From the NCBI GenBank assembly GCA_033064195.1, contig JARBJD010000191.1, positions 80,386-144,385 on the forward strand: a stretch of DNA of 64,000 bases. Direction: 5' to 3'. This document shows, one piece after another, positions 1 to 64,000 of this stretch. Under the pieces are notes generated by a model. It had not been told where the DNA came from. It saw only the letters and a list, made by a program, of their open reading frames with translations, and did not search any database. Position numbers and translations under genes: made by a program. The DNA comes from Blattamonas nauphoetae. Taxonomy: Eukaryota; Preaxostyla; Oxymonadida. Every line of letters starts with the position of its first letter. Positions within the stretch are counted from its first letter, which is position 1.

Positions 1-70
1 ATCCTCTATTCATCAACAATAATTTCAATATTCAACAAAATAATGATTCAACTTTTCTCGAATAAGCAGT

Positions 71-426
71 CACGGACAAAAGTTTACGGGCACCCAGGTC
101 TGCATTTATGAACAGGTGATTTTTTCTCATTTTTTCTTAACCACTTCACCCCATTGAAAGACAACAATTTTTCAAATATAAAACCAAATAAGTGTAGTGA
201 AGTGAAAATCGAGATGTTCGACTGATGTGCCCTGGGAGGCACATCCGATCGCGGCCATCACGAAATGTCTCCTTTTCCGAGAAGAGGAGATGTGACCTGT
301 ATAGTCTGTTCCTCCAGTAAGAACCGATTGGTTCCTCTCCGTACTGAGATCCTGGAGGATCTGTGACAAAAAAGTGCATTTCCTTTCTTCCTCATCTCTG
401 TTCAACTCACGGTGTAACTCTACCAA
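71..426. repeat. Left arm of a 356 bp inverted repeat
   Basis: This arm is the reverse complement of 596-951. Comparing the two by eye I find 4 differences in 356 positions (about 99% identity), so the duplication is young or kept alike by gene conversion. On the minus strand the arm holds an open frame of about 90 codons (172-444, starting in the spacer). The same peptide is read outward on the plus strand from the right arm. I do not recognise the peptide, and see no transposase, no terminal motif and no clear target-site duplication outside 71 or 951. Confidence 0.9.
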
Positions 427-595
427 ACGATTTGTCTGACTCAAATAAAGATATTTCTTTATTCATCTCACAAACACTGACATGCTGTAGAGATTTCGAG
501 ATTCGGAGAAGTTCGCATGCATTCCAATCTTCCACATTTGTCAGCACCGCGTCGGACAGGGGTATAATAAGCATTCTCACAACCAGTTAGAGAGG
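427..595. other. Single-copy 169 bp spacer between the inverted arms
   Basis: This AT-rich sequence is not repeated and separates the two arms, so the structure is a stem-loop-capable palindrome with a loop rather than a perfect palindrome. The divergent peptides of both arms point outward from it, so it could act as a shared promoter. No motif supports that directly. Confidence 0.7.
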
Positions 596-951
596 TTGGT
601 AGAGTTACACCGTGAGCTGAACAGAGATGAGGAAGAAAGGAAATGCACTTTTTTGTCACAGATCCTCCAGGATCTCAGTACGGAGAGGAACCAATCGGTT
701 CTTACTGGAGGAACAGACTATACAGGTCACATCTCCTCTTCTCGGAAAAGGAGACATTTCGTGATGGCCGCGATCGGATGTGCCTCCCAGGGCACATCAG
801 TCGAACATCTCGATTTTCACTTCACCACACTAATTTAGTTTTATATTTGAAAAATTGTTGTCTTTCAATGGGGTGAAGTGGTTAAGAAAAAATGAGAAAA
901 AATCACCTGTTCATAAATGCAGACCTGGGTGCCCGTAAACTTTTGTCCGTG
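596..951. repeat. Right arm of the 356 bp inverted repeat
   Basis: This arm mirrors 71-426. Its plus-strand frame (596-838) reads the same peptide as the left arm but ends about ten codons earlier, because a TGG codon in the left arm is TAG here. Three of the four differences between the arms cluster near that stop, around 823-836. The peptide is charged at its start and has no family I can name. Confidence 0.9.
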
Positions 952-2547
952 GCTGAAGATCGGAGTTGACAGACATGGGACATAATTCTTTTTCGGGACA
1001 TAATTCCGTCTTTGAGCGATCTATAGACAAGTACGGTCTAATATTTGTGAATATTATTCGTGAACTGGTATGTTCACGCCACAAAAGTCAATGGAAAGGT
1101 AAAATTGTCTTGAAGTGGAGAAAGGAAAATCAAGGTATGATCTTCCCACAACCAATGTGAAAAGGTCTCCGTTCTCCGAGAAAACTCATATCCCAATCCT
1201 TCTCACCTGCCACGTCTCAGATGACATGACGAAAACTTAATACCAAGAGTCCAAAAATATTGATAAACTCGATAATGGATGTGATCAAACAGCCTAAATA
1301 CCCTCTTGCCCGCTCAAAAATCCCCGATCAAGGATCCTGACTTCGAGATTTGCCAACTCGCGGACAATGACCTGATGTTCGCTGAAATGCTATTCGGGTG
1401 TGTTTTCCTTCATACACAACTCAATTGATCAATTTTTTTCAACAACAATTGTTTCATCACTTTTCTTGCCAATATCTCCCTGTTTCCTTCATCACTCAAT
1501 TTCCTTCTTGTTTTTCACATTTTTCAGTGTTTATCCATCCAACTTTGTTGATTCAACAAATTAGACGAACAGGTTGGTCACTCCACCAATCCAAAAGGAT
1601 CCAGCCTCTTTTCCGTGTTTTGCACGTTTGCTCTCTTTCTCATTCCTTCTTTTTCATCCTCTTCACAAATTTAGGCAAGCACAGGGATACCATGTCGTCA
1701 TACTTTGATCGTGGATGCAGAAAGAGATCTCTCCAATTGAAGGACGGATCACGTTCATCTCAACTTCATACATTTCACACGTGTTTTCATTCAGTTTTTA
1801 TTGATCTTTTTTTCGTTACCATATGGAAATAGTTAATGTGAGAATCGAGATCAGCCCATAACAAATGAGAAAAGCAATGAGATTCCCGAAAATCTCCATT
1901 TGAGTTCACACTCCTTTAGAAGGTGTAATAAGCTTCCTTCAATCTCTCCTTTACTCTACAACTGTCCTTGTTGCGTATTTATGATGAAATGTGAATTATG
2001 TCTCCAAATTCAATTGAGTCCCACATCTATGAGTTATTGATGGGATCTCGAATGCAACTTAGCTTGTTTGAGCTCATCACAAATCTATGAATGAAATTAG
2101 CTAGGAATCTATGACAGATCGCGTTGACTACTAGAAATGTTTGGAATACATGCTCTTTGAAGTTTTTCCTAGGATCTCGAGAATTGATCTGACCCATAAG
2201 AATGACAAAATGTTGACTTTTCTAGGCTTCGTTTCCGACTCTCTATTCTTTTGAAATATGCTAGAAAAATGATAAATGACATGAAAATGAGAATAATAAC
2301 TAACAGTTTTCACGTCCTTAAAGTATCGATTTGCCCTATCTCGGTTCCACCCCCATTTTTTTGAAAACCCCCAATTTTTAAGGGACGACAGGACTGTACC
2401 CATAATTTCCTCCGGGTCCAAAACCCCTGGTAATATGTTGCGATAACGTCATAAGATTAAATTTTGATGAAATAGAAGAACAAACAAGAACTCAGAAATG
2501 AAGATTATCAAAACAACAAGGAACGGAAAAGAAGAAAACAAGATATT
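952..2547. other. Gene-poor 1.6 kb region
   Basis: This is AT-rich sequence between the inverted repeat and the 3' end of the Trf4-like gene. Short open frames exist (1398-1832 plus, 2131-2421 minus), but they are rich in Phe/Ser/Leu with no recognisable domain, which is typical of non-coding T-rich DNA. I see no tRNA, repeat or conserved motif. Confidence 0.6.
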
Positions 2548-5500
2548 TCATCCCCCTGGCAGATCCGACAGAGCTGGAAAATCTTCATCAAGCCGTACTC
2601 CGCTTCCGAGGAGAGGTTGCAGATTCTTCTTTGGAGGATGAGATTGCTGACCTCTGAAGGGGGGTTTGATCCTTTGTCTTCCTCTGTACTCTCCATAATG
2701 CGAGTCACTCTGGAAGGAGATCTGGCGGGGCGGGTGATTGTTGATGAGTGGTACGGTTGAATCAGACGGCCGGAATGAGGGGACGTGAAGAGTGTGAGTT
2801 TGTGGGTTCGCGTGTGTGGCGTGAAGAGGTGTCGGGGATTGGTACGAGAACTTCCCCGTTGGTCTGTCTGTCTCACTCCCCCTTTCAAAGTCTACCCCTC
2901 GTGGTGGGATGACTTCAAACGGAATTGGTGGTCTGAAGATCACCTCGTGGTGCACAGAGTTTTGTGAGTCCACATCACTCAGAAGGTGACCAGGCACAAG
3001 CGGCTTCAGATTCTCAAAACCAGTGCGGAGGGGAAGAAGGGGAGCGTGAGGAGTGTGAGACGACCGGAGAGGCACTGGGGCAAAGAAGGGGTTTGAGTGC
3101 ACGAGTGACATTTCTGGTGGGAGATTGGTCTCTGCTAGCTGCTCAAACGGGTTCGCGTATGCACTAAAAGATGCAGTTGGAGTTATTCTCGATGTGTGCG
3201 CAGATGGGAACAGAGCGAGGATGCGGCTGAGGAGAGAACAACCGGCGAATATGTCGATGAGTTCCTCGTCTGTCTCCTCTCCACTCAGCTCGGGCAGTGT
3301 GTGTGGAGCAGACAGGACTTGAAAAGCATTCAGAAACAAGGCTTTGATTTTGGGATAGTCGTAACATGAACGGGTTGTGTTGTTGGACTGGTCAAGCGGG
3401 TCTTCCACAATCAGTCGTTCGGCATTCTGATCGACGTTTGTGAAGAGCTCGGGGAGAGTCGTTCGGACCTTGTCGACTGAGAGGTACTGCCCGTGTCCTC
3501 GCACAGACACGACCAGTCTCCGACAGGAGAACGTGGGAAGGATATTGCCATCGTCATCGTGCGGTGTGGGTAATGTCTCTGACTCTCCGTACAGTTCGAA
3601 GAAGCTGATGAGGAGTCGGCCAAGCGAGACGTCTTTGTAATCTTCGCCGAAGTTGCGCCTGAAGAGCTGGAGGTGAGAGATGGCCATCAGAGAGATGCTA
3701 TATCCGCCCAATCCCCCGCGGAAGGGTTCGTTCATGCCCTCCTTCAGCAGAAACGCTTTCAGACAAACAATCAGTGGCCGGGCCTCGGGATACACAGCGA
3801 GGATGCAGCGAAGATAGTCTGTGTTGACGATGCCTGAGAGAGTTCCGAAACTGACATCAGCCTTTCCACGAGATGGGTCGACCAACTTCACAATCGGCAC
3901 TTTGGTCGAGGCAATGAACTTTGCTTCGATGTGGTGGTCGAGGAGAGACTGGTGGAGGACACCAAGTGTTTGTTGGATGATGTCCTGGGAGACAGTCGGG
4001 GGAGGAGGGATGGGGATGCGTTGGGAAGTGAGGAGGGTCTGCAAGGTGTTCGTGCTGTCGTTTGGAATATCGATCGAGACAGACGAATCTTTGTTGGATT
4101 GAACTTCAACTGAATCTGATTCGTGCTCGTCGTTTGGAGGGAGTGTGATAGTTTGTGGCTGGTTCGCTTGTGATGCTTGTCTGATCTGTGAAACGAGTGG
4201 CTCAGTGAGGAACGGTGGATAGTTCACCATTCTTGTTGAGTTGACGATGGGATGACAGAGATCGAGACAGGTCTGCAGGTTGGGCGTGAGAGGGACAGAA
4301 AGGAGGTCGTGGATGGTTGCTCGTTGATCGTCAGAGAGTTCATCTATCTGCGAATGTTCTTCGATGTTGAGTGCAGAATCACATTCACAATCACACACTC
4401 TTCCGGTCAGTACTCCTCCGCAAATCTCACACAGCCTGGCGTTCTTCACCCCCAACGCACTCAGCCCCATCATCGGCATTTCCCGCAACACGCGGCACGT
4501 CTCCTGACCGTCTGGCGTGTCGAAGAGTGTTCCATACCACGCTTGAAAGATGGCGCGGATGAGACGCTGCACGCGACGGATGTAGACGAGCTGTTCGGGA
4601 GTGATGAGCACGATGTCCACATCGCTGGTGGGGAGGGAGGTGTAAGACGTGAATGATCCCGTCACGCAAAGAAGAAGGGACGAGTTCAGGGCAACCACAT
4701 TTTTCCAGATGAAATCAATCAGGTTCACTCGCATCAGGAACTCAGACTGCGACAGAACGGAATCAACTGTATAGGCTTCAATCTCTCGCGAGAGTTGAAC
4801 GTAGCGCTGTTTCTGACCATCCTCCGGCCAACCTTCCCCTTCCGCTTGCAGAGACGAGACACAAACAAAGAGCTTGCGAAACACTTTTTGAGACGGAGGG
4901 AGTGGAGGTGGCGGAGAAACGATTGGTGTGAAGATGGAACGAATCGCAGTCGAGCTGGGAACAAATGCAAGATTGTTTGGAATATGCGAGAGTGGGGGAA
5001 GAGGATGGGTGGGCTGGAGATGTTTGAAGAAGAACAAGGTGTATCGTGTTAGAAGAAAGAACGGAGAAAGGGGTACACGAACAAAACGAAGATCCAGATT
5101 AGGTTTTGAATAGCCCCTGTTATTTCCAGGGACAAATGGCTTGCTTGTGACCCACGATTGGGTGTGAGACGACAAGAGTGCTGGAGACTGAGATGGAGTT
5201 GGTCGTATGAACGAGTGTGTTGGAGGAGCTCCAAGAAGAGGTCGTCGGATCACACTCTCACTGATTGTGGGAGGGGATGCCGAGCTTGGGTTCATCATCG
5301 ACGACGAGGTGCTTTGTTCGTTTGGCGATTGAATGTTATGTTCAGGAGAGTGCGGAGAAGTCGAAAGAGACGGGTCTAATTTTGGTTGAGGATTATTTTG
5401 GGAAGTATCTCCTGTCTGCTGAGGATTAAGTTTTTGACTTTTCGGAGAGTAGAAGAAGCTGTTTGAGATTGATTTCTGAGATTGGAGGGCAGGTTCAGCA

Positions 5501-6627
5501 TGCTCTTCAAATGAGACATCCTGACAAAGTGGACCTGTCCCATCGGAGGCCCAGGCTTCGTCAGAAAAATCCGCCAAAAATGTTGTCGCATCTTCTCCAA
5601 CAAAATGGGTATGCTCAGGTTTTGTACAATCATCTGCATCCCGTTCACATTGTGAAAGATTAATTGCAGGATCAGTATGCTCCGAGGTGCAGTTGCTTGT
5701 TGTCGTGTCAAAAGTATTTGTTTCGTTGATGTTCCTGTCCTGCTGCGGAGTCATTCGTTCCCAATCCTCCTCAATCAACTGACTATCCCCATTCTGGAGT
5801 TGAAACTTGGATGGAGGTGAGACTGTACTTTCAGATGTGGTCGATTTCACAAATGAGGCTGAACTCGCTGATGGTGACCATGTAAAATCTGTGGTATGGT
5901 TCGATGACTGATTTTTCGGGTGACGTTTATAGTTGAATTGATCTGAGTAGATGATGTCATTTCGAGACGATTCCCGGGAGAGTCTTGGTTCCGATTGATG
6001 CGATGATTTTGTGGATTGTTTATCAAAACAATTTGGAGCCAAACTGTTTTCCATCATGACTAGATCATCTGGATTGTCCTCAATCTGGATATTTTTCTTG
6101 AAATTGTCTTTCCGCCGCTCTTTCTGATGTTTCTTGTGTTTTACGTCTTTGTTCTCATATCTCTGGAAAGAGGGAAAGATATTCGGCCGGTCGAGAGGAG
6201 GGCGTCCGACTTTTGTGTTATTTGCATATGTTGTGTCTGTGTGATGACGTTCACTGCCATTTGATTGTACGGTTGGATTCGAATTATCAGTGGTGCGAGA
6301 TTGATTAATCGAGTCATGAAATGTGGATGAATTCTTCAGGACAGTCGATACTTCATAGTGTGAAGAGTCACCGTTTATACAAATCTCAGGGACAGACGAA
6401 GTTGTCTGAGAGGAACCAATGTGACTCTCGTCCATGATCGGCTTCAAATCCATAGGCAGTCTGATTGCGATTAAATTCGTAGGTGGGGTATGAATCAGAG
6501 GCTGTTGTTTCATCCCTGGTGATGGATTTTGAAGGCTTTGTGATACTCCTCCCAGGAATGTGCATTCAACAGTTGGAGAAAAACCAGGGAGAGACGAATA
6601 ATGAACTGGTGAAACCGGATGAGCCAT
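2548..6627 (-). CDS. Trf4/PAPD5-like non-canonical poly(A) polymerase
   Basis: The single open frame of 1359 codons starts at an ATG at 6627. The nucleotidyltransferase motif is clear: a Gly-Ser followed by LPTSDVDIVL places the metal-binding pair at Asp669 and Asp671, and KADVSFG gives the third Asp at 924. The PAP/25A-associated core follows (about 948-985, KAFLLKEGMNEP then GGLGGYSISLM), then LLISFFELYGE. Known role of the family: Trf4/5 enzymes add short poly(A) tails to nuclear RNAs for exosome decay (TRAMP complex). Oddities: about 600 disordered residues precede the catalytic domain, roughly 190 extra residues sit between the second and third catalytic Asp, and that insert carries a Cys cluster near 733-752. 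The stretch read from about 5080 to 4820 looks intron-like and may include an in-frame intron, so the length could be slightly less. TUTase activity cannot be excluded. Confidence 0.88.
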   Translation of the reverse strand: MAHPVSPVHYSSLPGFSPTVECTFLGGVSQSLQNPSPGMKQQPLIHTPPTNLIAIRLPMDLKPIMDESHIGSSQTTSSVPEICINGDSSHYEVSTVLKNSSTFHDSINQSRTTDNSNPTVQSNGSERHHTDTTYANNTKVGRPPLDRPNIFPSFQRYENKDVKHKKHQKERRKDNFKKNIQIEDNPDDLVMMENSLAPNCFDKQSTKSSHQSEPRLSRESSRNDIIYSDQFNYKRHPKNQSSNHTTDFTWSPSASSASFVKSTTSESTVSPPSKFQLQNGDSQLIEEDWERMTPQQDRNINETNTFDTTTSNCTSEHTDPAINLSQCERDADDCTKPEHTHFVGEDATTFLADFSDEAWASDGTGPLCQDVSFEEHAEPALQSQKSISNSFFYSPKSQKLNPQQTGDTSQNNPQPKLDPSLSTSPHSPEHNIQSPNEQSTSSSMMNPSSASPPTISESVIRRPLLGAPPTHSFIRPTPSQSPALLSSHTQSWVTSKPFVPGNNRGYSKPNLDLRFVRVPLSPFFLLTRYTLFFFKHLQPTHPLPPLSHIPNNLAFVPSSTAIRSIFTPIVSPPPPLPPSQKVFRKLFVCVSSLQAEGEGWPEDGQKQRYVQLSREIEAYTVDSVLSQSEFLMRVNLIDFIWKNVVALNSSLLLCVTGSFTSYTSLPTSDVDIVLITPEQLVYIRRVQRLIRAIFQAWYGTLFDTPDGQETCRVLREMPMMGLSALGVKNARLCEICGGVLTGRVCDCECDSALNIEEHSQIDELSDDQRATIHDLLSVPLTPNLQTCLDLCHPIVNSTRMVNYPPFLTEPLVSQIRQASQANQPQTITLPPNDEHESDSVEVQSNKDSSVSIDIPNDSTNTLQTLLTSQRIPIPPPPTVSQDIIQQTLGVLHQSLLDHHIEAKFIASTKVPIVKLVDPSRGKADVSFGTLSGIVNTDYLRCILAVYPEARPLIVCLKAFLLKEGMNEPFRGGLGGYSISLMAISHLQLFRRNFGEDYKDVSLGRLLISFFELYGESETLPTPHDDDGNILPTFSCRRLVVSVRGHGQYLSVDKVRTTLPELFTNVDQNAERLIVEDPLDQSNNTTRSCYDYPKIKALFLNAFQVLSAPHTLPELSGEETDEELIDIFAGCSLLSRILALFPSAHTSRITPTASFSAYANPFEQLAETNLPPEMSLVHSNPFFAPVPLRSSHTPHAPLLPLRTGFENLKPLVPGHLLSDVDSQNSVHHEVIFRPPIPFEVIPPRGVDFERGSETDRPTGKFSYQSPTPLHATHANPQTHTLHVPSFRPSDSTVPLINNHPPRQISFQSDSHYGEYRGRQRIKPPFRGQQSHPPKKNLQPLLGSGVRLDEDFPALSDLPGG

Positions 6628-7131
6628 ACAATCTGAAAACTAATAAGCTGAAAATGCGTGTGAATGAATGAAGGAATAAATACAAGATTGTACAGATTTT
6701 TGTTGACAGAAGTTTCGTGTCTCGATTTATTCAGTACAGAAAGACAATCAGAATTGACAACTGCGAGCAGAGAGCGGACCTAATGAATGTGGGCAATAGC
6801 GACGAGTTACGAGATATGAGGAAGAGCTGGCAGATGAATGATTTCGAATTAAGGGCAGGTCATGTCGCAATTGATTTAGTACTCTTCGAGTCTCGCAAAT
6901 TGAAACTTCGCAATTATTATAACAAATTTAGCGAAATCAAGAGTTATGTCATGGATGAATAAGGAATAACCTTAACTTGGTGAAGATGTGTCTGTTTGCG
7001 AGGATGAAAGCCGTTGATCCAGTACAAATCATGTTTTCCATTGCCAAAAATCTTATTATCGAATGGAGTTGAGGGAGAAATTCGGCGTCTTGATGTGCCG
7101 TGTCATTACTGAATGGTTGGTTCTGAGGTGT
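6628..7131. other. Intergenic region, no gene seen
   Basis: This stretch runs upstream of the Trf4-like gene. It contains a short plus-strand open frame (6717-6962) without recognisable features, which I do not call. It presumably holds the promoter of the minus-strand polymerase gene, but no element can be pointed to. Confidence 0.5.
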
Positions 7132-7623
7132 TTATTCTGCGACGTTTATTCGTGAATGAGCAGAACAACCTTCAGGAGGCGATGGATGCCCGAAAGGAGA
7201 CACAGGAATAGCGTTATGGATCAGTAGTTTTCCAAAGTCCGCCTGAGTGAAGTTCTGGAATCCATGTGGGTCGAGGTACGCGAGTTGTTGAGATATGCGG
7301 TCATTCGTTCTATTAACCGTTGCGAAATTAGAATTCATTTGGTCAATATTGTCTTCTAGTCCCTTAATTGTGGCATTCTTTGAGCGGATTGTCTGTTCGA
7401 AATTTTTCATTTCCTCAAAATCGGCTGTCATCATGTCCAAAGGATGAGAAGCGGATTGAGTACAGAACAATGTTTTTGTTTCATGGATCGATTGTGTTTG
7501 AACACCAGTCATTTGATTGAAGTTTTTGGAGTTTGAGACCCTTAAAAGTAGGTATCCAAAGCGATCGGATGAATTGTTCTGCGTGAAATGATTGAGAATC
7601 AAGAATTTCAAATTGTAAATCAC
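7132..7623 (-). CDS. Hypothetical coiled-coil ORF, possibly a 3' exon of the Nup205-like gene
   Basis: This frame is open from just after the stop of the Nup205-like gene to 7132. No ATG lies at its 5' edge; the first internal Met is near 7515. The central part (FEEMKNFEQTIRSKNATIKG and onward) has heptad-like spacing typical of a short coiled coil, followed by a Pro-rich end. It could be a small separate gene of about 127 codons from the internal Met. Alternatively it is a terminal exon reached from the gene upstream: an acceptor ending in CGCAG precedes AACAATTCATCC in a compatible phase, although the matching donor (GTGGAA) is weak. I cannot assign a family. Confidence 0.4.
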   Translation of the reverse strand: MIYNLKFLILNHFTQNNSSDRFGYLLLRVSNSKNFNQMTGVQTQSIHETKTLFCTQSASHPLDMMTADFEEMKNFEQTIRSKNATIKGLEDNIDQMNSNFATVNRTNDRISQQLAYLDPHGFQNFTQADFGKLLIHNAIPVSPFGHPSPPEGCSAHSRINVAE

Positions 7624-7644
7624 ATCATGGAGACATGACTTCGA

Positions 7645-10600
7645 TCAAATGCCTTCCACAGACCACAAGAGTTCATCATATCGATCCTGGAGTGACGATA
7701 AGAAAGCAACATCCCAATCGATGTCCACCTGAGCCATGTTGGTCGACAGGTGAGACAAGAGTTTGGACAGTGGGGCTTGTATCCCGGTTCGTAGTGTGAC
7801 TCCCATCTCCTGTGGCCGAGGGAGGCACCAGACTTTGGTTCGGGTCGATCCCTCCTCCCCGCTTTGGCTGCTCCCAGTCCTCTCCACATCCTTCCACTTC
7901 TCCGACAGAAAGGGAAAGTCGACCATGACACGGTTGGGCTCAAGGAGAAGATGAGAGGACTGATGTAGGAGAAGGGAGAGAGATGCTTCGAGTGTGGTGG
8001 AGAGGAGGTGTGAGTGTGCCGCGAGGCGTGTGGTCGATGGAAGAAGAGGAAGCGAGGCAACGCTGCTGGCACAGTTAGAGACAGATGCGTAGATAATTGA
8101 CGAGAAGGAGGGAGAGTGGAGGGAGAGGAGTGATGGAGATGGGGACGAGCGAGGGAGTGTGGAGAGCGCGAATGGGAACGGATCGCGCGATGAGCTGAGT
8201 GCGACACACATGTCGATTAGTGTCTGTGTGAGGATGATCAACGAAGAGAGACAAGATGGAGTTGGCACATCAGCTTCTGTCCGGACTGGTGTGATTTGTG
8301 GAAGATCTTCAATTTCCAAAGTGGGTCGGAAGAACATGACTGGCTGCTTTCCCACAAACACAATGGCAGAATGAGTGAAAGGAGCAGAGATGTCAAGTTG
8401 CGATGCAGAAATGAGAGTTAAAAGCGAGAGGTTCAGAATCACAAGGAGAGCCTGCTCCATCTCATCGATCTCTGTCTGCCAGCTGATCGACGAGAGGAGA
8501 TGCTTCTCTGAGATCAATCGGAGTTGAGAGAGACGCGGAGCGTGAGAAGAGGACGAGTCTGGACGAAGAAGAGGTGGTTGACGGTTTGCCACTCGTCGGA
8601 GAGATGTCTGAGTGATGAAAAGGGCATCCTTGACCTGCGATCTGAGCGAAGCCGGTGGATTGTCCGATATATCTCCAGATTCTTCGTCTGAGTTCTCTGT
8701 CTCATCGTCCGAAGAATCCTGGTCGGAGATTTCACCATCACTGTGGACGAGCTCTGGTTCTTGCTTCTGGTTGTTGATTGAGGACTGCTCGTTCATCTCT
8801 TCCTCACATGTCTGGACGAGTGAGTCAGGAAGGGCCAGAGAGAAGAAATCTTTCACCTGACCAACAAGTCCACTGACTCCCCACACAACCACTTTCACTG
8901 GGAAGGCCACGGGGGACGGTACTGTTTTAGATGACTCGGCAGAAGTGGGTTCAGTTTGTTGAACAGGATTGAGTTGAGGAGTCGGGACGAGAGAATGGTC
9001 GGGCTGTGTCGAGTAAGAACTCGAGTGAGGAAGGAGGTACGAAAAGAGAGACAGAAGGTGCGTCATGAAGACGATGGAGAGAGGCGTGATCGTGTTTGTG
9101 TCTGAGTCTGTGTCACTCCTTCCAAACAGCGTCAATTCTGTTTCCCAGAGTGTCTGATGTTTGTGGAGGAAGAACAAGACCGCATGAGCAACAGCAGTTG
9201 GTGAGAACTGGAGCGCCGAGCTGGCTTTGATCTGTACGGCCGAATTGTGGTGAGGGGTGAGAGGAGAGGTGAGGAGAGTCGAGCAGATGCAGTCCAATAA
9301 CCTCAACATTCCACTCAGAACACGTCGGAAGAGGGCAGACGATGGTTTTGTTTTGGGCGACGAGAGGAACGGGAGATTGGTGAGGATGGAGAATACAGAG
9401 TTGTTGGCCAGAAGGATCGCTGCAGCGAGTGACGATGAAGACGAGGCCGGTGGAGGCGCTGAAGAAGCCGAGGTGAGATTGGACAACGGGGGAGAAACGA
9501 GCGAGGACAGGAAGAGCAGTGCCTGCTCAAAAATGAGGAACACTGCCGCTTTGCTCTTCCGATCTGAGCCCTCCTTCTGTCCTGCTTCAGCAGACTCAAT
9601 TTCGGGTTGAATGTGCTCACCCATCTCAGTGACCAGCCCCAACACGATGGTTGCGACGGGATGCTCGACGAACGCCCTTTGCCAGTGTGAGGAATCGACA
9701 GAGAGGAGGAAGGAGGAGAAGGAGAGGGCGTGGGAGATGAAAGTTGGGAGGTGGGAGTTCAGAAGGACGATGAGAACGGAGATGACGGCAGGTGTTTCTG
9801 TGTGGATGAATGTGAGAGCTTGTTGTGCTGACTTGTCGAGAGCTGATCTGTGCTCAGCGGAGAGAATGGGAGAGAAAGTGTCGAGCTCAGAGTCAGACGA
9901 TGACGAGGCAAGTGTGGGGAGGATGATCAGAGAGAGGATGTGTTGGACAATATCGAGAAGAGCAGCCGCTGTTAATGTTGTATGTGGCTGTGCTGTGGAC
10001 AGCAGAGAGAGAGCGAGGCGGAAAGAGAGGAGGGAGTTGGCCGGAGACGACGAGAGAATGAGCGGAAGATTTTTGGAGAAAGGCAGAGTGCGATCATTCT
10101 GCTCGTCTGGATCGTCCTTCAGCATCTTCTCCTCCCTCCAACTTTTTGAGTCTTCTGTCGATCGGTTCAAACTGCGAGGCGTGTGAAGCGGTGATGGCGG
10201 GTCGTCTCTTTCAACACTTCCGCGTTGTGTTTTGCGTCCAAACTGAACAGTGGGGGACGGGCCGGGGTCAGAATCAGGAGAAGAAAGAATAAATGGTTTG
10301 TGAGACGGAGCAAGCCGTCTGCGCTCCGTCGAAAGAAGAAGTGAAAATGAAGATTGGGCGACAGACGAGACAAGTCCGGATGTCCTTGACAGACACGACT
10401 GAATGAACAATGCTTGAGACGGCTCAGATGAAGTGAATGGAGATTCCACGAAGAGTGTGGTGAGATTGTGGGCGGTTTTGAGGATGTGAGCGTTGAGCTG
10501 GACGAGGATTGAGGGTGTGACGAGAGAGGGGGATGGAGATGGATGGCTTGCCAAAGATGGGAGGAAGTGGAGGAGAGCGTCGGTTACTTCACGCCAACCT

Positions 10601-13600
10601 TGAACAGCATGTGTGAAGGAAGAGAACACTCCACACAGAAGATCTTCACGTGCAAGGCGAGAGAAGAAGCCCATCGATGATGGAGTGTTCAGCGAGAGTG
10701 ACGAAGACATGAACGGACGAGGGGAGTCCAATGGTCCTGGACTCGACAGGATGGATGTCCGAGAGGGCAGTCGGGAGGTGTCGAGGGCAGAAGAGAACAG
10801 ACTTTGGATGGACGTGATTGTGTTTGAGAGAAGATCAAACAGACCGACCAATCTGATCCGCCGTTCGTCTTGTTCGTCAACTTGAGAGTTTTGATTGAAG
10901 TTCGCTCCTGAACTCACTTCCGTCAGATGGTTGACGAACGATGACACGTGAGACGAAAGAAGGTGAGTTGTGAGAGGATGGCTGGGGTGTGTGTGGAGCG
11001 TGTGAAGGGCAACAGACAGCGAACGAAGGACCGACGAGAGAACAGAAAATGACGGCGAGACAAGCGAGAGCGAGACAGGCACGCTGCTTGAGACGAATGG
11101 AAACAACGACAGATTGTTGTTCACTCCGTTTCCTTCCTCTCGGTCCGCCTCTCCTTTCCGCTCTTCCTCCTCACTCACCTCAAATCCAATCAACCCTTTC
11201 GGAGTGGTCAGTGCCAGGCGAGTGAAGAAGGCAAAGTATGGTTTGGTGAAGAGCAGAAGGAGGAGGTCATAGTGAACGACGAGTGCCCTTTCTCGATCAG
11301 ACCGCTGCGATGGAAATGGTGACATTGGGGAGGAGTCGGAAAGAGAAGTGTGTTGAGTTTGTTCGCTTTTCTCCAGATGCTTGGCTGTTCCGTTTAGAAG
11401 GAGGAAGATGATGTGATGGACAAGGGAGAGAGACGACGGGGTGATTGATGGAGATGAGAGAGACAGAAGATGAAGCAGTGACATCACGAGTGAGGAGAGT
11501 GAGAAAGATTGAGTGGGATGGGTGTTGTGAGATGAGCTTGACGAAGGTTGCGAGAAAAGAGTGAGAGCCAGTGGGGACAACGAATCATTCTCACTCGACA
11601 CGAAGCATGCCACCAAACACGACAGGAGGAGATCTCTGTGGGAGAAGAAGTGGGCAGATGTGAATGTTGGAGTGACTTTGCCACCCTTTTCCGGTTGAAC
11701 AGGACGAGTGTGCCCAAGTCGCAACATCATCGCGTTGGGAACGAACTCCGAGACGAGTGGGGGAGTTTGCGGGAGATGGAGGAAGTGAAGTGAAGCTGGC
11801 GGAGACATCAGAACGAACGGTTCTACCAATTGCCCTTGTTCATTCTGTGTTAGTTGTGGATACTCCCGCTGGGAGAGTCGGTTGAGATGGAAGTGCTGCG
11901 AATGGCTGATGAGAGTCAGTTGGTTCAGACGATCATTCTCCTCCTCTTCTTCATTTCTCCGTGTTGGCGGGATGGGGGCTTTATCCCTCCCTTCCCTTCC
12001 CAAACTCTCACTTTCCTCAACAAAACTCACCAGCTGGTGTCGAATCGATTCCACGTGAACGTTGCTGTTCCCTTCTTCCTCCGTTGAAAGGAAGAGAGGG
12101 GCTTTCAGGTCGTGGAAGTGGTGATCGTCTGCAAGAAGTGATGCTCCCAATCGAGAAACAAGAAGATCAAGAAATACTGAAGTCTTCTCTCGGATTTGTG
12201 AAGAGTGGTCTGAGAACACTCGGACGAGGAGAGAGTGTGGAAGAGAGGAGATGAGGTTGTGGAGGAGACGAGATGCAGAGAGTACGACAAAACGTTGAGA
12301 ATGGAAGCTCTGAGCAGCCAGGTTCAGAGGGAGGGTGGAGAGAAGCGACACGCAGCGAATTGACGACGAGAGGAGAGGATGTGTGAGTGGGAGTGAAGTG
12401 AGTGGTTTTGGTTGTGCTTTGGACGGTGGCTTGACAGTGCCAGTCGGCGGTGAGGAACTGAACGGAAGATGGCTTGTTCCCCATCGTTTCCCGAGTGACT
12501 CAGACAACCAGAAAGAAAGAGAGAGTTGCTCGAAGAATCGAAGGAGGAAGAAGAGAAGGGCGAGGTTGAGATGGTCCGATGGTGGTTGATGAAGGTTCGA
12601 CGATCGCAGCAGAGACTTGCTTGTTGATTGCGAGATGGTCATGTTTGTCATCTCATTCAGAGCCAAGTCTTGCTGTTCCTTGTCTCCACAGCCTGCCTTC
12701 CAAGCGTCCTCTCCCAAAACGTCCAGACTCGCCCTCGTCAGCAATGAGCAGGCCTTGGAGAACGATGACGAGAGGAACAGTTGCCGTGTAGATGTGGACA
12801 TGAGTGAGAGTGTGTTCAGACAGTCATTCAGAATGAGGTGACCGGGATGCAGACGGAAGGGGAAGGTTGTTAGGGCTTTCGAATCATCGTCATTCTTTGC
12901 ATCCGAAGAGATAGTGGAGTCCAACAAGATGGACGGGGTTTGTGACGATTGGCCGAGCTGGGCTTGTTCCTCAGTCCACCAGCTCACATCCACACAGCTC
13001 AACTCTTCCATCGAAGCCTCAAACAGCCTCAAACACGCCGACTGCAACATCAGAGCCTGATCCTTGTTGGCTGAGCACTTCTGGTCGACGGAGCAGAAGG
13101 AGCGGAAGAGGAAGAGGACGGACGGAGCAAGAGAGGCCAGGATGCTGACAGAAGTGTCTTCTTTGCTGGATCGTGGAACTCGAAGTGCGTGAGATCCTGC
13201 AGATAGAACCTCTCGAACAAAGTCGATAACAGCCACTGAGACGGGAACGATTCCCTGCTGCTCTTCGAAGAATTCAGAATCCGAGAGGAAGGTGTTGAGG
13301 TGAGGATTCTGGTCGAACACAAAGGGGGAAGTGATTGGGGAGAGAGAGAGGAGATTTGTCGGTATTTTCGTTGGTGAAACCATCAAAAAATAGTGAGAGG
13401 AAAGGAAAGCGTTCCATATCTGCTCAGACAGAGCGGGAAAAGATGCAAATGCTGCAAGTGTGTTTACGAGCGCAGCTTTGACAAGAAGGGACAGCGAATA
13501 GCGTAAAAGTGAAGAAATTAGATGTGGAAGATCCGGAAAGCGAGATAGGATCATTTGAGCGGTGGTTAATGATGATCTGACAACCGACTGAACAGTGCCA

Positions 13601-15316
13601 AGGAAACAGAATATACGTTCTTCATCTCCACGCGAGAGTGTGGGAGAATGCACAAAGTCTACAAGTTCTCTTTCATATTGTTGGATCGACGCTCGTTCCT
13701 CTTCTGAGAGCGACGAATTAAAGAATGAGTGCTGAAGAAGGCCTGTCCGCTTATCGTAGCGTGCGCCCCGTTCCTCCAACTCTTCCCATTTCGCAATTTT
13801 TTGTTCTTCGCAATTTTTGATCCAGGTCAAAGCTGACATCAACATTTCCAAGGAAAGAATGTTTTTGGCTTGTTCATCCCGCTCAGCAAGCATCATTCCA
13901 CAGATAACCGTTCCTGCATCTGCTCCACCATTTTCAGCGAGGGAAGCTACAAATGAATACACAAGCGGAGAGAAATATGGCACTGAACCCAGTTCGAGGA
14001 GAGATGCGTATTGGGAAGGGAGGGGATTATGGGGTGATGGTGTGACAAGAAAAGAGATTGACAGAGAGCAGCGCCGATGCATTAAGTTCATAAGGAAGTC
14101 CACAAGCGATGCAACATAGGCAGTTGATGGCGAGTCTTTTGGATTTGGTTCTGTGATTTGTGTCCTGTTTTGAAATTGTTGCTGCATATACATTCCTGTC
14201 GAAAGTAAGGTCGAACTGTACCGTTCACTGCAACATTCTGACCGGCAACCGAGAGGGGAGACGAGTGATTGAGAACTCTTTTCTCCACACACAACCTGCG
14301 GCGAAAACAACGAAGATGACAGAATAGAAGGAGAATTTGCCAGGAGTGGTTGATTATCTGGTGAATCTGATGAAGGATCCTGGGGTGTGTTTAGAATGAG
14401 TGAGATAATTTCGTTTTGGATTGAATGTGTTGATGTCACTAAAAATAAACGTGTTGTTCTTTCAATAATGTCAAAGCATTCTTTTACAATCTCTGACTTT
14501 TTTCTGAATCCTCGGTTTTCGAGAATATTGTATCGGATGAACGAGAAAACGTGCTTCTCTCTAACACATCGATCAATGTCTTTTTGGAGGCTATCAAAGA
14601 GAGTATCTTTCCGAGCAGCAGGAAACACTCCATCAACAATTCGGCCGATGGAGATCTCTGTCCCATCCTGTCCTTGGACGTGTGTCAGTTCGTCGCTTTT
14701 CGTGATAAGAAGCTGAGGAGATCATGAAAAGGTAAAGTGAAGGACAAACCGAGGCTATCACAGAAAAACTGAGTTGAATGAGATCAATTAACCCACTGGA
14801 CGGAGGATGAGGAGATGGATGATGAGATTTCTGGTGAGTGGAGTGTGCAAAGAAGGAGTGAGGATTTGACGAGGAGAGAGCCACCTCGCGAAATGTTTTC
14901 AGAGTATTGGGATAACTGCGGAAAAGAGATTGACAGGAGAGGATCAGAAGAAGAAAAGTGAATGACAGTGGTAACGAGCGAATGGATATAATCAAGAAAC
15001 AAACAGCCAGATAGTGTCAGATAAAGAGAGGGGAATCTCTTTAGTTGGATCATAATCGACTTCCATCATTGATAGGAGAGCGAACGTGCATTCGGCCATT
15101 TGCTGTGTAGATGGAAAAGAAAGACGTAAAAGACATAAATCATGACAAATTGAACATAAAAAGGAACATAATCAGTTCAGAGCATTAAATAACAAATGAT
15201 AAAGAGGAGAGAGAGCAGACAGAGAAAAGATGAGCAGATTGGTTTGTTTCATATTTTTGAAGCAAAGACAAGAGGTCATTCCTAAGATTGAGAAATGTCT
15301 GCTCAACTGTCGCCAT
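7645..15316 (-). CDS. Nup205/Nup192-like inner-ring nucleoporin
   Basis: Proposed exons on the minus strand are 15221-15316, 15001-15102, 14793-14915 and 7645-14712. They keep phase and give about 2460 residues, ending at TGA. The assignment rests on the region just downstream of the N-terminus. There, a segment with LSRGDEERIFCFLGTVQ, then LVKAALVNTLAAFASFPAL, then EQIWNAF aligns in order and spacing with the human NUP205 stretch that reads KAELLKTLAAFGKSPEIAAS. An earlier segment around YFSPLVYSFVASLAENGG matches the preceding NUP205 repeat. The rest is helical, Ser/Leu-rich and has low-complexity acidic loops, as expected for a large solenoid. Known role: scaffold of the nuclear pore inner ring. 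The human protein is about 2000 residues, so this one is long. An upstream exon at 15374-15491 may extend the N-terminus. The first two introns are less certain than the third. Nup188 is the main alternative. Confidence 0.7.
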
Positions 15317-15365
15317 TTGACGTGTGATTACCTCCAGTCAGAACGTGTATCAAAGCTAGTTCCGA

Positions 15366-15491
15366 TCAAACACAAGTTTTTCTTTTGATGACGAGATTGA
15401 CTCCAAACAGTTTGGCAAATGATTCATCAGGATCAATGTATTTCCAGAGTTGGGATATGGACCGCTGACCATCCAATAGCTGTGACAACAT
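15366..15491 (-). CDS. 41-codon ORF in the Nup205-like leader (uORF or first coding exon)
   Basis: ATG at 15491 and TGA at 15366-15368 enclose a peptide with a strongly protein-like composition (for example QLWKYIDPDESFAKLFGV then NLVIKRKT). It lies between the transportin stop and the first ATG of the Nup205-like gene, on the same strand. A splice from 15374 (donor GTGTTT) to 15306 (acceptor GACAG) would join it in phase to EQTFLNLRND of the next exon and make it the true N-terminus. The acceptor lacks a pyrimidine tract, so an upstream ORF remains possible. Confidence 0.45.
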   Translation of the reverse strand: MLSQLLDGQRSISQLWKYIDPDESFAKLFGVNLVIKRKTCV

Positions 15492-15557
15492 TCAAAAATT
15501 AGCGAAGTGAGAAAACAGTGAAAACTGAAGGGCAAAAACCAAGATGAACAAAGAGAC

Positions 15558-18500
15558 TTAATTAGGAGGAAGTGTTTGTTGAGCAGTTGAGCTGAGGCTG
15601 GAATAGATTCCGGTCCATCCATCTCCAAACCGCTGTTTTAGCATTTGAACAGCATTTGTGATCTCGGCCCGCAGGTCAGGTGACAGGTACGACCCTTCAT
15701 TTTCAGCTGACGCGTCGGGGATGGCGAGGAAGAGGCCGAGCGTCTCCAGGAGGCCCACAGGAGTGGCACAGAGTGTGGGAAGGAACGATTCACACCACAC
15801 AATCTTCACAAGACCAGCCATCTCCGACAGCGTGATGAGAAAGTTGATTGCGAGCGAGCTGAGACACTGCAAGAAGTGTGAGATCACTCCCAGACCTTCC
15901 AACGCCTGACACACAACAGTGGGGTTCCACCACGCCACACGCGACACCACTCCACCCGCGACGATGGCTGTCTGAATGCCGTCCTCGACATCCTTCTGGT
16001 CCTTCGGGTTGTACACAATCGTCGCGTTGGGCGTGATTGGCGCAGCGAGAATCAGCATCTGCGTCACTCGACCCAAAACAGCTTCAAACTGCTCGTTCAT
16101 CTCTCCGCCCATCACATCGATGATGTGTCCCAGTGCCACGATTGCTGAATGCGACAGGCGGTGTTCGAGTCCAGCGTGTGGAGAGGAGACATTGAACGAT
16201 CCCTGCTTGTGCTGCAAGTACGCTGTGTTGATGTGCGATGGAACAGCATATTGAAGGAGGAGAGGGAAACAAGACGACAGAAGAGTTGTGCCTTCACTCA
16301 CAGCCACTTTCAGTGCATCTGGTGTTCCCTCAGCCAGCTGCCCAACCAGATCAAAGATCCCTCCCAGCGCGGACAGGGACGGCCCCTGCAGTTCTTTGAA
16401 GAGGAAGGCCAAGTAATTCGTGGACGTGATGAGAGTCGGTCGAGCGGAGACTGGAGTGGTTCTGATGCACGAATGGAGTGTTTGGATGGCATATTCCGTC
16501 GTGTTGCATCCAGACGTTCTGATGTCCATTTCCCGCTCGCTTCGGAGAGCATCCGTGACGACGCTCTGATCCTGCGCGTTCAGCTCGACCTGCTGTTGGA
16601 TGGAAGTGTTCTCGTCGTCGATGATGGCGAACGACTTGGCCATGATGCGCGTGAGGTACGGGCTGATCGCGTCGTGGTTGATCTCATCCAGCAACTTCTG
16701 CACAGCCAATAGAACCCACGGAAGCAGAGTGTCGTCTGTGTTTTCGCACTTCTCCATCATCCCCAACACAGACTCCATCAATTTCTGCAGTTTGGTTGTC
16801 TCGTTGAAGAGACCGTGTGTTGCCTCGACGAGTGTTGGGATTGTCTCGAACAGATACCGCAGAGAGTAGCTTGTGTAGCGAGGAACAAGATCCAGCAGCA
16901 CATCCAGCAGCTGGTCGGCGTACGGGATGATTCTGCTGCGAGCCTCTGCGACAATCGTTGTCAGCGACGAGCAACCCTCTTTCTGCACGCGCGTGGAGTG
17001 ATCGTGCAGGGCAGCGTGGAGAGCACTAAGCGTCTTCTCGAAGATGTCGCTGTTGTTGGCTCGAGGGAGAGCCAGCTCGCTCTGATCGGCGTATCCGACG
17101 CGAAGATCACGCTCGTCCAACGGCCCACAGATCCAAATTGAATACGACGAGAGAGTGGAGAGGGACATTGTCCGGACGAGAAAGACGGAGTGCTGGCAGA
17201 AGCTGAGGACCAGTGAGAGGATGGCGGGGAGGTGGGGATGAAGAAAGGCCGTGCAGTGTCTGGCGAGGATTTTCAGAGTCAGGATGCCACTCTCCAGTTC
17301 TTCCCATTGTTCCGGGTTTGTCTTTTGGAAAAGATCGTTAATTGCGGGAAGGAGGCATGTTGTGAGGTGTTCGGGGTAGTTTTCACTCAGTTTGACGAGG
17401 CTTCGGAAGGCGGCTTTTCTGGGCGTGTCCTGCCCGTCTATCTGATCTTCGAGAGTCATATTAGCATCATCATCCGGTTCATACCATCCTTGTGAAGGCC
17501 TGAGTTGTGGTTCAGAAGAAACATTTGCTGAATTAATGATGAAACAGTGGCTCGAATACCATTCTCCAATTCCTCTCGAAAAGGAATCAAATCTTCATCT
17601 CCATACACCAAACGGCGAACCAGAACAGACGCAATACTAGGAAAGATGATGACAAACGGACTAGATACTTTGCAAGCTGTTGTTCAGTGGCAGTGAAGAT
17701 TAGTTCTTTATTATCGAGAACAAGATCCCAAAAATTGAGTCCACTCATCACCAATTGTTCATTTTCATGTCCCATGCAATAAAGAATGTGAGTGATGAGA
17801 TCAGCAACGCGAGGTGCGAGTGGATGATTCATGTCGCGTTTTTGGGCAACATTTGTCAATATTCTTGTTGCAAGTGCTTGAAGCCCAACATCAGACACAG
17901 CAAGGCATGCAAAGACATTCTAAGTGGATGAAAATGAAAAAATAGTGAACATTGAGCAAGTTGTTCATGGACGGATCGAATAGACTCTGGTTGCATTCAA
18001 AGATGGTCTCAAGAGTCACAAGGATCTTTTTGCATGTGGATGGATTGGGGCGTTGGATGAGGCCAATGATTTTTGAGACAAAGCTCACAAGATTTCTGTT
18101 TGAAGATTCAACGAAAAAAAAGACGAACTCTTTCAAACGAATCAGATGGAAGCACTCAGTGTTATCTTCAACAATTCGTTTGAGGCTTTCACAAGCTCCA
18201 TCTGACATAAGTTCATTCTCTGACGCACATTCCGAGAGGAGTTGATCTAAGAAAGGGAACGAGTTTTCAAATCCCACTGACGTGATGAATTTTGTGACTG
18301 CTTGAGAGGTAGAATTCCGAATCAACACATTTTGATCACTGAGACCTGGTAGAATCGAGTAGAATGTTGCTTGTTTGTCGGATTGATCCCAAGTGAGGTT
18401 TTGGATGAATTGTTTGGAAAGTTGACTTCCTGCCAATTGGCGAGTACCGGGATTAACATCCGTGCAGTGAACAAGAATGTGTGCGTAATATCGAGGGAGA

Positions 18501-18760
18501 TCTGGGTTCTGTTGTGAAAGTGCGTTCAGATTCTTCGATGTGATGAGAAGTGATGATTCATAACTCTGAAACGAAAAAGGCAAACATCAAGGACAGAGTT
18601 CACCCGAGATGTTTGTTGTACGGTCGCAGGCTGCAAGACCGACAACAATTGCTGAAGAGTCTCCGCATTCGGTGACCATTGCTGAATGAGAGAGTACGAA
18701 AGGAAAAAAAGAGGAACAGAAAATGAAAACATAAACAAAAGACAAATTCACACTGTCATC
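15558..18760 (-). CDS. Transportin (karyopherin beta-2) type nuclear import receptor
   Basis: Six coding exons on the minus strand, 18755-18760, 18604-18681, 17951-18565, 17669-17919, 17560-17636 and 15558-17527, sum to 2997 nt. That is exactly 999 codons including TAA. The start reads MTQWSPNAETLQQLL, matching the TNPO1 N-terminal helix WKPDEQGLQQILQLL. Later, EELESGILTLKILARHC parallels the TNPO1 segment ESGILVLGAIAEGC, and the C-terminal GDGWTG region parallels GDENWRRF. An acidic stretch (WYEPDDDANMTLEDQ) sits where transportins carry their acidic loop. The predicted structure is all HEAT repeats. Known role: Ran-regulated import of PY-NLS cargo such as RNA-binding proteins. The human protein is about 890 residues; this is 998. 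Three of the five introns are only 31-32 nt. The 6 nt first coding exon is inferred from fit and is the least certain part. Confidence 0.85.
17528..17559 (-). other. 32 nt spliceosomal intron
   Basis: Begins GTATTC and ends TTCAG on the minus strand, within the transportin gene. Removing it joins EELENA to NVSSEPQLRP and restores the frame that otherwise breaks. Confidence 0.85.
17637..17668 (-). other. 32 nt spliceosomal intron
   Basis: Begins GTATCT and ends CCTAG on the minus strand, within the transportin gene. Removal joins EQQLA to NIASVLVRRLVYGDED in the frame expected for the karyopherin. Confidence 0.85.
17920..17950 (-). other. 31 nt spliceosomal intron
   Basis: Begins GTTCAC and ends CTTAG on the minus strand, within the transportin gene. 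It contains a T-rich run and joins PSMNNLLN to NVFACLAVSDVG. Confidence 0.85.
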
Positions 18761-18987
18761 GAGAGAGAAAGAATGTCGAGGTTCTGGAAAAGAGATTACG
18801 GCCAGATCTTGATGTCATCCACAATTGTTGTTAGATTCGAAGAATGAAGACGAATTACAATGCAATGAAGATACTCCATTCAAACAAAGCAAAATATTAG
18901 AAGAATAGACGAGGAGAATTGTGAATGATCCAAAACTAGCAAAGATCGTCGAATGAATAATATATGTCGTGAGGACTTTTATGGCAT

Positions 18988-19556
18988 CTACAATTGGCCG
19001 CTGGCGGTGATCTTGACTTCCTTGATTGGGCGGTCGCCTGGTTGAGTTGGGTTCTTTTCGATGGCATCAAGAACATTCATGCCTTCAACGAGCTCACCGA
19101 AGACCATGTGCTTTCCATCAAGATGAGGGGTCTGCACAAATGTGATGAAGAACTGGGAGCCGTTTGTGTTGGGTCCAGCGTTGGCCATTGACAGCTGTCC
19201 GCGCTTGGTGTGCTTGACTGGGAATCCTTCGTCGGCGAAGCGATCTCCATAGATGGATTTTCCTCCGGTGCCATTACCGCGAGTGAAGTCACCACCCTGA
19301 GCCATGAAACCACGAATAACTCTGTGGAAGGATGAGTTGGCATATCCGAATCCTTTCTCTCCTGTGCAGAGGCAACGGACTGAAAAAAGGGAATTGAATG
19401 GAGTAAGAAAGGGAGACGAAACGGGAAAGCTTGATGAAAGCCGTGGTAGAGCATACAGTTCTCGCAGGTCTTGGGAAGTTTATCCGAGTAGAGTTGGAAG
19501 ACGAGACGGCCGGCTGGTTGGCCACCAATTGAGATATCCATATAAACGCGTGACAT
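18988..19556 (-). CDS. Cyclophilin-type peptidyl-prolyl isomerase
   Basis: Two exons, 19457-19556 and 18988-19379, with a 77 nt intron (GTATGC to TTCAG), encode 163 residues from [12 protein letters not shown] to SGQL. This is the size of single-domain cyclophilin A. The catalytic and binding residues are visible: [14 protein letters not shown] (Arg, Phe and Gln of the active site), [17 protein letters not shown] (Ala-Asn and Phe) and the His of LDGKH. Known role: cis-trans isomerisation of Xaa-Pro bonds and target of cyclosporin A. Oddity: the usual Trp before LDGKH is His (TPHLDGKH). There is no signal peptide, so the protein is probably cytosolic or nuclear. It is divergent from the ATPase gene, with about 270 bp between the two starts. 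Confidence 0.97.
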
Positions 19557-19825
19557 TTCTACAAAATTCAAGAAAAGATAAGATAATTAACAACGATTTG
19601 AAAACCTGTTTGATCTAGATCAGAAATCACCAAACTGCCTCAACTTTGGGTTTTGGGGCGAAAAACTGGTGTTGATTCGAAACAAGATGATCGAATGTGA
19701 ACGATTTAATGGAATTTGTTTAATGACTTTATCATCTGTTTCAGATGATCTGCGCTCTCTGAAGAAGTCGGAGTTGATCAGTCCACAGTTTTGATTTCGT
19801 CCTACAAATCGCGTCATTCGTCCAA

Positions 19826-22800
19826 ATGCTGCGAGTCATCCCAGATCAAAATATCAGATGGCATGCCATCGATGTTGAAGAAGTGATTGAAGTCTGCCAA
19901 ACCAACCCCGAACATGGACTCACAGAAAAGGAAGCGAAGGAGAGGCTCTCCGCCTTCGGTCCAAACTCCCTTCCAGCCGGAAAGAAGACAAATTACTTCC
20001 TGCTGTACCTGAAACAATACCACAATGTCCTCATTTACATGCTCCTCTTCATCATGCTCTTCTGTCTCATTGTTCAAGATTGGGTTTGCACATCTTCATG
20101 ATCAATTCTTCTCTTTCCTCATAGCCGGAGGCAGCTGTAATTGGAGTGGTTCTTATTCTCAACTCCTTGATTGGTTTTTTCCAAGAAGTGCAAGCGATCA
20201 AAGACAGTGAATCACTCAAGAATATGTTGTGCACAACTGCACTTGTTATCCGACAAGGCACAAAGAAATCCATCGACGCAAAAGATGTCGTGGTTGGAGA
20301 TATTCTTGTTATTCAATCTGGTGATAAAATTGCTGCTGATTCCCGAATTATCGACTCCAAAAACTGTCACACGCAAGAAGCTGCCCTGACAGGAGAAACA
20401 ACAGCTAACCCCAAAAGCCCAGATGCTCTTGGTGAAGAAACTGTCCTTGCTGAAAGAAACAACATGGTTTACTCTGGAACATACTGTTCACAAGGCCAAG
20501 CTCTCGGAATCGTCATCGGCACTGGACTCCGAACCGAAATTGGTAAAATCAGTTCAATGGTTTCCAATGTGAAAGAACCACCCACACCTCTGACCCAGCA
20601 AATGAATGTTTTCGGTCGAACAGTCCTTATCGTCGGAATCGTCCTGATCGTCATCACGTTCTGCATCAAGTTTCCTCTCAGCTACAAGACCACTCCCGTG
20701 ACGGAGTGCATTGTTTATGCATGCACTATTGGAATTGCACTTGTGCCAGAAGGATTACCTGCCGTTCAGTCACTGACCCTCGCCATTGGCATGCAACGAA
20801 TGGCGAAGAAGAAGGCCATCATCCGAAGCATGCCCGCCGTCGAAACTCTCGGAGCTGTTTCTGTCATCTGTTCTGACAAGACAGGGACACTTACAACCAA
20901 CCAGATGACTTGCCGTGGCTTTGTCACGAAACAGCACAGATTTGGTGTCAGTGGGAATGGATACGATCCATTTGATGGTGAAGTCTTCACTATGCCCAAA
21001 GACAAGGCTATAGGTCTCCGAAATGAAGACGATGATCCTCGTAACCAGTATACCTTGACAATCGGCCCAACAGATCCACAATTCGGCGAACTTCAGCGTC
21101 TCGTGAACGAGCAAGCTGAGAAACGTCGAAAACATGTTGAAGCAGTCATGGAGCTCAGTGGAATAAACGAGTTTTCTGAAAAAGATACCAATTCAGCCCA
21201 AGTCGAAAGTGAACAAACTCAACAAAACCCATCGTCGGATATTATTCTCGATCACGCAGATGGCCCCCTTGTGAATGCCCTTCTCCGCTGCGGTGTCCTT
21301 TGCAACGACTCTGCCCTTATCAAACAACAGGAGAGCGGCCAATACGACATCCAAGGAGACACCACCGAAGGCTCTATCTTCCCTCTCTGCCTGAAGGCCG
21401 GAGTCAACATGGCCAAACTCATCGGGACCAACAAGAGAGTCGACTCAATCCCCTTCGAGTCGGACTACAAATGGATGGCATCAGCCAACTCCTGCCCCGC
21501 CGACCCTGCCATCCTCCTCGACTTTGTGGAGCCCAAGCCCGTCCCAAAACTCAAAAAGGGACAACAGCCACCTCAGCTTGTGCAGGGCGAGAACGATGGC
21601 GCGAACAACACAATTCTCTTTGTCAAGGGAGCCCCCGAACGTGTGTTCAATCTCTGCCACTACGAAGCTGTGATTGTCGACGAAAATGGAGAGCCCTTCG
21701 ACACTGCCGATCCGAAGAACAGAAACAAGAAGCAGTTTGTGTCCCAACAACCCATCGACATCCAATGGTGGAAGGAGGAGACAGAGAGGCTCGCTGCTGT
21801 CGGTCTGCGCACACTCGGCCTTGCTCAACGTACACTGAAGAGAGAACGCTTCCAGCCGCGTGTTGTGAAAGCTGAAGAACCCGAAGAGAAGGAAGAAACC
21901 AAGCCATCAAAACTGAGCAAGGGAACAACCGACGAAGAAGAGGAAGAATCGGAGAAGGACAACGTGCACGAGCAGGCCGAGTTCGAAGAGGAGAACACTC
22001 CCCACAACCTCCTCCTCGCTCGCAGCAAGTCACCCTCGTCGCACATGTACTCGTCCACCAAACTCCAACAGCTCGAACGCGAGCACGGCACACCCAAAAA
22101 GAAGAAGGGCGCGAAGAAGGACACATCCACCGAGATGGCCGAGCTCCCCGAGAAGGACCGTGTGTACCCTGCCCCCAAGCTCGACTTCGACGAAGTGGAG
22201 GAAGGCGGGTTCACACTCCTTGGTGTTCTTGGCATCTTCGATCCCCCTCGCCCAGAAGCCCACAGAGCGATCAAAAAGTGCAAGCGTGCCCGCATCCGTG
22301 TGGTGATGATCACTGGCGACCATGCCAAGACTGCTGCTGCCATCGGAGCGCTTCTCGGCCTCAACCCGCATCAGGTCAAGACTTCACAGGAGCTGGCGGA
22401 GTTGAACGACGAAGAACTGTCAGTGTCTGTCGACAGCACTCACATCTACGCACGTGCCACCCCTGCCGACAAGATCCGCATTGTCAAAGCACTCCAAGCG
22501 AAGGGATATGTTGTTGCGATGACTGGCGATGGAGTGAACGACTCTCCCGCTCTCAAACAAGCTCACGTCGGAATTGCGATGGGAATCACCGGCACAGAAG
22601 TGGCGAAAGAGGCCAGCAAGATGGTCCTCATGGACGACAACTTCGCAACCATCGTGACAGCTGTGGAGGAAGGCCGGAAAGTGTACACGTCCATCAAGCG
22701 AGCCATCCACTACACACTCGGCACCAACGTCTCACAAGCGCTGTGTCTTCTCATCGCTTCGTGCATTCCCAACACTCCCCCACCCATCACTGCCCTTCAG

Positions 22801-24096
22801 TCGCTCTGGATCAACACGATCACCTCGACTCTTCTTTCCTCCTTCGTCCCCACGCAGAAGGCCACAAAGGGCATCCTCAACCAGCCCCCTCGCAACACCA
22901 AAAAGAACATCCTCACGACCAACTTCTTCATCCGCACGATGTACTGCGGGGTGATCAACGCAACCGCGGCTGTCCTCTACTTCTACCTCACCGCCGACTT
23001 CAACGACGAGGAGGACATCAACCGCCGATCGTCGGTGAGTATGAACATGATCACGCTGATGCAGATCTTCTACATCATCAACCACGTCTACCTGAAGGAG
23101 TCCTCCATCCGCCTCCGCGTCTTCAAGGACATGGGCTGGCTGCAGATCATGGCGTGCCTGATCCTCATCGGGCTGCAGGCTGTGCTCGTCTATGTCCCGC
23201 CGTTCCAATATGTTTTCAAGACGGCGAACATGATGTGGTACGACTGGTTCATCTCGCTCATCCCCGGCGCGGTCACCTTCATCGTGATGGAGATCGACAA
23301 GGCCATCCGCCGCTGCCGCAGACGGCATCTGTCGAAGGTGAAGATGTCTGCCATCGAGGACGGGGAGGACGACTTCTTCATCGACTACAAAGAGGAGGAC
23401 TCGGAGAACGAGGAGAAGAAGAAAGGCGGGCTCCTCCGGCGAAGGAGAAACGGGAAGAAGGAGAAGAAGGCGAAGGACCAGCCGACCATCCCACGCGAAT
23501 CTGAGCTCCGCAACGTCGTTTCATCCAACCCCAGCTTCGCTGCTCCCGCCAGCACAGACAGCCATCCAGCCGTGACTTCAAACCTCTTCTCTCCACCCGA
23601 TGCTGTCCCAGCCCCCACCACAACGCCCATCGGAGACCAGTCAGCCCTCAGCTCGAACAGAGGAACAACCAGCATGATCCCCATCAGAGCAGGCACAGCC
23701 GACAAGGACGTCACAATCTCGTCGCAAAAGAAGCAAGCAAAGAAACAGGACCCCACTGTGTTTTTGGATTCAAATCAGTTCAACGCAAAGACAGAGGCAG
23801 ACGAGCAGAAGAGGAAGGAGGAGGAAGAGAAGGACGTGCAAGCGCAGATCCAAGCTGAGGAAGAACAGAAGGCAGAGAAGAAGAAGGAGGAAGAAGCAAG
23901 AAAGGCTGAAGAGACTGCAAAGAAGGCTGAGGAGGAAGAAAAGGAGGAAGTGAAGGAGGAGGACAAGAAGGAAGAGAGTCAGGACCAGAAGGAGGAAGAA
24001 CCAAAGCATGTGGATGAAGACGAAGGGAAAGAAGAGAAGAAAGAAGAAGAAGAGCCACGTGTTGAAGGCGATAGTGAGAATGTCGATGAGTCATAG
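19826..24096 (+). CDS. P2-type cation-transporting P-type ATPase
   Basis: Exons 19826-20083 and 20125-24096 around a 41 nt intron encode 1409 residues. An N-terminal cation-ATPase domain (WHAIDVEEVIEVC, then HGLTEKEAKERL) precedes the transmembrane core. Actuator TGET is at 175-178, the M4 motif PEGLP at 294-298, the phosphorylation site DKTGTLT begins at Asp337, TGD is at 816 and TGDGVND at 886-892. All catalytic motifs are intact, so the pump should be active. Ion-site motifs differ from SERCA: M4 Glu295 is kept, but M5 has Gln957 where SERCA has Glu, and M6 has Ser987 where SERCA has Asp. Fungal ENA-type (IID) pumps and some bacterial relatives also lack the M6 Asp (from memory), so Na+/K+ export is a candidate and Ca2+ less likely. 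About 250 C-terminal residues are charged, ending in a Lys/Glu-rich coil that may be regulatory. Confidence 0.93.
20084..20124 (+). other. 41 nt intron in the ATPase gene
   Basis: Begins GTTTGC and ends CATAG. It joins CLIVQDW to PEAAVIGVVLILNSL, matching the loop into the second membrane helix of the family. Confidence 0.85.
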
Positions 24097-24342
24097 TTGA
24101 TTGAGGACGCTTGTGAGCGCCAACAAGCGTTCATGAACTCTAAAGCTGATGAACTCATCTTTCTTTTGTGAATGCAAAGCAACCATTCAAACATCCGCGA
24201 TTTGGATACACTCATTGCAGTTTTTTCCGTTGCATATCATTTCTTTGATGAATAGTTAGATCTTTTCTCGAACCTCGACGTTATTACACACCAATAACTT
24301 CTTCCTGTCGCTTCTGTTTTCGTATCAGTTTGTATCTTGTCG

Positions 24343-27300
24343 ATGTATCAACCAGTACCCCACACATCTCATCGCCTTGTTGATTTACTACCATCAGAGA
24401 TCGACAAGCTCGACGGTATCTTCCATCATTCTTCGATCAATGAAATCCTTACATTTCTCATGAAATACTCCAAATCACCCTCAATCACATATCTCTTAAC
24501 ATAGAACACATTCATGATTTTATTCTCTCAAAACGAAATACCGGAAATTTCTTACCCAATGATGCTCTCTCGTTCATCTCAATCGTCCTTGGATCCTCTC
24601 CCACTGTTGCACTCTCTCTCCTCAAAAAACAAACAACGAAAATGGAAACCGCGTGCAGTACTGTTTGGGTTGATGGTGATCATGCATACAAGTGTGAAAC
24701 TTGCCAAGGAGGTCAATCATTTTTCTCTGTCATCTCTCATAGATGCTTCGAGTGCTCTCTGCATCGAGTGCTTTGAACCAGAGAACCATGTCGGCCATGA
24801 ATACAAACTCGTATTCTCATTATCTTCATGTTATCTCAATAGATTGAAGTGAGTGGAGGAATCTGTGATTGTGGACGCCTTGCAGCGTGGGCAGAAGACG
24901 GAATGTGCAAACGTCACCATCGAAACCGCATGAATCGCTATTCACTTGGGAACTTGGATCAATCTGTGAGGACAGCGCTCGTTTCCTTCATTCGACAAAC
25001 CGTCCTCCTAATAACGGATTGCATAAATTGCCAAATATTCCAACTTTCAACACTTTGGGATGTTCATAGACTGATTGATTTCGTGAAGATGGCCCAAAAA
25101 CCAGTTCTCGAATCAATTTCAGAGGTAAATTTTAATGTTCTCATCATTCTTTAAGGATCGATTTTTCCAGGGAAAGGTTGGAGTATTATTGGCCCTTCTC
25201 GATGCCTTATCAGACTGTACATGCTCTTCTGACAATCTTCTGCAATTAATTACTGAAAAAGAGATCGAATGTCAAACTCTATTTTCTGTGCCAATTCCAA
25301 CGGTAACAGCCCCTCCACAACCGGAATTCTACCCAACCTTCACAAATGGATCAGCTTTTCCTTTTCTGTGGTTTTTTGAGTCAGTATGGGACCGTACAGA
25401 TGCTCACAAGAGAGACAACCCAACGGAATCGTTATTTGCTCTCTTTTCCCTCCTTCCAACAGAATATCTTATTAAAGTTCAACAATCTCTCGAAGATTTG
25501 GAAAAAGCCTTTTCCCAGTCACTTCTTCGACGAAAGTCAATCGTCTCAATCCTCCTCCAAAGTCTCCTCCTCTTGGTGGAGAATGGTGGAGAGGTTGTGC
25601 GACGTATAATTACTGAAGAGCTCTTATTAAGCAATCAACAGAGCCGCCCATCACATCATCGCTCTACACTTCCACAACTCACCCGCGAATCAATGCTTAT
25701 CTTAACAAGCACACTTGAGCATCATATGATGCAGCGACAGCCCTTTGAACATCAATTTTCATACTACCATGAAATCATTCCACAAGATCCAAAACTAATT
25801 CAGTCACCAACGTCACAACTGCGATTCTGGTGTCGTTTCATTCGCCTCTTCCCTGTCACCGACTTCACAAATCTATTCACTCAACTGTTCTTCGATGATT
25901 ATTTCCTGTACAATTATGTGTTTGCATATTACGAAACATATAATAATATTTCCTGCTATCCACCACATCATCGCGACCCCCTTTTTTCCCAACATCTCGA
26001 AATTCCAAACCAATCAGACTATGACTCCCTGTCATCTCAAATTACATCATCGTCTCTGCGTGTTGTTGATGCTGATCCCGAATTTGTCCTCAACGTCCTC
26101 ATCCAATCGCTCGTCAACTATCTGGAACAGTTCCAATCGGAGCATGACACATTCCTTGTCCTCCAAATGAGGAAATATCATTTTAACTCCTCACTGCAAG
26201 ATTACCCTGCACAGAAGACCCTTGCTCGACAAGCAACTTTCCTCTCATTCATCACGAATCGACTTCACAAAACTCTGTCGATTCTCCTCCCACCACCGAA
26301 TACCCAATCTTCTCCGGTGGAATCTACTCTCTTGCTTAATCCCACCAAGCGAGATGGGACAGAATTTGTAACATCAATTGACGAAGAGGAAAGATGTGCA
26401 TCGTCCGATCTTCCTCGCTTTTGGTTTATGGTAGTACACATACACTCTGCCCTTTCCGTGCAACGATTCCGAGACACACTTTTCACGGCTCAAAATGGTG
26501 CTCTTCTCCACACTCTCATCAATGTCATGACGTCATTTTCAAATGCTCTATGCTACGTGCGGATCGTCCCTCCATTTCCACCAACCTCGTTTAACGATGT
26601 TTTGGTCAACAAATTATACTATAGTAACGTTGTGCTTGCCACAGTCATCAATACAGCCTTTTTCACAACTCAACCCGAAATTCTTCGTTCAATCTTCCGA
26701 TCTCTCGTTCACCGCGTCGTCAACCAGTACAAAAACACATCGCCCTTCTATTCACTGTCACTCTACGCTCCACAGTCTCTTATTCCGTTTCCAGCGTGCA
26801 CCAGACAGACGACACTCCGCACCTTCACATGGGACGATCTTGGCCCTCATCTCCAACAGACATGGATCGAATCAGGAAGCTCACGCGAGCAATACGAAGA
26901 GGACGGATCAGGGAACATTCTCCTCTCTCTCATCGACAAGAACGTGTTTGGAATCCAAAAAGCAGAGGACATCATCCGACACATCCAGAACGACGCCTCC
27001 ATCAACCCCTTCTTCCACCAGGCTGTCGTCCGCCGCCTCAACTTCGAAGAGCCGCTCTGCCTCCTCAACATCCTCGACAAGGCGTTGGGTGCTTATGCCA
27101 GCACGTACGCGATGGTGCTTCGGGACGAGATACAGATGAACACTGACCACAACTCCTTCTTCAACTCGCTGATGTCGCAGGAGGAAGCACTCTTGGTCTC
27201 CCAACGACCTCTCCACAACCGTTCTGTACTGCTTCGGATCCAGCTTGGGATGTGGAAGAGAAATGACGAGAACTCGGTCAGGCTGACGTATTACGTGTTT

Positions 27301-30300
27301 GGCAACTACAACATGATTCGAAACCAGCTGGCGGAAGTGTTCTGCCTCCAAACTTGTGTCTGTGCTGCTGGGTGGAAGGCATTCCTCCCTTTCTTCCTTT
27401 CGCAGATGATGCTGGACTTCTTCTTCCTCCCTCCGTGGTTCTGGAAGAAGAACGCTCAACTCTGCAGTCTGGACAGCGACGGACATCCACTTCCAAACGG
27501 TCAAGATGCTCCATTCCCTCTCCCTTCCAGAGTCGATCGAATCGGCGACAACTGGGACCAGAGAGACGATAACCAGCTCTTCTACGTGTCCCGCTGTCTC
27601 GATCTCCTCTGCCACATCATCGTCAACCGCACTTACCACCTCGGCGACTCAACTGCTCTCCAAAACGAACGAGAGGGCATCCTCCCCAAACCGGACGACT
27701 GGCACAGGGAGTCGACAGACCGAATTGTGTCGCTTCCTCTCACCGACGACGCCCTCCGCTCGATCATCGCTCTGATCCTCGCCAACAAAGACTACCCTCG
27801 CAGCGAGTTCCAGCGCATCATGCCGATGAGTGTTCTGACACACGACCACTTCGAAGCCATCATCTCCGAACTGACCGTCCAGAAGACTGAAAATCAGCAG
27901 ACTGTGTTTGGCTTGACAAGCAAAGCGTGGGACTACGTCGACGTCCACGCTCTTCAGCTCCTCTACCACCATCGCCGACAGACCCCGCAGCGGATTGAAG
28001 CCGAACTCACCCTCCGCGAACTGGATTTGTACGATCCTCGCAAAGATGGCACGGCTGAGTTCACTCAATGGCTCCTCTCCGATGCGACGTGTCCTGATGG
28101 AGGGCGTCCTCCTCCTGTCAACAACTCGGTCTCTCCGTCCCATCCAGGGATGCCGCTTCCACTTCCCTCTTCTCCTTTCTACGTCCGCCTCCTCGATGTC
28201 TGCACAACACGGACAGCACTGGGGATGGTCTGGACCTCTCTCCACCTCCTCACCCACCGGCAGGTTGAGTTCGACACCCTCCATCCAATCGATACCGAAG
28301 GGTTCTCGTCCAGAGCAGAGAAGTTCTCGTTTGAAACAGGCCAAGTTCCGTCCAACATTCAATCGATCGCTTACCACAAACACTCTCTCGAAGGACTTCA
28401 CTCAGTCATCCGGCTTCTTGACTTCACACTCTGCTGTTCCCCGCAATGGGTGATCGAGAAGGGGAGGAAGCTCACACAGCCAGTCCTCGAGGACGACTCG
28501 GAATATCCTCTCGCTCTTCCGTGCCCACCAAACGCCAGTTTCATCGAGGCTCTCTTCTTCGAGACCGATTGTAGCTGCATCTCCAAAGATGCATCGAAGC
28601 ACAACACGTCCCAATCCATTGCATCGTTGCTGTTCACTCTCTATTCCATGTCTGCCGATGTCTCTCTTCCTCAAGTGACGAAGGTTCTCGTCAGCCGACT
28701 CCTCATCCGCCTCCGCTTCCTCGTCAACACTTTCTATTCATCCGATCCTCGACACAACACGTGGCTGGTGCAGATTGGAGTGACTGAGGAGGAAGAAGTC
28801 GAACCTCCTTCGACAGATGACGAGGCGGAAAAGAAGCGGAAGATCAAAGAGCGTCAAGAAGCCATGACAGCACTGATCAAACAACAGCAGTCAGCATTCC
28901 TCTCCAGCTATTCCTTCGACACCGCCTCAGACGATGAGAAAAGCGAATCAGACGAGCATAAGGACGCACCAAATCCCGAACACATCCTGCGCGAATCAAC
29001 AGGCCAAACGTGTCTCCTCTGTCACAGCCAAATCCTGAAAGGGGAGCCAGCAGGTTTGGTTGCGAGCATCGATCACGAAGCTTTTCTGCAGTCTCTCCAC
29101 ACATCCGCAGTTCAGAAGGAGCGGATGAAATGGGTGCAGAGATCGCTGAAGGAGAAGCTGAGTGCGAAACAACCAAGCAGCACCGTCAAGTTTCAGAAGT
29201 GGTGGGACATCGAAGAGGAGACTTGCGACGAAAACGATCTTGTCGATCCACAACTTCTCACTCCCACGCCCTCTCCAAACGTCGTCCAACAATCTCCGCC
29301 TGCCTCTCCAACGCCGATCACCCCGTCGCAAAGCCCTCAACTCAACGCGCCCAACTTGCAGATGCGCAGAGTGCCTTTCGAGACGGCTCTTCGGTTGAAC
29401 ATCCAACCTCGCACCGACGAGTTCTTTTTTGGATACTCGCCCGACAAACGCGACAAACCCACTCGACACTCCAACATCTCTCTTCCAATCGAAAAGAAGT
29501 ATGACACGACACTCAGCGAGGAATTGTTGTCGTCGATTGATTGGAGAACTGCTCCCCTCAGCCAGGGCGTGGCAGGGCTTCTCTTCAACCCAACCGAAGG
29601 CAACCTCGTCAAGTCACGGCCGATGAAGGACACCCTCCGACGAGTCAAAGTTGAGGAAGAACGGCCCAGGCCAAGCGACGCCGAAGAGAACATGCTCTCC
29701 TGGCTCGACGATGAGATCCAAGTGGAGACATCTGACATCAAGCAGTGGGGTGATGTTCCGTCCAACCACCGCTTCTTCTCCGACATCCCCTTCATGCCCC
29801 ATCCCATCGTGTCTGCGCCCGCCTTCCCATACTCTTCAGAAGCTCCCTCGGATGCCACAACACTCACATCTGTCAAGAAGAACGTGTACGTTCAGTCATG
29901 TGGACATGCCATGCACACCACATGCTATGTGGAGATGCTTCGACAGCAGAGCAACGAATCACCGCAGTTGGACCATGCCAACTTGGAGTACACATGTCCC
30001 GGCTGTCGGAAGCGAGGAAACACGCTCATTCCGCTCGTCGGATGTGAAATGTGTGGCGATTGCGAGGAGGGCGTGTGGAATCTTGTCCAGGTCGGCGAAG
30101 ACGAGGAGGATAGTCCAGAAGTGATGGTGCTGAACAAAAAACGCCTGAATTCCATATTTTCACGCAGCACAATCTTGACTGTTCCAACATCGACTCCACA
30201 CTCCACCCTTGTCATCCCTCCCTCCCATTTCTCAACTGACGTCCAGCCAACAGCCTCCCTCCTCTTCACAGTCACAACTGAACTCGACGTCTTCACCACA

Positions 30301-32520
30301 CAACTTCTTCGCGTGGTGGGCATCCTGAACGCATCCCCTGTCCAATCCCACAGAAATGAAAAGCCGATCGAGGTCACTCTCAGGAACTCTCCAGAACAGG
30401 ACAAAGCAGAACCCGTTCCAGTCTCGCTGTTCACACGAGCCAACCCTCCCACAGGATCAATCTCTGCAGTTCTTCTTGATCCTTTCGAATTTCACATCCG
30501 CCCCATGCGTCCAACCGGAATGCTGTTGAACTTTCAGCTCAATCTGGAACAGCTCTCGCAGGAAGCTGAGCTGACCCAGAACCAGTATTCCTCGTTTGTG
30601 CTGGGCCATCTGACACATCAAGTCCTCTCCAAGAAAGACAAATATGAACTCGCCCGTTTTCCAGAAAATGGAGCCAGCGTGCTGTCAAAGATACCGTCGC
30701 AGTCGCTTCTCGTTGCCATCGAAACGCTCCAGTTACTCTTCACAGGAATGGACCAGACAACACCCGTCTCTCTCGACACTAAACGGACCCACATCATCAC
30801 AGTCTCCGAACTCATCTGTCAATTCGTTCCCTTCGACTTCGGGACAGCCTTTCCATCGCCCATCCAAAACGCGTTGGTTGACACACTCGCTCGAATCGAG
30901 TGGGGGCTCAGACCGTTTCCATTCGCTGGCGTCGATGTTTTCGAGGAACTGGCGTATTCCGCACAAGATGATCCCGAGTTGGCCAAGCATCCGACACTGT
31001 CGTTCTATCTTAAACACCATTCACTCCCACTCGCGACCAAACGATTCCAGTTGAACAAAGGACAGAATCATACTCTGTCTGCCCTGTTCAGATGTGTGAT
31101 GATGAACAATCTCATCACATTCGCGACTGACAAACCGAAAGCGATCAACTTCACATCGCAATTGTCGTACGAACAGCTTCGCCTGAAAGGGATGGGATTG
31201 GCCATGATGATCCTCTCATTTCTTGCCTCCCAGCCCGAAGACGACGAAGGAACAGTCACCCCATTCCCAGACATCCTCGATTCCATCACCGAAAAGGAGA
31301 ACAGCGAGCAGATCATGATAGCCGGCCAGCTTCTTTCGGATACAGTCGGATCCGACCCGACACAACTTTTTGTCTCACTTCTTAGCGTTGCTTCTCTCAT
31401 TCAAACCGAAGAGGGACTTTCAATCGCTCCAATCACCCCGTCGTTCTTTGCCCTTGTCTTCGAGCTTGTCCTTTCAACACTTCCCATCACTTTCTATTCG
31501 CAGTGTCAGGCAGACTCACTCACCACGTTTGCCTTATCTCAACCTCATTCCTGGTTCCACCCGACGAACTCTCTCTTCCAAGCAGATGCATTCACTCGCC
31601 GTGCCTTTCTTCTCTTCTCTTCTCTCTTCTCTGCCGATCCACCAGAAAAGCTGGCAGAGTTCTCGTACACACTCTTCATTCCACTCTGTCCGCCCTCTCC
31701 GTCTTCAACCATCCCGCAATACCTCACCATCCACCAACGGCAGTATCTCCAAGAACTCCAAAAGTTTCCAGTGGAGCACATTCCTTCACTGGATTCACTT
31801 GTGACACTTATCCGGTCATTTTGTGCGAGTGATCCTGAGATGTCGTCCATCATGCCCTCCAATCTCACTTACATGCACCATCGCGACTCGGAAGACTCCC
31901 CTGCTCCTGCCGTCCCCGTGTCCATCCTCCAACCGTCATTCCTCTCTCTCCCGTTCAACTTCCACAAACTGTTCATCCTCTCCCGCCACATCCACTGCCC
32001 CACGTGTCTCCAGCACACCTCAGTCTCCCTCCGCCACTACTTCTCTGTCTGTCTTGTGTGTGGCCGGTCAGTCTGTGCCTGTCAGCGTTGTTGCACACGC
32101 TCCTGTCTTGAAGTCCGCCTTACAACGCCACGTGAGCCACTCGCTCAACAAATTCCCGTCCTTCGAGGGCGTCTCTTGGCTGAGGAAGTGGAACACGGTG
32201 TGATGTGCGGAGGGGCTGTCCTTCCGTTCATGGCCACGATCCCGTTCCAAATCTCCCTTTCAGCCAAGTTCAGGCCCTCTCAGCTGTATGTGCTGCATTC
32301 TCCTCTTTTCAACCTTTTCTATTGATCTCCTTGCTCATTATATCCCCTTCTTCCTCTTTTAGGCCTCCCCTCTATCTCGATGAGTTCGGCGAGTCGGACA
32401 TCGGCAATCAACGAGGAAAACCGCTCCATCTCTCCCTTCTCCAGTATCCGTTTTTGTCTCTTTTACCCCCTCAGCTATTCCCAAATATTGGAATATATGT
32501 GTGATCGTCGTCTGGGTTGA
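24343..32520 (+). CDS. UBR1-type E3 ubiquitin ligase (UBR box, RING, UAIN)
   Basis: Seven exons, 24343-24415, 24505-24711, 24743-24810, 24843-25124, 25171-32285, 32363-32443 and 32475-32520, total 7872 nt and encode 2623 residues. The UBR box spans about 75-142 with all zinc ligands: Cys75, Cys88/91, Cys100/103, His109/112, Cys124/126, then CKRH. A RING is assembled from Cys1491/1494 and, 292 residues later, CGHAMHTTC (1787-1795) and CPGC (1819-1822). The C-terminal UAIN region shows FHKLF, a Cys-rich segment, CGGAVL, then PLYLDEFGESDIGNQRGKPL. Known role: binds destabilising N-terminal residues and ubiquitinates the protein for proteasomal decay. Oddity: the usual CDCGD of the UBR box is CDCGR (Arg128). 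Introns of 89, 31, 32, 46, 77 and 31 nt cluster at the two ends. The first exon is the weakest assignment. Confidence 0.92.
24712..24742 (+). other. 31 nt intron inside the UBR box
   Basis: Begins GTCAAT and ends CATAG. It joins KCETCQG to DASSALCIEC, so two zinc-ligand pairs are brought together only after splicing. Confidence 0.88.
24811..24842 (+). other. 32 nt intron inside the UBR box
   Basis: Begins GTATTC and ends AATAG. It joins HVGHEYKL to IEVSGGICDCG. Confidence 0.88.
32444..32474 (+). other. 31 nt intron near the UBR ligase C-terminus
   Basis: Begins GTATCC and ends CTCAG. Without removal the frame runs on as Pro/Leu-rich sequence. With removal the end reads HLSLLHYSQILEYMCDRR, matching the family pattern of a Tyr and Leu-rich helix after RRGNPL. 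Confidence 0.8.
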
Positions 32521-32734
32521 CATCATTTGTCGATCTTACTGATGTTGTGACTGAGGACAGAGCACATGCCTCCTTTACACTTGTATTCTTCTTTGATTGC
32601 AGGGTTTTTTTGACTAGATTACCCGAATTTCACGCTTTTCTGATATGACATAGTGATTACGAATTTTCATGTTTGTTATTTAAAATTTGGGTTAAGGGTT
32701 TGGATCTACGGGCATTACGTGCCAACCCCCATTC

Positions 32735-33397
32735 ATGATCGGCCAGGATCCCAGTATGTATGGCAGGTGTATCTCTCCAAAGAATGCCTCCCCATCTTCA
32801 ACAAAACAGACGCATTCCTCCCTCATATCACAACCATTCGATTGCAGTATAAGGCAACATCCGTCACATACTCACTCAGAACTCTCTCTTTATTTCATTC
32901 GATCTCTATCTCAATTAATTACCTCCTGGTTTTTCACACTCTTCGAACGCAGATCACAGGCAAACAGTGTCAACCCCACCCATTCAATCTCGTACCAGAG
33001 TGCATATTGCGACCCTCATTTTTCCGATTTTTGTGTCGACATTACTCTTTTTTATGTAAGCTGTTCTCGGACCGCAGAACTCACAAATACAGAATTATTG
33101 TACTCAGCCGTACTCGCTAAAAATTTGATTGAAACTGAGCTCAACTCGACTGTTCTGTCTTGCCCATTTCTCTCGGAAGATAATCTAGGAATGTGCTTAC
33201 TTTGTTCGGTGATAATATCACTCAAATGCACTCGTGACACATCAATCTCAAACCGGACATGGGCCCAACTCATGTCCATCCCCCTTTCAGACGTCAATCA
33301 GTCTGAACGTCTGTTCTTGAACCAGCTGCAATACAATGTATCTGTGACCCAGGCTGACCTGCTTGAAATTGAGATGCAGTTTGACAACGAAGCTTGA
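32735..33397 (+). CDS. PHO80-like cyclin
   Basis: An open frame of 220 codons whose second half is a cyclin fold. DPHFSDFCVDI, then CSRTAELTNTELLYSAVLAK, then CLLCSVIISLKCTRDTSISN, then WAQLMSIPLSDVNQSERLFL and LQYNVSVT follow the helix order of the PHO80/Pcl family (the family has ASK in helix 3, WA..., then N..E..FL..L.Y). The Lys of helix 3 (SLKC) and the later Glu (NQSERLFL), which contact the kinase in cyclins, are both present. Known role: binds and activates a PHO85-like CDK. The first ~85 residues are Ser/Thr/His-rich and may contain an unrecognised in-frame intron (an acceptor GAACGCAG lies near 32953). I used the ATG at 32735, but 32756 is also possible. Downstream is A+T-rich non-coding DNA. 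Confidence 0.75.
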   Translation: MIGQDPSMYGRCISPKNASPSSTKQTHSSLISQPFDCSIRQHPSHTHSELSLYFIRSLSQLITSWFFTLFERRSQANSVNPTHSISYQSAYCDPHFSDFCVDITLFYVSCSRTAELTNTELLYSAVLAKNLIETELNSTVLSCPFLSEDNLGMCLLCSVIISLKCTRDTSISNRTWAQLMSIPLSDVNQSERLFLNQLQYNVSVTQADLLEIEMQFDNEA

Positions 33398-34182
33398 TCA
33401 CATCATCATTTACAGACTCCCTTACTTTTTATGTTTCATTTCTTTATCAACGGCCACCCTGGCTCGTTTCTTTAGTTATTTTGTGTATCTTGCCCTCTCC
33501 CTCTTGAACAGATCTCGTTCACGGAACGTCACATCTGACCTTCGTTGGCAACTCTTTTTTTTTCAAAACAATCGTGATAATGTAATGTATGATGGAAGAG
33601 TATTTAATTCCGTGACGTGTAAAAGTGCTATCTGTCCTGTATCCTTCTTGAGATGAGATCAGACCATGACAAATTCTCTCCTTTGTATCTCATGGAAAAT
33701 GGACATAATTCTCTTCGAATAGGAATCACTCTGCTTGTCATCGCCTCTTGTCTCTCAATGCACCTCTAATTGTCAACATACGCTCATTCATCGCTCTGAT
33801 CGACAAGAGTGCATTGTGACCATGAAGAATCTCCACACTGAAATCTGTTGGAAATCTTCGTTTTTCATCAGTTCACAAGTCTAAAACTGAATGAGTCGAT
33901 GGTTGTCGTTGAAATGGCGATGAACATCCATCAGCGACACTATTTAATTGTTTTTACGCACATTCCACTCGGCAATCCGAAAGCTAGTCCTTTTGATGAC
34001 AAGACAGATTGAGTGATTAATGTCGAACGCGAACCATGATTTAGACATTATTCTCATTCTAAATCAGATCTTGATCTCATCCTCCGGAGATATTCAAAAC
34101 GGCCTCTCACCGAGTCGAGAATGAAAGACGAGGATGTGACTCTGTGGAAAAGGTTGACTAAATTTTTCCCATCGTTATCATT
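33398..34182. other. Intergenic 785 bp without a recognisable gene
   Basis: This AT-rich stretch lies between the cyclin and the 3' end of the minus-strand membrane protein. Short frames have no features. No tRNA or repeat is visible. Convergent 3' untranslated regions are the likely content. Confidence 0.55.
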
Positions 34183-35197
34183 TCAGAGAAGTGGAGTACT
34201 TTCAATTATAACGACGAAGGTCTTTTTCTGCGAGCTTATACCGAGCCATAACGGAAAAAATGAACCTGCCACCACAGAAAAAGAACAGAGGAGAAAATAT
34301 TGGAAATATAACAGAAGATCATGAAAGATGATGAAGGAAATGAAAACATACACGACAATCCATACAACAAACATGATGCAATAGAATGCAATCCTAATTG
34401 CAACAGGATGAGATTGATGATGAGATGCAATGATTGGAGATAAAAAACAAGAACATGATTAAATTGAGATTCACAATCGAAAATTCATTTAAAATTGTGT
34501 TCATTCACAGAGTGAAAAACACATGCAGCTGCATACCGATACACAGTCGCTTTCTCTTTCTTTTCTCGAATATTTCTCATTCTAATCACGGTTGGGTTTG
34601 TCCTCCAAGTCTGAGCAACCAATTTCATTCCTTTAATTAGTATTAGAGGAAGATATGCCACAAGAATCCATGGATAGAGTGAGAGAGCACTAACAATTGC
34701 TGCTCCGATGTCGAGGATTAAACAGAGGATAAAAAAGTTATTGTACAATTTGGAGAATTGTACAGGACTGTGAATATGGTAGATAAAGATAAAACAAAGA
34801 CGACACAAATATGTATGAAAAAATAGTCAAGAATCAAAAAAAGTTTCAATATTCTGACAAACTTCGAGTCTTCGTGTTTAAAATTATCTAAAAGGACGAG
34901 AAGGACGATTTCAATTGTGGCACTAATTGCACTCAATATCATATTGACCCCTGCAAGGGCAATATGCATCCATAAATATTTCGTCTGAATATAGATGAGA
35001 GACAGGAGAATGAGCGTGAAAACAGCAATATAATATAGGTGGTACCCAAAAATGCGATTAGTGACAAGGAGAAGAATACCATTGAAAAAAGGATGGTCAA
35101 AAAAGAATGACGGTTCGATCAGTCGGAACGCTGAATTGTTGGACCACCAGGTGACAATTCTATCAATTAGCCGAAAAGGATCATTAAATCCGAAAAG
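34183..35197 (-). CDS. Multi-pass membrane protein, possibly TMEM185-like (5' exon unresolved)
   Basis: Minus-strand exons at about 34747-35197, 34537-34699 and 34183-34393 join in phase (introns 47 and 143 nt; donors GTACAA and GTATGC). The product has about seven hydrophobic segments, for example YIAVFTLILLSLIYI, ILSAISATIEIVLLVLL, LYPWILVAYLPLILI and CIMFVVWIVVYVFISFIIF. The pattern of W-P-W/PLWL turns (YPWILVAYLPL and FFPLWLG) resembles the TMEM185 (Fragile-X-F) family, but only weakly. A charged loop (RMRNIREKKEKATVYR) faces one side. The exon at 34747 may instead read on through 34700-34746 if an upstream intron shifts the frame. The coding start lies upstream of an acceptor (TTTGTAG) at about 35198 and I could not place it. 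Confidence 0.5.
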
Positions 35198-35441
35198 CTA
35201 CAAACTGTATCGTTTCAACGTTCATGATAGAGTGAAATGGAGACAGCGAAATCACGTTGTGAATGCCGAAGTCAAGAATACAGTGATTCCGTTATCGAAC
35301 TATGTAGGTTAATGTTGTTGCTCCATCTTGTTGTTCTGTCTCTTTGACAGGTCCTTCATCGAGGGATCATCTTTCGTGGTTCACATGTTCATTGGCTGTT
35401 TGATACGAAAAATAAGAAAATGTCGACGAGTGTTCTCCGCG

Positions 35442-38400
35442 TTAGGTGGAGCCTGATGTCGGCGAGTGTGTTTGTTCGATGGACTGAAAGTTCTTGGGAA
35501 GGATGAGTGGGAACGGCTTCTCCATCGGGTTGATAGTGATGGACATCTGGCCTTGTTTCGGACGAGTGTCTGAGTGTGGTGTCTGTGCGACTGGCGAGTA
35601 GAGCATCTGGTTCTGATAGCCGTATCTGTTCTGCGACTGGTCCATCATCTGCGAGCTCTCTTTCAGCTTCCCGCGTGGGACGAATGGCTGAACGGTGTGG
35701 ACACTTTGGCTGAAAGCTTGTGTCGCCTGCTGCGACACCGACAGACCCGAGTTCATCTGCCCATCAAACCGCGTCTGATACGGGCTCATCTGCTGCGTGT
35801 GCGGGCTCTGCTGGTATTCCGCGTATTGGTAGTACCCGAACTGCTGACTGTCGCCTTGTGAGAACTGGTTGGACTGAGGGTTGGGGGAGTGGCTGGAGAG
35901 GGAGTGACTGGCCGGGGGGTTGACCACAGGTGAGAACTGCTGTGGGGGGCACATCGGCGTCTGCATCGGAGTCTGGTGGAAGGACGCGGGTTGTGGAGAG
36001 TAGAACTGGCCGCTCGGATAAGGTTGGATGGCGGCTGGCTGCATCTGGAACATCTGCTGCTGCATTGTGAACATCGGCTGTGGGATCTGCATCTGCTGCG
36101 AGATGAACTGGTTGGCCATTCTTCCCTGCTGCTGATTCATCATCATCTGGTCGCTGAACCCTCCCTGCACCATCGGGATCATCATCCGCTGGTTATGTGC
36201 CATCTGTATGTCTGTCTCCATGCTGTGTGGAATTTGGACTGTTGCGTTTGGCGGGAACTGTTGTACTTGGGAGTCGTTGTATTGCTGAGCCTGCATCTGA
36301 TTTTGGACTCGATTTGTGCTCTGATCAATCGGAGGGTTCTGTCGAGGTTGTTGCTGTGTCGGCTGTCGTTGAGGCTCCTGCTGTCTCTGCTGCTGTGTGC
36401 GTTCCTGCTGTCTCTGCTGTTGTCTTTGCTGTTCCTGCAGCTGTCTGGCCTCCTTTTCCTGCTCCATCCTCCGCATTCTCTCCTCCTCCTCCAGCTGTGC
36501 TTGGTGCGCGTAGTATTGATCCTGATCCGACAAGTCCTCGTCAGACTGATAATCGCGGAACGAATCCATGTCGAACAGCGCTTCCTCGAAAATCCCGTCA
36601 TCATCGCTCCACTCGTCTCTTCTCGAGTCGTAGTCCAGCGGGGTCGAGTCATCAGCATCAGACAGCGAGTGGTGGTGATCGGAATAGGAATACGGCTGAT
36701 TCGACGATTGCTGAGGACGCGACTGTTGCTTCGCCTGCTGTGCGTGGTGCTGCTGCTTCTTTGGTGACTCCGTCTGGTTCGGTTCGTGCCGTGGTTGGTG
36801 GAGCATGTTCTGTCGAAGTCTCTGCAGTTGTTGCTCTTGCCTGCTTTGTGCTTCTGGTTCCTGGCGTCGGTGTTGTTGCTTTGAGCGGGGTGGCTGAGAT
36901 TGTGTGTTGTGGGGAGTGTATTGTCGACGCTGTTCCTGCGGCTGGTATGATTGCTGAGATTGCTGGTGTGATGGTTGGTGTGATGATTGTTGTTGTGTCG
37001 GTTGTTGCTGTTGGTGTGGTGATTGCTGCTGGTTCGGTTGGCTTTGATATTGCTGTCCTCGTCGTTCGTCCTGTTGGGCAGTCGGTCGGGATTGTTCTTG
37101 TGTGGCAGCAATTGGAATCTGATGTATTGTCTGTGGAGCAACAGGACGATGGTCGCTCTGGCTTGCGTGCTGCACTTCTTGACCTCTCCTTCGTTGTGTC
37201 TGCTGCCTGGACCGTTCATGGTCAGCATGCGAGTGTGTTCGCTGATCCACTCTGGACACGTGGTGTTCGTCTGCCTGTCCACCACGAGATGCCTGCCGGT
37301 TGTTGTATCTCGGCTCAGACTGATTCTGCATCTGCCTTGCATGCTGATTCTGCTGTTGTTGGTTCTGCAGCTGTTGGTTGTGTGGTTTGGTGTTGGGATG
37401 TGGTGGTGTTTGGAGGATGTCTGCTTTGTACGGTTGGACAACAACTTCCGACGGCTTGTTCGGGTTGAGATGGATTGTGATCTGCTGATTGGGATAGGTG
37501 ACGAGTGGTTGTGAGAGTGGGGAGTGGTTGAGTGAATGCGGAGAGGACTGTGAAGTGAGGGAGGACGTGGAGTCCAACTTGAGTTGTGGTGATTGTTGGT
37601 GAGCCGATTGTTGGGACTGAACGTGTTGTTGGGGGGATTGAACAGACTGGCGGGGAGGATGGATGAGTTGTTGTGGGGATTGGACCAGCTGTTGAGGAAT
37701 GTTCTGTCGTTGTTGAACTGAAGTCGTGTTTTGATGGTGGAATTGCTGGAACTGTTGAGTTTGCTGCAATTGGGACGTAGAGTTGTACCCTGGACGTGGA
37801 TTTTGGGGAATTATTTGAGCATATTCAATGTTCTGCCTCTGATTGCTTGATGGATCCAGCTCAATGCTTGGCATTGAATTCGGGCTTGTTTGAACTGGAT
37901 GGAAGTTCAAACTGTAGTATTGATCATATTGTTGGTATTTTTGTTCTGTTGGAAGGTTATCTCTTCGTTGTTCCCTCTCGTTCTGCTTTTTCTTCCCAGT
38001 TGGAGTTTGGTGTTCGATTGATGGTTTAATGCTTGAGATTCGTTCTTCATCAGATCCAAATAATATGTCATCATCGCTGAGATCATCTGTGAGTTGGTGT
38101 GAATCATTGCTCACCTGATTTTGGTGTTGCTCAGGAGATTGGTTCGGTTGAGAAGGAATTGAAGGATCGACGAGAGGAAGGTTTGAATTTCCTTGAGACA
38201 GTGCATGTTGGGGATTACTTTGAGCATGCGGTTGAGTGTGTTGAGATAACCGTGGATTATACTCATAAACTTGTTTCCTGTTGTCTTGGGGTTCTTTCTG
38301 TGCTCTGGGCATATGCTCTTCTCGATTTACAGTAACTGGTGAAATTTTATCCCCAACAGATGATACTTCTCTTGTTTGTTTTGATTTTCTTTGTTCATCA

Positions 38401-40326
38401 TCTCGTTTTCCATCTTTGGTTGGTGTCCAAGAATAGTGAGGCATAGGTTTTGCCTGTGGTGAAGACTGCGGTTGACGCACCGACTCAGCTTGAGTAGGGC
38501 TACTCTCTGCCGGTGGGTTAGTTTTCTGTTCAGATGACGACTGTGGCTGAGCTGGAGTTGACGGTTGAGTGAGCTGAGCCTGGTCATTTGCCAGAGCTGC
38601 TTTCCGTTCTTTCGCTTTTTGTCTGTTTTTTTCGTTCTTTTTCTTCTTCCGCTGACGTTCAAATTCCTCAGCGGTGGCGGGTGTGGGAGGCTCATTTGAA
38701 GATTGTTGATGAGAGCGAGATGCTGAAGAGAATTTAATAGAAGGAGATGTTTCAGAACTGTGCTTGTCGGGGGAGGATTGAAGTGAGCGGTTATCAGTTT
38801 CGGGAGTTTTGTGCCCAGTCTGGCGAGGTTGAGCAACAGCTGTGATGGAGAGACCAGCAGGATCTGTCTGAAAGCGTTGCGGGTCTTGGATCGGTTCTAC
38901 AACAAGTCCGGGCAAAATACCGAATTGAATCTGGTTTTTAAGTTCCGGTACCTGTTGTGGGAGAGAGATCGAGATTGAAGGCTCTCCTGTGTATCCTCCT
39001 GGAAGCTCATTCAATTGAATTCGCATGGAGCGAGAAGGTTCATATTGCTGTTTGGCAGGTGACATTGTGTGGCCTTTCGATGGAGGTCGATGTTGGAGGG
39101 GAGTGGGATTATCGAGGAGGTGGTCCCGAGGCGGTTGTTCTTGGCCCCCAGACGGTTTTGGAGGAGTAATGTCTTGTGAATGGGATTGATCTGTTCTTGC
39201 TGCTCGGGCGTTTCGACTGTGTTCAGAGTTTTGATGTTTCACTGGCTGTGTTTGAGGAGGTGTGGTGGTTGGCTTGGAAGATGGTGAAGGAGACCATGAG
39301 CTCTGAATTTTCGGCACATATGAAGTTGGCTTGACTGTGACTGTTCCGTTGTGCACTGAGACAAATGAAGGGATCGGAAACGGGCACGTTTGGTGTTTTC
39401 TCTGCTGAATGTTTTCCGTTGCCAATCGCATGACATCAGTCACTGTATTCTCTGAAGGATTTTGAGGATTTGTTTGACTTGCTTTTTCAGTGAGGAAGGC
39501 TCGAAGTTTGAGACCTTTCATCTTTTCGATGAGTTCGGGATCGATGGTGATTGAATCTTCCTGGTTGGAATGCACAAATGTACAGTTCGCGATTGGACAA
39601 GTTCTTCCGGCAAGAAAATGCTTACAATATCGATTAGTACCGTATGATGCACTGAGATAACCGATTATGAGGTGTAAGTGTGATTAGAGAAAAAAACGAC
39701 AAACTTGATGATGCTCCCAGCATAAGGAACTTTATTCAGAGCTTCAATTGCCTTTTTCGCGGATTCATCATCTGCGTAACTAATGTATGCACATTTCAAG
39801 TGATTCCGATTAACATTTGGTGGAACAGCGACTTCTATGTAAGTAACCTGGCCAAATCTTCCAAAGAAATGGTCCGAACGGAGGATCTGATAAAATGAGA
39901 AGGGGATCATGGAAAGAATTTGAGATGAAACCTCATCAGTGGCAATCTTTGGTGGGAGGCCGGTGACGTAGACGAGGTTCCTCTGAAGGACTCTCTTCTT
40001 CGAAAGAGCTTCAACATCTCTGTCATCCAATTTGTCTACCTTTTTCGCCGGTTGTTTCTGCTTAGGTGCTCTAATCGTGCAAGAAGAATCAACAGAAATG
40101 AGATGAAATACTCCGGCTTTTTGTGGTAGACATGGTTGTCCTCATCATATGGTTGACGACAGTATGGGCAATTTGGATGATCAGATTTAGAAATTGTATT
40201 GTAGCAGAATGCACAGAGTTGAAAGTGGCAGGGGCACGGGAAGAATGTTTGGTCCATTTCATCCATTTCTCCACTACAAATTGGACATTCTGTTGGTCGT
40301 TCCTTCGGGAATTTCATTCGTTTCAT
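35442..40326 (-). CDS. NOT4/CNOT4 E3 ligase of the CCR4-NOT complex
   Basis: Four exons, 40112-40326, 39932-40070, 39705-39886 and 35442-39651, sum to 4746 nt, or 1581 residues. A C4C4 RING has Cys at 14, 17, 31, 33, 38, 41, 53 and 56, the spacing I recall for human CNOT4. Next comes an RRM (about 98-180; NLVYVTGLPPKIATDE, then FFGRFGQVTYIEV, then CAYISYADDESAKKAIEALN) and a CCCH zinc finger at Cys188, Cys197, Cys202, His206 (C-x8-C-x4-C-x3-H). This RING-RRM-CCCH order is diagnostic. Known role: ubiquitin ligase in co-translational quality control and mRNA decay. Unusual is the ~1370-residue Gln/Pro/Ser/His-rich tail with long Gln runs. Human CNOT4 is about 575 residues. The 45 nt intron in the RRM is stop-free and a multiple of three. 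The gene is divergent from the ABC transporter. Confidence 0.95.
39887..39931 (-). other. 45 nt stop-free intron in the NOT4 RRM
   Basis: Begins GTTTCATCTC and ends TTATCAG on the minus strand. Its 45 nt length and lack of stops mean retention would add 15 residues inside the RRM, between KIATDE and ILRSDHFFG. Confidence 0.8.
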
Positions 40327-40582
40327 ATCAGTACCTGTGTATGCACGATATGTCGATAATTAATGAACACAGATTGAATTGTGATTGTGTTGTGGGGATT
40401 TGATCGAGTTTTCATATCATAAAATGGAGTAATCAGGATTTAATTTGCCTTACTCAACATATATGAATTTTTTCAAACAATATCTGTGAACAATTGAGGA
40501 GATACGTTCGATCCTAATTCTACCGAATGCCTCAATGCATCAGATCAAAACTATCGTCCTCCAGGAGTAGATCTTGAGTAAA

Positions 40583-43500
40583 ATGGCAAACTCAACCGAT
40601 CAAATGTCAAAACCAATCGAAAAAGTGTCTCCTATGGAGACTATCTCCCTCTCTCGATCTTCTAATGACTCAATAAAGTTCTCAGAGTTGTCCAAAGAGG
40701 AATTCATTCGGAAACCATGCCTTGAGGAGCAGCATAACTGCTGTTTCAATCTATTCTTCTGTTTCTACTTCCCCTTTATCTGCCATTGCAAGGGTCTGAC
40801 GGACACAGACATCTACGAATGCCATTCTGAGGACAAAGCAGAAACCATGTCAAGCATTGTCAAGAAAAACTGGGACCCTCAAGTAACAGACTATCTCAAA
40901 CTTAAAACCGAGTTCGATACAGCTATCGCTGAAGGACGACAGTATCGTTCACATCTCTCATTTCTTTCTCTTCTTCATTTTAGAACAACTGGAAAACCAC
41001 CGAAACCCCCAAGTATACTCAGACTGATCGCTCTTGATGCTGCAGGATACCGTGTTGTCATTGGCGTTGTGACTCAAATGATCTACTACGGTTTCCTCAT
41101 TGTCCAGCCTGCCATGATGCAACTAGTCCTTCGTGCCATCGAAAATCGAGATCGTGATCCATCTGTTGGCTTTCCATACGCTCCAGGAATCATTCTGATA
41201 TTAGCCCCGTTCTTGAGCTTCTTTTTCGAGGCTCTTTCGATCAGGATGTATTTCCATTATATGGTCGCTTGTCGAGCCATGCTCATTGGAAAGATCTTCG
41301 ACAAAACATTGAATTTGAATATCAGTGCCCAGTCCAACATTGACACGGGAAGAATGATCTCCTTAGTTTCATCTGACTCGATGATCATCGGCAACAGCAT
41401 CTGGCAGATCTTCTACACCTCCCTCGTGCCCCTCCAGCTGATCGTGCCTCTCATTTTGGTGATTATTAACTTCAGAGTGAGTGCCTATGTCTCGATCGGT
41501 GTCCTCCTCATCTTCATCCCCCTCTCCACCTTCTTTATGGGATTGTCTGGGAAAGCCATCCATCGCTACATGACCCACGGTGACGCCCGCATGAAGATCT
41601 CCAACGAGACCTTCCAAGGCATCCGTGTTGTGAAGTTCTCTGGACTCGAATCTGTCTTCACCGACAACATCAAGCAAGCCAGGGCCAAGCAAAACACCGA
41701 CTCAGCCTGGTTCGTCCTTTGGAGCCACGTTTCCCACTCGATTGTCCGAAACCTCTCGCAGGCCGTCAACGGAGCCACTTTCACAACATTTGTGCACATC
41801 AACGGTGTGGACCGATCAGAATTCGGGTCTCGCGTGATTCCGAACTTTGGGTATCTGAATTACAGCACAAACGAGGCCAACCAATTTCCGTACTATTTCC
41901 AAACACTCACTCTCATCTATTACGCGACACAGAGGATCAAGCAGTTCCTTCTTCTCCCCGAAATGAAACATGAAGTCCGAAACCCTCCTAAAGATGCAAA
42001 TATTGTGCTGCAGTTTAACGACGCCAGCTTCAAATGGCCGGACCCTCCAGAAATCCTCAAAACTGAAGATGAAAAAGAGGTCATCGCAAAAGACGAGGAA
42101 GCCAAACTGAAGGACCAAAACAGACGAGAAGACAAGGTCCCTGAAGAGATGCAAGAGATGAAAGAAACACCTCCATCTTCACTCCACAAGCCATCAACCC
42201 TCTCGCTTCTCCGTCACCTGACACCCACTCAAATGGAAGCGATCCAGACCAGCCTCCTTCTTCGCCCACATCCAACGCGGCTCCTGCCTCGTCTGCCACT
42301 CCTGCTGTCGGACAACAGCTTTCTCTCAGCAATCTGAACGTGTCCATCCAGAAAGGTTCACTGACGATGGTTGTGGGAGGAGTGGGAAGCGGAAAGTCGT
42401 CGTTCGGAGCGGCAGTGATTGGCGAGATCGAGCAGGTCGAAGGAAATGTGGATGTGAAAGGGTCAATCGCCTTCTGCCCGCAAACCCCGTGGATCACGAA
42501 CAACACTGTCAGAGGAAACATTGTCTTCGGATCGTCCTTCGATGAACGGAAGTACCTCAACACAGTCCGATCGTGTGCGCTCGTCTCTGATCTCAAGATG
42601 CTCTCGTCTGGCGACCAGACTGCGATCGGAGAGAAGGGGGTGAATCTGAGTGGAGGACAGAAAGCGAGAATCCAGCTGGCTCGTGCTGTTTATTCTGACC
42701 GAGACATTTACTTGCTCGACGACCCACTGTCTGCAGTTGATGCCCATGTTGGTCGATATCTGATGGAGGAATGCATCACTGGTGTTCTGAAAGGGAAGAC
42801 AGTGATTCTGATGACGAACCAGTTGCAGTTCCTCAACCGGGCGGACAATGTAATTCTGCTCAATCGCGGAAATGTCGTCGCGCAAGGCACGTACGCTCAG
42901 CTGAAAGAGAAAGCTATCAACTTCGACAAATACATCACCAAAATGGACAAGGACGAACCACCAAACGAAGCGACGCCCGCTCTCTCCCCTTCACCGATCA
43001 CTCAGCCCACAGAGATCACTCTCGCTGATGTTGAAACCGGAGCAGACTCTGCCGCTGGAAAGCAGCTCCTGACGGAAGAGGAGATGGGATCAGGCTCAAT
43101 CAACATGTCGCTGTATTGCAGCTACCTCACTTCATTCTTTCCCATCGCCGTCGTGCCTCTCTTCTTCGTTGTCTGTCTTCTGGCTGAAAGTGTCCCTGTC
43201 TTTCAAACGTACTGGCTCTCCATCATTCCCTCCAACACCGTCTTCCCCGCCATCGACTACAAATGGAAGATCAACATGTACTCCCTTCTCTGCGTCGTCG
43301 GCCTCGTCTTCTTCCTCGTCCGTGCATGCTTCCTCGGAGCTGGAACGAAGCGGTCCACTCGCATTGTCCACGATCGGCTGCTTGACCACGTCATTCACTG
43401 CCCGCCGTCCTTCTTCGACACCACTCCGATGGGACGGATCCTGAACAGGTTCACAGGCGATCTGTCGCAGGTGGATCAGAACCTGCTGTACTTCTTCATG

Positions 43501-44960
43501 GCTGTCATCAATTATTGGATCGCGATGTTTGGACAGCTCATCATCATTGGACTGCAGACTCCCATCTTCCTCGCCGTCGGTCTCCCCATCCTCCTCGTTC
43601 TCCTTGTCATCCTTGTCCTCTACACAAAAACAGCACGAGACATCCAACGCTTGGACGGCATTGCTCGCTCGCCTGTCATGACACTCTACTCAGAAAGCAT
43701 CTCCGGCGCTGGCCTCGTCACCATCCGAGCCTACCATCAGCAAGACGTGTGGAGGAAGCGATTCTTCGATGCTGTTGATCAGTGGACTTGCCGTTCGTTC
43801 CTCTTCTCTGTCGGGAAAAACTGGAGTGAGCTGTACGCGTCGATGATCAGCACGTGCTTCATGGCCGGTGTGGTTGTGTTTGGGTGGAATTTCATGAACA
43901 GCGCACAACTCGGCGTGTGTGTGATGGCTGCCATGACATACAGTCACCTGTCGACGTACCTCGTCCACATGACCGCTGATCTCGACGCCAAAATGACAAG
44001 TTTTGAGAGAGTTCGCTTCTACTCCACGAAACTGCCGCAGGAAACCAAAATCTCGTCTGTCACTCCTCCTCCCGAATGGCCACAGAAGGGACAGATCCAG
44101 TTTGACCACGTCACGTTCAGATATCGCCCGGGACTGCCCTTCGTGCTCACAGACATCAACCTCGACATCGCAGGAGGAGAGAAGTTGGGAGTGTGTGGAC
44201 GGACAGGAGCTGGAAAGTCGTCGCTCCTCTTCGCTCTCTTCCGCCTCGTCGAACTCGACCCTGCACTCGCTCCGAAGATGCTCGACATCGACACAGGCCT
44301 TCCAATCAAGACCGACCCCACCGAAGCCCCGAACAGTGGGCGAGTGTTGATTGACGGCGTGGACATCTCGAAGGTCGAGTTGTCTCGTGTGAGGAAGGCG
44401 ATCGCGATCATCCCGCAAGACCCCACTCTCTTCGCAGGAACAGTCCGGTACAACTTGGATCTCGTCTCCAAATGCACCGACGATCGCATCTGGGAAGTGC
44501 TGGACATGGTTGAGATGCACGAGGTGATTGCTGGTCTTCAATATGGCCTCGATTCTCAAGTGGCGGAAGGAGGAAGCAATTTCTCGGCCGGACAGAGGCA
44601 ACTTTTATGTTTTGGACGAGCGATCTTGAACAACTGCAAGATTATCGTGCTCGATGAAGCCACGGCAAGTGTTGACGTGGACTCCGACGCGAAGATCCAA
44701 CGAACAATCAGGGAACACTTTGTCGACAAAACGTTAATCGTGATTGCCCACAGACTGAACACGATTTTGGACTCAGACCGCATTCTGGTATTCGCTTCTT
44801 CCCCTCTTTACTCTCATCTCTTCCTCCTTCCTCTTTCATCGTCTTCTTCTCCTCGCAGGTCATGGAAGCTGGACAGGTCGCTGAGATTGACTCGCCCAGC
44901 ACACTCAAATCCAACTCATCTTCTGCCCTCAATGCTCTCATTCACAGTCTCGAACATTGA
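40583..44960 (+). CDS. ABCC/MRP-type ABC transporter, full length
   Basis: Proposed exons are 40583-40941, 40984-42212, 42248-44787 and 44859-44960 (about 1409 residues, in phase). Two membrane domains alternate with two nucleotide-binding domains. NBD1 has Walker A GGVGSGKSS, signature LSGGQKARIQLARA and LLDDPLSAVDAHVG. NBD2 has GRTGAGKSS, FSAGQRQLLCFGRA, LDEATASVD and IAHRL. The DDP after the first Walker B and the split TMD1-NBD1-TMD2-NBD2 order are typical of MRPs. Known role: export of conjugated or anionic compounds. Oddities: the NBD1 switch His is Asn (LMTNQLQFL). The frame must also change within a poorly conserved linker near 42.2 kb. I used a 35 nt GT-AG intron (42213-42247), but a base-call error would do the same. 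The last intron (71 nt) is secure, because it restores VMEAGQVAEIDSP. The start is the first ATG. Confidence 0.9.
40942..40983 (+). other. 42 nt stop-free intron in the ABC transporter gene
   Basis: Begins GTATCG and ends TTTTAG with a long pyrimidine tract. It is a multiple of three without stops, so the frame reads through it. Removing 14 residues joins AIAEGRQ to TTGKPPKPPS. Confidence 0.75.
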
Positions 44961-45187
44961 TGTTATTTAATGTCAAGTCTGTGACCGGATGGAAATATCT
45001 CTCGAATACACGGCCTCAATGCGCACTTCATGGTTGTGAGTGTGCTGTTTGTGTGGGGTCTCATGTGTTCCGAGATTGAATTGATATTCATTCCATATAA
45101 TGAGCATGTCGATGTTCTGTTTGACCGGATCATTTTTATACGATATACTGATGTATTGAATAAGTGTTCATTGGACAAAAACAATCA

Positions 45188-47244
45188 ATGGGTAAGATGG
45201 CGACAACTCCAGAAGAACAACAATCACTCCTTCCTCAGACCAAGAAAGGAGCTCCTTCTGCGTACCGATGGCTCGTCCTCTTCATCACGAGCATGCTTGG
45301 ATTCGGAGGGTTTCCTCTCTTCACAACCTCTCAAACTGCTCTCTCTTCCATGTAGGTACTATGTATACGATGTTCTCCCAACAATTCAAATCGATCTGTC
45401 TTCTGCCATGCACTTGAATGGTTTTCAATCTTTTCTCTCATCCATTCACATTTCAATCCTACAAACAAAGATGTCCAATACAGTGTCTTCTATATGGCAT
45501 ACAGTTGGACTAACTGCGTCTTTGTATACTCTTTCTCTTATTCATTATATCTTGTGTTTATTTCCTTTCTGGAATCACACTTTAGTGTTTGATTGGTGGT
45601 CCACTCGTCGATCGATTCACGAACAGACTCGGAGCAATCATCTTCCAAGTTTTAATCTCCCTCGGCCAGGGGCTTCTCGCACTTGGTGCTCAGCTCAACC
45701 AATATTGGTTGATGATTGTGGTATCATTCTCCACTTTTCTGCAACAAACATCTTATCTCACTTTTTTTCTTCAAGGGACGTGTTTTGCTTGGAATGGGAT
45801 TGGGAAACACAACAGTTGTCAAGAATTCGATTCTGAACAGTCTGATTCCGTTATCTCTTTTCTTTTTATTCAACCCGAACCATCCGGCCATTTCCATCAA
45901 CACGCTCTTCATTTTCTTAATTTTATTTTTTCTCCGAATCATATAGTGTTCTTCAGCGGAAAGGAACTGGCCACTGCCTTTGGCGTAACGATCACATTTG
46001 CCCGTATTGGAAGCTGTGCAAACTTCTTCCTCTCTCCGTTCATCCTTGGAAAATGGGGATACAAAGCTGTTCTTTGGATCGGCCTAGGCATGTGCGGAAT
46101 CAGTCTTATCTGCACTTTCATTTATATCGGCCTTGAAATCAATGCTGAGAAGAAAGGCTGGATCAAAACTGGGAAGGACAACAAACGTAAAATGAAAATC
46201 CGCGATATCTGCGATTTCCCAGCTTCATTCTGGCTGATGTGCGTCGTGTGCGGGTTGTATCACGTCAACATCTTCGCGTATGTCACAGTCACCTCAATGT
46301 TTTGATAGACAATTACTCTTTCATCTTTCTCATTTGGACTTCCTGATTTTTCTTCACAATATTTCTTGCTCTTCTTCTCTCTTTTTCAGGATGTACGCTG
46401 TCATTGTTGACCTTCTCAAATCACGTGTGTAAAATCACTCCGCTTCTCGCTCATGCTCTAATCCTCTTCTTTCTGGTTGTCTTCTCATATAATATCTCCT
46501 CTCATTCTCCCTTCTTCAGTATTTGACTATTCCACTTTTATTGCTGGTGTCATTGCCTCAATCATCTATTTTGTGTCCATCCCCGGCTCGGTCATGATTG
46601 GAGCTGTTGTCGATAAGATCGGTTGTCGTGGATTGATGACCATGCTCGCGTTCATCATTATGATTGGATTTGACTATATCTTCATCTTCACTACCCTCGT
46701 ATGTCCAACACCTTGCCTTTCAATCATCTCCCTCACTTCTTCTTCTATCGTAGACTCCAATCCCGTTCCTGGTTCTGGCTGGTGTCTCGTATTCAATTGT
46801 TGCCAGTGCTGTCTGGACCTCAATTTCTGTTCTGTCACCTCCTCACGTTGTCGGAACTGGTAACTCCATCATGACCTCAGTTCAGGTTTGCATATATCGT
46901 CCACTTCTCATCAATTTTGTCGTTCTCTCATTGTAAAGATGATTTTCGTCGGATCTGCCAATATTATCGTTGGACTGATCACACAATCTGTGGGATACAG
47001 CGGCACGATGGTCTTTTTCCTCATCTGCTCCACAATTGGGCTCCTCATCCAATTCATCATCAAAATTGTGGACTACTCCACAAATAACAACAGACTGGAC
47101 TGGTACACTCCAAAGCGTGCTGAGCAACTCGAAGCAAAGAAAGCCGAGTCGTTTGCAAAGTCAGAGATTGACTCTGCAGCTGTTTCTCAAGAAGGAACTG
47201 CACCAATCACACAGTCGCGGAGTTCTATCAATCTGAGTGATTGA
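45188..47244 (+). CDS. MFSD1-like major facilitator transporter
   Basis: Ten exons (45188-45309, 45356-45420, 45471-45523, 45586-45720, 45776-45839, 45947-46298, 46390-46424, 46520-46698, 46754-46885, 46939-47244) keep phase throughout and give 1443 nt, 480 residues. Spliced motifs follow human MFSD1: VFYMAYSWTNCVF, IGGPLVDRFTNRLGA (family: GGFLIDRVFG), LLGMGLG, FFSGKELATAFGVTITFARIG (family: WFKGKELNLVFGLQLSMARIG) and MIGAVVDKIG. About twelve membrane helices are expected. An N-terminal LLP motif (EEQQSLLPQ) resembles a dileucine sorting signal. Known role: in mammals MFSD1 is a lysosomal dipeptide exporter. Nine introns of 46-107 nt make this the most intron-dense gene here. The second ATG at 45197 is an alternative start. 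Confidence 0.85.
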
Positions 47245-47439
47245 GCTCACCTGTGGTCTGAAGTCACCTCATGTTTTGTTTTCTTCGAATCGTTGACTGT
47301 CAATACCTTTCACTTCAAAATGGATCTTTGAACGCCATCAGACAGAAAATGAAACGAAATCCGACACGTCATCAATAGCAGTCGAGATTCAAACTCGATC
47401 ACCCTTAATCAATCTTGTCCAAACAGTATGTTTGATTAA

Positions 47440-50400
47440 ATGGATCAATATCAATGGTCTTCGCATACTGGAACACATCCTGTAAATTCTCAACCGTTAG
47501 ATCAGCCACAAAAGGGAGTATCACGTAGAAAGCGCCCAAGAAAACAACCACTCTTTTTTTCGGATGATTCATCTCTGGATCCCAACTCACGTCCTCAACA
47601 ACAGAGACGATCCAATCAAAACACATACCCCCCTTTTCAACCACAAGGATCACGGCCTCAGTCTTTCGTTCAACCATCGACCTTCCCTCCCCAAACAGAA
47701 GGAATAAACCTTTCATCAATTCCATTGTCACCATCTTCATTTCCATCTTTAACGTCGGACCCCTCCATTTCCCTTTCAAGTCTGTCTGTGTCAAGCGCAC
47801 CCCACCACTTTTCACCACCTCAAAACATCAACCACATCTCCCAACAAGGCCAAACTTCATATCAAGAAATTTCCAGCTCACTACATAACCCGACAGCTTC
47901 TCCAATTCCCCATTCTAAACCTTCAAAGTCTCTCCAAATCAACAAGCAGTCATCAGACGCAAGAATTCGAGCCCAAAATACGCAGAAAAAACGAAAACAA
48001 TCGAACCAATCTCATTATATTCCCCCGCATCTTCGTGACAATCAGAAAGGCGAAGATAATCGTGATTCCACCCCAACAAAACAGCATTCCAGAAATAGCT
48101 CGACATTTTCCTCATCATCACAACAATCATCCTCCCAGATCCAAAAATCCAGAAAGAATATAAATCACGCATCTCATAATCAAGGAAGTGCTACCACGAC
48201 ACAGTCACATCAAAATTCTCACCAGTCTTCAAATTCTACAAATTCGAGCTCAGTCGCCCAAATAATTGGTGCAATTCACAAAGAAGCCAGTTATTCATCC
48301 AATCGTGGCCACTATGATCATCGCTCGTCTTTCTTCACACCATCAAATCCCTCTCCATCATTCCCACCTCCAGACAAGTCTGGACTCCGCTTATCTTTCT
48401 GCTTCAACCACGTTCTTGCAGTTTCCGAAGATCAAGTCGGATCGCGATTCATTCAGTCTCGGTTATCGAATGCATCGTCAGCTGAAATCGAACAAGTCTT
48501 CACCGAACTCATTGTTCAGAACCCGAAGTCCTTTGAACTGTTCACACATTGCTATGCAAATTATGTTGTTCAGAAACTCTTCGAAGTTGGAACTAATGTA
48601 CAAGTCGCACAGCTCATCGAACTGATCCGTCCCTCTTTCTACAACCTCTCCTTTGATACTTTTGGATGTCGCGTTCTTCAATGTGCAATTCCACGCATGG
48701 ATGAAAAACTCTGCTCAAGCATTTCAGACCAGCTCTTTCACAACTGCATCGAAGCAATCCACAGCCAAAACGCCAACCACGTCCTTCAAAAATGCATCGA
48801 GTACTCATCTTTCACTGCAATTGATATCGTGCTCTCTGTTATTTCCACACACGGCATCCAAGAAATTGCCAATCATACGTATGGATGTCGGGTACTTCAA
48901 AGACTTCTGGAATGTGATGACGACACTATCCATGCTTATTTAGGAACTCAATTGTTCCCAATTCTCCAACAGTTAGTGATCGATCAATATGGAAACTTTG
49001 TTATCCAACATTTGGCCCAGAACTCCAATCGTGAAATGATCTCCATCGACGTTTCTCAAATCCCGCCATCTTCTGAGGAAACTGAAAGAAAACAGACCAT
49101 TTCCACGATAAATCCGTCTTTGAACACTGTCACAGTCCTTATTTCCATCAAAGAAATGATTGCACGTTCCCTTCGAGGGAATTATTTCACACTCTCCAAA
49201 CACAAGTTCGGCTCGAATGTCGTCGAAAAGTGTTTGGAATATGCAGATGAAAACATCAGAAGATATGTTTTGCTGGAGATTTTGAGCACAGATCCCCAAC
49301 ATTACAACAAAAAAATCAATTTCAATCAATTAACGAAAGCTCTCTTCACAGAACCTTCCTTGGATTCTCTTGCATCTGCAACTGTTTCCTCCGAACCCGC
49401 GTCATTTGTTGATCCATATAAGCCATTCAACACACACCCCCTTCTCTTCCTCCTCCTCGACCAGTTTGGCAACTACGTCGCCCAACGAGTCTGTGACATT
49501 GCTCCCCTCTCGTTCAAACAGGCCATTCTGCATCAATTGTTGTATCTCCTCCCTGTTCGCCTGATTAAGGGACGCAAAGAGCTTCAGAACACTCGCTCTG
49601 AACTTCGCTCGAGCAATCAGCGTTTTGCTGATGTAGCAGACGACGACATCACCATCCCCAATCGCGACTTCATCGGAGTCCGCATTGAGAAGCTTCTGCG
49701 AGCACTTGAACGTCCAACGCCAGTCATCTTCCCAGAGCCACCGCGCTCGAAGTGGAAAGGTGTGAAGATGCCGAGACCGTCATCGACCAAATCGCCAACA
49801 CCTCGCTCCAGTCAAAGCCACCTCACAGCCCACTCGCGTGCGCTGAGTGCTGGTCCCTCTGAAGGCCCACCACCCTCGTCTCGAAGCCTCTCCTCGAACG
49901 AAAGCATGTCTCGCAAGTCGAATCGTCCTGTGCTTGTCACGTCAGATCAGCTTCCTGCCGTTGAACAGAAAGACGCCAAGCAGCTTCTTTTGGAAGAGTC
50001 GAGTGACGAGGAGAAAGTGTTTGTGATGCCTGCCTTTCGCTCGCACGAAGGAGAACATCACCAGAAGAGAGGAAATCAACACTCTCGAACCGTTTCTGAA
50101 GCAGACTCCATCTCGTTCACGTCGATGACGCCCCTCCAGTCTCCATCGCGATCGTCCTGTCCGTCGAGCCCCGTGCAAGAAGCATTAATTGGGATCGGTC
50201 AAGGCAGTGCACTCTCGTTCCTCGGGCACGATCTCAACGTCCTCGACTCCTTCGCCCCACCAGCCCCTCGTCCGAACCACACCCGCCACTCCATCCACCT
50301 CACAACAGCCATGCACTCCCACTCGGGTGAATACGAAGCCATGTCTGATTCGGAGAAAAGCATCACAGGGTGGGATCCAGGACTCAACATAGCCAGCGAG

Positions 50401-51117
50401 GTGGACGAGACGAGTCTTTCGGAAGGGTCGCGACTCGCCAGTCCGGTTGTTGGGGGACCAGACGCACTCTCGTCGTTCTCAACACCGTCCTCGTTCCACT
50501 CGCTGTACCTCCCAAGCGCACAAAACAACCCAAACTCACGTCCACTCATCCCTCTCTACACGTCCCCTGATCTTCCTTACCTCACCACCTCCTCATCAGC
50601 ATCCATCTTCCTCCCACACAACTCCCCGCTCGACATCGCCCGTGTCGCCTCCACCCGTGACCATCTCGACCCTCAGCAGACCTCGTTCGACTCGTTCATC
50701 CACCCCATCCCAAGTTCCGTCAGCAACTTCCCCTTCACAGCCGAGCATTCCACTTCACTCCCCTCCTTCCCAAAACTCTCCGACGAGGAGGACGATTCTG
50801 CCAACCATTTCGGTGTTCTGCGAGCCCTCTCGCCCGAGTCACTCCACGCCTCGTCTGTGTCTTCATTCAACATTCTCGCCCATGCCCAGTCTTCGTTCAG
50901 AATGCCCCTCACTCCTCCCCACCTTCCCATCCAAGATGATTTTGCCGTCCCATCGCATCGCCTTTCACTCACCTTCTCGCCTCCGAACTCTCCAAACTCG
51001 GTCACCAGCTCGTCTCGTTCGAGGCCGTATCACGATCATCGGGACATTTCAATCGATTACATGTCGATCGACGATCCGTTGGAGTCAACACGGTCGACAA
51101 TCGACTCCACGGAGTGA
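47440..51117 (+). CDS. Pumilio-family (PUF) RNA-binding protein
   Basis: One open frame of 1225 codons. Eight PUF repeats span about 325-720. The base-contacting side chains are readable: R1 Ser335-Arg336-Gln339, R2 Asn374-Tyr375-Gln378, R3 Cys410-Arg411-Gln414, R4 Asn446-His447-Gln450, R5 Cys483-Arg484-Gln487, R6 Asn519-Phe520-Gln523, R7 Ser592-Asn593-Glu596, R8 Asn678-Tyr679-Gln682. By the PUF code this is the human PUM1 set apart from Phe520. Known role: binds 3' UTRs and recruits deadenylase to repress translation. The Gln/Ser-rich N-terminal 320 residues and Ser/Pro-rich C-terminal 500 residues look disordered. There are extra loops between repeats 6-7 and 7-8. No intron is needed. It is convergent with the phosphatase gene, 150 bp apart. 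Confidence 0.95.
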   Translation: MDQYQWSSHTGTHPVNSQPLDQPQKGVSRRKRPRKQPLFFSDDSSLDPNSRPQQQRRSNQNTYPPFQPQGSRPQSFVQPSTFPPQTEGINLSSIPLSPSSFPSLTSDPSISLSSLSVSSAPHHFSPPQNINHISQQGQTSYQEISSSLHNPTASPIPHSKPSKSLQINKQSSDARIRAQNTQKKRKQSNQSHYIPPHLRDNQKGEDNRDSTPTKQHSRNSSTFSSSSQQSSSQIQKSRKNINHASHNQGSATTTQSHQNSHQSSNSTNSSSVAQIIGAIHKEASYSSNRGHYDHRSSFFTPSNPSPSFPPPDKSGLRLSFCFNHVLAVSEDQVGSRFIQSRLSNASSAEIEQVFTELIVQNPKSFELFTHCYANYVVQKLFEVGTNVQVAQLIELIRPSFYNLSFDTFGCRVLQCAIPRMDEKLCSSISDQLFHNCIEAIHSQNANHVLQKCIEYSSFTAIDIVLSVISTHGIQEIANHTYGCRVLQRLLECDDDTIHAYLGTQLFPILQQLVIDQYGNFVIQHLAQNSNREMISIDVSQIPPSSEETERKQTISTINPSLNTVTVLISIKEMIARSLRGNYFTLSKHKFGSNVVEKCLEYADENIRRYVLLEILSTDPQHYNKKINFNQLTKALFTEPSLDSLASATVSSEPASFVDPYKPFNTHPLLFLLLDQFGNYVAQRVCDIAPLSFKQAILHQLLYLLPVRLIKGRKELQNTRSELRSSNQRFADVADDDITIPNRDFIGVRIEKLLRALERPTPVIFPEPPRSKWKGVKMPRPSSTKSPTPRSSQSHLTAHSRALSAGPSEGPPPSSRSLSSNESMSRKSNRPVLVTSDQLPAVEQKDAKQLLLEESSDEEKVFVMPAFRSHEGEHHQKRGNQHSRTVSEADSISFTSMTPLQSPSRSSCPSSPVQEALIGIGQGSALSFLGHDLNVLDSFAPPAPRPNHTRHSIHLTTAMHSHSGEYEAMSDSEKSITGWDPGLNIASEVDETSLSEGSRLASPVVGGPDALSSFSTPSSFHSLYLPSAQNNPNSRPLIPLYTSPDLPYLTTSSSASIFLPHNSPLDIARVASTRDHLDPQQTSFDSFIHPIPSSVSNFPFTAEHSTSLPSFPKLSDEEDDSANHFGVLRALSPESLHASSVSSFNILAHAQSSFRMPLTPPHLPIQDDFAVPSHRLSLTFSPPNSPNSVTSSSRSRPYHDHRDISIDYMSIDDPLESTRSTIDSTE

Positions 51118-51267
51118 TGAGACGAGAACGTTCATCTTTTTGATTTGGTTTTTGTCTTTTCATCTTCATTTCAAAGAGTTGATGCACTGTTTCACACTTT
51201 GGCAACATCCAGAAGTTTTGGTGATGAAAACTACTATGTGAAACGACTGCGTTAATTGAAGGTATGT

Positions 51268-52630
51268 TTATACCTCACACGATGTCAGATGATCCACGTT
51301 CGTCTCATCGAAGCCACAGACCTCGGTGAAGAACGAGCGATCTTTGACCTTTCGATGGACGTCAGCCCAACGTTGTTTGAACGTGTTGACATTCATATCT
51401 TCTTTCCGTAGCCCTTGGGGAATCAATTCCATGAGATCGATCGATCCCGAAACTGGTGGTTCAAGACAGTATTTCACTGAAACACCTGGATTCTACAACA
51501 AGTGAACACGAAAGGCGAGTCAAACATCCAACGTGTGGTGTTGATCCAAATAAACTTCGACAACGAAGAAGCCTCCATATTGCGGATACAGCACTTCACC
51601 TGTCTCTGTCAGCAGATTGACACCCAGTGCCTGGAGGAGAGGGAGCACTGCTGTGTCGTGTGATGAGTAGTGCCGATATCGCGGGTATGGCTTCTTCGAC
51701 GAGAATGCGACAATATCCGAATCGAAATGGTCAAAGAAAACTTGGGACCAAAATCGACCACCAACAGCATGACACCACAGCGGAGTCGGCGGATATTTGG
51801 TGAGAAACACTGAAGAGTCAGAAAGAGGGTGACGATGAGGATTGAAACAATGCAAGCAAACATAATTCTTTCAATCTCCGTATCTTTGGGAGGTGATCTT
51901 TAGTGATTCCGTTGGGCAGAGTGTGGCCGATCTCATCAGCGACGAGGACAGAATCGTAGATGATGAACTCGTCAGACCCTTCCAAAGTCGTGCCTGTGCA
52001 TCGTTCGACATGATCAACGACATGTTTGTATTCCTTTTTAACATTTTTGTATCGTTTTTCTTCGGCTTCTTGTTCTGACAGAGACAACGCAGTTGGGCTT
52101 CGTGGGAGTTTGGTCGAAGAGTAGATGAGAACATATCGAAATAGATACCTCGCCTCAACACTATACAGAAGGATGTCATCACAAAAATGCACCACATGAT
52201 GGGGAATCTCAATTGTTTGCTTCGATTTCTTGGCGTAGCGAGAGAAGAGGCCCTTTTGGAAGTATTGGAGAGAATGACGTGCTCGAGTAACACTGGTCGA
52301 GCGGAAATAGAAAATTCTTTCATCAAAATCAGTTGGAAAGAGAGTGTCCTCATAGTACTTGTAAATCTCAGAGCCAAGATTAATGAGTCTTGATTTGGCA
52401 GGAGGAGTGAGTTTTCCATCTGTTGGCAGATGAGGAAGGGCCTGATGTGTATAAAAAAGGAAGAAGAGATGCATTTAGAGGGAAGACAGGATTACGATCA
52501 CCTGTGGATGAGAATGAGATGATGAGGTGGTTATTTGGTAATATACATATGAACAGAAGTGAATACCATGTCGATGAACAAGATGAACAGATATAAGCGT
52601 TTTGGAGATGGGAGATCGAATCCAGATCAT
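51268..52630 (-). CDS. Histidine acid phosphatase (branch 2, RHG family)
   Basis: Five exons on the minus strand, 52567-52630, 52488-52501, 51862-52441, 51526-51809 and 51268-51492, total 1167 nt, or 388 residues. The active site RHGDRNP falls at 20-26. Next come a family-typical LTPPAKSRLINLGSEIY, an FRSTSVTRARHSL segment (second Arg/Ser-Thr motif) and the C-terminal catalytic HD at His270-Asp271 (YSSHDTAVLPLLQALGV). Known role: phosphomonoester hydrolysis through a phospho-His intermediate. Human prostatic acid phosphatase has the same order and similar length. Exon 2 is only 14 nt and encodes GDRNP together with one base of exon 1. The intron before the last exon is 33 nt. No signal peptide precedes the RHG, so an upstream exon may be missing, because the frame remains open above the chosen ATG. 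Confidence 0.85.
51493..51525 (-). other. 33 nt intron in the phosphatase gene
   Basis: Begins GTTTGA and ends TTGTAG on the minus strand. It joins DQHHTLD to NPGVSVKYCLE. Confidence 0.82.
52488..52501 (-). other. 14 nt micro-exon carrying active-site codons
   Basis: It is flanked by a 65 nt intron (52502-52566, GTATTC to CACAG) and a 46 nt intron (52442-52487, GTCTTC to CATCAG). It completes the Gly of RHG and encodes Asp-Arg-Asn-Pro. Without it the phosphatase motif is lost and the frame breaks. Confidence 0.78.
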
Positions 52631-52858
52631 GGTCTTCAATACTTGTATGCTTTGAACACTTTGAGTGGGCCGAACTTGACCCAAACCTACCGAACGTTAT
52701 GCATTCATCTAGTCGAAGTGATTGGCCCTTCAGTAGCATTGTCTCCAGAGTTTTGGACGCTATTCATTCCCATCTCAACTTGAAAAGGAAGCATCATCGT
52801 GTACGTGAATCTCCAGACTATCTGCAAATGTTATTGAATACAAATCGCGAACAAACAT

Positions 52859-53926
52859 TTAAATGGCTAGGTTCAATCCAATCAGACACCCAAGCTGTTC
52901 AGACTCAATGAAATTTAGGCTCGCCCCGAAGTTGATTCGGAGTGGTTGAGTCAAGTGTTTTTCGATGATATCTTCCAGTCCTTCGTTCTGCCACCTCCGA
53001 AATGCTTCTCTTCCGTTCAGTGCTACCTGTCCTCCGCTTTTCTTCCAGTCCGGCAGCGTTTGATTCATATGCTTAAACATGATGCGATGATATTGGTGGG
53101 GGTATGGGAGTGTGAACGAGTTGAAGAAACACAGAGCGAAGGGGATGTACAACTCCAAGTCGAGAGGCGAGGAATCAAAGGGAAGAATGAGTAAGAGAGA
53201 TTTCAGAAGTGCCGTGAATGTGCCCGATTGGAGAGTGAATAGCCTTGAAACACCATTCTGACTAAGACGCAGCAGATAAAGTCGAGAAGGCTCCACACCA
53301 AGTTTGAACCATTTGTCAAACACTGCCAGCTCGGGAAATGTTTGAGGTGGGGAGTTCTTCTTCAACAATTCAGGAAGCTCCAGAAGCGATGCGAGAATGA
53401 AGATGAGTCCATCTTCGATCTTCTGATCAGTGGGTACTGAGTCCAAACGGGATTGCAGAGCTACAAATAGCCCTGAGACAATATTGGCTGAGAGGAGTCG
53501 GAGCCTGTGTCCCGAACCAGAATGAGAAATCGTGTCTCCAACAAATGAGAGTGTCGCTTCAACAATTCGACTGCTTCGTGATGATAGAAGCATCAGTATT
53601 AATTCTACAAAACCCAAGAATGGTTCTTTCCGAGTTGGCACGAGATCGTACAACAAAACATCGGAGTCGAATGAGCGTGAACTTGGACTCAGAATCTTCA
53701 GAAGATTCTTAACATTCCACTCCATATCGTCGCCAAATGGAAACTCTGACTTGATCAGCTCAACCAAAGAGAAAATTAGAGTAGAAAATGGTGTGATCGA
53801 TATTGTTTTGTCGTTAATCCTATTTTTGTTTATTGTTGATTGGAGCCATGTCGAAAATTCATTCATCGACAATAACCAGACAGAGTGAGGAGAATCAGTT
53901 GTACCGCCAGGGATTTGTCCATTCAT
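52859..53926 (-). CDS. Alpha-helical protein of unknown function
   Basis: An open frame of 355 codons from an ATG at 53926. It is almost entirely predicted helix with hydrophobic repeats, for example FVELILMLLSSRSSRIVEAT, then LSFVGDTISHSG, then HRLRLLSANIVSGLFVALQS. The spacing resembles a HEAT/armadillo-like solenoid. From memory it resembles a large lineage-specific family of such proteins in oxymonads, but I cannot verify this. There is no signal peptide, membrane helix or catalytic motif. Its start faces the 3' end of the coiled-coil repeat gene, about 320 bp away on the same strand. Confidence 0.65.
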   Translation of the reverse strand: MNGQIPGGTTDSPHSVWLLSMNEFSTWLQSTINKNRINDKTISITPFSTLIFSLVELIKSEFPFGDDMEWNVKNLLKILSPSSRSFDSDVLLYDLVPTRKEPFLGFVELILMLLSSRSSRIVEATLSFVGDTISHSGSGHRLRLLSANIVSGLFVALQSRLDSVPTDQKIEDGLIFILASLLELPELLKKNSPPQTFPELAVFDKWFKLGVEPSRLYLLRLSQNGVSRLFTLQSGTFTALLKSLLLILPFDSSPLDLELYIPFALCFFNSFTLPYPHQYHRIMFKHMNQTLPDWKKSGGQVALNGREAFRRWQNEGLEDIIEKHLTQPLRINFGASLNFIESEQLGCLIGLNLAI

Positions 53927-54243
53927 TCACGAGAAAGATGAGACGTGACGAAGATTCTACTTGTGGACGGATCTTCTCCTTTCAACACATGAATTGTCTC
54001 AAAGTATTCTGTGAAGTGAAAAAAGTTGATTCAAAGTTGTTCATCATGCTACTCTCAGCGTTTATTTTGTTTCGGGATGATTAGTTCATGGTGTCCAAGT
54101 GACAAACGACCATTCTGTCCTTTATTGAAATACTGAAGAAGAACAACAGCTAATGGTAACGTCGTATTTCAGCTTTCTCAGACAGGACCTGAACGACAAG
54201 ACGACGGCAAGAGAGGATCAGAACGGGAGCAGGCAATCATTCA
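53927..54243. other. Intergenic 317 bp
   Basis: This lies between the 3' end of the repeat gene and the start of the helical protein, both on the minus strand. A short plus-strand frame is visible (53833-54084) but has no support. It probably holds the terminator of one gene and the promoter of the next. No motif is evident. Confidence 0.5.
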
Positions 54244-57200
54244 TCAGGATTTTGCTTCGACCACTAGTGGTTCAATGAGTCCACCACATTGTTTGATCGC
54301 ACGCTCCAGGTACGACAAAACATGGATGATATGCGACAAGATCGTGTCCGTGGCGTCCAAATCGTTCAGATCAGTTTTGATGACATCCATTCCATGATCA
54401 AAGAAGTTCATGACGAGGTCGACCGTGTCCGGATGTGTTGCGTCACTCAGAAGACGCTCGATTCTGTCGTCATTGGCTCGCTCTCTCCTTTCCATGAAGA
54501 CTTGCTTGAGGTGCTCGAGGAGGACTGACACAGCCGGCACCCTCACAGCTTTTGGCGGGACAAACGGAGCAGTGGAAAGGAGACCCGACTCGTTTGCCGA
54601 GAAAGAGACATCCTGTCCATCGTTCTGTGCGAGGGCACGTTCCTCATTCGCAATTTGGAGGAGTCTGTCCTCAATCTGATCCAGCTTGAGCGGCGGAATA
54701 TTGTGCTTGCGAGCCAGTGCAGAAGTGTGTTTGGATGTGGATGGCGATGATACAGGATTGGCAGGGAGCTGAACAGACGGTTGGTTCGGAGTGATGACGG
54801 GAGTGGAGTTTGAGGAGTTTGGAGATGGAGCTGGTGTCGTATTGACATTCTTCGTTTTCTCCCTCGCAACGACACCATTCAATGATTGGCTGAAGTTGGC
54901 GACATCGAGTGAGACTGAAACAAGAACAAGAATCATGAGAGCGAAAAGTGAATGTTCAGCAGAGCTCATTGATTTGGCGGCGAGCTCCAAAGGCGAAGCA
55001 AAGATCGAGTTGTCGAGCTGGGTGAGAGATTCGGAGGGATTTGGTGAGGAGGGAGGTTGTTGAGAATAATTGCGGAGGTAGAACGTGACAATTGAAGCGA
55101 AGACAGCCAGGTTTCCTGTAGCTGGCAGCTGACCATTGAGAATGAGGTGAAGACTCTTGAACGAGGAAGGATAATCTTGATTTGAGACGAGCTCAACAAA
55201 TGTATTCATAATGTCAACAACTGAGACGACAGGCGATAGCGAGTTAGAGGGAGGAACAGGAGTGTGGGTATCAGCGAGTTGAGGAGAGGGAGAGGGAAAA
55301 GTGTTGTCGAGTAAACGAGGCGGAGAAGATGAAACGAGATGATCTGGTGCTGAGTTTTCGAGGAGAGGACGAATTGGAGCTTCCAACTCGGCCTTCTCGG
55401 AATTCTGTTTCTTCCCTTCTTCCTCCAAACGACTAACTGTCGCTTCCAACTCGGCCTTCTCGGAATTCTGTTTCTTCCCTTCTTCCTCCAAACGACTAAC
55501 TGTCGCTTCCAACTCGGCCTTCTCGGAATTCTGTTTCTTCCCTTCTTCCTCCAAACGACTAACTGTCGCTTCCAACTCGGCCTTCTCGGAATTCTGTTTC
55601 TTCCCTTCTTCCTCCAAACGACTAACTGTCGCTTTTAACTCGGCCTTCTCGGAATTCTGTTTCTTCCCTTCTTCCTCCAAACGACTAACTGTCGCTTCCA
55701 ACTCGGCCTTCTCGGAATTCTGTTTCTTCCCTTCTTCCTCCAAACGACTAACTGTCGCTTCCAACTCGGCCTTCTCGGAATTCTGTTTCTTCCCTTCTTC
55801 CTCCAAACGACTAACTGTCGCTTCCAACTCGGCCTTCTCGGAATTCTGTTTCTTCCCTTCTTCCTCCAAACGACTAACTGTCGCTTCCAACTCGGCCTTC
55901 TCGGAATTCTGTTTCTTCCCTTCTTCCTCCAAACGACTAACTGTCGCTTCCAACTCGGCCTTCTCGGAATTCTGTTTCTTCCCTTCTTCCTCCAAACGAC
56001 TAACTGTCGCTTCCAACTCGGCCTTCTCGGAATTCTGTTTCTTCCCTTCTTCCTCCAAACGACTAACTGTCGCTTCCAACTCGGCCTTCTCGGAATTCTG
56101 TTTCTTCCCTTCTTCCTCCAAACGACTAACTGTCGCTTCCAACTCGGCCTTCTCGGAATTCTGTTTCTTCCCTTCTTCCTCCAAACGACTAACTGTCGCT
56201 TCCAACTCGGCCTTCTCGGAATTCTGTTTCTTCCCTTCTTCCTCCAAACGACTAACTGTCGCTTCCAACTCGGCCTTCTCGGAATTCTGTTTCTTCCCTT
56301 CTTCCTCCAAACGACTAACTGTCGCTTCCAACTCGGCCTTCTCGGAATTCTGTTTCTTCCCTTCTTCCTCCAAACGACTAACTGTCGCTTCCAACTCGGC
56401 CTTCTCGGAATTCTGTTTCTTCCCTTCTTCCTCCAAACGACTAACTGTCGCTTCCAACTCGGCCTTCTCGGAATTCTGTTTCTTCCCTTCTTCCTCCAAA
56501 CGACTAACTGTCGCTTCCAACTCGGCCTTCTCGGAATTCTGTTTCTTCCCTTCTTCCTCCAAACGACTAACTGTCGCTTCCAACTCGGCCTTCTCGGAAT
56601 TCTGTTTCTTCCCTTCTTCCTCCAAACGACTAACTGTCGCTTCCAACTCGGCCTTCTCAGATTCTGTTTCTTCCCTTCTTCCTCCAAACGACTAACTGTC
56701 GCTTCCAACTCGGCCTTCTCGGAATTCTGTTTCTTCCCTTCTTCCTCCAAACGACTAACTGTCGCTTCCAACTCGGCCTTCTCGGAATTCTGTTTCTTCC
56801 CTTCTTCCTCCAAACGACTAACTGTCGCTTCCAACTCGGCCTTCTCAGATTCTGTTTCTTCCCTTCTTCCTCCAAACGACTAACTGTCGCTTCCAACTCG
56901 GCCTTCTCAGATTCTGTTTCTTCCCTTCTTCCTCCAAACGACTAACTGTCGCTTCCAACTCAGCCTTCTCGGAATTCTGTTTCTTCCCTTCTTCCTCCAA
57001 ACGACTAACTGTCGCTATCGGCCTTCTCAGATTCTGTTTCTTCCCTTCTTCCTCCAAACGACTAACTGTCGCTTCCAACTCGGCCTTCTCAGATTCTGTT
57101 TCTTCCCTTCTTCCTCCAAACGACTAACTGTCGCTTCCAACTCGGCCTTCTCGGAATTCTGTTTCTTCCCTTCTTCCTCCAAACGACTAACTGTCGCTTC

Positions 57201-60200
57201 CAACTCGGCCTTCTCAGATTCTGTTTCTTCCCTTCTTCCTCCAAACGACTAACTGTCGCTTCCAACTCAGCCTTCTCGGAATTCTGTTTCTTCCCTTCTT
57301 CCTCCAAACGACTAACTGTCGCTTCCAACTCGGCCTTCTCGGAATTCTGTTTCTTCCCTTCTTCCTCCAAACGACTAACTGTCGCTTCCAACTCGGCCTT
57401 CTCAGATTCTGTTTCTTCCCTTCTTCCTCCAAACGACTAACTGTCGCTTCCAACTCGGCCTTCTCGGAATTCTGTTTCTTCCCTTCTTCCTCCAAACGAC
57501 TAACTGTCGCTTCCAACTCGGCCTTCTCAGATTCTGTTTCTTCCCTTCTTCCTCCAAACGACTAACTGTCGCTTCCAACTCGGCCTTCTCAGATTCTGTT
57601 TCTTCCCTTCTTCCTCCAAACGACTAACTGTCGCTTCCAACTCAGCCTTCTCGGAATTCTGTTTCTTCCCTTCTTCCTCCAAACGACTAACTGTCGCTTC
57701 CAACTCAGCCTTCTCAGATTCTGTTTCTTCCCTTCTTCCTCCAAACGACTAACTGTCGCTTCCAACTCGGCCTTCTCAGATTCTGTTTCTTCCCTTCTTC
57801 CTCCAAACGACTAACTGTCGCTTCCAACTCGGCCTTCTCGGAATTCTGTTTCTTCCCTTCTTCCTCCAAACGACTAACTGTCGCTTCCAACTCGGCCTTC
57901 TCAGATTCTGTTTCTTCCCTTCTTCCTCCAAACGACTAACTGTCGCTTCCAACTCGGCCTTCTCAGATTCTGTTTCTTCCCTTCTTCCTCCAAACGACTA
58001 ACTGTCGCTTCCAACTCGGCCTTCTCAGATTCTGTTTCTTCCCTTCTTCCTCCAAACGACTAACTGTCGCTTCCAACTCAGCCTTCTCGGAATTCTGTTT
58101 CTTCCCTTCTTCCTCCAAACGACTAACTGTCGCTTCCAACTCGGCCTTCTCGGAATTCTGTTTCTTCCCTTCTTCCTCCAAACGACTAACTGTCGCTTCC
58201 AACTCGGCCTTCTCGGAATTCTGTTTCTTCCCTTCTTCCTCCAAACGACTAACTGTCGCTTCCAACTCAGCCTTCTCAGATTCTGTTTCTTCCCTTCTTC
58301 CTCCAAACGACTAACTGTCGCTTCCAACTCGGCCTTCTCAGATTCTGTTTCTTCCCTTCTTCCTCCAAACGACTAACTGTCGCTTCCAACTCGGCCTTCT
58401 CAGATTCTGTTTCTTCCCTTCTTCCTCCAAACGACTAACTGTCGCTTCCAACTCGGCCTTCTCAGATTCTGTTTCTTCCCTTCTTCCTCCAAACGACTAA
58501 CTGTCGCTTCCAACTCAGCCTTCTCAGATTCTGTTTCTTCCCTTCTTCCTCCAAACGACTAACTGTCGCTTCCAACTCGGCCTTCTCGGAATTCTGTTTC
58601 TTCCCTTCTTCCTCCAAACGACTAACTGTCGCTTCCAACTCGGCCTTCTCAGATTCTGTTTCTTCCCTTCTTCCTCCAAACGACTAACTGTCGCTGCTCA
58701 GCCTTCTCAGATTCTGTTTCTTCCCTTCTTCCTCCAAACGACTAACTGTCGCTTCCAACTCGGCCTTCTCAGATTCTGTTTCTTCCCTTCTTCCTCCAAA
58801 CGACTAACTGTCGCTTCCAACTCGGCCTTCTCAGATTCTGTTTCTTCCCTTCTTCCTCCAAACGTACTGTCGCTTCCAACTCGGCCTTCTCAGATTCTGT
58901 TTCTTCCCTTCTTCCTCCAAACGACTAACTGTCGCTTCCAACTCGGCCTTCTCGGAATTCTGTTTCTTCCCTTCTTCCTCCAAACGACTAACTGTCGCTT
59001 CCAACTCGGCCTTCTCAGATTCTGTTTCTTCCCTTCTTCCTCCAAACGACTAACTGTCGCTTCCAACTCGGCCTTCTCAGATTCTGTTTCTTCCCTTCTT
59101 CCTCCAAACGACTAACTGTCGCTTCCAACTCGGCCTTCTCAGATTCTGTTTCTTCCCTTCTTCCTCCAAACGACTAACTGTCGCTCGGCCTCTTCTCGGA
59201 ATTCTGTTTCTTCCCTTCTTCCTCCAAACGACTAACTGTCGCTTCCAACTCGGCCTTCTCAGATTCTGTTTCTTCCCTTCTTCCTCCAAACGACTAACTG
59301 TCGCTTCCAACTCGGCCTTCTCAGATTCTGTTTCTTCCCTTCTTCCTCCAAACGACCAACTCAGCCTTCTCAAGATTCTGTTTCTTCCCTTCTTCCTCCA
59401 AACGACTAACTGTCGCTTCCAACTCGGCCTTCTCAGATTCTGTTTCTTCCCTTCTTCCTCCAAACGACTAACTGTCGCTTCCAACTCGGCCTTCTCAGAT
59501 TCTGTTTCTTCCCTTCTTCCTCCAAACGACTAACTGTCGCTTCCAACTCAGCCTTCTCGGAATTCTGTTTCTTCCCTTCTTCCTCCAAACGACTAACTGT
59601 CGCTTCCAACTCGGCCTTCTCGGAATTCTGTTTCTTCCCTTCTTCCTCCAAACGACTAACTGTCGCTTCCAACTCAGCCTTCTCAGATTCTGTTTCTTCC
59701 TTCTTCCTCCAAACGACTAACTGTCGCTTCCAACTCGGCCTTCTCGGAATTCTGTTTCTTCCCTTCTTCCTCCAAACGACTAACTGTCGCTTCCAACTCA
59801 GCCTTCTCAAGATTCTGTTTCTTCCCTTCTTCCTCCAAACGACTAACTGTCGCTTCCAACTCGGCCTTCTCAGATTCTGTTTCTTCCTTCTTCCTCCAAA
59901 CGACTAACTGTCGCTTCCAACTCGGCCTTCTCAGATTCTGTTTCTTCCCTTCTTCCTCCAAACGACTAACTGTCGCTTCCAACTCGGCCTTCTCAGATTC
60001 TGTTTCTTCCCTTCTTCCTCCAAACGACTAACTGTCGCTTCCAACTCGGCCTTCTCAGATTCTGTTTCTTCCCTTCTTCCTCCAAACGACTAACTGTCGC
60101 TTCCAACTCGGCCTTCTCAGATTCTGTTTCTTCCCTTCTTCCTCCAAACGACTAACTGTCGCTTCCAACTCGGCCTTCTCAGATTCTGTTTCTTCCTTCT

Positions 60201-63200
60201 TCCTCCAAACGACTAACTGTCGCTTCCAACTCAGCCTTCTCAGATTCTGTTTCTTCCCTTCTTCCTCCAAACGACTAACTGTCGCTTCCAACTCAGCCTT
60301 CTCAGATTCTGTTTCTTCCCTTCTTCCTCCAAACGACTAACTGTCGCTTCCAACTCGGCCTTCTCAGATTCTGTTTCTTCCCTTCTTCCTCCAAACGACT
60401 AACTGTCGCTTCCAACTCGGCCTTCTCAGATTCTGTTTCTTCCTTCTTCCTCCAAACGACTAACTGTCGCTTCCAACTCGGCCTTCTCGGAATTCTGTTT
60501 CTTCCCTTCTTCCTCCAAACGACTAACTGTCGCTTCCAACTCGGCCTTCTCAGGTCTGTTTCTTCCCTTCTTCCTCCAAACGACTAACTGTCGCTTCCAA
60601 CTCAGCCTTCTCGGAATTCTGTTTCTTCCCTTCTTCCTCCAAACGACTAACTGTCGCTTCCAACTCAGCCTTCTCGGGATTCTGTTTCTTCCTTCTTCCT
60701 CCAAACGACTGTCGCTTCCAACTCGGCCTTCTCAGATTCTGTTTCCCTTCTTCCTCCAAACGACTAACTGTCGCTTCCAACTCGGCCTTCTCGGAATTCT
60801 GTTTCTTCCCTTCTTCCTCCAAACGACTAACTGTCGCTTCCAACTCGGCCTTCTCAGATTCTGTTTCTTCCTTCTTCCTCCAAACGACTAACTGTCGCTT
60901 CCAACTCAGCCTTCTCGGAATTCTGTTTCTTCCCTTCTTCCTCCAAACGACTAACTGTCGCTTCCATCGGCCTTCTCAGATTCTGTTTCTTCCCTTCTTC
61001 CTCCAAACGACTAACTGTCGCTTCCAACTCGGCCTTCTCAGATTCTGTTTCTTCCCTTCTTCCTCCAAACGACTAACTGTCGCTTCCAACTCGGCCTTCT
61101 CGGAATTCTGTTTCTTCCCTTCTTCCTCCAAACGACTAACTGTCGCTTCCAACTCGGCCTTCTCGGAATTCTGTTTCTTCCCTTCTTCCTCCAAACGACT
61201 AACTGTCGCTTCCAACTCGGCCTTCTCGGAATTCTGTTTCTTCCCTTCTTCCTCCAAACGACTAACTGTCGCTTCCAACTCGGCCTTCTCAGGATTCTGT
61301 TTCTTCCCTCCAAACGACTAACTGTCGCTTCCAGCTCGGCCTTCTCGGATTCTGTTTCTTCCCTTCTTCCTCCAAACGACTAACTGTCGGCCTTCTCAGA
61401 TTCTGTTTCTTCCTTCTTCCTCCAAACGACTAACTGTCGCTTCCAACTCGGCCTTCTCGGAATTCTGTTTCTTCCCTTCTTCCTCCAAACGACTAACTGT
61501 CGCTTCCAACTCGGCCTTCTCAGATTCTGTTTCTTCCTTCTTCCTCCAAACGACTAACTGTCGCTTCCAACTCGGCCTTCTCGGAATTCTGTTTCTTCCC
61601 TTCTTCCTCCAAACGACTAACTGTCGCTTCCAACTCGGCCTTCTCAGATTCTGTTTCTTCCCTTCTTCCTCCAAACGACTAACTGTCGCTTCCAACTCGG
61701 CCTTCTCAGATTCTGTTTCTTCCTTCTTCCTCCAAACGTAACTGTCGCTGGCCTCGGCCTTCTCGGAATTCTGTTTCTTCCCTTCTTCCTCCAAACGACT
61801 AACTGTCGCTTCCAACTCGGCCTTCTCGGAATTCTGTTTCTTCCCTTCTTCCTCCAAACGACTAACTGTCGCTTCCAACTCAGCCTTCTCAGATTCTGTT
61901 TCTTCCCTTCTTCCTCCAAACGACTAACTGTCGCTTCTTATCCAGCCTTCTCAGAATTCTGTTTCTTCCTTCTTCCTCCAAACGACTAACTGTCGCTTCC
62001 AACTCCAGCCTTCTCGGAATTCTGTTTCTTCCCTTCTTCCTCCAAACGACTAACTGTCGCTTCCAACTCAGCCTTCTCGGAATTCTGTTTCTTCCTTCTT
62101 CCTCCAAACGACTAACTGTCGCTTCCAACTCAGCCTTCTCAGATTCTGTTTCTTCCTTCTTCCTCCAAACGACTAACTGTCGCTTCCATCCTTCTCGGAA
62201 TTCTGTTTCTTCCCTTCTTCCTCCAAACGACTAACTGTCGCTTCCAACTCAGCCTTCTCGGAATTCTGTTTCTTCCTTCTTCCTCCAAACGACTAACTGT
62301 CGCTTCCAACTCGGCCTTCTCGGAATTCTGTTTCTTCCCTTCTTCCTCCAAACGACTAACTGTCGCTTCCAACTCGGCCTTCTCGGAATTCTGTTTCTTC
62401 CCTTCTTCCTCCAAACGACTAACTGTCGCTTCAACTCGGCCTTCTCGGAATTCTGTTTCTTCCCTTCTTCCTCAAACGACTAACTGTCGCTGCTCAGCCT
62501 TCTCAGATTCTGTTTCTTCCTTCTTCCTCCAAACGACTAACTGTCGCTTCCAACTCGGCCTTCTCAGATTCTGTTTCTTCCCTTCTTCCTCCAAACGACT
62601 AACTGTCGCTTCCAACTCGGCCTTCTCGAATTCTGTTTCTTCCCTTCTTCCTCCAAACGACTAACTGTCGCTTCCAACTCAGCCTTCTCAGATTCTGTTT
62701 CTTCCCTTCTTCCTCCAAACGACTAACTGTCGCTTCCAACTCGGCCTTCTCGAGATTCTGTTTCTTCCTTCTTCTTCCTCCAAACGACTAACTGTCGCTT
62801 CCAACTCAGCCTTCTCAGATTCTGTTTCTTCCCTTCTTCCTCAAACGACTAACTGTCGCTTCCAACTCGGCCTTCTCGAATTCTGTTTCTTCCCTTCTTC
62901 CTCCAAACGACTAACTGTCGCTTCCAACTCGGCCTTCTCGAATTCTGTTTCTTCCCTTCTTCCTCCAAACGACTAACTGTCGCTTCCAACTCGGCCTTCT
63001 CAGATTCTGTTTCTTCCCTTCTTCCTCCAAACGACTAACTGTCAGCCTTCTCAGATTCTGTTTCTTCCTTCTTCCTCCAAACGACTAACTGTCGCTTCCA
63101 ACTCGGCCTTCTCGGGTTCTGTTTCTTCCTTCTTCCTCCAAACGACTAACTGTCGCTTCAACTCGGCCTTCTCAGATTCTGTTTCTTCCCTTCTTCCTCC

Positions 63201-64000
63201 AAACGACTAACTGTCGCTTCCAGCTCGGCCTTCTCGGAATTCTGTTTCTTCCCTTCTTCCTCCAAACGACTAACATCGCTTCCAACTCAGCCTTCTCAGA
63301 TTCTGTTTCTTCCTTCTTCCTCCAAACGACTAACTGTCGCTTCCAACTCGGCCTTCTCGGAATTCTGTTTCTTCCCTTCTTCCTCCAAACGACTAACTGT
63401 CGCTTCCAACTCGGCCTTCTCGAATTCTGTTTCTTCCTTCTTCCTCCAAACGACTAACTGTCGCTTCCAACTCGGCCTTCTCAGATTCTGTTTCTTCCTT
63501 CTTCCTCCAAACGACTAACTGTCGCTTCCAACTCAACCTTCTCAGATTCTGTTTCTTCCTTCTTCCTCCAAACGACTAACTGTCGCTTCCAACTCAGCCT
63601 TCTCGAATTCTGTTTCTTCCTTCTTCCTCCAAACGACTAACTGTCGCTTCCAACTCGGCCTTCTCGAATTCTGTTTCTTCCTTCTTCCTCCAAACGACTA
63701 ACTGTCGCTTCCAACTCGGCCTTCTCGAATTCTGTTTCTTCCTTCTTCCTCAAACGACTAACTGTCGCTTCCAACTCGGCCTTCTCGGAATTCTGTTTCT
63801 TCCCTTCTTCCTCAAACGACTAACTGTCGCTTCCAACTCGGCCTTCTCAGATTCTGTTTCTTCCTTCTTCCTCCAAACGACTAACTGTCGCTTCCAACTC
63901 AGCCTTCTCAGGAATTCTGTTTCTTCCTTCTTCCTCAAACGACTAACTGTCGCTTCCAACTCAGCCTTCTCGGATTCTGTTTCTTCCTTCTTCCTCCAAA
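54244..64000 (-). CDS. Giant coiled-coil repeat protein (5' end outside the window)
   Basis: The C-terminal part reads cleanly from the array to a TGA at 54244: about 20 perfect 21-residue repeats (unit EATVSRLEEEGKKQNSEKAE plus Leu), then a 380-residue unique domain. The unit is exactly three heptads: Val4, Gly11 and Lys18 fall at one core position and Leu7, Gln14 and Leu21 at the other. The C-terminal domain is helical with Ser/Pro linkers and one hydrophobic stretch (HSLFALMILVLVSVSL) that may be a buried helix or a membrane segment. Upstream of about 56,660 the frame is broken repeatedly by 62 bp units, so the N-terminal part cannot be translated as given. Real degeneration and consensus error are both possible. 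Function unknown; a filamentous or cytoskeletal role is only a guess from the coil. Confidence 0.7.
55379..56657. repeat. Homogeneous 63 bp tandem repeats (about 20 units)
   Basis: Each unit contains CTCGGCCTTCTCGGAATTCT followed by a pyrimidine-rich half. The units are nearly identical. The one obvious change is CTTTTAACT for CTTCCAACT at about 55,630 (Glu to Lys on the coding strand). All units are 63 bp and keep the coding frame. Confidence 0.95.
56658..64000. repeat. Heterogeneous 62/63 bp tandem repeats with indels, to the window end
   Basis: This is the same unit, but many copies carry CTCAGATTC in place of CTCGGAATTC (one base shorter). After about 59.7 kb many have TTCCTTC for TTCCCTTC, and after about 62.4 kb some have CCTCAAACG for CCTCCAAACG, together with partial units. 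The whole array is about 8.6 kb, or roughly 137 units. It continues beyond base 64000. Confidence 0.95.

What the first reader, a model, noticed from the sequence alone, without database searches (positions are those of the whole stretch)
17528..32474. A class of 31-33 nt spliceosomal introns
Seven introns are 31-33 nt: 17528-17559, 17637-17668, 17920-17950, 24712-24742, 24811-24842, 32444-32474 and, outside this span, 51493-51525. Each restores a conserved reading frame in a recognisable protein. All are GT-AG and lie in unrelated genes. The tight length suggests a fixed minimum rather than chance. Other introns here range from 35 to 143 nt. This is below the usual animal or plant minimum and near the sizes known from ciliates.
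Basis: partly seen in the sequence, partly recalled or inferred. Interest (0 to 1): 0.75.

Follow-up and report, generated by a model that had tools for sequence, protein, structure and literature searches.

The report
Very short introns with fixed geometry
In a stretch of DNA from an unidentified eukaryote, seven introns are only 31-33 bases long and each carries a likely branch point 10-11 bases from its end, so they look like a set compressed to the minimum size that this organism's splicing machinery accepts.

Summary
All seven segments are at the stated coordinates and are GT-AG on the coding strand; removing them joins reading frames of three genes (transportin, UBR1/PRT6-type E3 ligase, histidine phosphatase). 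Five sit where alignments to solved homologues run through the junction; 51493 removes in-frame stops; 32444 is weakly supported. I curated 26 introns in seven genes: seven of 31-33 nt, none of 34-37, the rest 38-132. Length alone is not decisive (P 0.0001-0.15 by smooth model).

The stronger signal is internal: 7 of 7 short introns have T[CT]A[CT] with its A 10-11 nt from the 3' end (0 of 20,000 shuffles), against 1 of 19 longer introns; longer introns are enriched for TNAY 21-30 nt from the end (16 of 19, expected 9.4). Two branch-to-acceptor spacings would explain both the 31-33 nt size and the empty 34-37 interval. An eighth case (25125-25155) is possible. The motif was picked from these same seven introns.

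There is no transcript evidence and the organism is unidentified. Ultra-short intron classes are known in Trichomonas, Blastocystis and ciliates: a new member of a known kind, possibly with a new geometry.

The parts
17528..17559 (-). 32-nt intron of the transportin gene (GTATTC...TTCAG); putative branch A at 17537
   Evidence: (inside the TNPO1 alignment, 2-residue gap just behind the junction)
17637..17668 (-). 32-nt intron of the transportin gene (GTATCT...CCTAG); putative branch A at 17647
17920..17950 (-). 31-nt intron of the transportin gene (GTTCAC...CTTAG); putative branch A at 17929
24712..24742 (+). 31-nt intron inside the UBR box (GTCAAT...CATAG); putative branch A at 24732
   Evidence: (ungapped UBR-box alignment); missed by the gene finder at all four penalties
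24811..24842 (+). 32-nt intron inside the UBR box (GTATTC...AATAG); putative branch A at 24833
25125..25155 (+). possible eighth short intron (31 nt, GTAAAT...TTAAG; TCAT with A at -10); the alternative acceptor at 25170 makes it 46 nt
   Evidence: called as 31 nt at all four penalties by a model whose splice-site and intron terms were learned from introns of 38 nt or more, the 46-nt version of this one among them, with no branch-point term; geometry; not resolved by homology
32444..32474 (+). 31-nt intron near the 3' end of the UBR gene (GTATCC...CTCAG); putative branch A at 32465
   Evidence: weakest case: 68.4 against 68.0 bits for PRT6_C; called by the gene finder only at the mildest penalty
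51493..51525 (-). 33-nt intron of the histidine phosphatase gene (GTTTGA...TGTAG); putative branch A at 51503
   Evidence: removes in-frame stops; the exon behind it lies outside the Pfam match
15558..18759 (-). transportin-1-like importin gene, 5 introns (72, 38, 31, 32, 32 nt)
18988..19556 (-). cyclophilin gene, one 77-nt intron
19826..24096 (+). P-type cation ATPase gene, one 41-nt intron
24343..32520 (+). UBR1/PRT6-type E3 ligase gene, 6 introns (89, 31, 32, 46 or 31, 77, 31 nt)
35442..40326 (-). CNOT4-like RING + RRM gene, 3 introns (41, 45, 53 nt)
45188..47244 (+). MFS transporter gene (MFSD1-like by recall), 8 introns of 53-132 nt as curated; donor choice of introns 1 and 5 uncertain
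51268..52474 (-). histidine phosphatase (branch 2) gene, 2 introns (52, 33 nt); 5' end uncertain

Best explanation
The seven segments are U2-type spliceosomal introns at the minimum size that this organism's spliceosome accepts. The size is set by two spacings: 5' splice site to branch A about 21-23 nt, and branch A to the 3' splice site 10-11 nt. Longer introns keep a similar or longer 5' spacing but use a branch point mostly 21-30 nt from the acceptor, so the next shortest introns start near 38 nt. Shown from sequence: coordinates, GT-AG ends, frames, homology at five junctions, and the positional enrichment of T[CT]A[CT]. Inferred: that the A is the branch point, that splicing happens, and that the two spacings form two classes rather than the ends of a continuum.
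For: Coordinates and ends. Frames and open spliced models. UBR-box and TNPO1 alignments. T 48% and A 15% in short-intron interiors against T 22.5% and A 27% in exons. T[CT]A[CT] with A at -10/-11 in 7 of 7 short introns; no 2-nt window reached 7 of 7 in 20,000 shuffles, plain A did in 0.3%. TNAY: 0 of 20,000. 1 of 19 longer introns has T[CT]A[CT] there. Longer introns: TNAY at -21 to -30 in 16 of 19, expected 9.4, P 0.0034; T[CT]A[CT] in 13 of 19, expected 7.4, P 0.0086, and at -11 to -15 in 0 of 19, expected 4.2.
Against: No transcript data. Motif and position were seen in these same seven introns before testing; the shuffles correct for position, not for motif choice. The longer YTNAY is at -10/-11 in only 3 of 7 (P 0.29). 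Five of seven short introns hold further T[CT]A[CT] sites elsewhere. A whole-window scan for the short-class pattern gives 13 hits against 10.9 expected, and its composition filter misses 51493. Length clustering is not significant under a gamma model with a hard minimum. The weaker donor of the short set is only a trend: +5 G in 1 of 7 against 11 of 19, P 0.08. The gene finder missed 24712, one of the two best supported by homology, at all four penalties and 32444 at three; its coding model was trained on the curated spliced genes; inside the tandem array decoys gave up to 7 segments of 31-33 nt. 32444 is poorly supported. The 45-nt intron also has TCAT at -10.
Confidence: 0.62

Rival explanations
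1. The seven are ordinary U2 introns at the lower edge of one continuous length distribution with a hard minimum near 31 nt; the shared branch distance merely follows from being short, since little room is left.
For: A gamma model with a hard minimum gives P 0.15 for seven at 31-33 nt. Introns of 38, 41, 41, 45 and 46 nt exist. With 31-33 nt available a branch point must sit fairly close to the acceptor.
Against: A continuum would let the A fall over several positions; it can be placed at -10 or -11, intron position 21-23, in 7 of 7, although five of the seven have further sites. No intron of 34-37 nt among 26. Longer introns have no T[CT]A[CT] at -11 to -15 (0 of 19).
Confidence: 0.28
2. The short introns are relics of U12-type (minor) introns, which also have a branch point close to the acceptor and a GTATCC donor (both recalled).
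For: 32444 begins GTATCCGTT, one mismatch from GTATCCTTT; four of seven begin GTAT.
Against: The other six donors have 3-6 mismatches (shuffle means 4.1-4.7), and no short intron comes closer than 3 mismatches to TTCCTTRAY. The putative branch motif has a pyrimidine where the U12 consensus has a purine.
Confidence: 0.03
3. They are not introns: consensus indels of the assembly, retained coding insertions, or DNA-level eliminated sequences as in ciliates.
For: No RNA test was possible. Six of the seven hold no in-frame stop of their own when retained.
Against: All seven are GT-AG in coding orientation with strong T-over-A skew, 0.52, as in the longer introns, 0.41: RNA-strand signals, not expected of DNA-level elements. 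None of the seven begins with TA, as TA-bounded eliminated sequences would (that rule recalled). Retention breaks a UBR box and a transportin at aligned positions.
Confidence: 0.04

Closest known systems
Trichomonas vaginalis type B introns (beside type A)
   Same: A uniformly short class beside a longer variable class in one genome; lower 5' splice-site conservation in the short class; branch A close to the 3' splice site (passages read in PMC12316389, and PMC6260720).
   Different: There 23-26 nt, branch motif TCTAAC at 7-8 nt, and the longer class has the same 7-nt distance; here 31-33 nt, T[CT]A[CT] at 10-11 nt, and the longer introns seem to use 21-30 nt. T. vaginalis has 63 introns, one per gene; this window alone has 26 curated introns in seven genes.
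Blastocystis short introns
   Same: Mode 30 nt, GT-AG, several per gene (passages read in PMC5608401). PMC12817076 (passages) gives a median of 19 nt instead.
   Different: Here 0 of 26 are 30 nt, 19 of 26 exceed 33 nt, all seven modelled genes end in an encoded stop, and four reading frames run 4.1-7.2 kb without interruption.
Ultra-short introns of ciliates (Paramecium; Oxytricha and Stylonychia groups under 43 nt)
   Same: Separate ultra-short size groups (passages read in PMC5014332 and PMC12862383).
   Different: [quoted passage not shown] here the donor trend is the opposite. Paramecium medians are 24-25 nt.
Introns of oxymonads (Streblomastix strix, Monocercomonoides exilis)
   Same: S. 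strix: A, T, G at +3 to +5 of the donor, pyrimidine before the final AG, T-rich 3' region (PMC1501061 passages); here +4 is T in 16 of 19 and +5 is G in 11 of 19 longer introns.
   Different: The 21 S. strix introns are 46-229 nt. M. exilis introns average 119-124 nt (PMC8767320 passages; no length distribution seen).

Membership tests
U2-type spliceosomal intron | GT-AG ends in coding-strand orientation | tested here: met
   7 of 7; the 26 curated introns were chosen to be GT-AG
U2-type spliceosomal intron | removal restores a conserved reading frame | tested here: met
   5 of 7 by alignment; 51493 by removing in-frame stops; 32444 inconclusive
U2-type spliceosomal intron | branch-point motif (core UNAY; consensus recalled) | tested here: inconclusive
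   TNAY at -10/-11 in 7 of 7; the longer YTNAY in only 3 of 7; branch not mapped
U2-type spliceosomal intron | spliced transcripts or lariats | not testable with these tools
   no RNA reads; no genome held for this window
U12-type intron | donor RTATCCTTT (recalled) | tested here: not met
   1 of 7 within one mismatch, six with 3-6 mismatches
U12-type intron | branch site TTCCTTRAY (recalled) | tested here: not met
   best match 3 or 4 mismatches in 7 of 7 short introns
T. vaginalis type B intron | length 23-26 nt | tested here: not met
   31-33 nt
T. vaginalis type B intron | TCTAAC branch site 7-8 nt from the 3' splice site | tested here: not met
   T[CT]A[CT] at 10-11 nt
T. vaginalis type B intron | weaker 5' splice site than the longer class | tested here: inconclusive
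   +5 G in 1 of 7 against 11 of 19, P 0.08; P 0.036 if 25125 is counted as short
Blastocystis introns | mode of 30 nt | tested here: not met
   0 of 26 at 30 nt
Ciliate internal eliminated sequences | TA at both boundaries (recalled) | tested here: not met
   0 of 7 begin with TA; all begin GT

The most novel reading that the evidence does not exclude
One genome uses two discrete intron architectures handled by one major spliceosome: a compressed form with the branch A 10-11 nt from the acceptor and 21-23 nt from the donor, with a relaxed donor, and an ordinary form with the branch A 21-30 nt from the acceptor and a GTWTG-like donor. The empty interval at 34-37 nt is the gap between the two, so intron length is read out from two fixed branch spacings and not from length as such.
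Probability: 0.35. Interest if true: 0.7.

Novelty: new member of a known kind. Interest (0 to 1): 0.5.

Why it matters
Human spliceosomes are reported to need about 50 nt between donor and branch site; PMC6692369 (passages read) relates this to a 17-nt U6/donor helix and a 14-nt U2/branch helix that both occupy the intron. A 21-23 nt spacing cannot hold both at human length, so these introns would imply a remodelled early complex. If two branch-to-acceptor spacings coexist in one genome, they give natural pairs of substrates for asking what sets the lower size limit of an intron. On the practical side, a gene predictor that forbids introns under about 35 nt would break genes such as this transportin and UBR ligase.

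Tried and rejected
De novo gene finding with no splice-site model was useless as a test: it skipped repeats and weak coding stretches with arbitrary dinucleotide pairs, and decoys gave as many 'introns' (GT-AC gave twelve of 31 nt at one setting). A second version with splice-site and intron-composition terms from introns of 38 nt or more recovered 20, 19, 19 and 17 of the 26 curated introns at four penalties. It still invents introns in the tandem array at 55379-64000 (20-24 per GT-AG run) and fuses the cyclophilin and transportin genes. In one search two decoys showed many 31-33 nt segments (GT-AC seven, GT-TG six); one search places 7 of 7 and 5 of 6 of these in the array. Its coding model was trained on the curated genes, so it is not independent of the curation.

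Rejected or left open: the 35-nt candidate at 42213-42247 (5 T in 35, in a linker); a 20-nt version of the 38-nt transportin intron (adds six residues where the query is already longer than TNPO1); 42 nt at 40942-40983 in the ABC gene (T-rich, plausible, not tested by homology); a 51-nt GT-AG stretch at 52098-52148 in the phosphatase frame, not counted. For MFS intron 5 a stronger donor exists (46278, 112 nt) and for intron 1 another (45310, 174 nt): one search uses 112 for intron 5, the other counts use 91 and 132. One search was also run with 25125 as 31 nt (P 0.0035, 0.0084, below 0.0001 and 0.14 for eight, in the order exponential, shifted lognormal, lognormal, gamma) and with the 42-nt ABC candidate added (P 0.0175, 0.020, 0.0003 and 0.17 for seven). 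Introns that are 3n and stop-free escape frame-based curation, so the list is biased against them.

Organism: no whole genome is held; Rfam and tRNA scans found nothing; two scans of viral contigs found no relatives; genome contigs was not scanned. I considered the oxymonad Blattamonas nauphoetae from GC content (47.9% here; 44.96% in PMC10703272) and donor type, but have no test of it. Paper searches. No intron lengths of B. nauphoetae were seen in PMC10703272 (term search; section 6 read). Read as passages only: PMC1501061, PMC8767320, PMC12817076, PMC12316389, PMC5014332, PMC6679479, PMC5608401, PMC6692369, PMC6260720, PMC12862383. Everything else was seen as search listings.
Full report
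What was checked. They lie in three genes: a transportin-like importin (three, minus strand), a UBR1/PRT6-type ubiquitin ligase (three, plus strand) and a histidine phosphatase (one, minus strand).

Evidence that they are removed. Three-frame translations show the frame change or stop at each segment. Six of the seven hold no in-frame stop of their own; retention shifts the frame and the first stop comes 39-79 nt after the donor, none being seen in the stretch examined for 17528. With the segments removed, the seven genes that I modelled read open to an encoded stop. Across 24712-24742 and 24811-24842 the protein is a UBR box: it matches zf-UBR positions 2-69 of 69 and aligns without a gap to solved PRT6 boxes (7wuk, 7xwd). 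The three transportin junctions lie inside one alignment (residues 3-613 of a 625-residue query) to human transportin-1, E 1.8e-26, with a 2-residue gap just behind the 17528 junction. For 51493-51525 retention meets a stop 3 nt in, but the exon behind it lies outside the Pfam match. For 32444-32474 only 45 coding bases follow and the Pfam score hardly changes, 68.4 against 68.0 bits, so this one rests on its intron-like sequence and on my reading of the last residues.

The wider set. By reading frames and homology I curated 26 introns in seven genes: 31, 31, 31, 32, 32, 32, 33, 38, 41, 41, 45, 46, 52, 53, 53, 55, 55, 62, 72, 77, 77, 89, 91, 95, 107 and 132 nt. Ends are best supported where homologues align across them (UBR box, transportin, CNOT4) or where the family profile is covered (cyclophilin); some MFS and ATPase ends are choices between alternatives. 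Frame-compatible GT-AG pairs near each junction, the reported pair counted, number 3 to 13 for eleven of the twelve introns of 46 nt or less; for 32444 the script returned none, not even the reported pair, because of the nearby stop.

Is 31-33 nt more than chance? By length alone the answer depends on the null. Seven or more at 31-33 nt has P 0.0141 (exponential from 30.5), 0.0158 (lognormal from 28), 0.0001 (lognormal from 0) and 0.15 (gamma from 30.5); for any 3-nt bin the values are 0.06, 0.09, 0.008 and 0.20 (n = 26). A pile-up at a hard minimum and a separate class cannot be told apart this way.

Internal geometry. All seven short introns carry T[CT]A[CT] with its A 10 or 11 nt from the intron end, that is at intron position 21-23; five of them also hold such a site elsewhere. 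In 20,000 shuffles no 2-nt window from -6 to -26 held this motif in all seven; for plain A the figure is 0.3%; for TNAY again 0 of 20,000, while for the longer YTNAY only three of seven match and P is 0.29. The motif was noticed in the same seven introns. Of the 19 longer introns one (45 nt) has T[CT]A[CT] at -10/-11. They have none at -11 to -15 (expected 4.2); at -21 to -30 they have it in 13 (expected 7.4, P 0.0086) and TNAY in 16 (expected 9.4, P 0.0034). Each of the five introns of 38-46 nt has, among others, a TNAY site at intron position 17-25. Donors differ in trend: +5 is G in 11 of 19 longer and 1 of 7 short introns (P 0.08).

A less supervised check and a possible eighth member. A gene finder with flat length prior, no branch-point term, and splice-site and composition terms learned from the 19 longer introns recovered 6 of 7 short introns at its mildest penalty and 5 of 7 at three stricter ones. 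It missed 24712 at all four and 32444 at three. Its coding model was trained on the curated genes, so the check is not independent. It changed the 46-nt UBR intron to 31 nt, 25125-25155, although the 46-nt form was in its training set. That version has TCAT with A at -10; the chance of T[CT]A[CT] at -10/-11 in shuffles of it is 0.14.

Interpretation. The most economical reading is that a donor-to-branch spacing near 21-23 nt and a branch-to-acceptor spacing of 10-11 nt make the smallest intron that this spliceosome handles, and that longer introns use a more distant branch point. This explains both the tight 31-33 nt size and the lack of 34-37 nt. It remains inference: no branch point is mapped and no transcript was seen. 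For scale, PMC6692369 (passages) puts the human requirement near 50 nt between donor and branch site.

Comparison with known systems. Trichomonas vaginalis has a uniformly short class (type B, about 25 nt, degenerate donor) beside a longer one (type A), in passages of PMC12316389 and PMC6260720; its branch A lies 7 nt from the acceptor in type A and 7-8 nt in type B. Blastocystis introns have mode 30 nt in PMC5608401 (passages) and a median of 19 nt in PMC12817076 (passages). Paramecium and some spirotrich ciliates have ultra-short groups (PMC5014332 and PMC12862383 passages). The U12 alternative fails: six of seven donors and all seven branch regions do not match. The organism is unidentified; longer introns have GTWTG-like donors as the 21 introns of the oxymonad Streblomastix strix do (PMC1501061 passages), which is a hint and no more.

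Verdict. The introns are real by sequence evidence, one of them weakly so; the size class is plausible; and the branch-point geometry is the part worth following up with RNA.

Noticed in passing
55379-64000: Tandem array of a 62-63 nt unit, about 140 copies at 92-95% match, running to the window end. A minus-strand frame reaching into it (54244-56646) matches coiled-coil-type Pfam families such as Striatin, E 2.3e-11, perhaps through composition only; it confuses gene finders.
   Followed up: partly
40942-40983: A T-rich 42-nt GT-AG stretch inside the ABC transporter reading frame, 3n and open, called by the gene finder: a possible in-frame intron.
   Followed up: no
52098-52148: A 51-nt GT-AG stretch, open in frame, inside the histidine phosphatase gene: another possible in-frame intron.
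   Followed up: no
39887-39931: A 45-nt intron of the CNOT4-like gene is 3n with no in-frame stop found, so retention would be silent to frame-based checks; the alignment to CNOT4 fits its removal.
   Followed up: yes
7645-15316, minus strand: A 2327-residue reading frame with no Pfam match and several possible introns at its 5' end, one of 37 nt; function unknown.
   Followed up: no
the seven modelled genes: None of the seven most 5' introns (72, 77, 41, 89, 41, 132, 52 nt) is of the 31-33 nt kind; all seven short introns are later ones.
   Followed up: no
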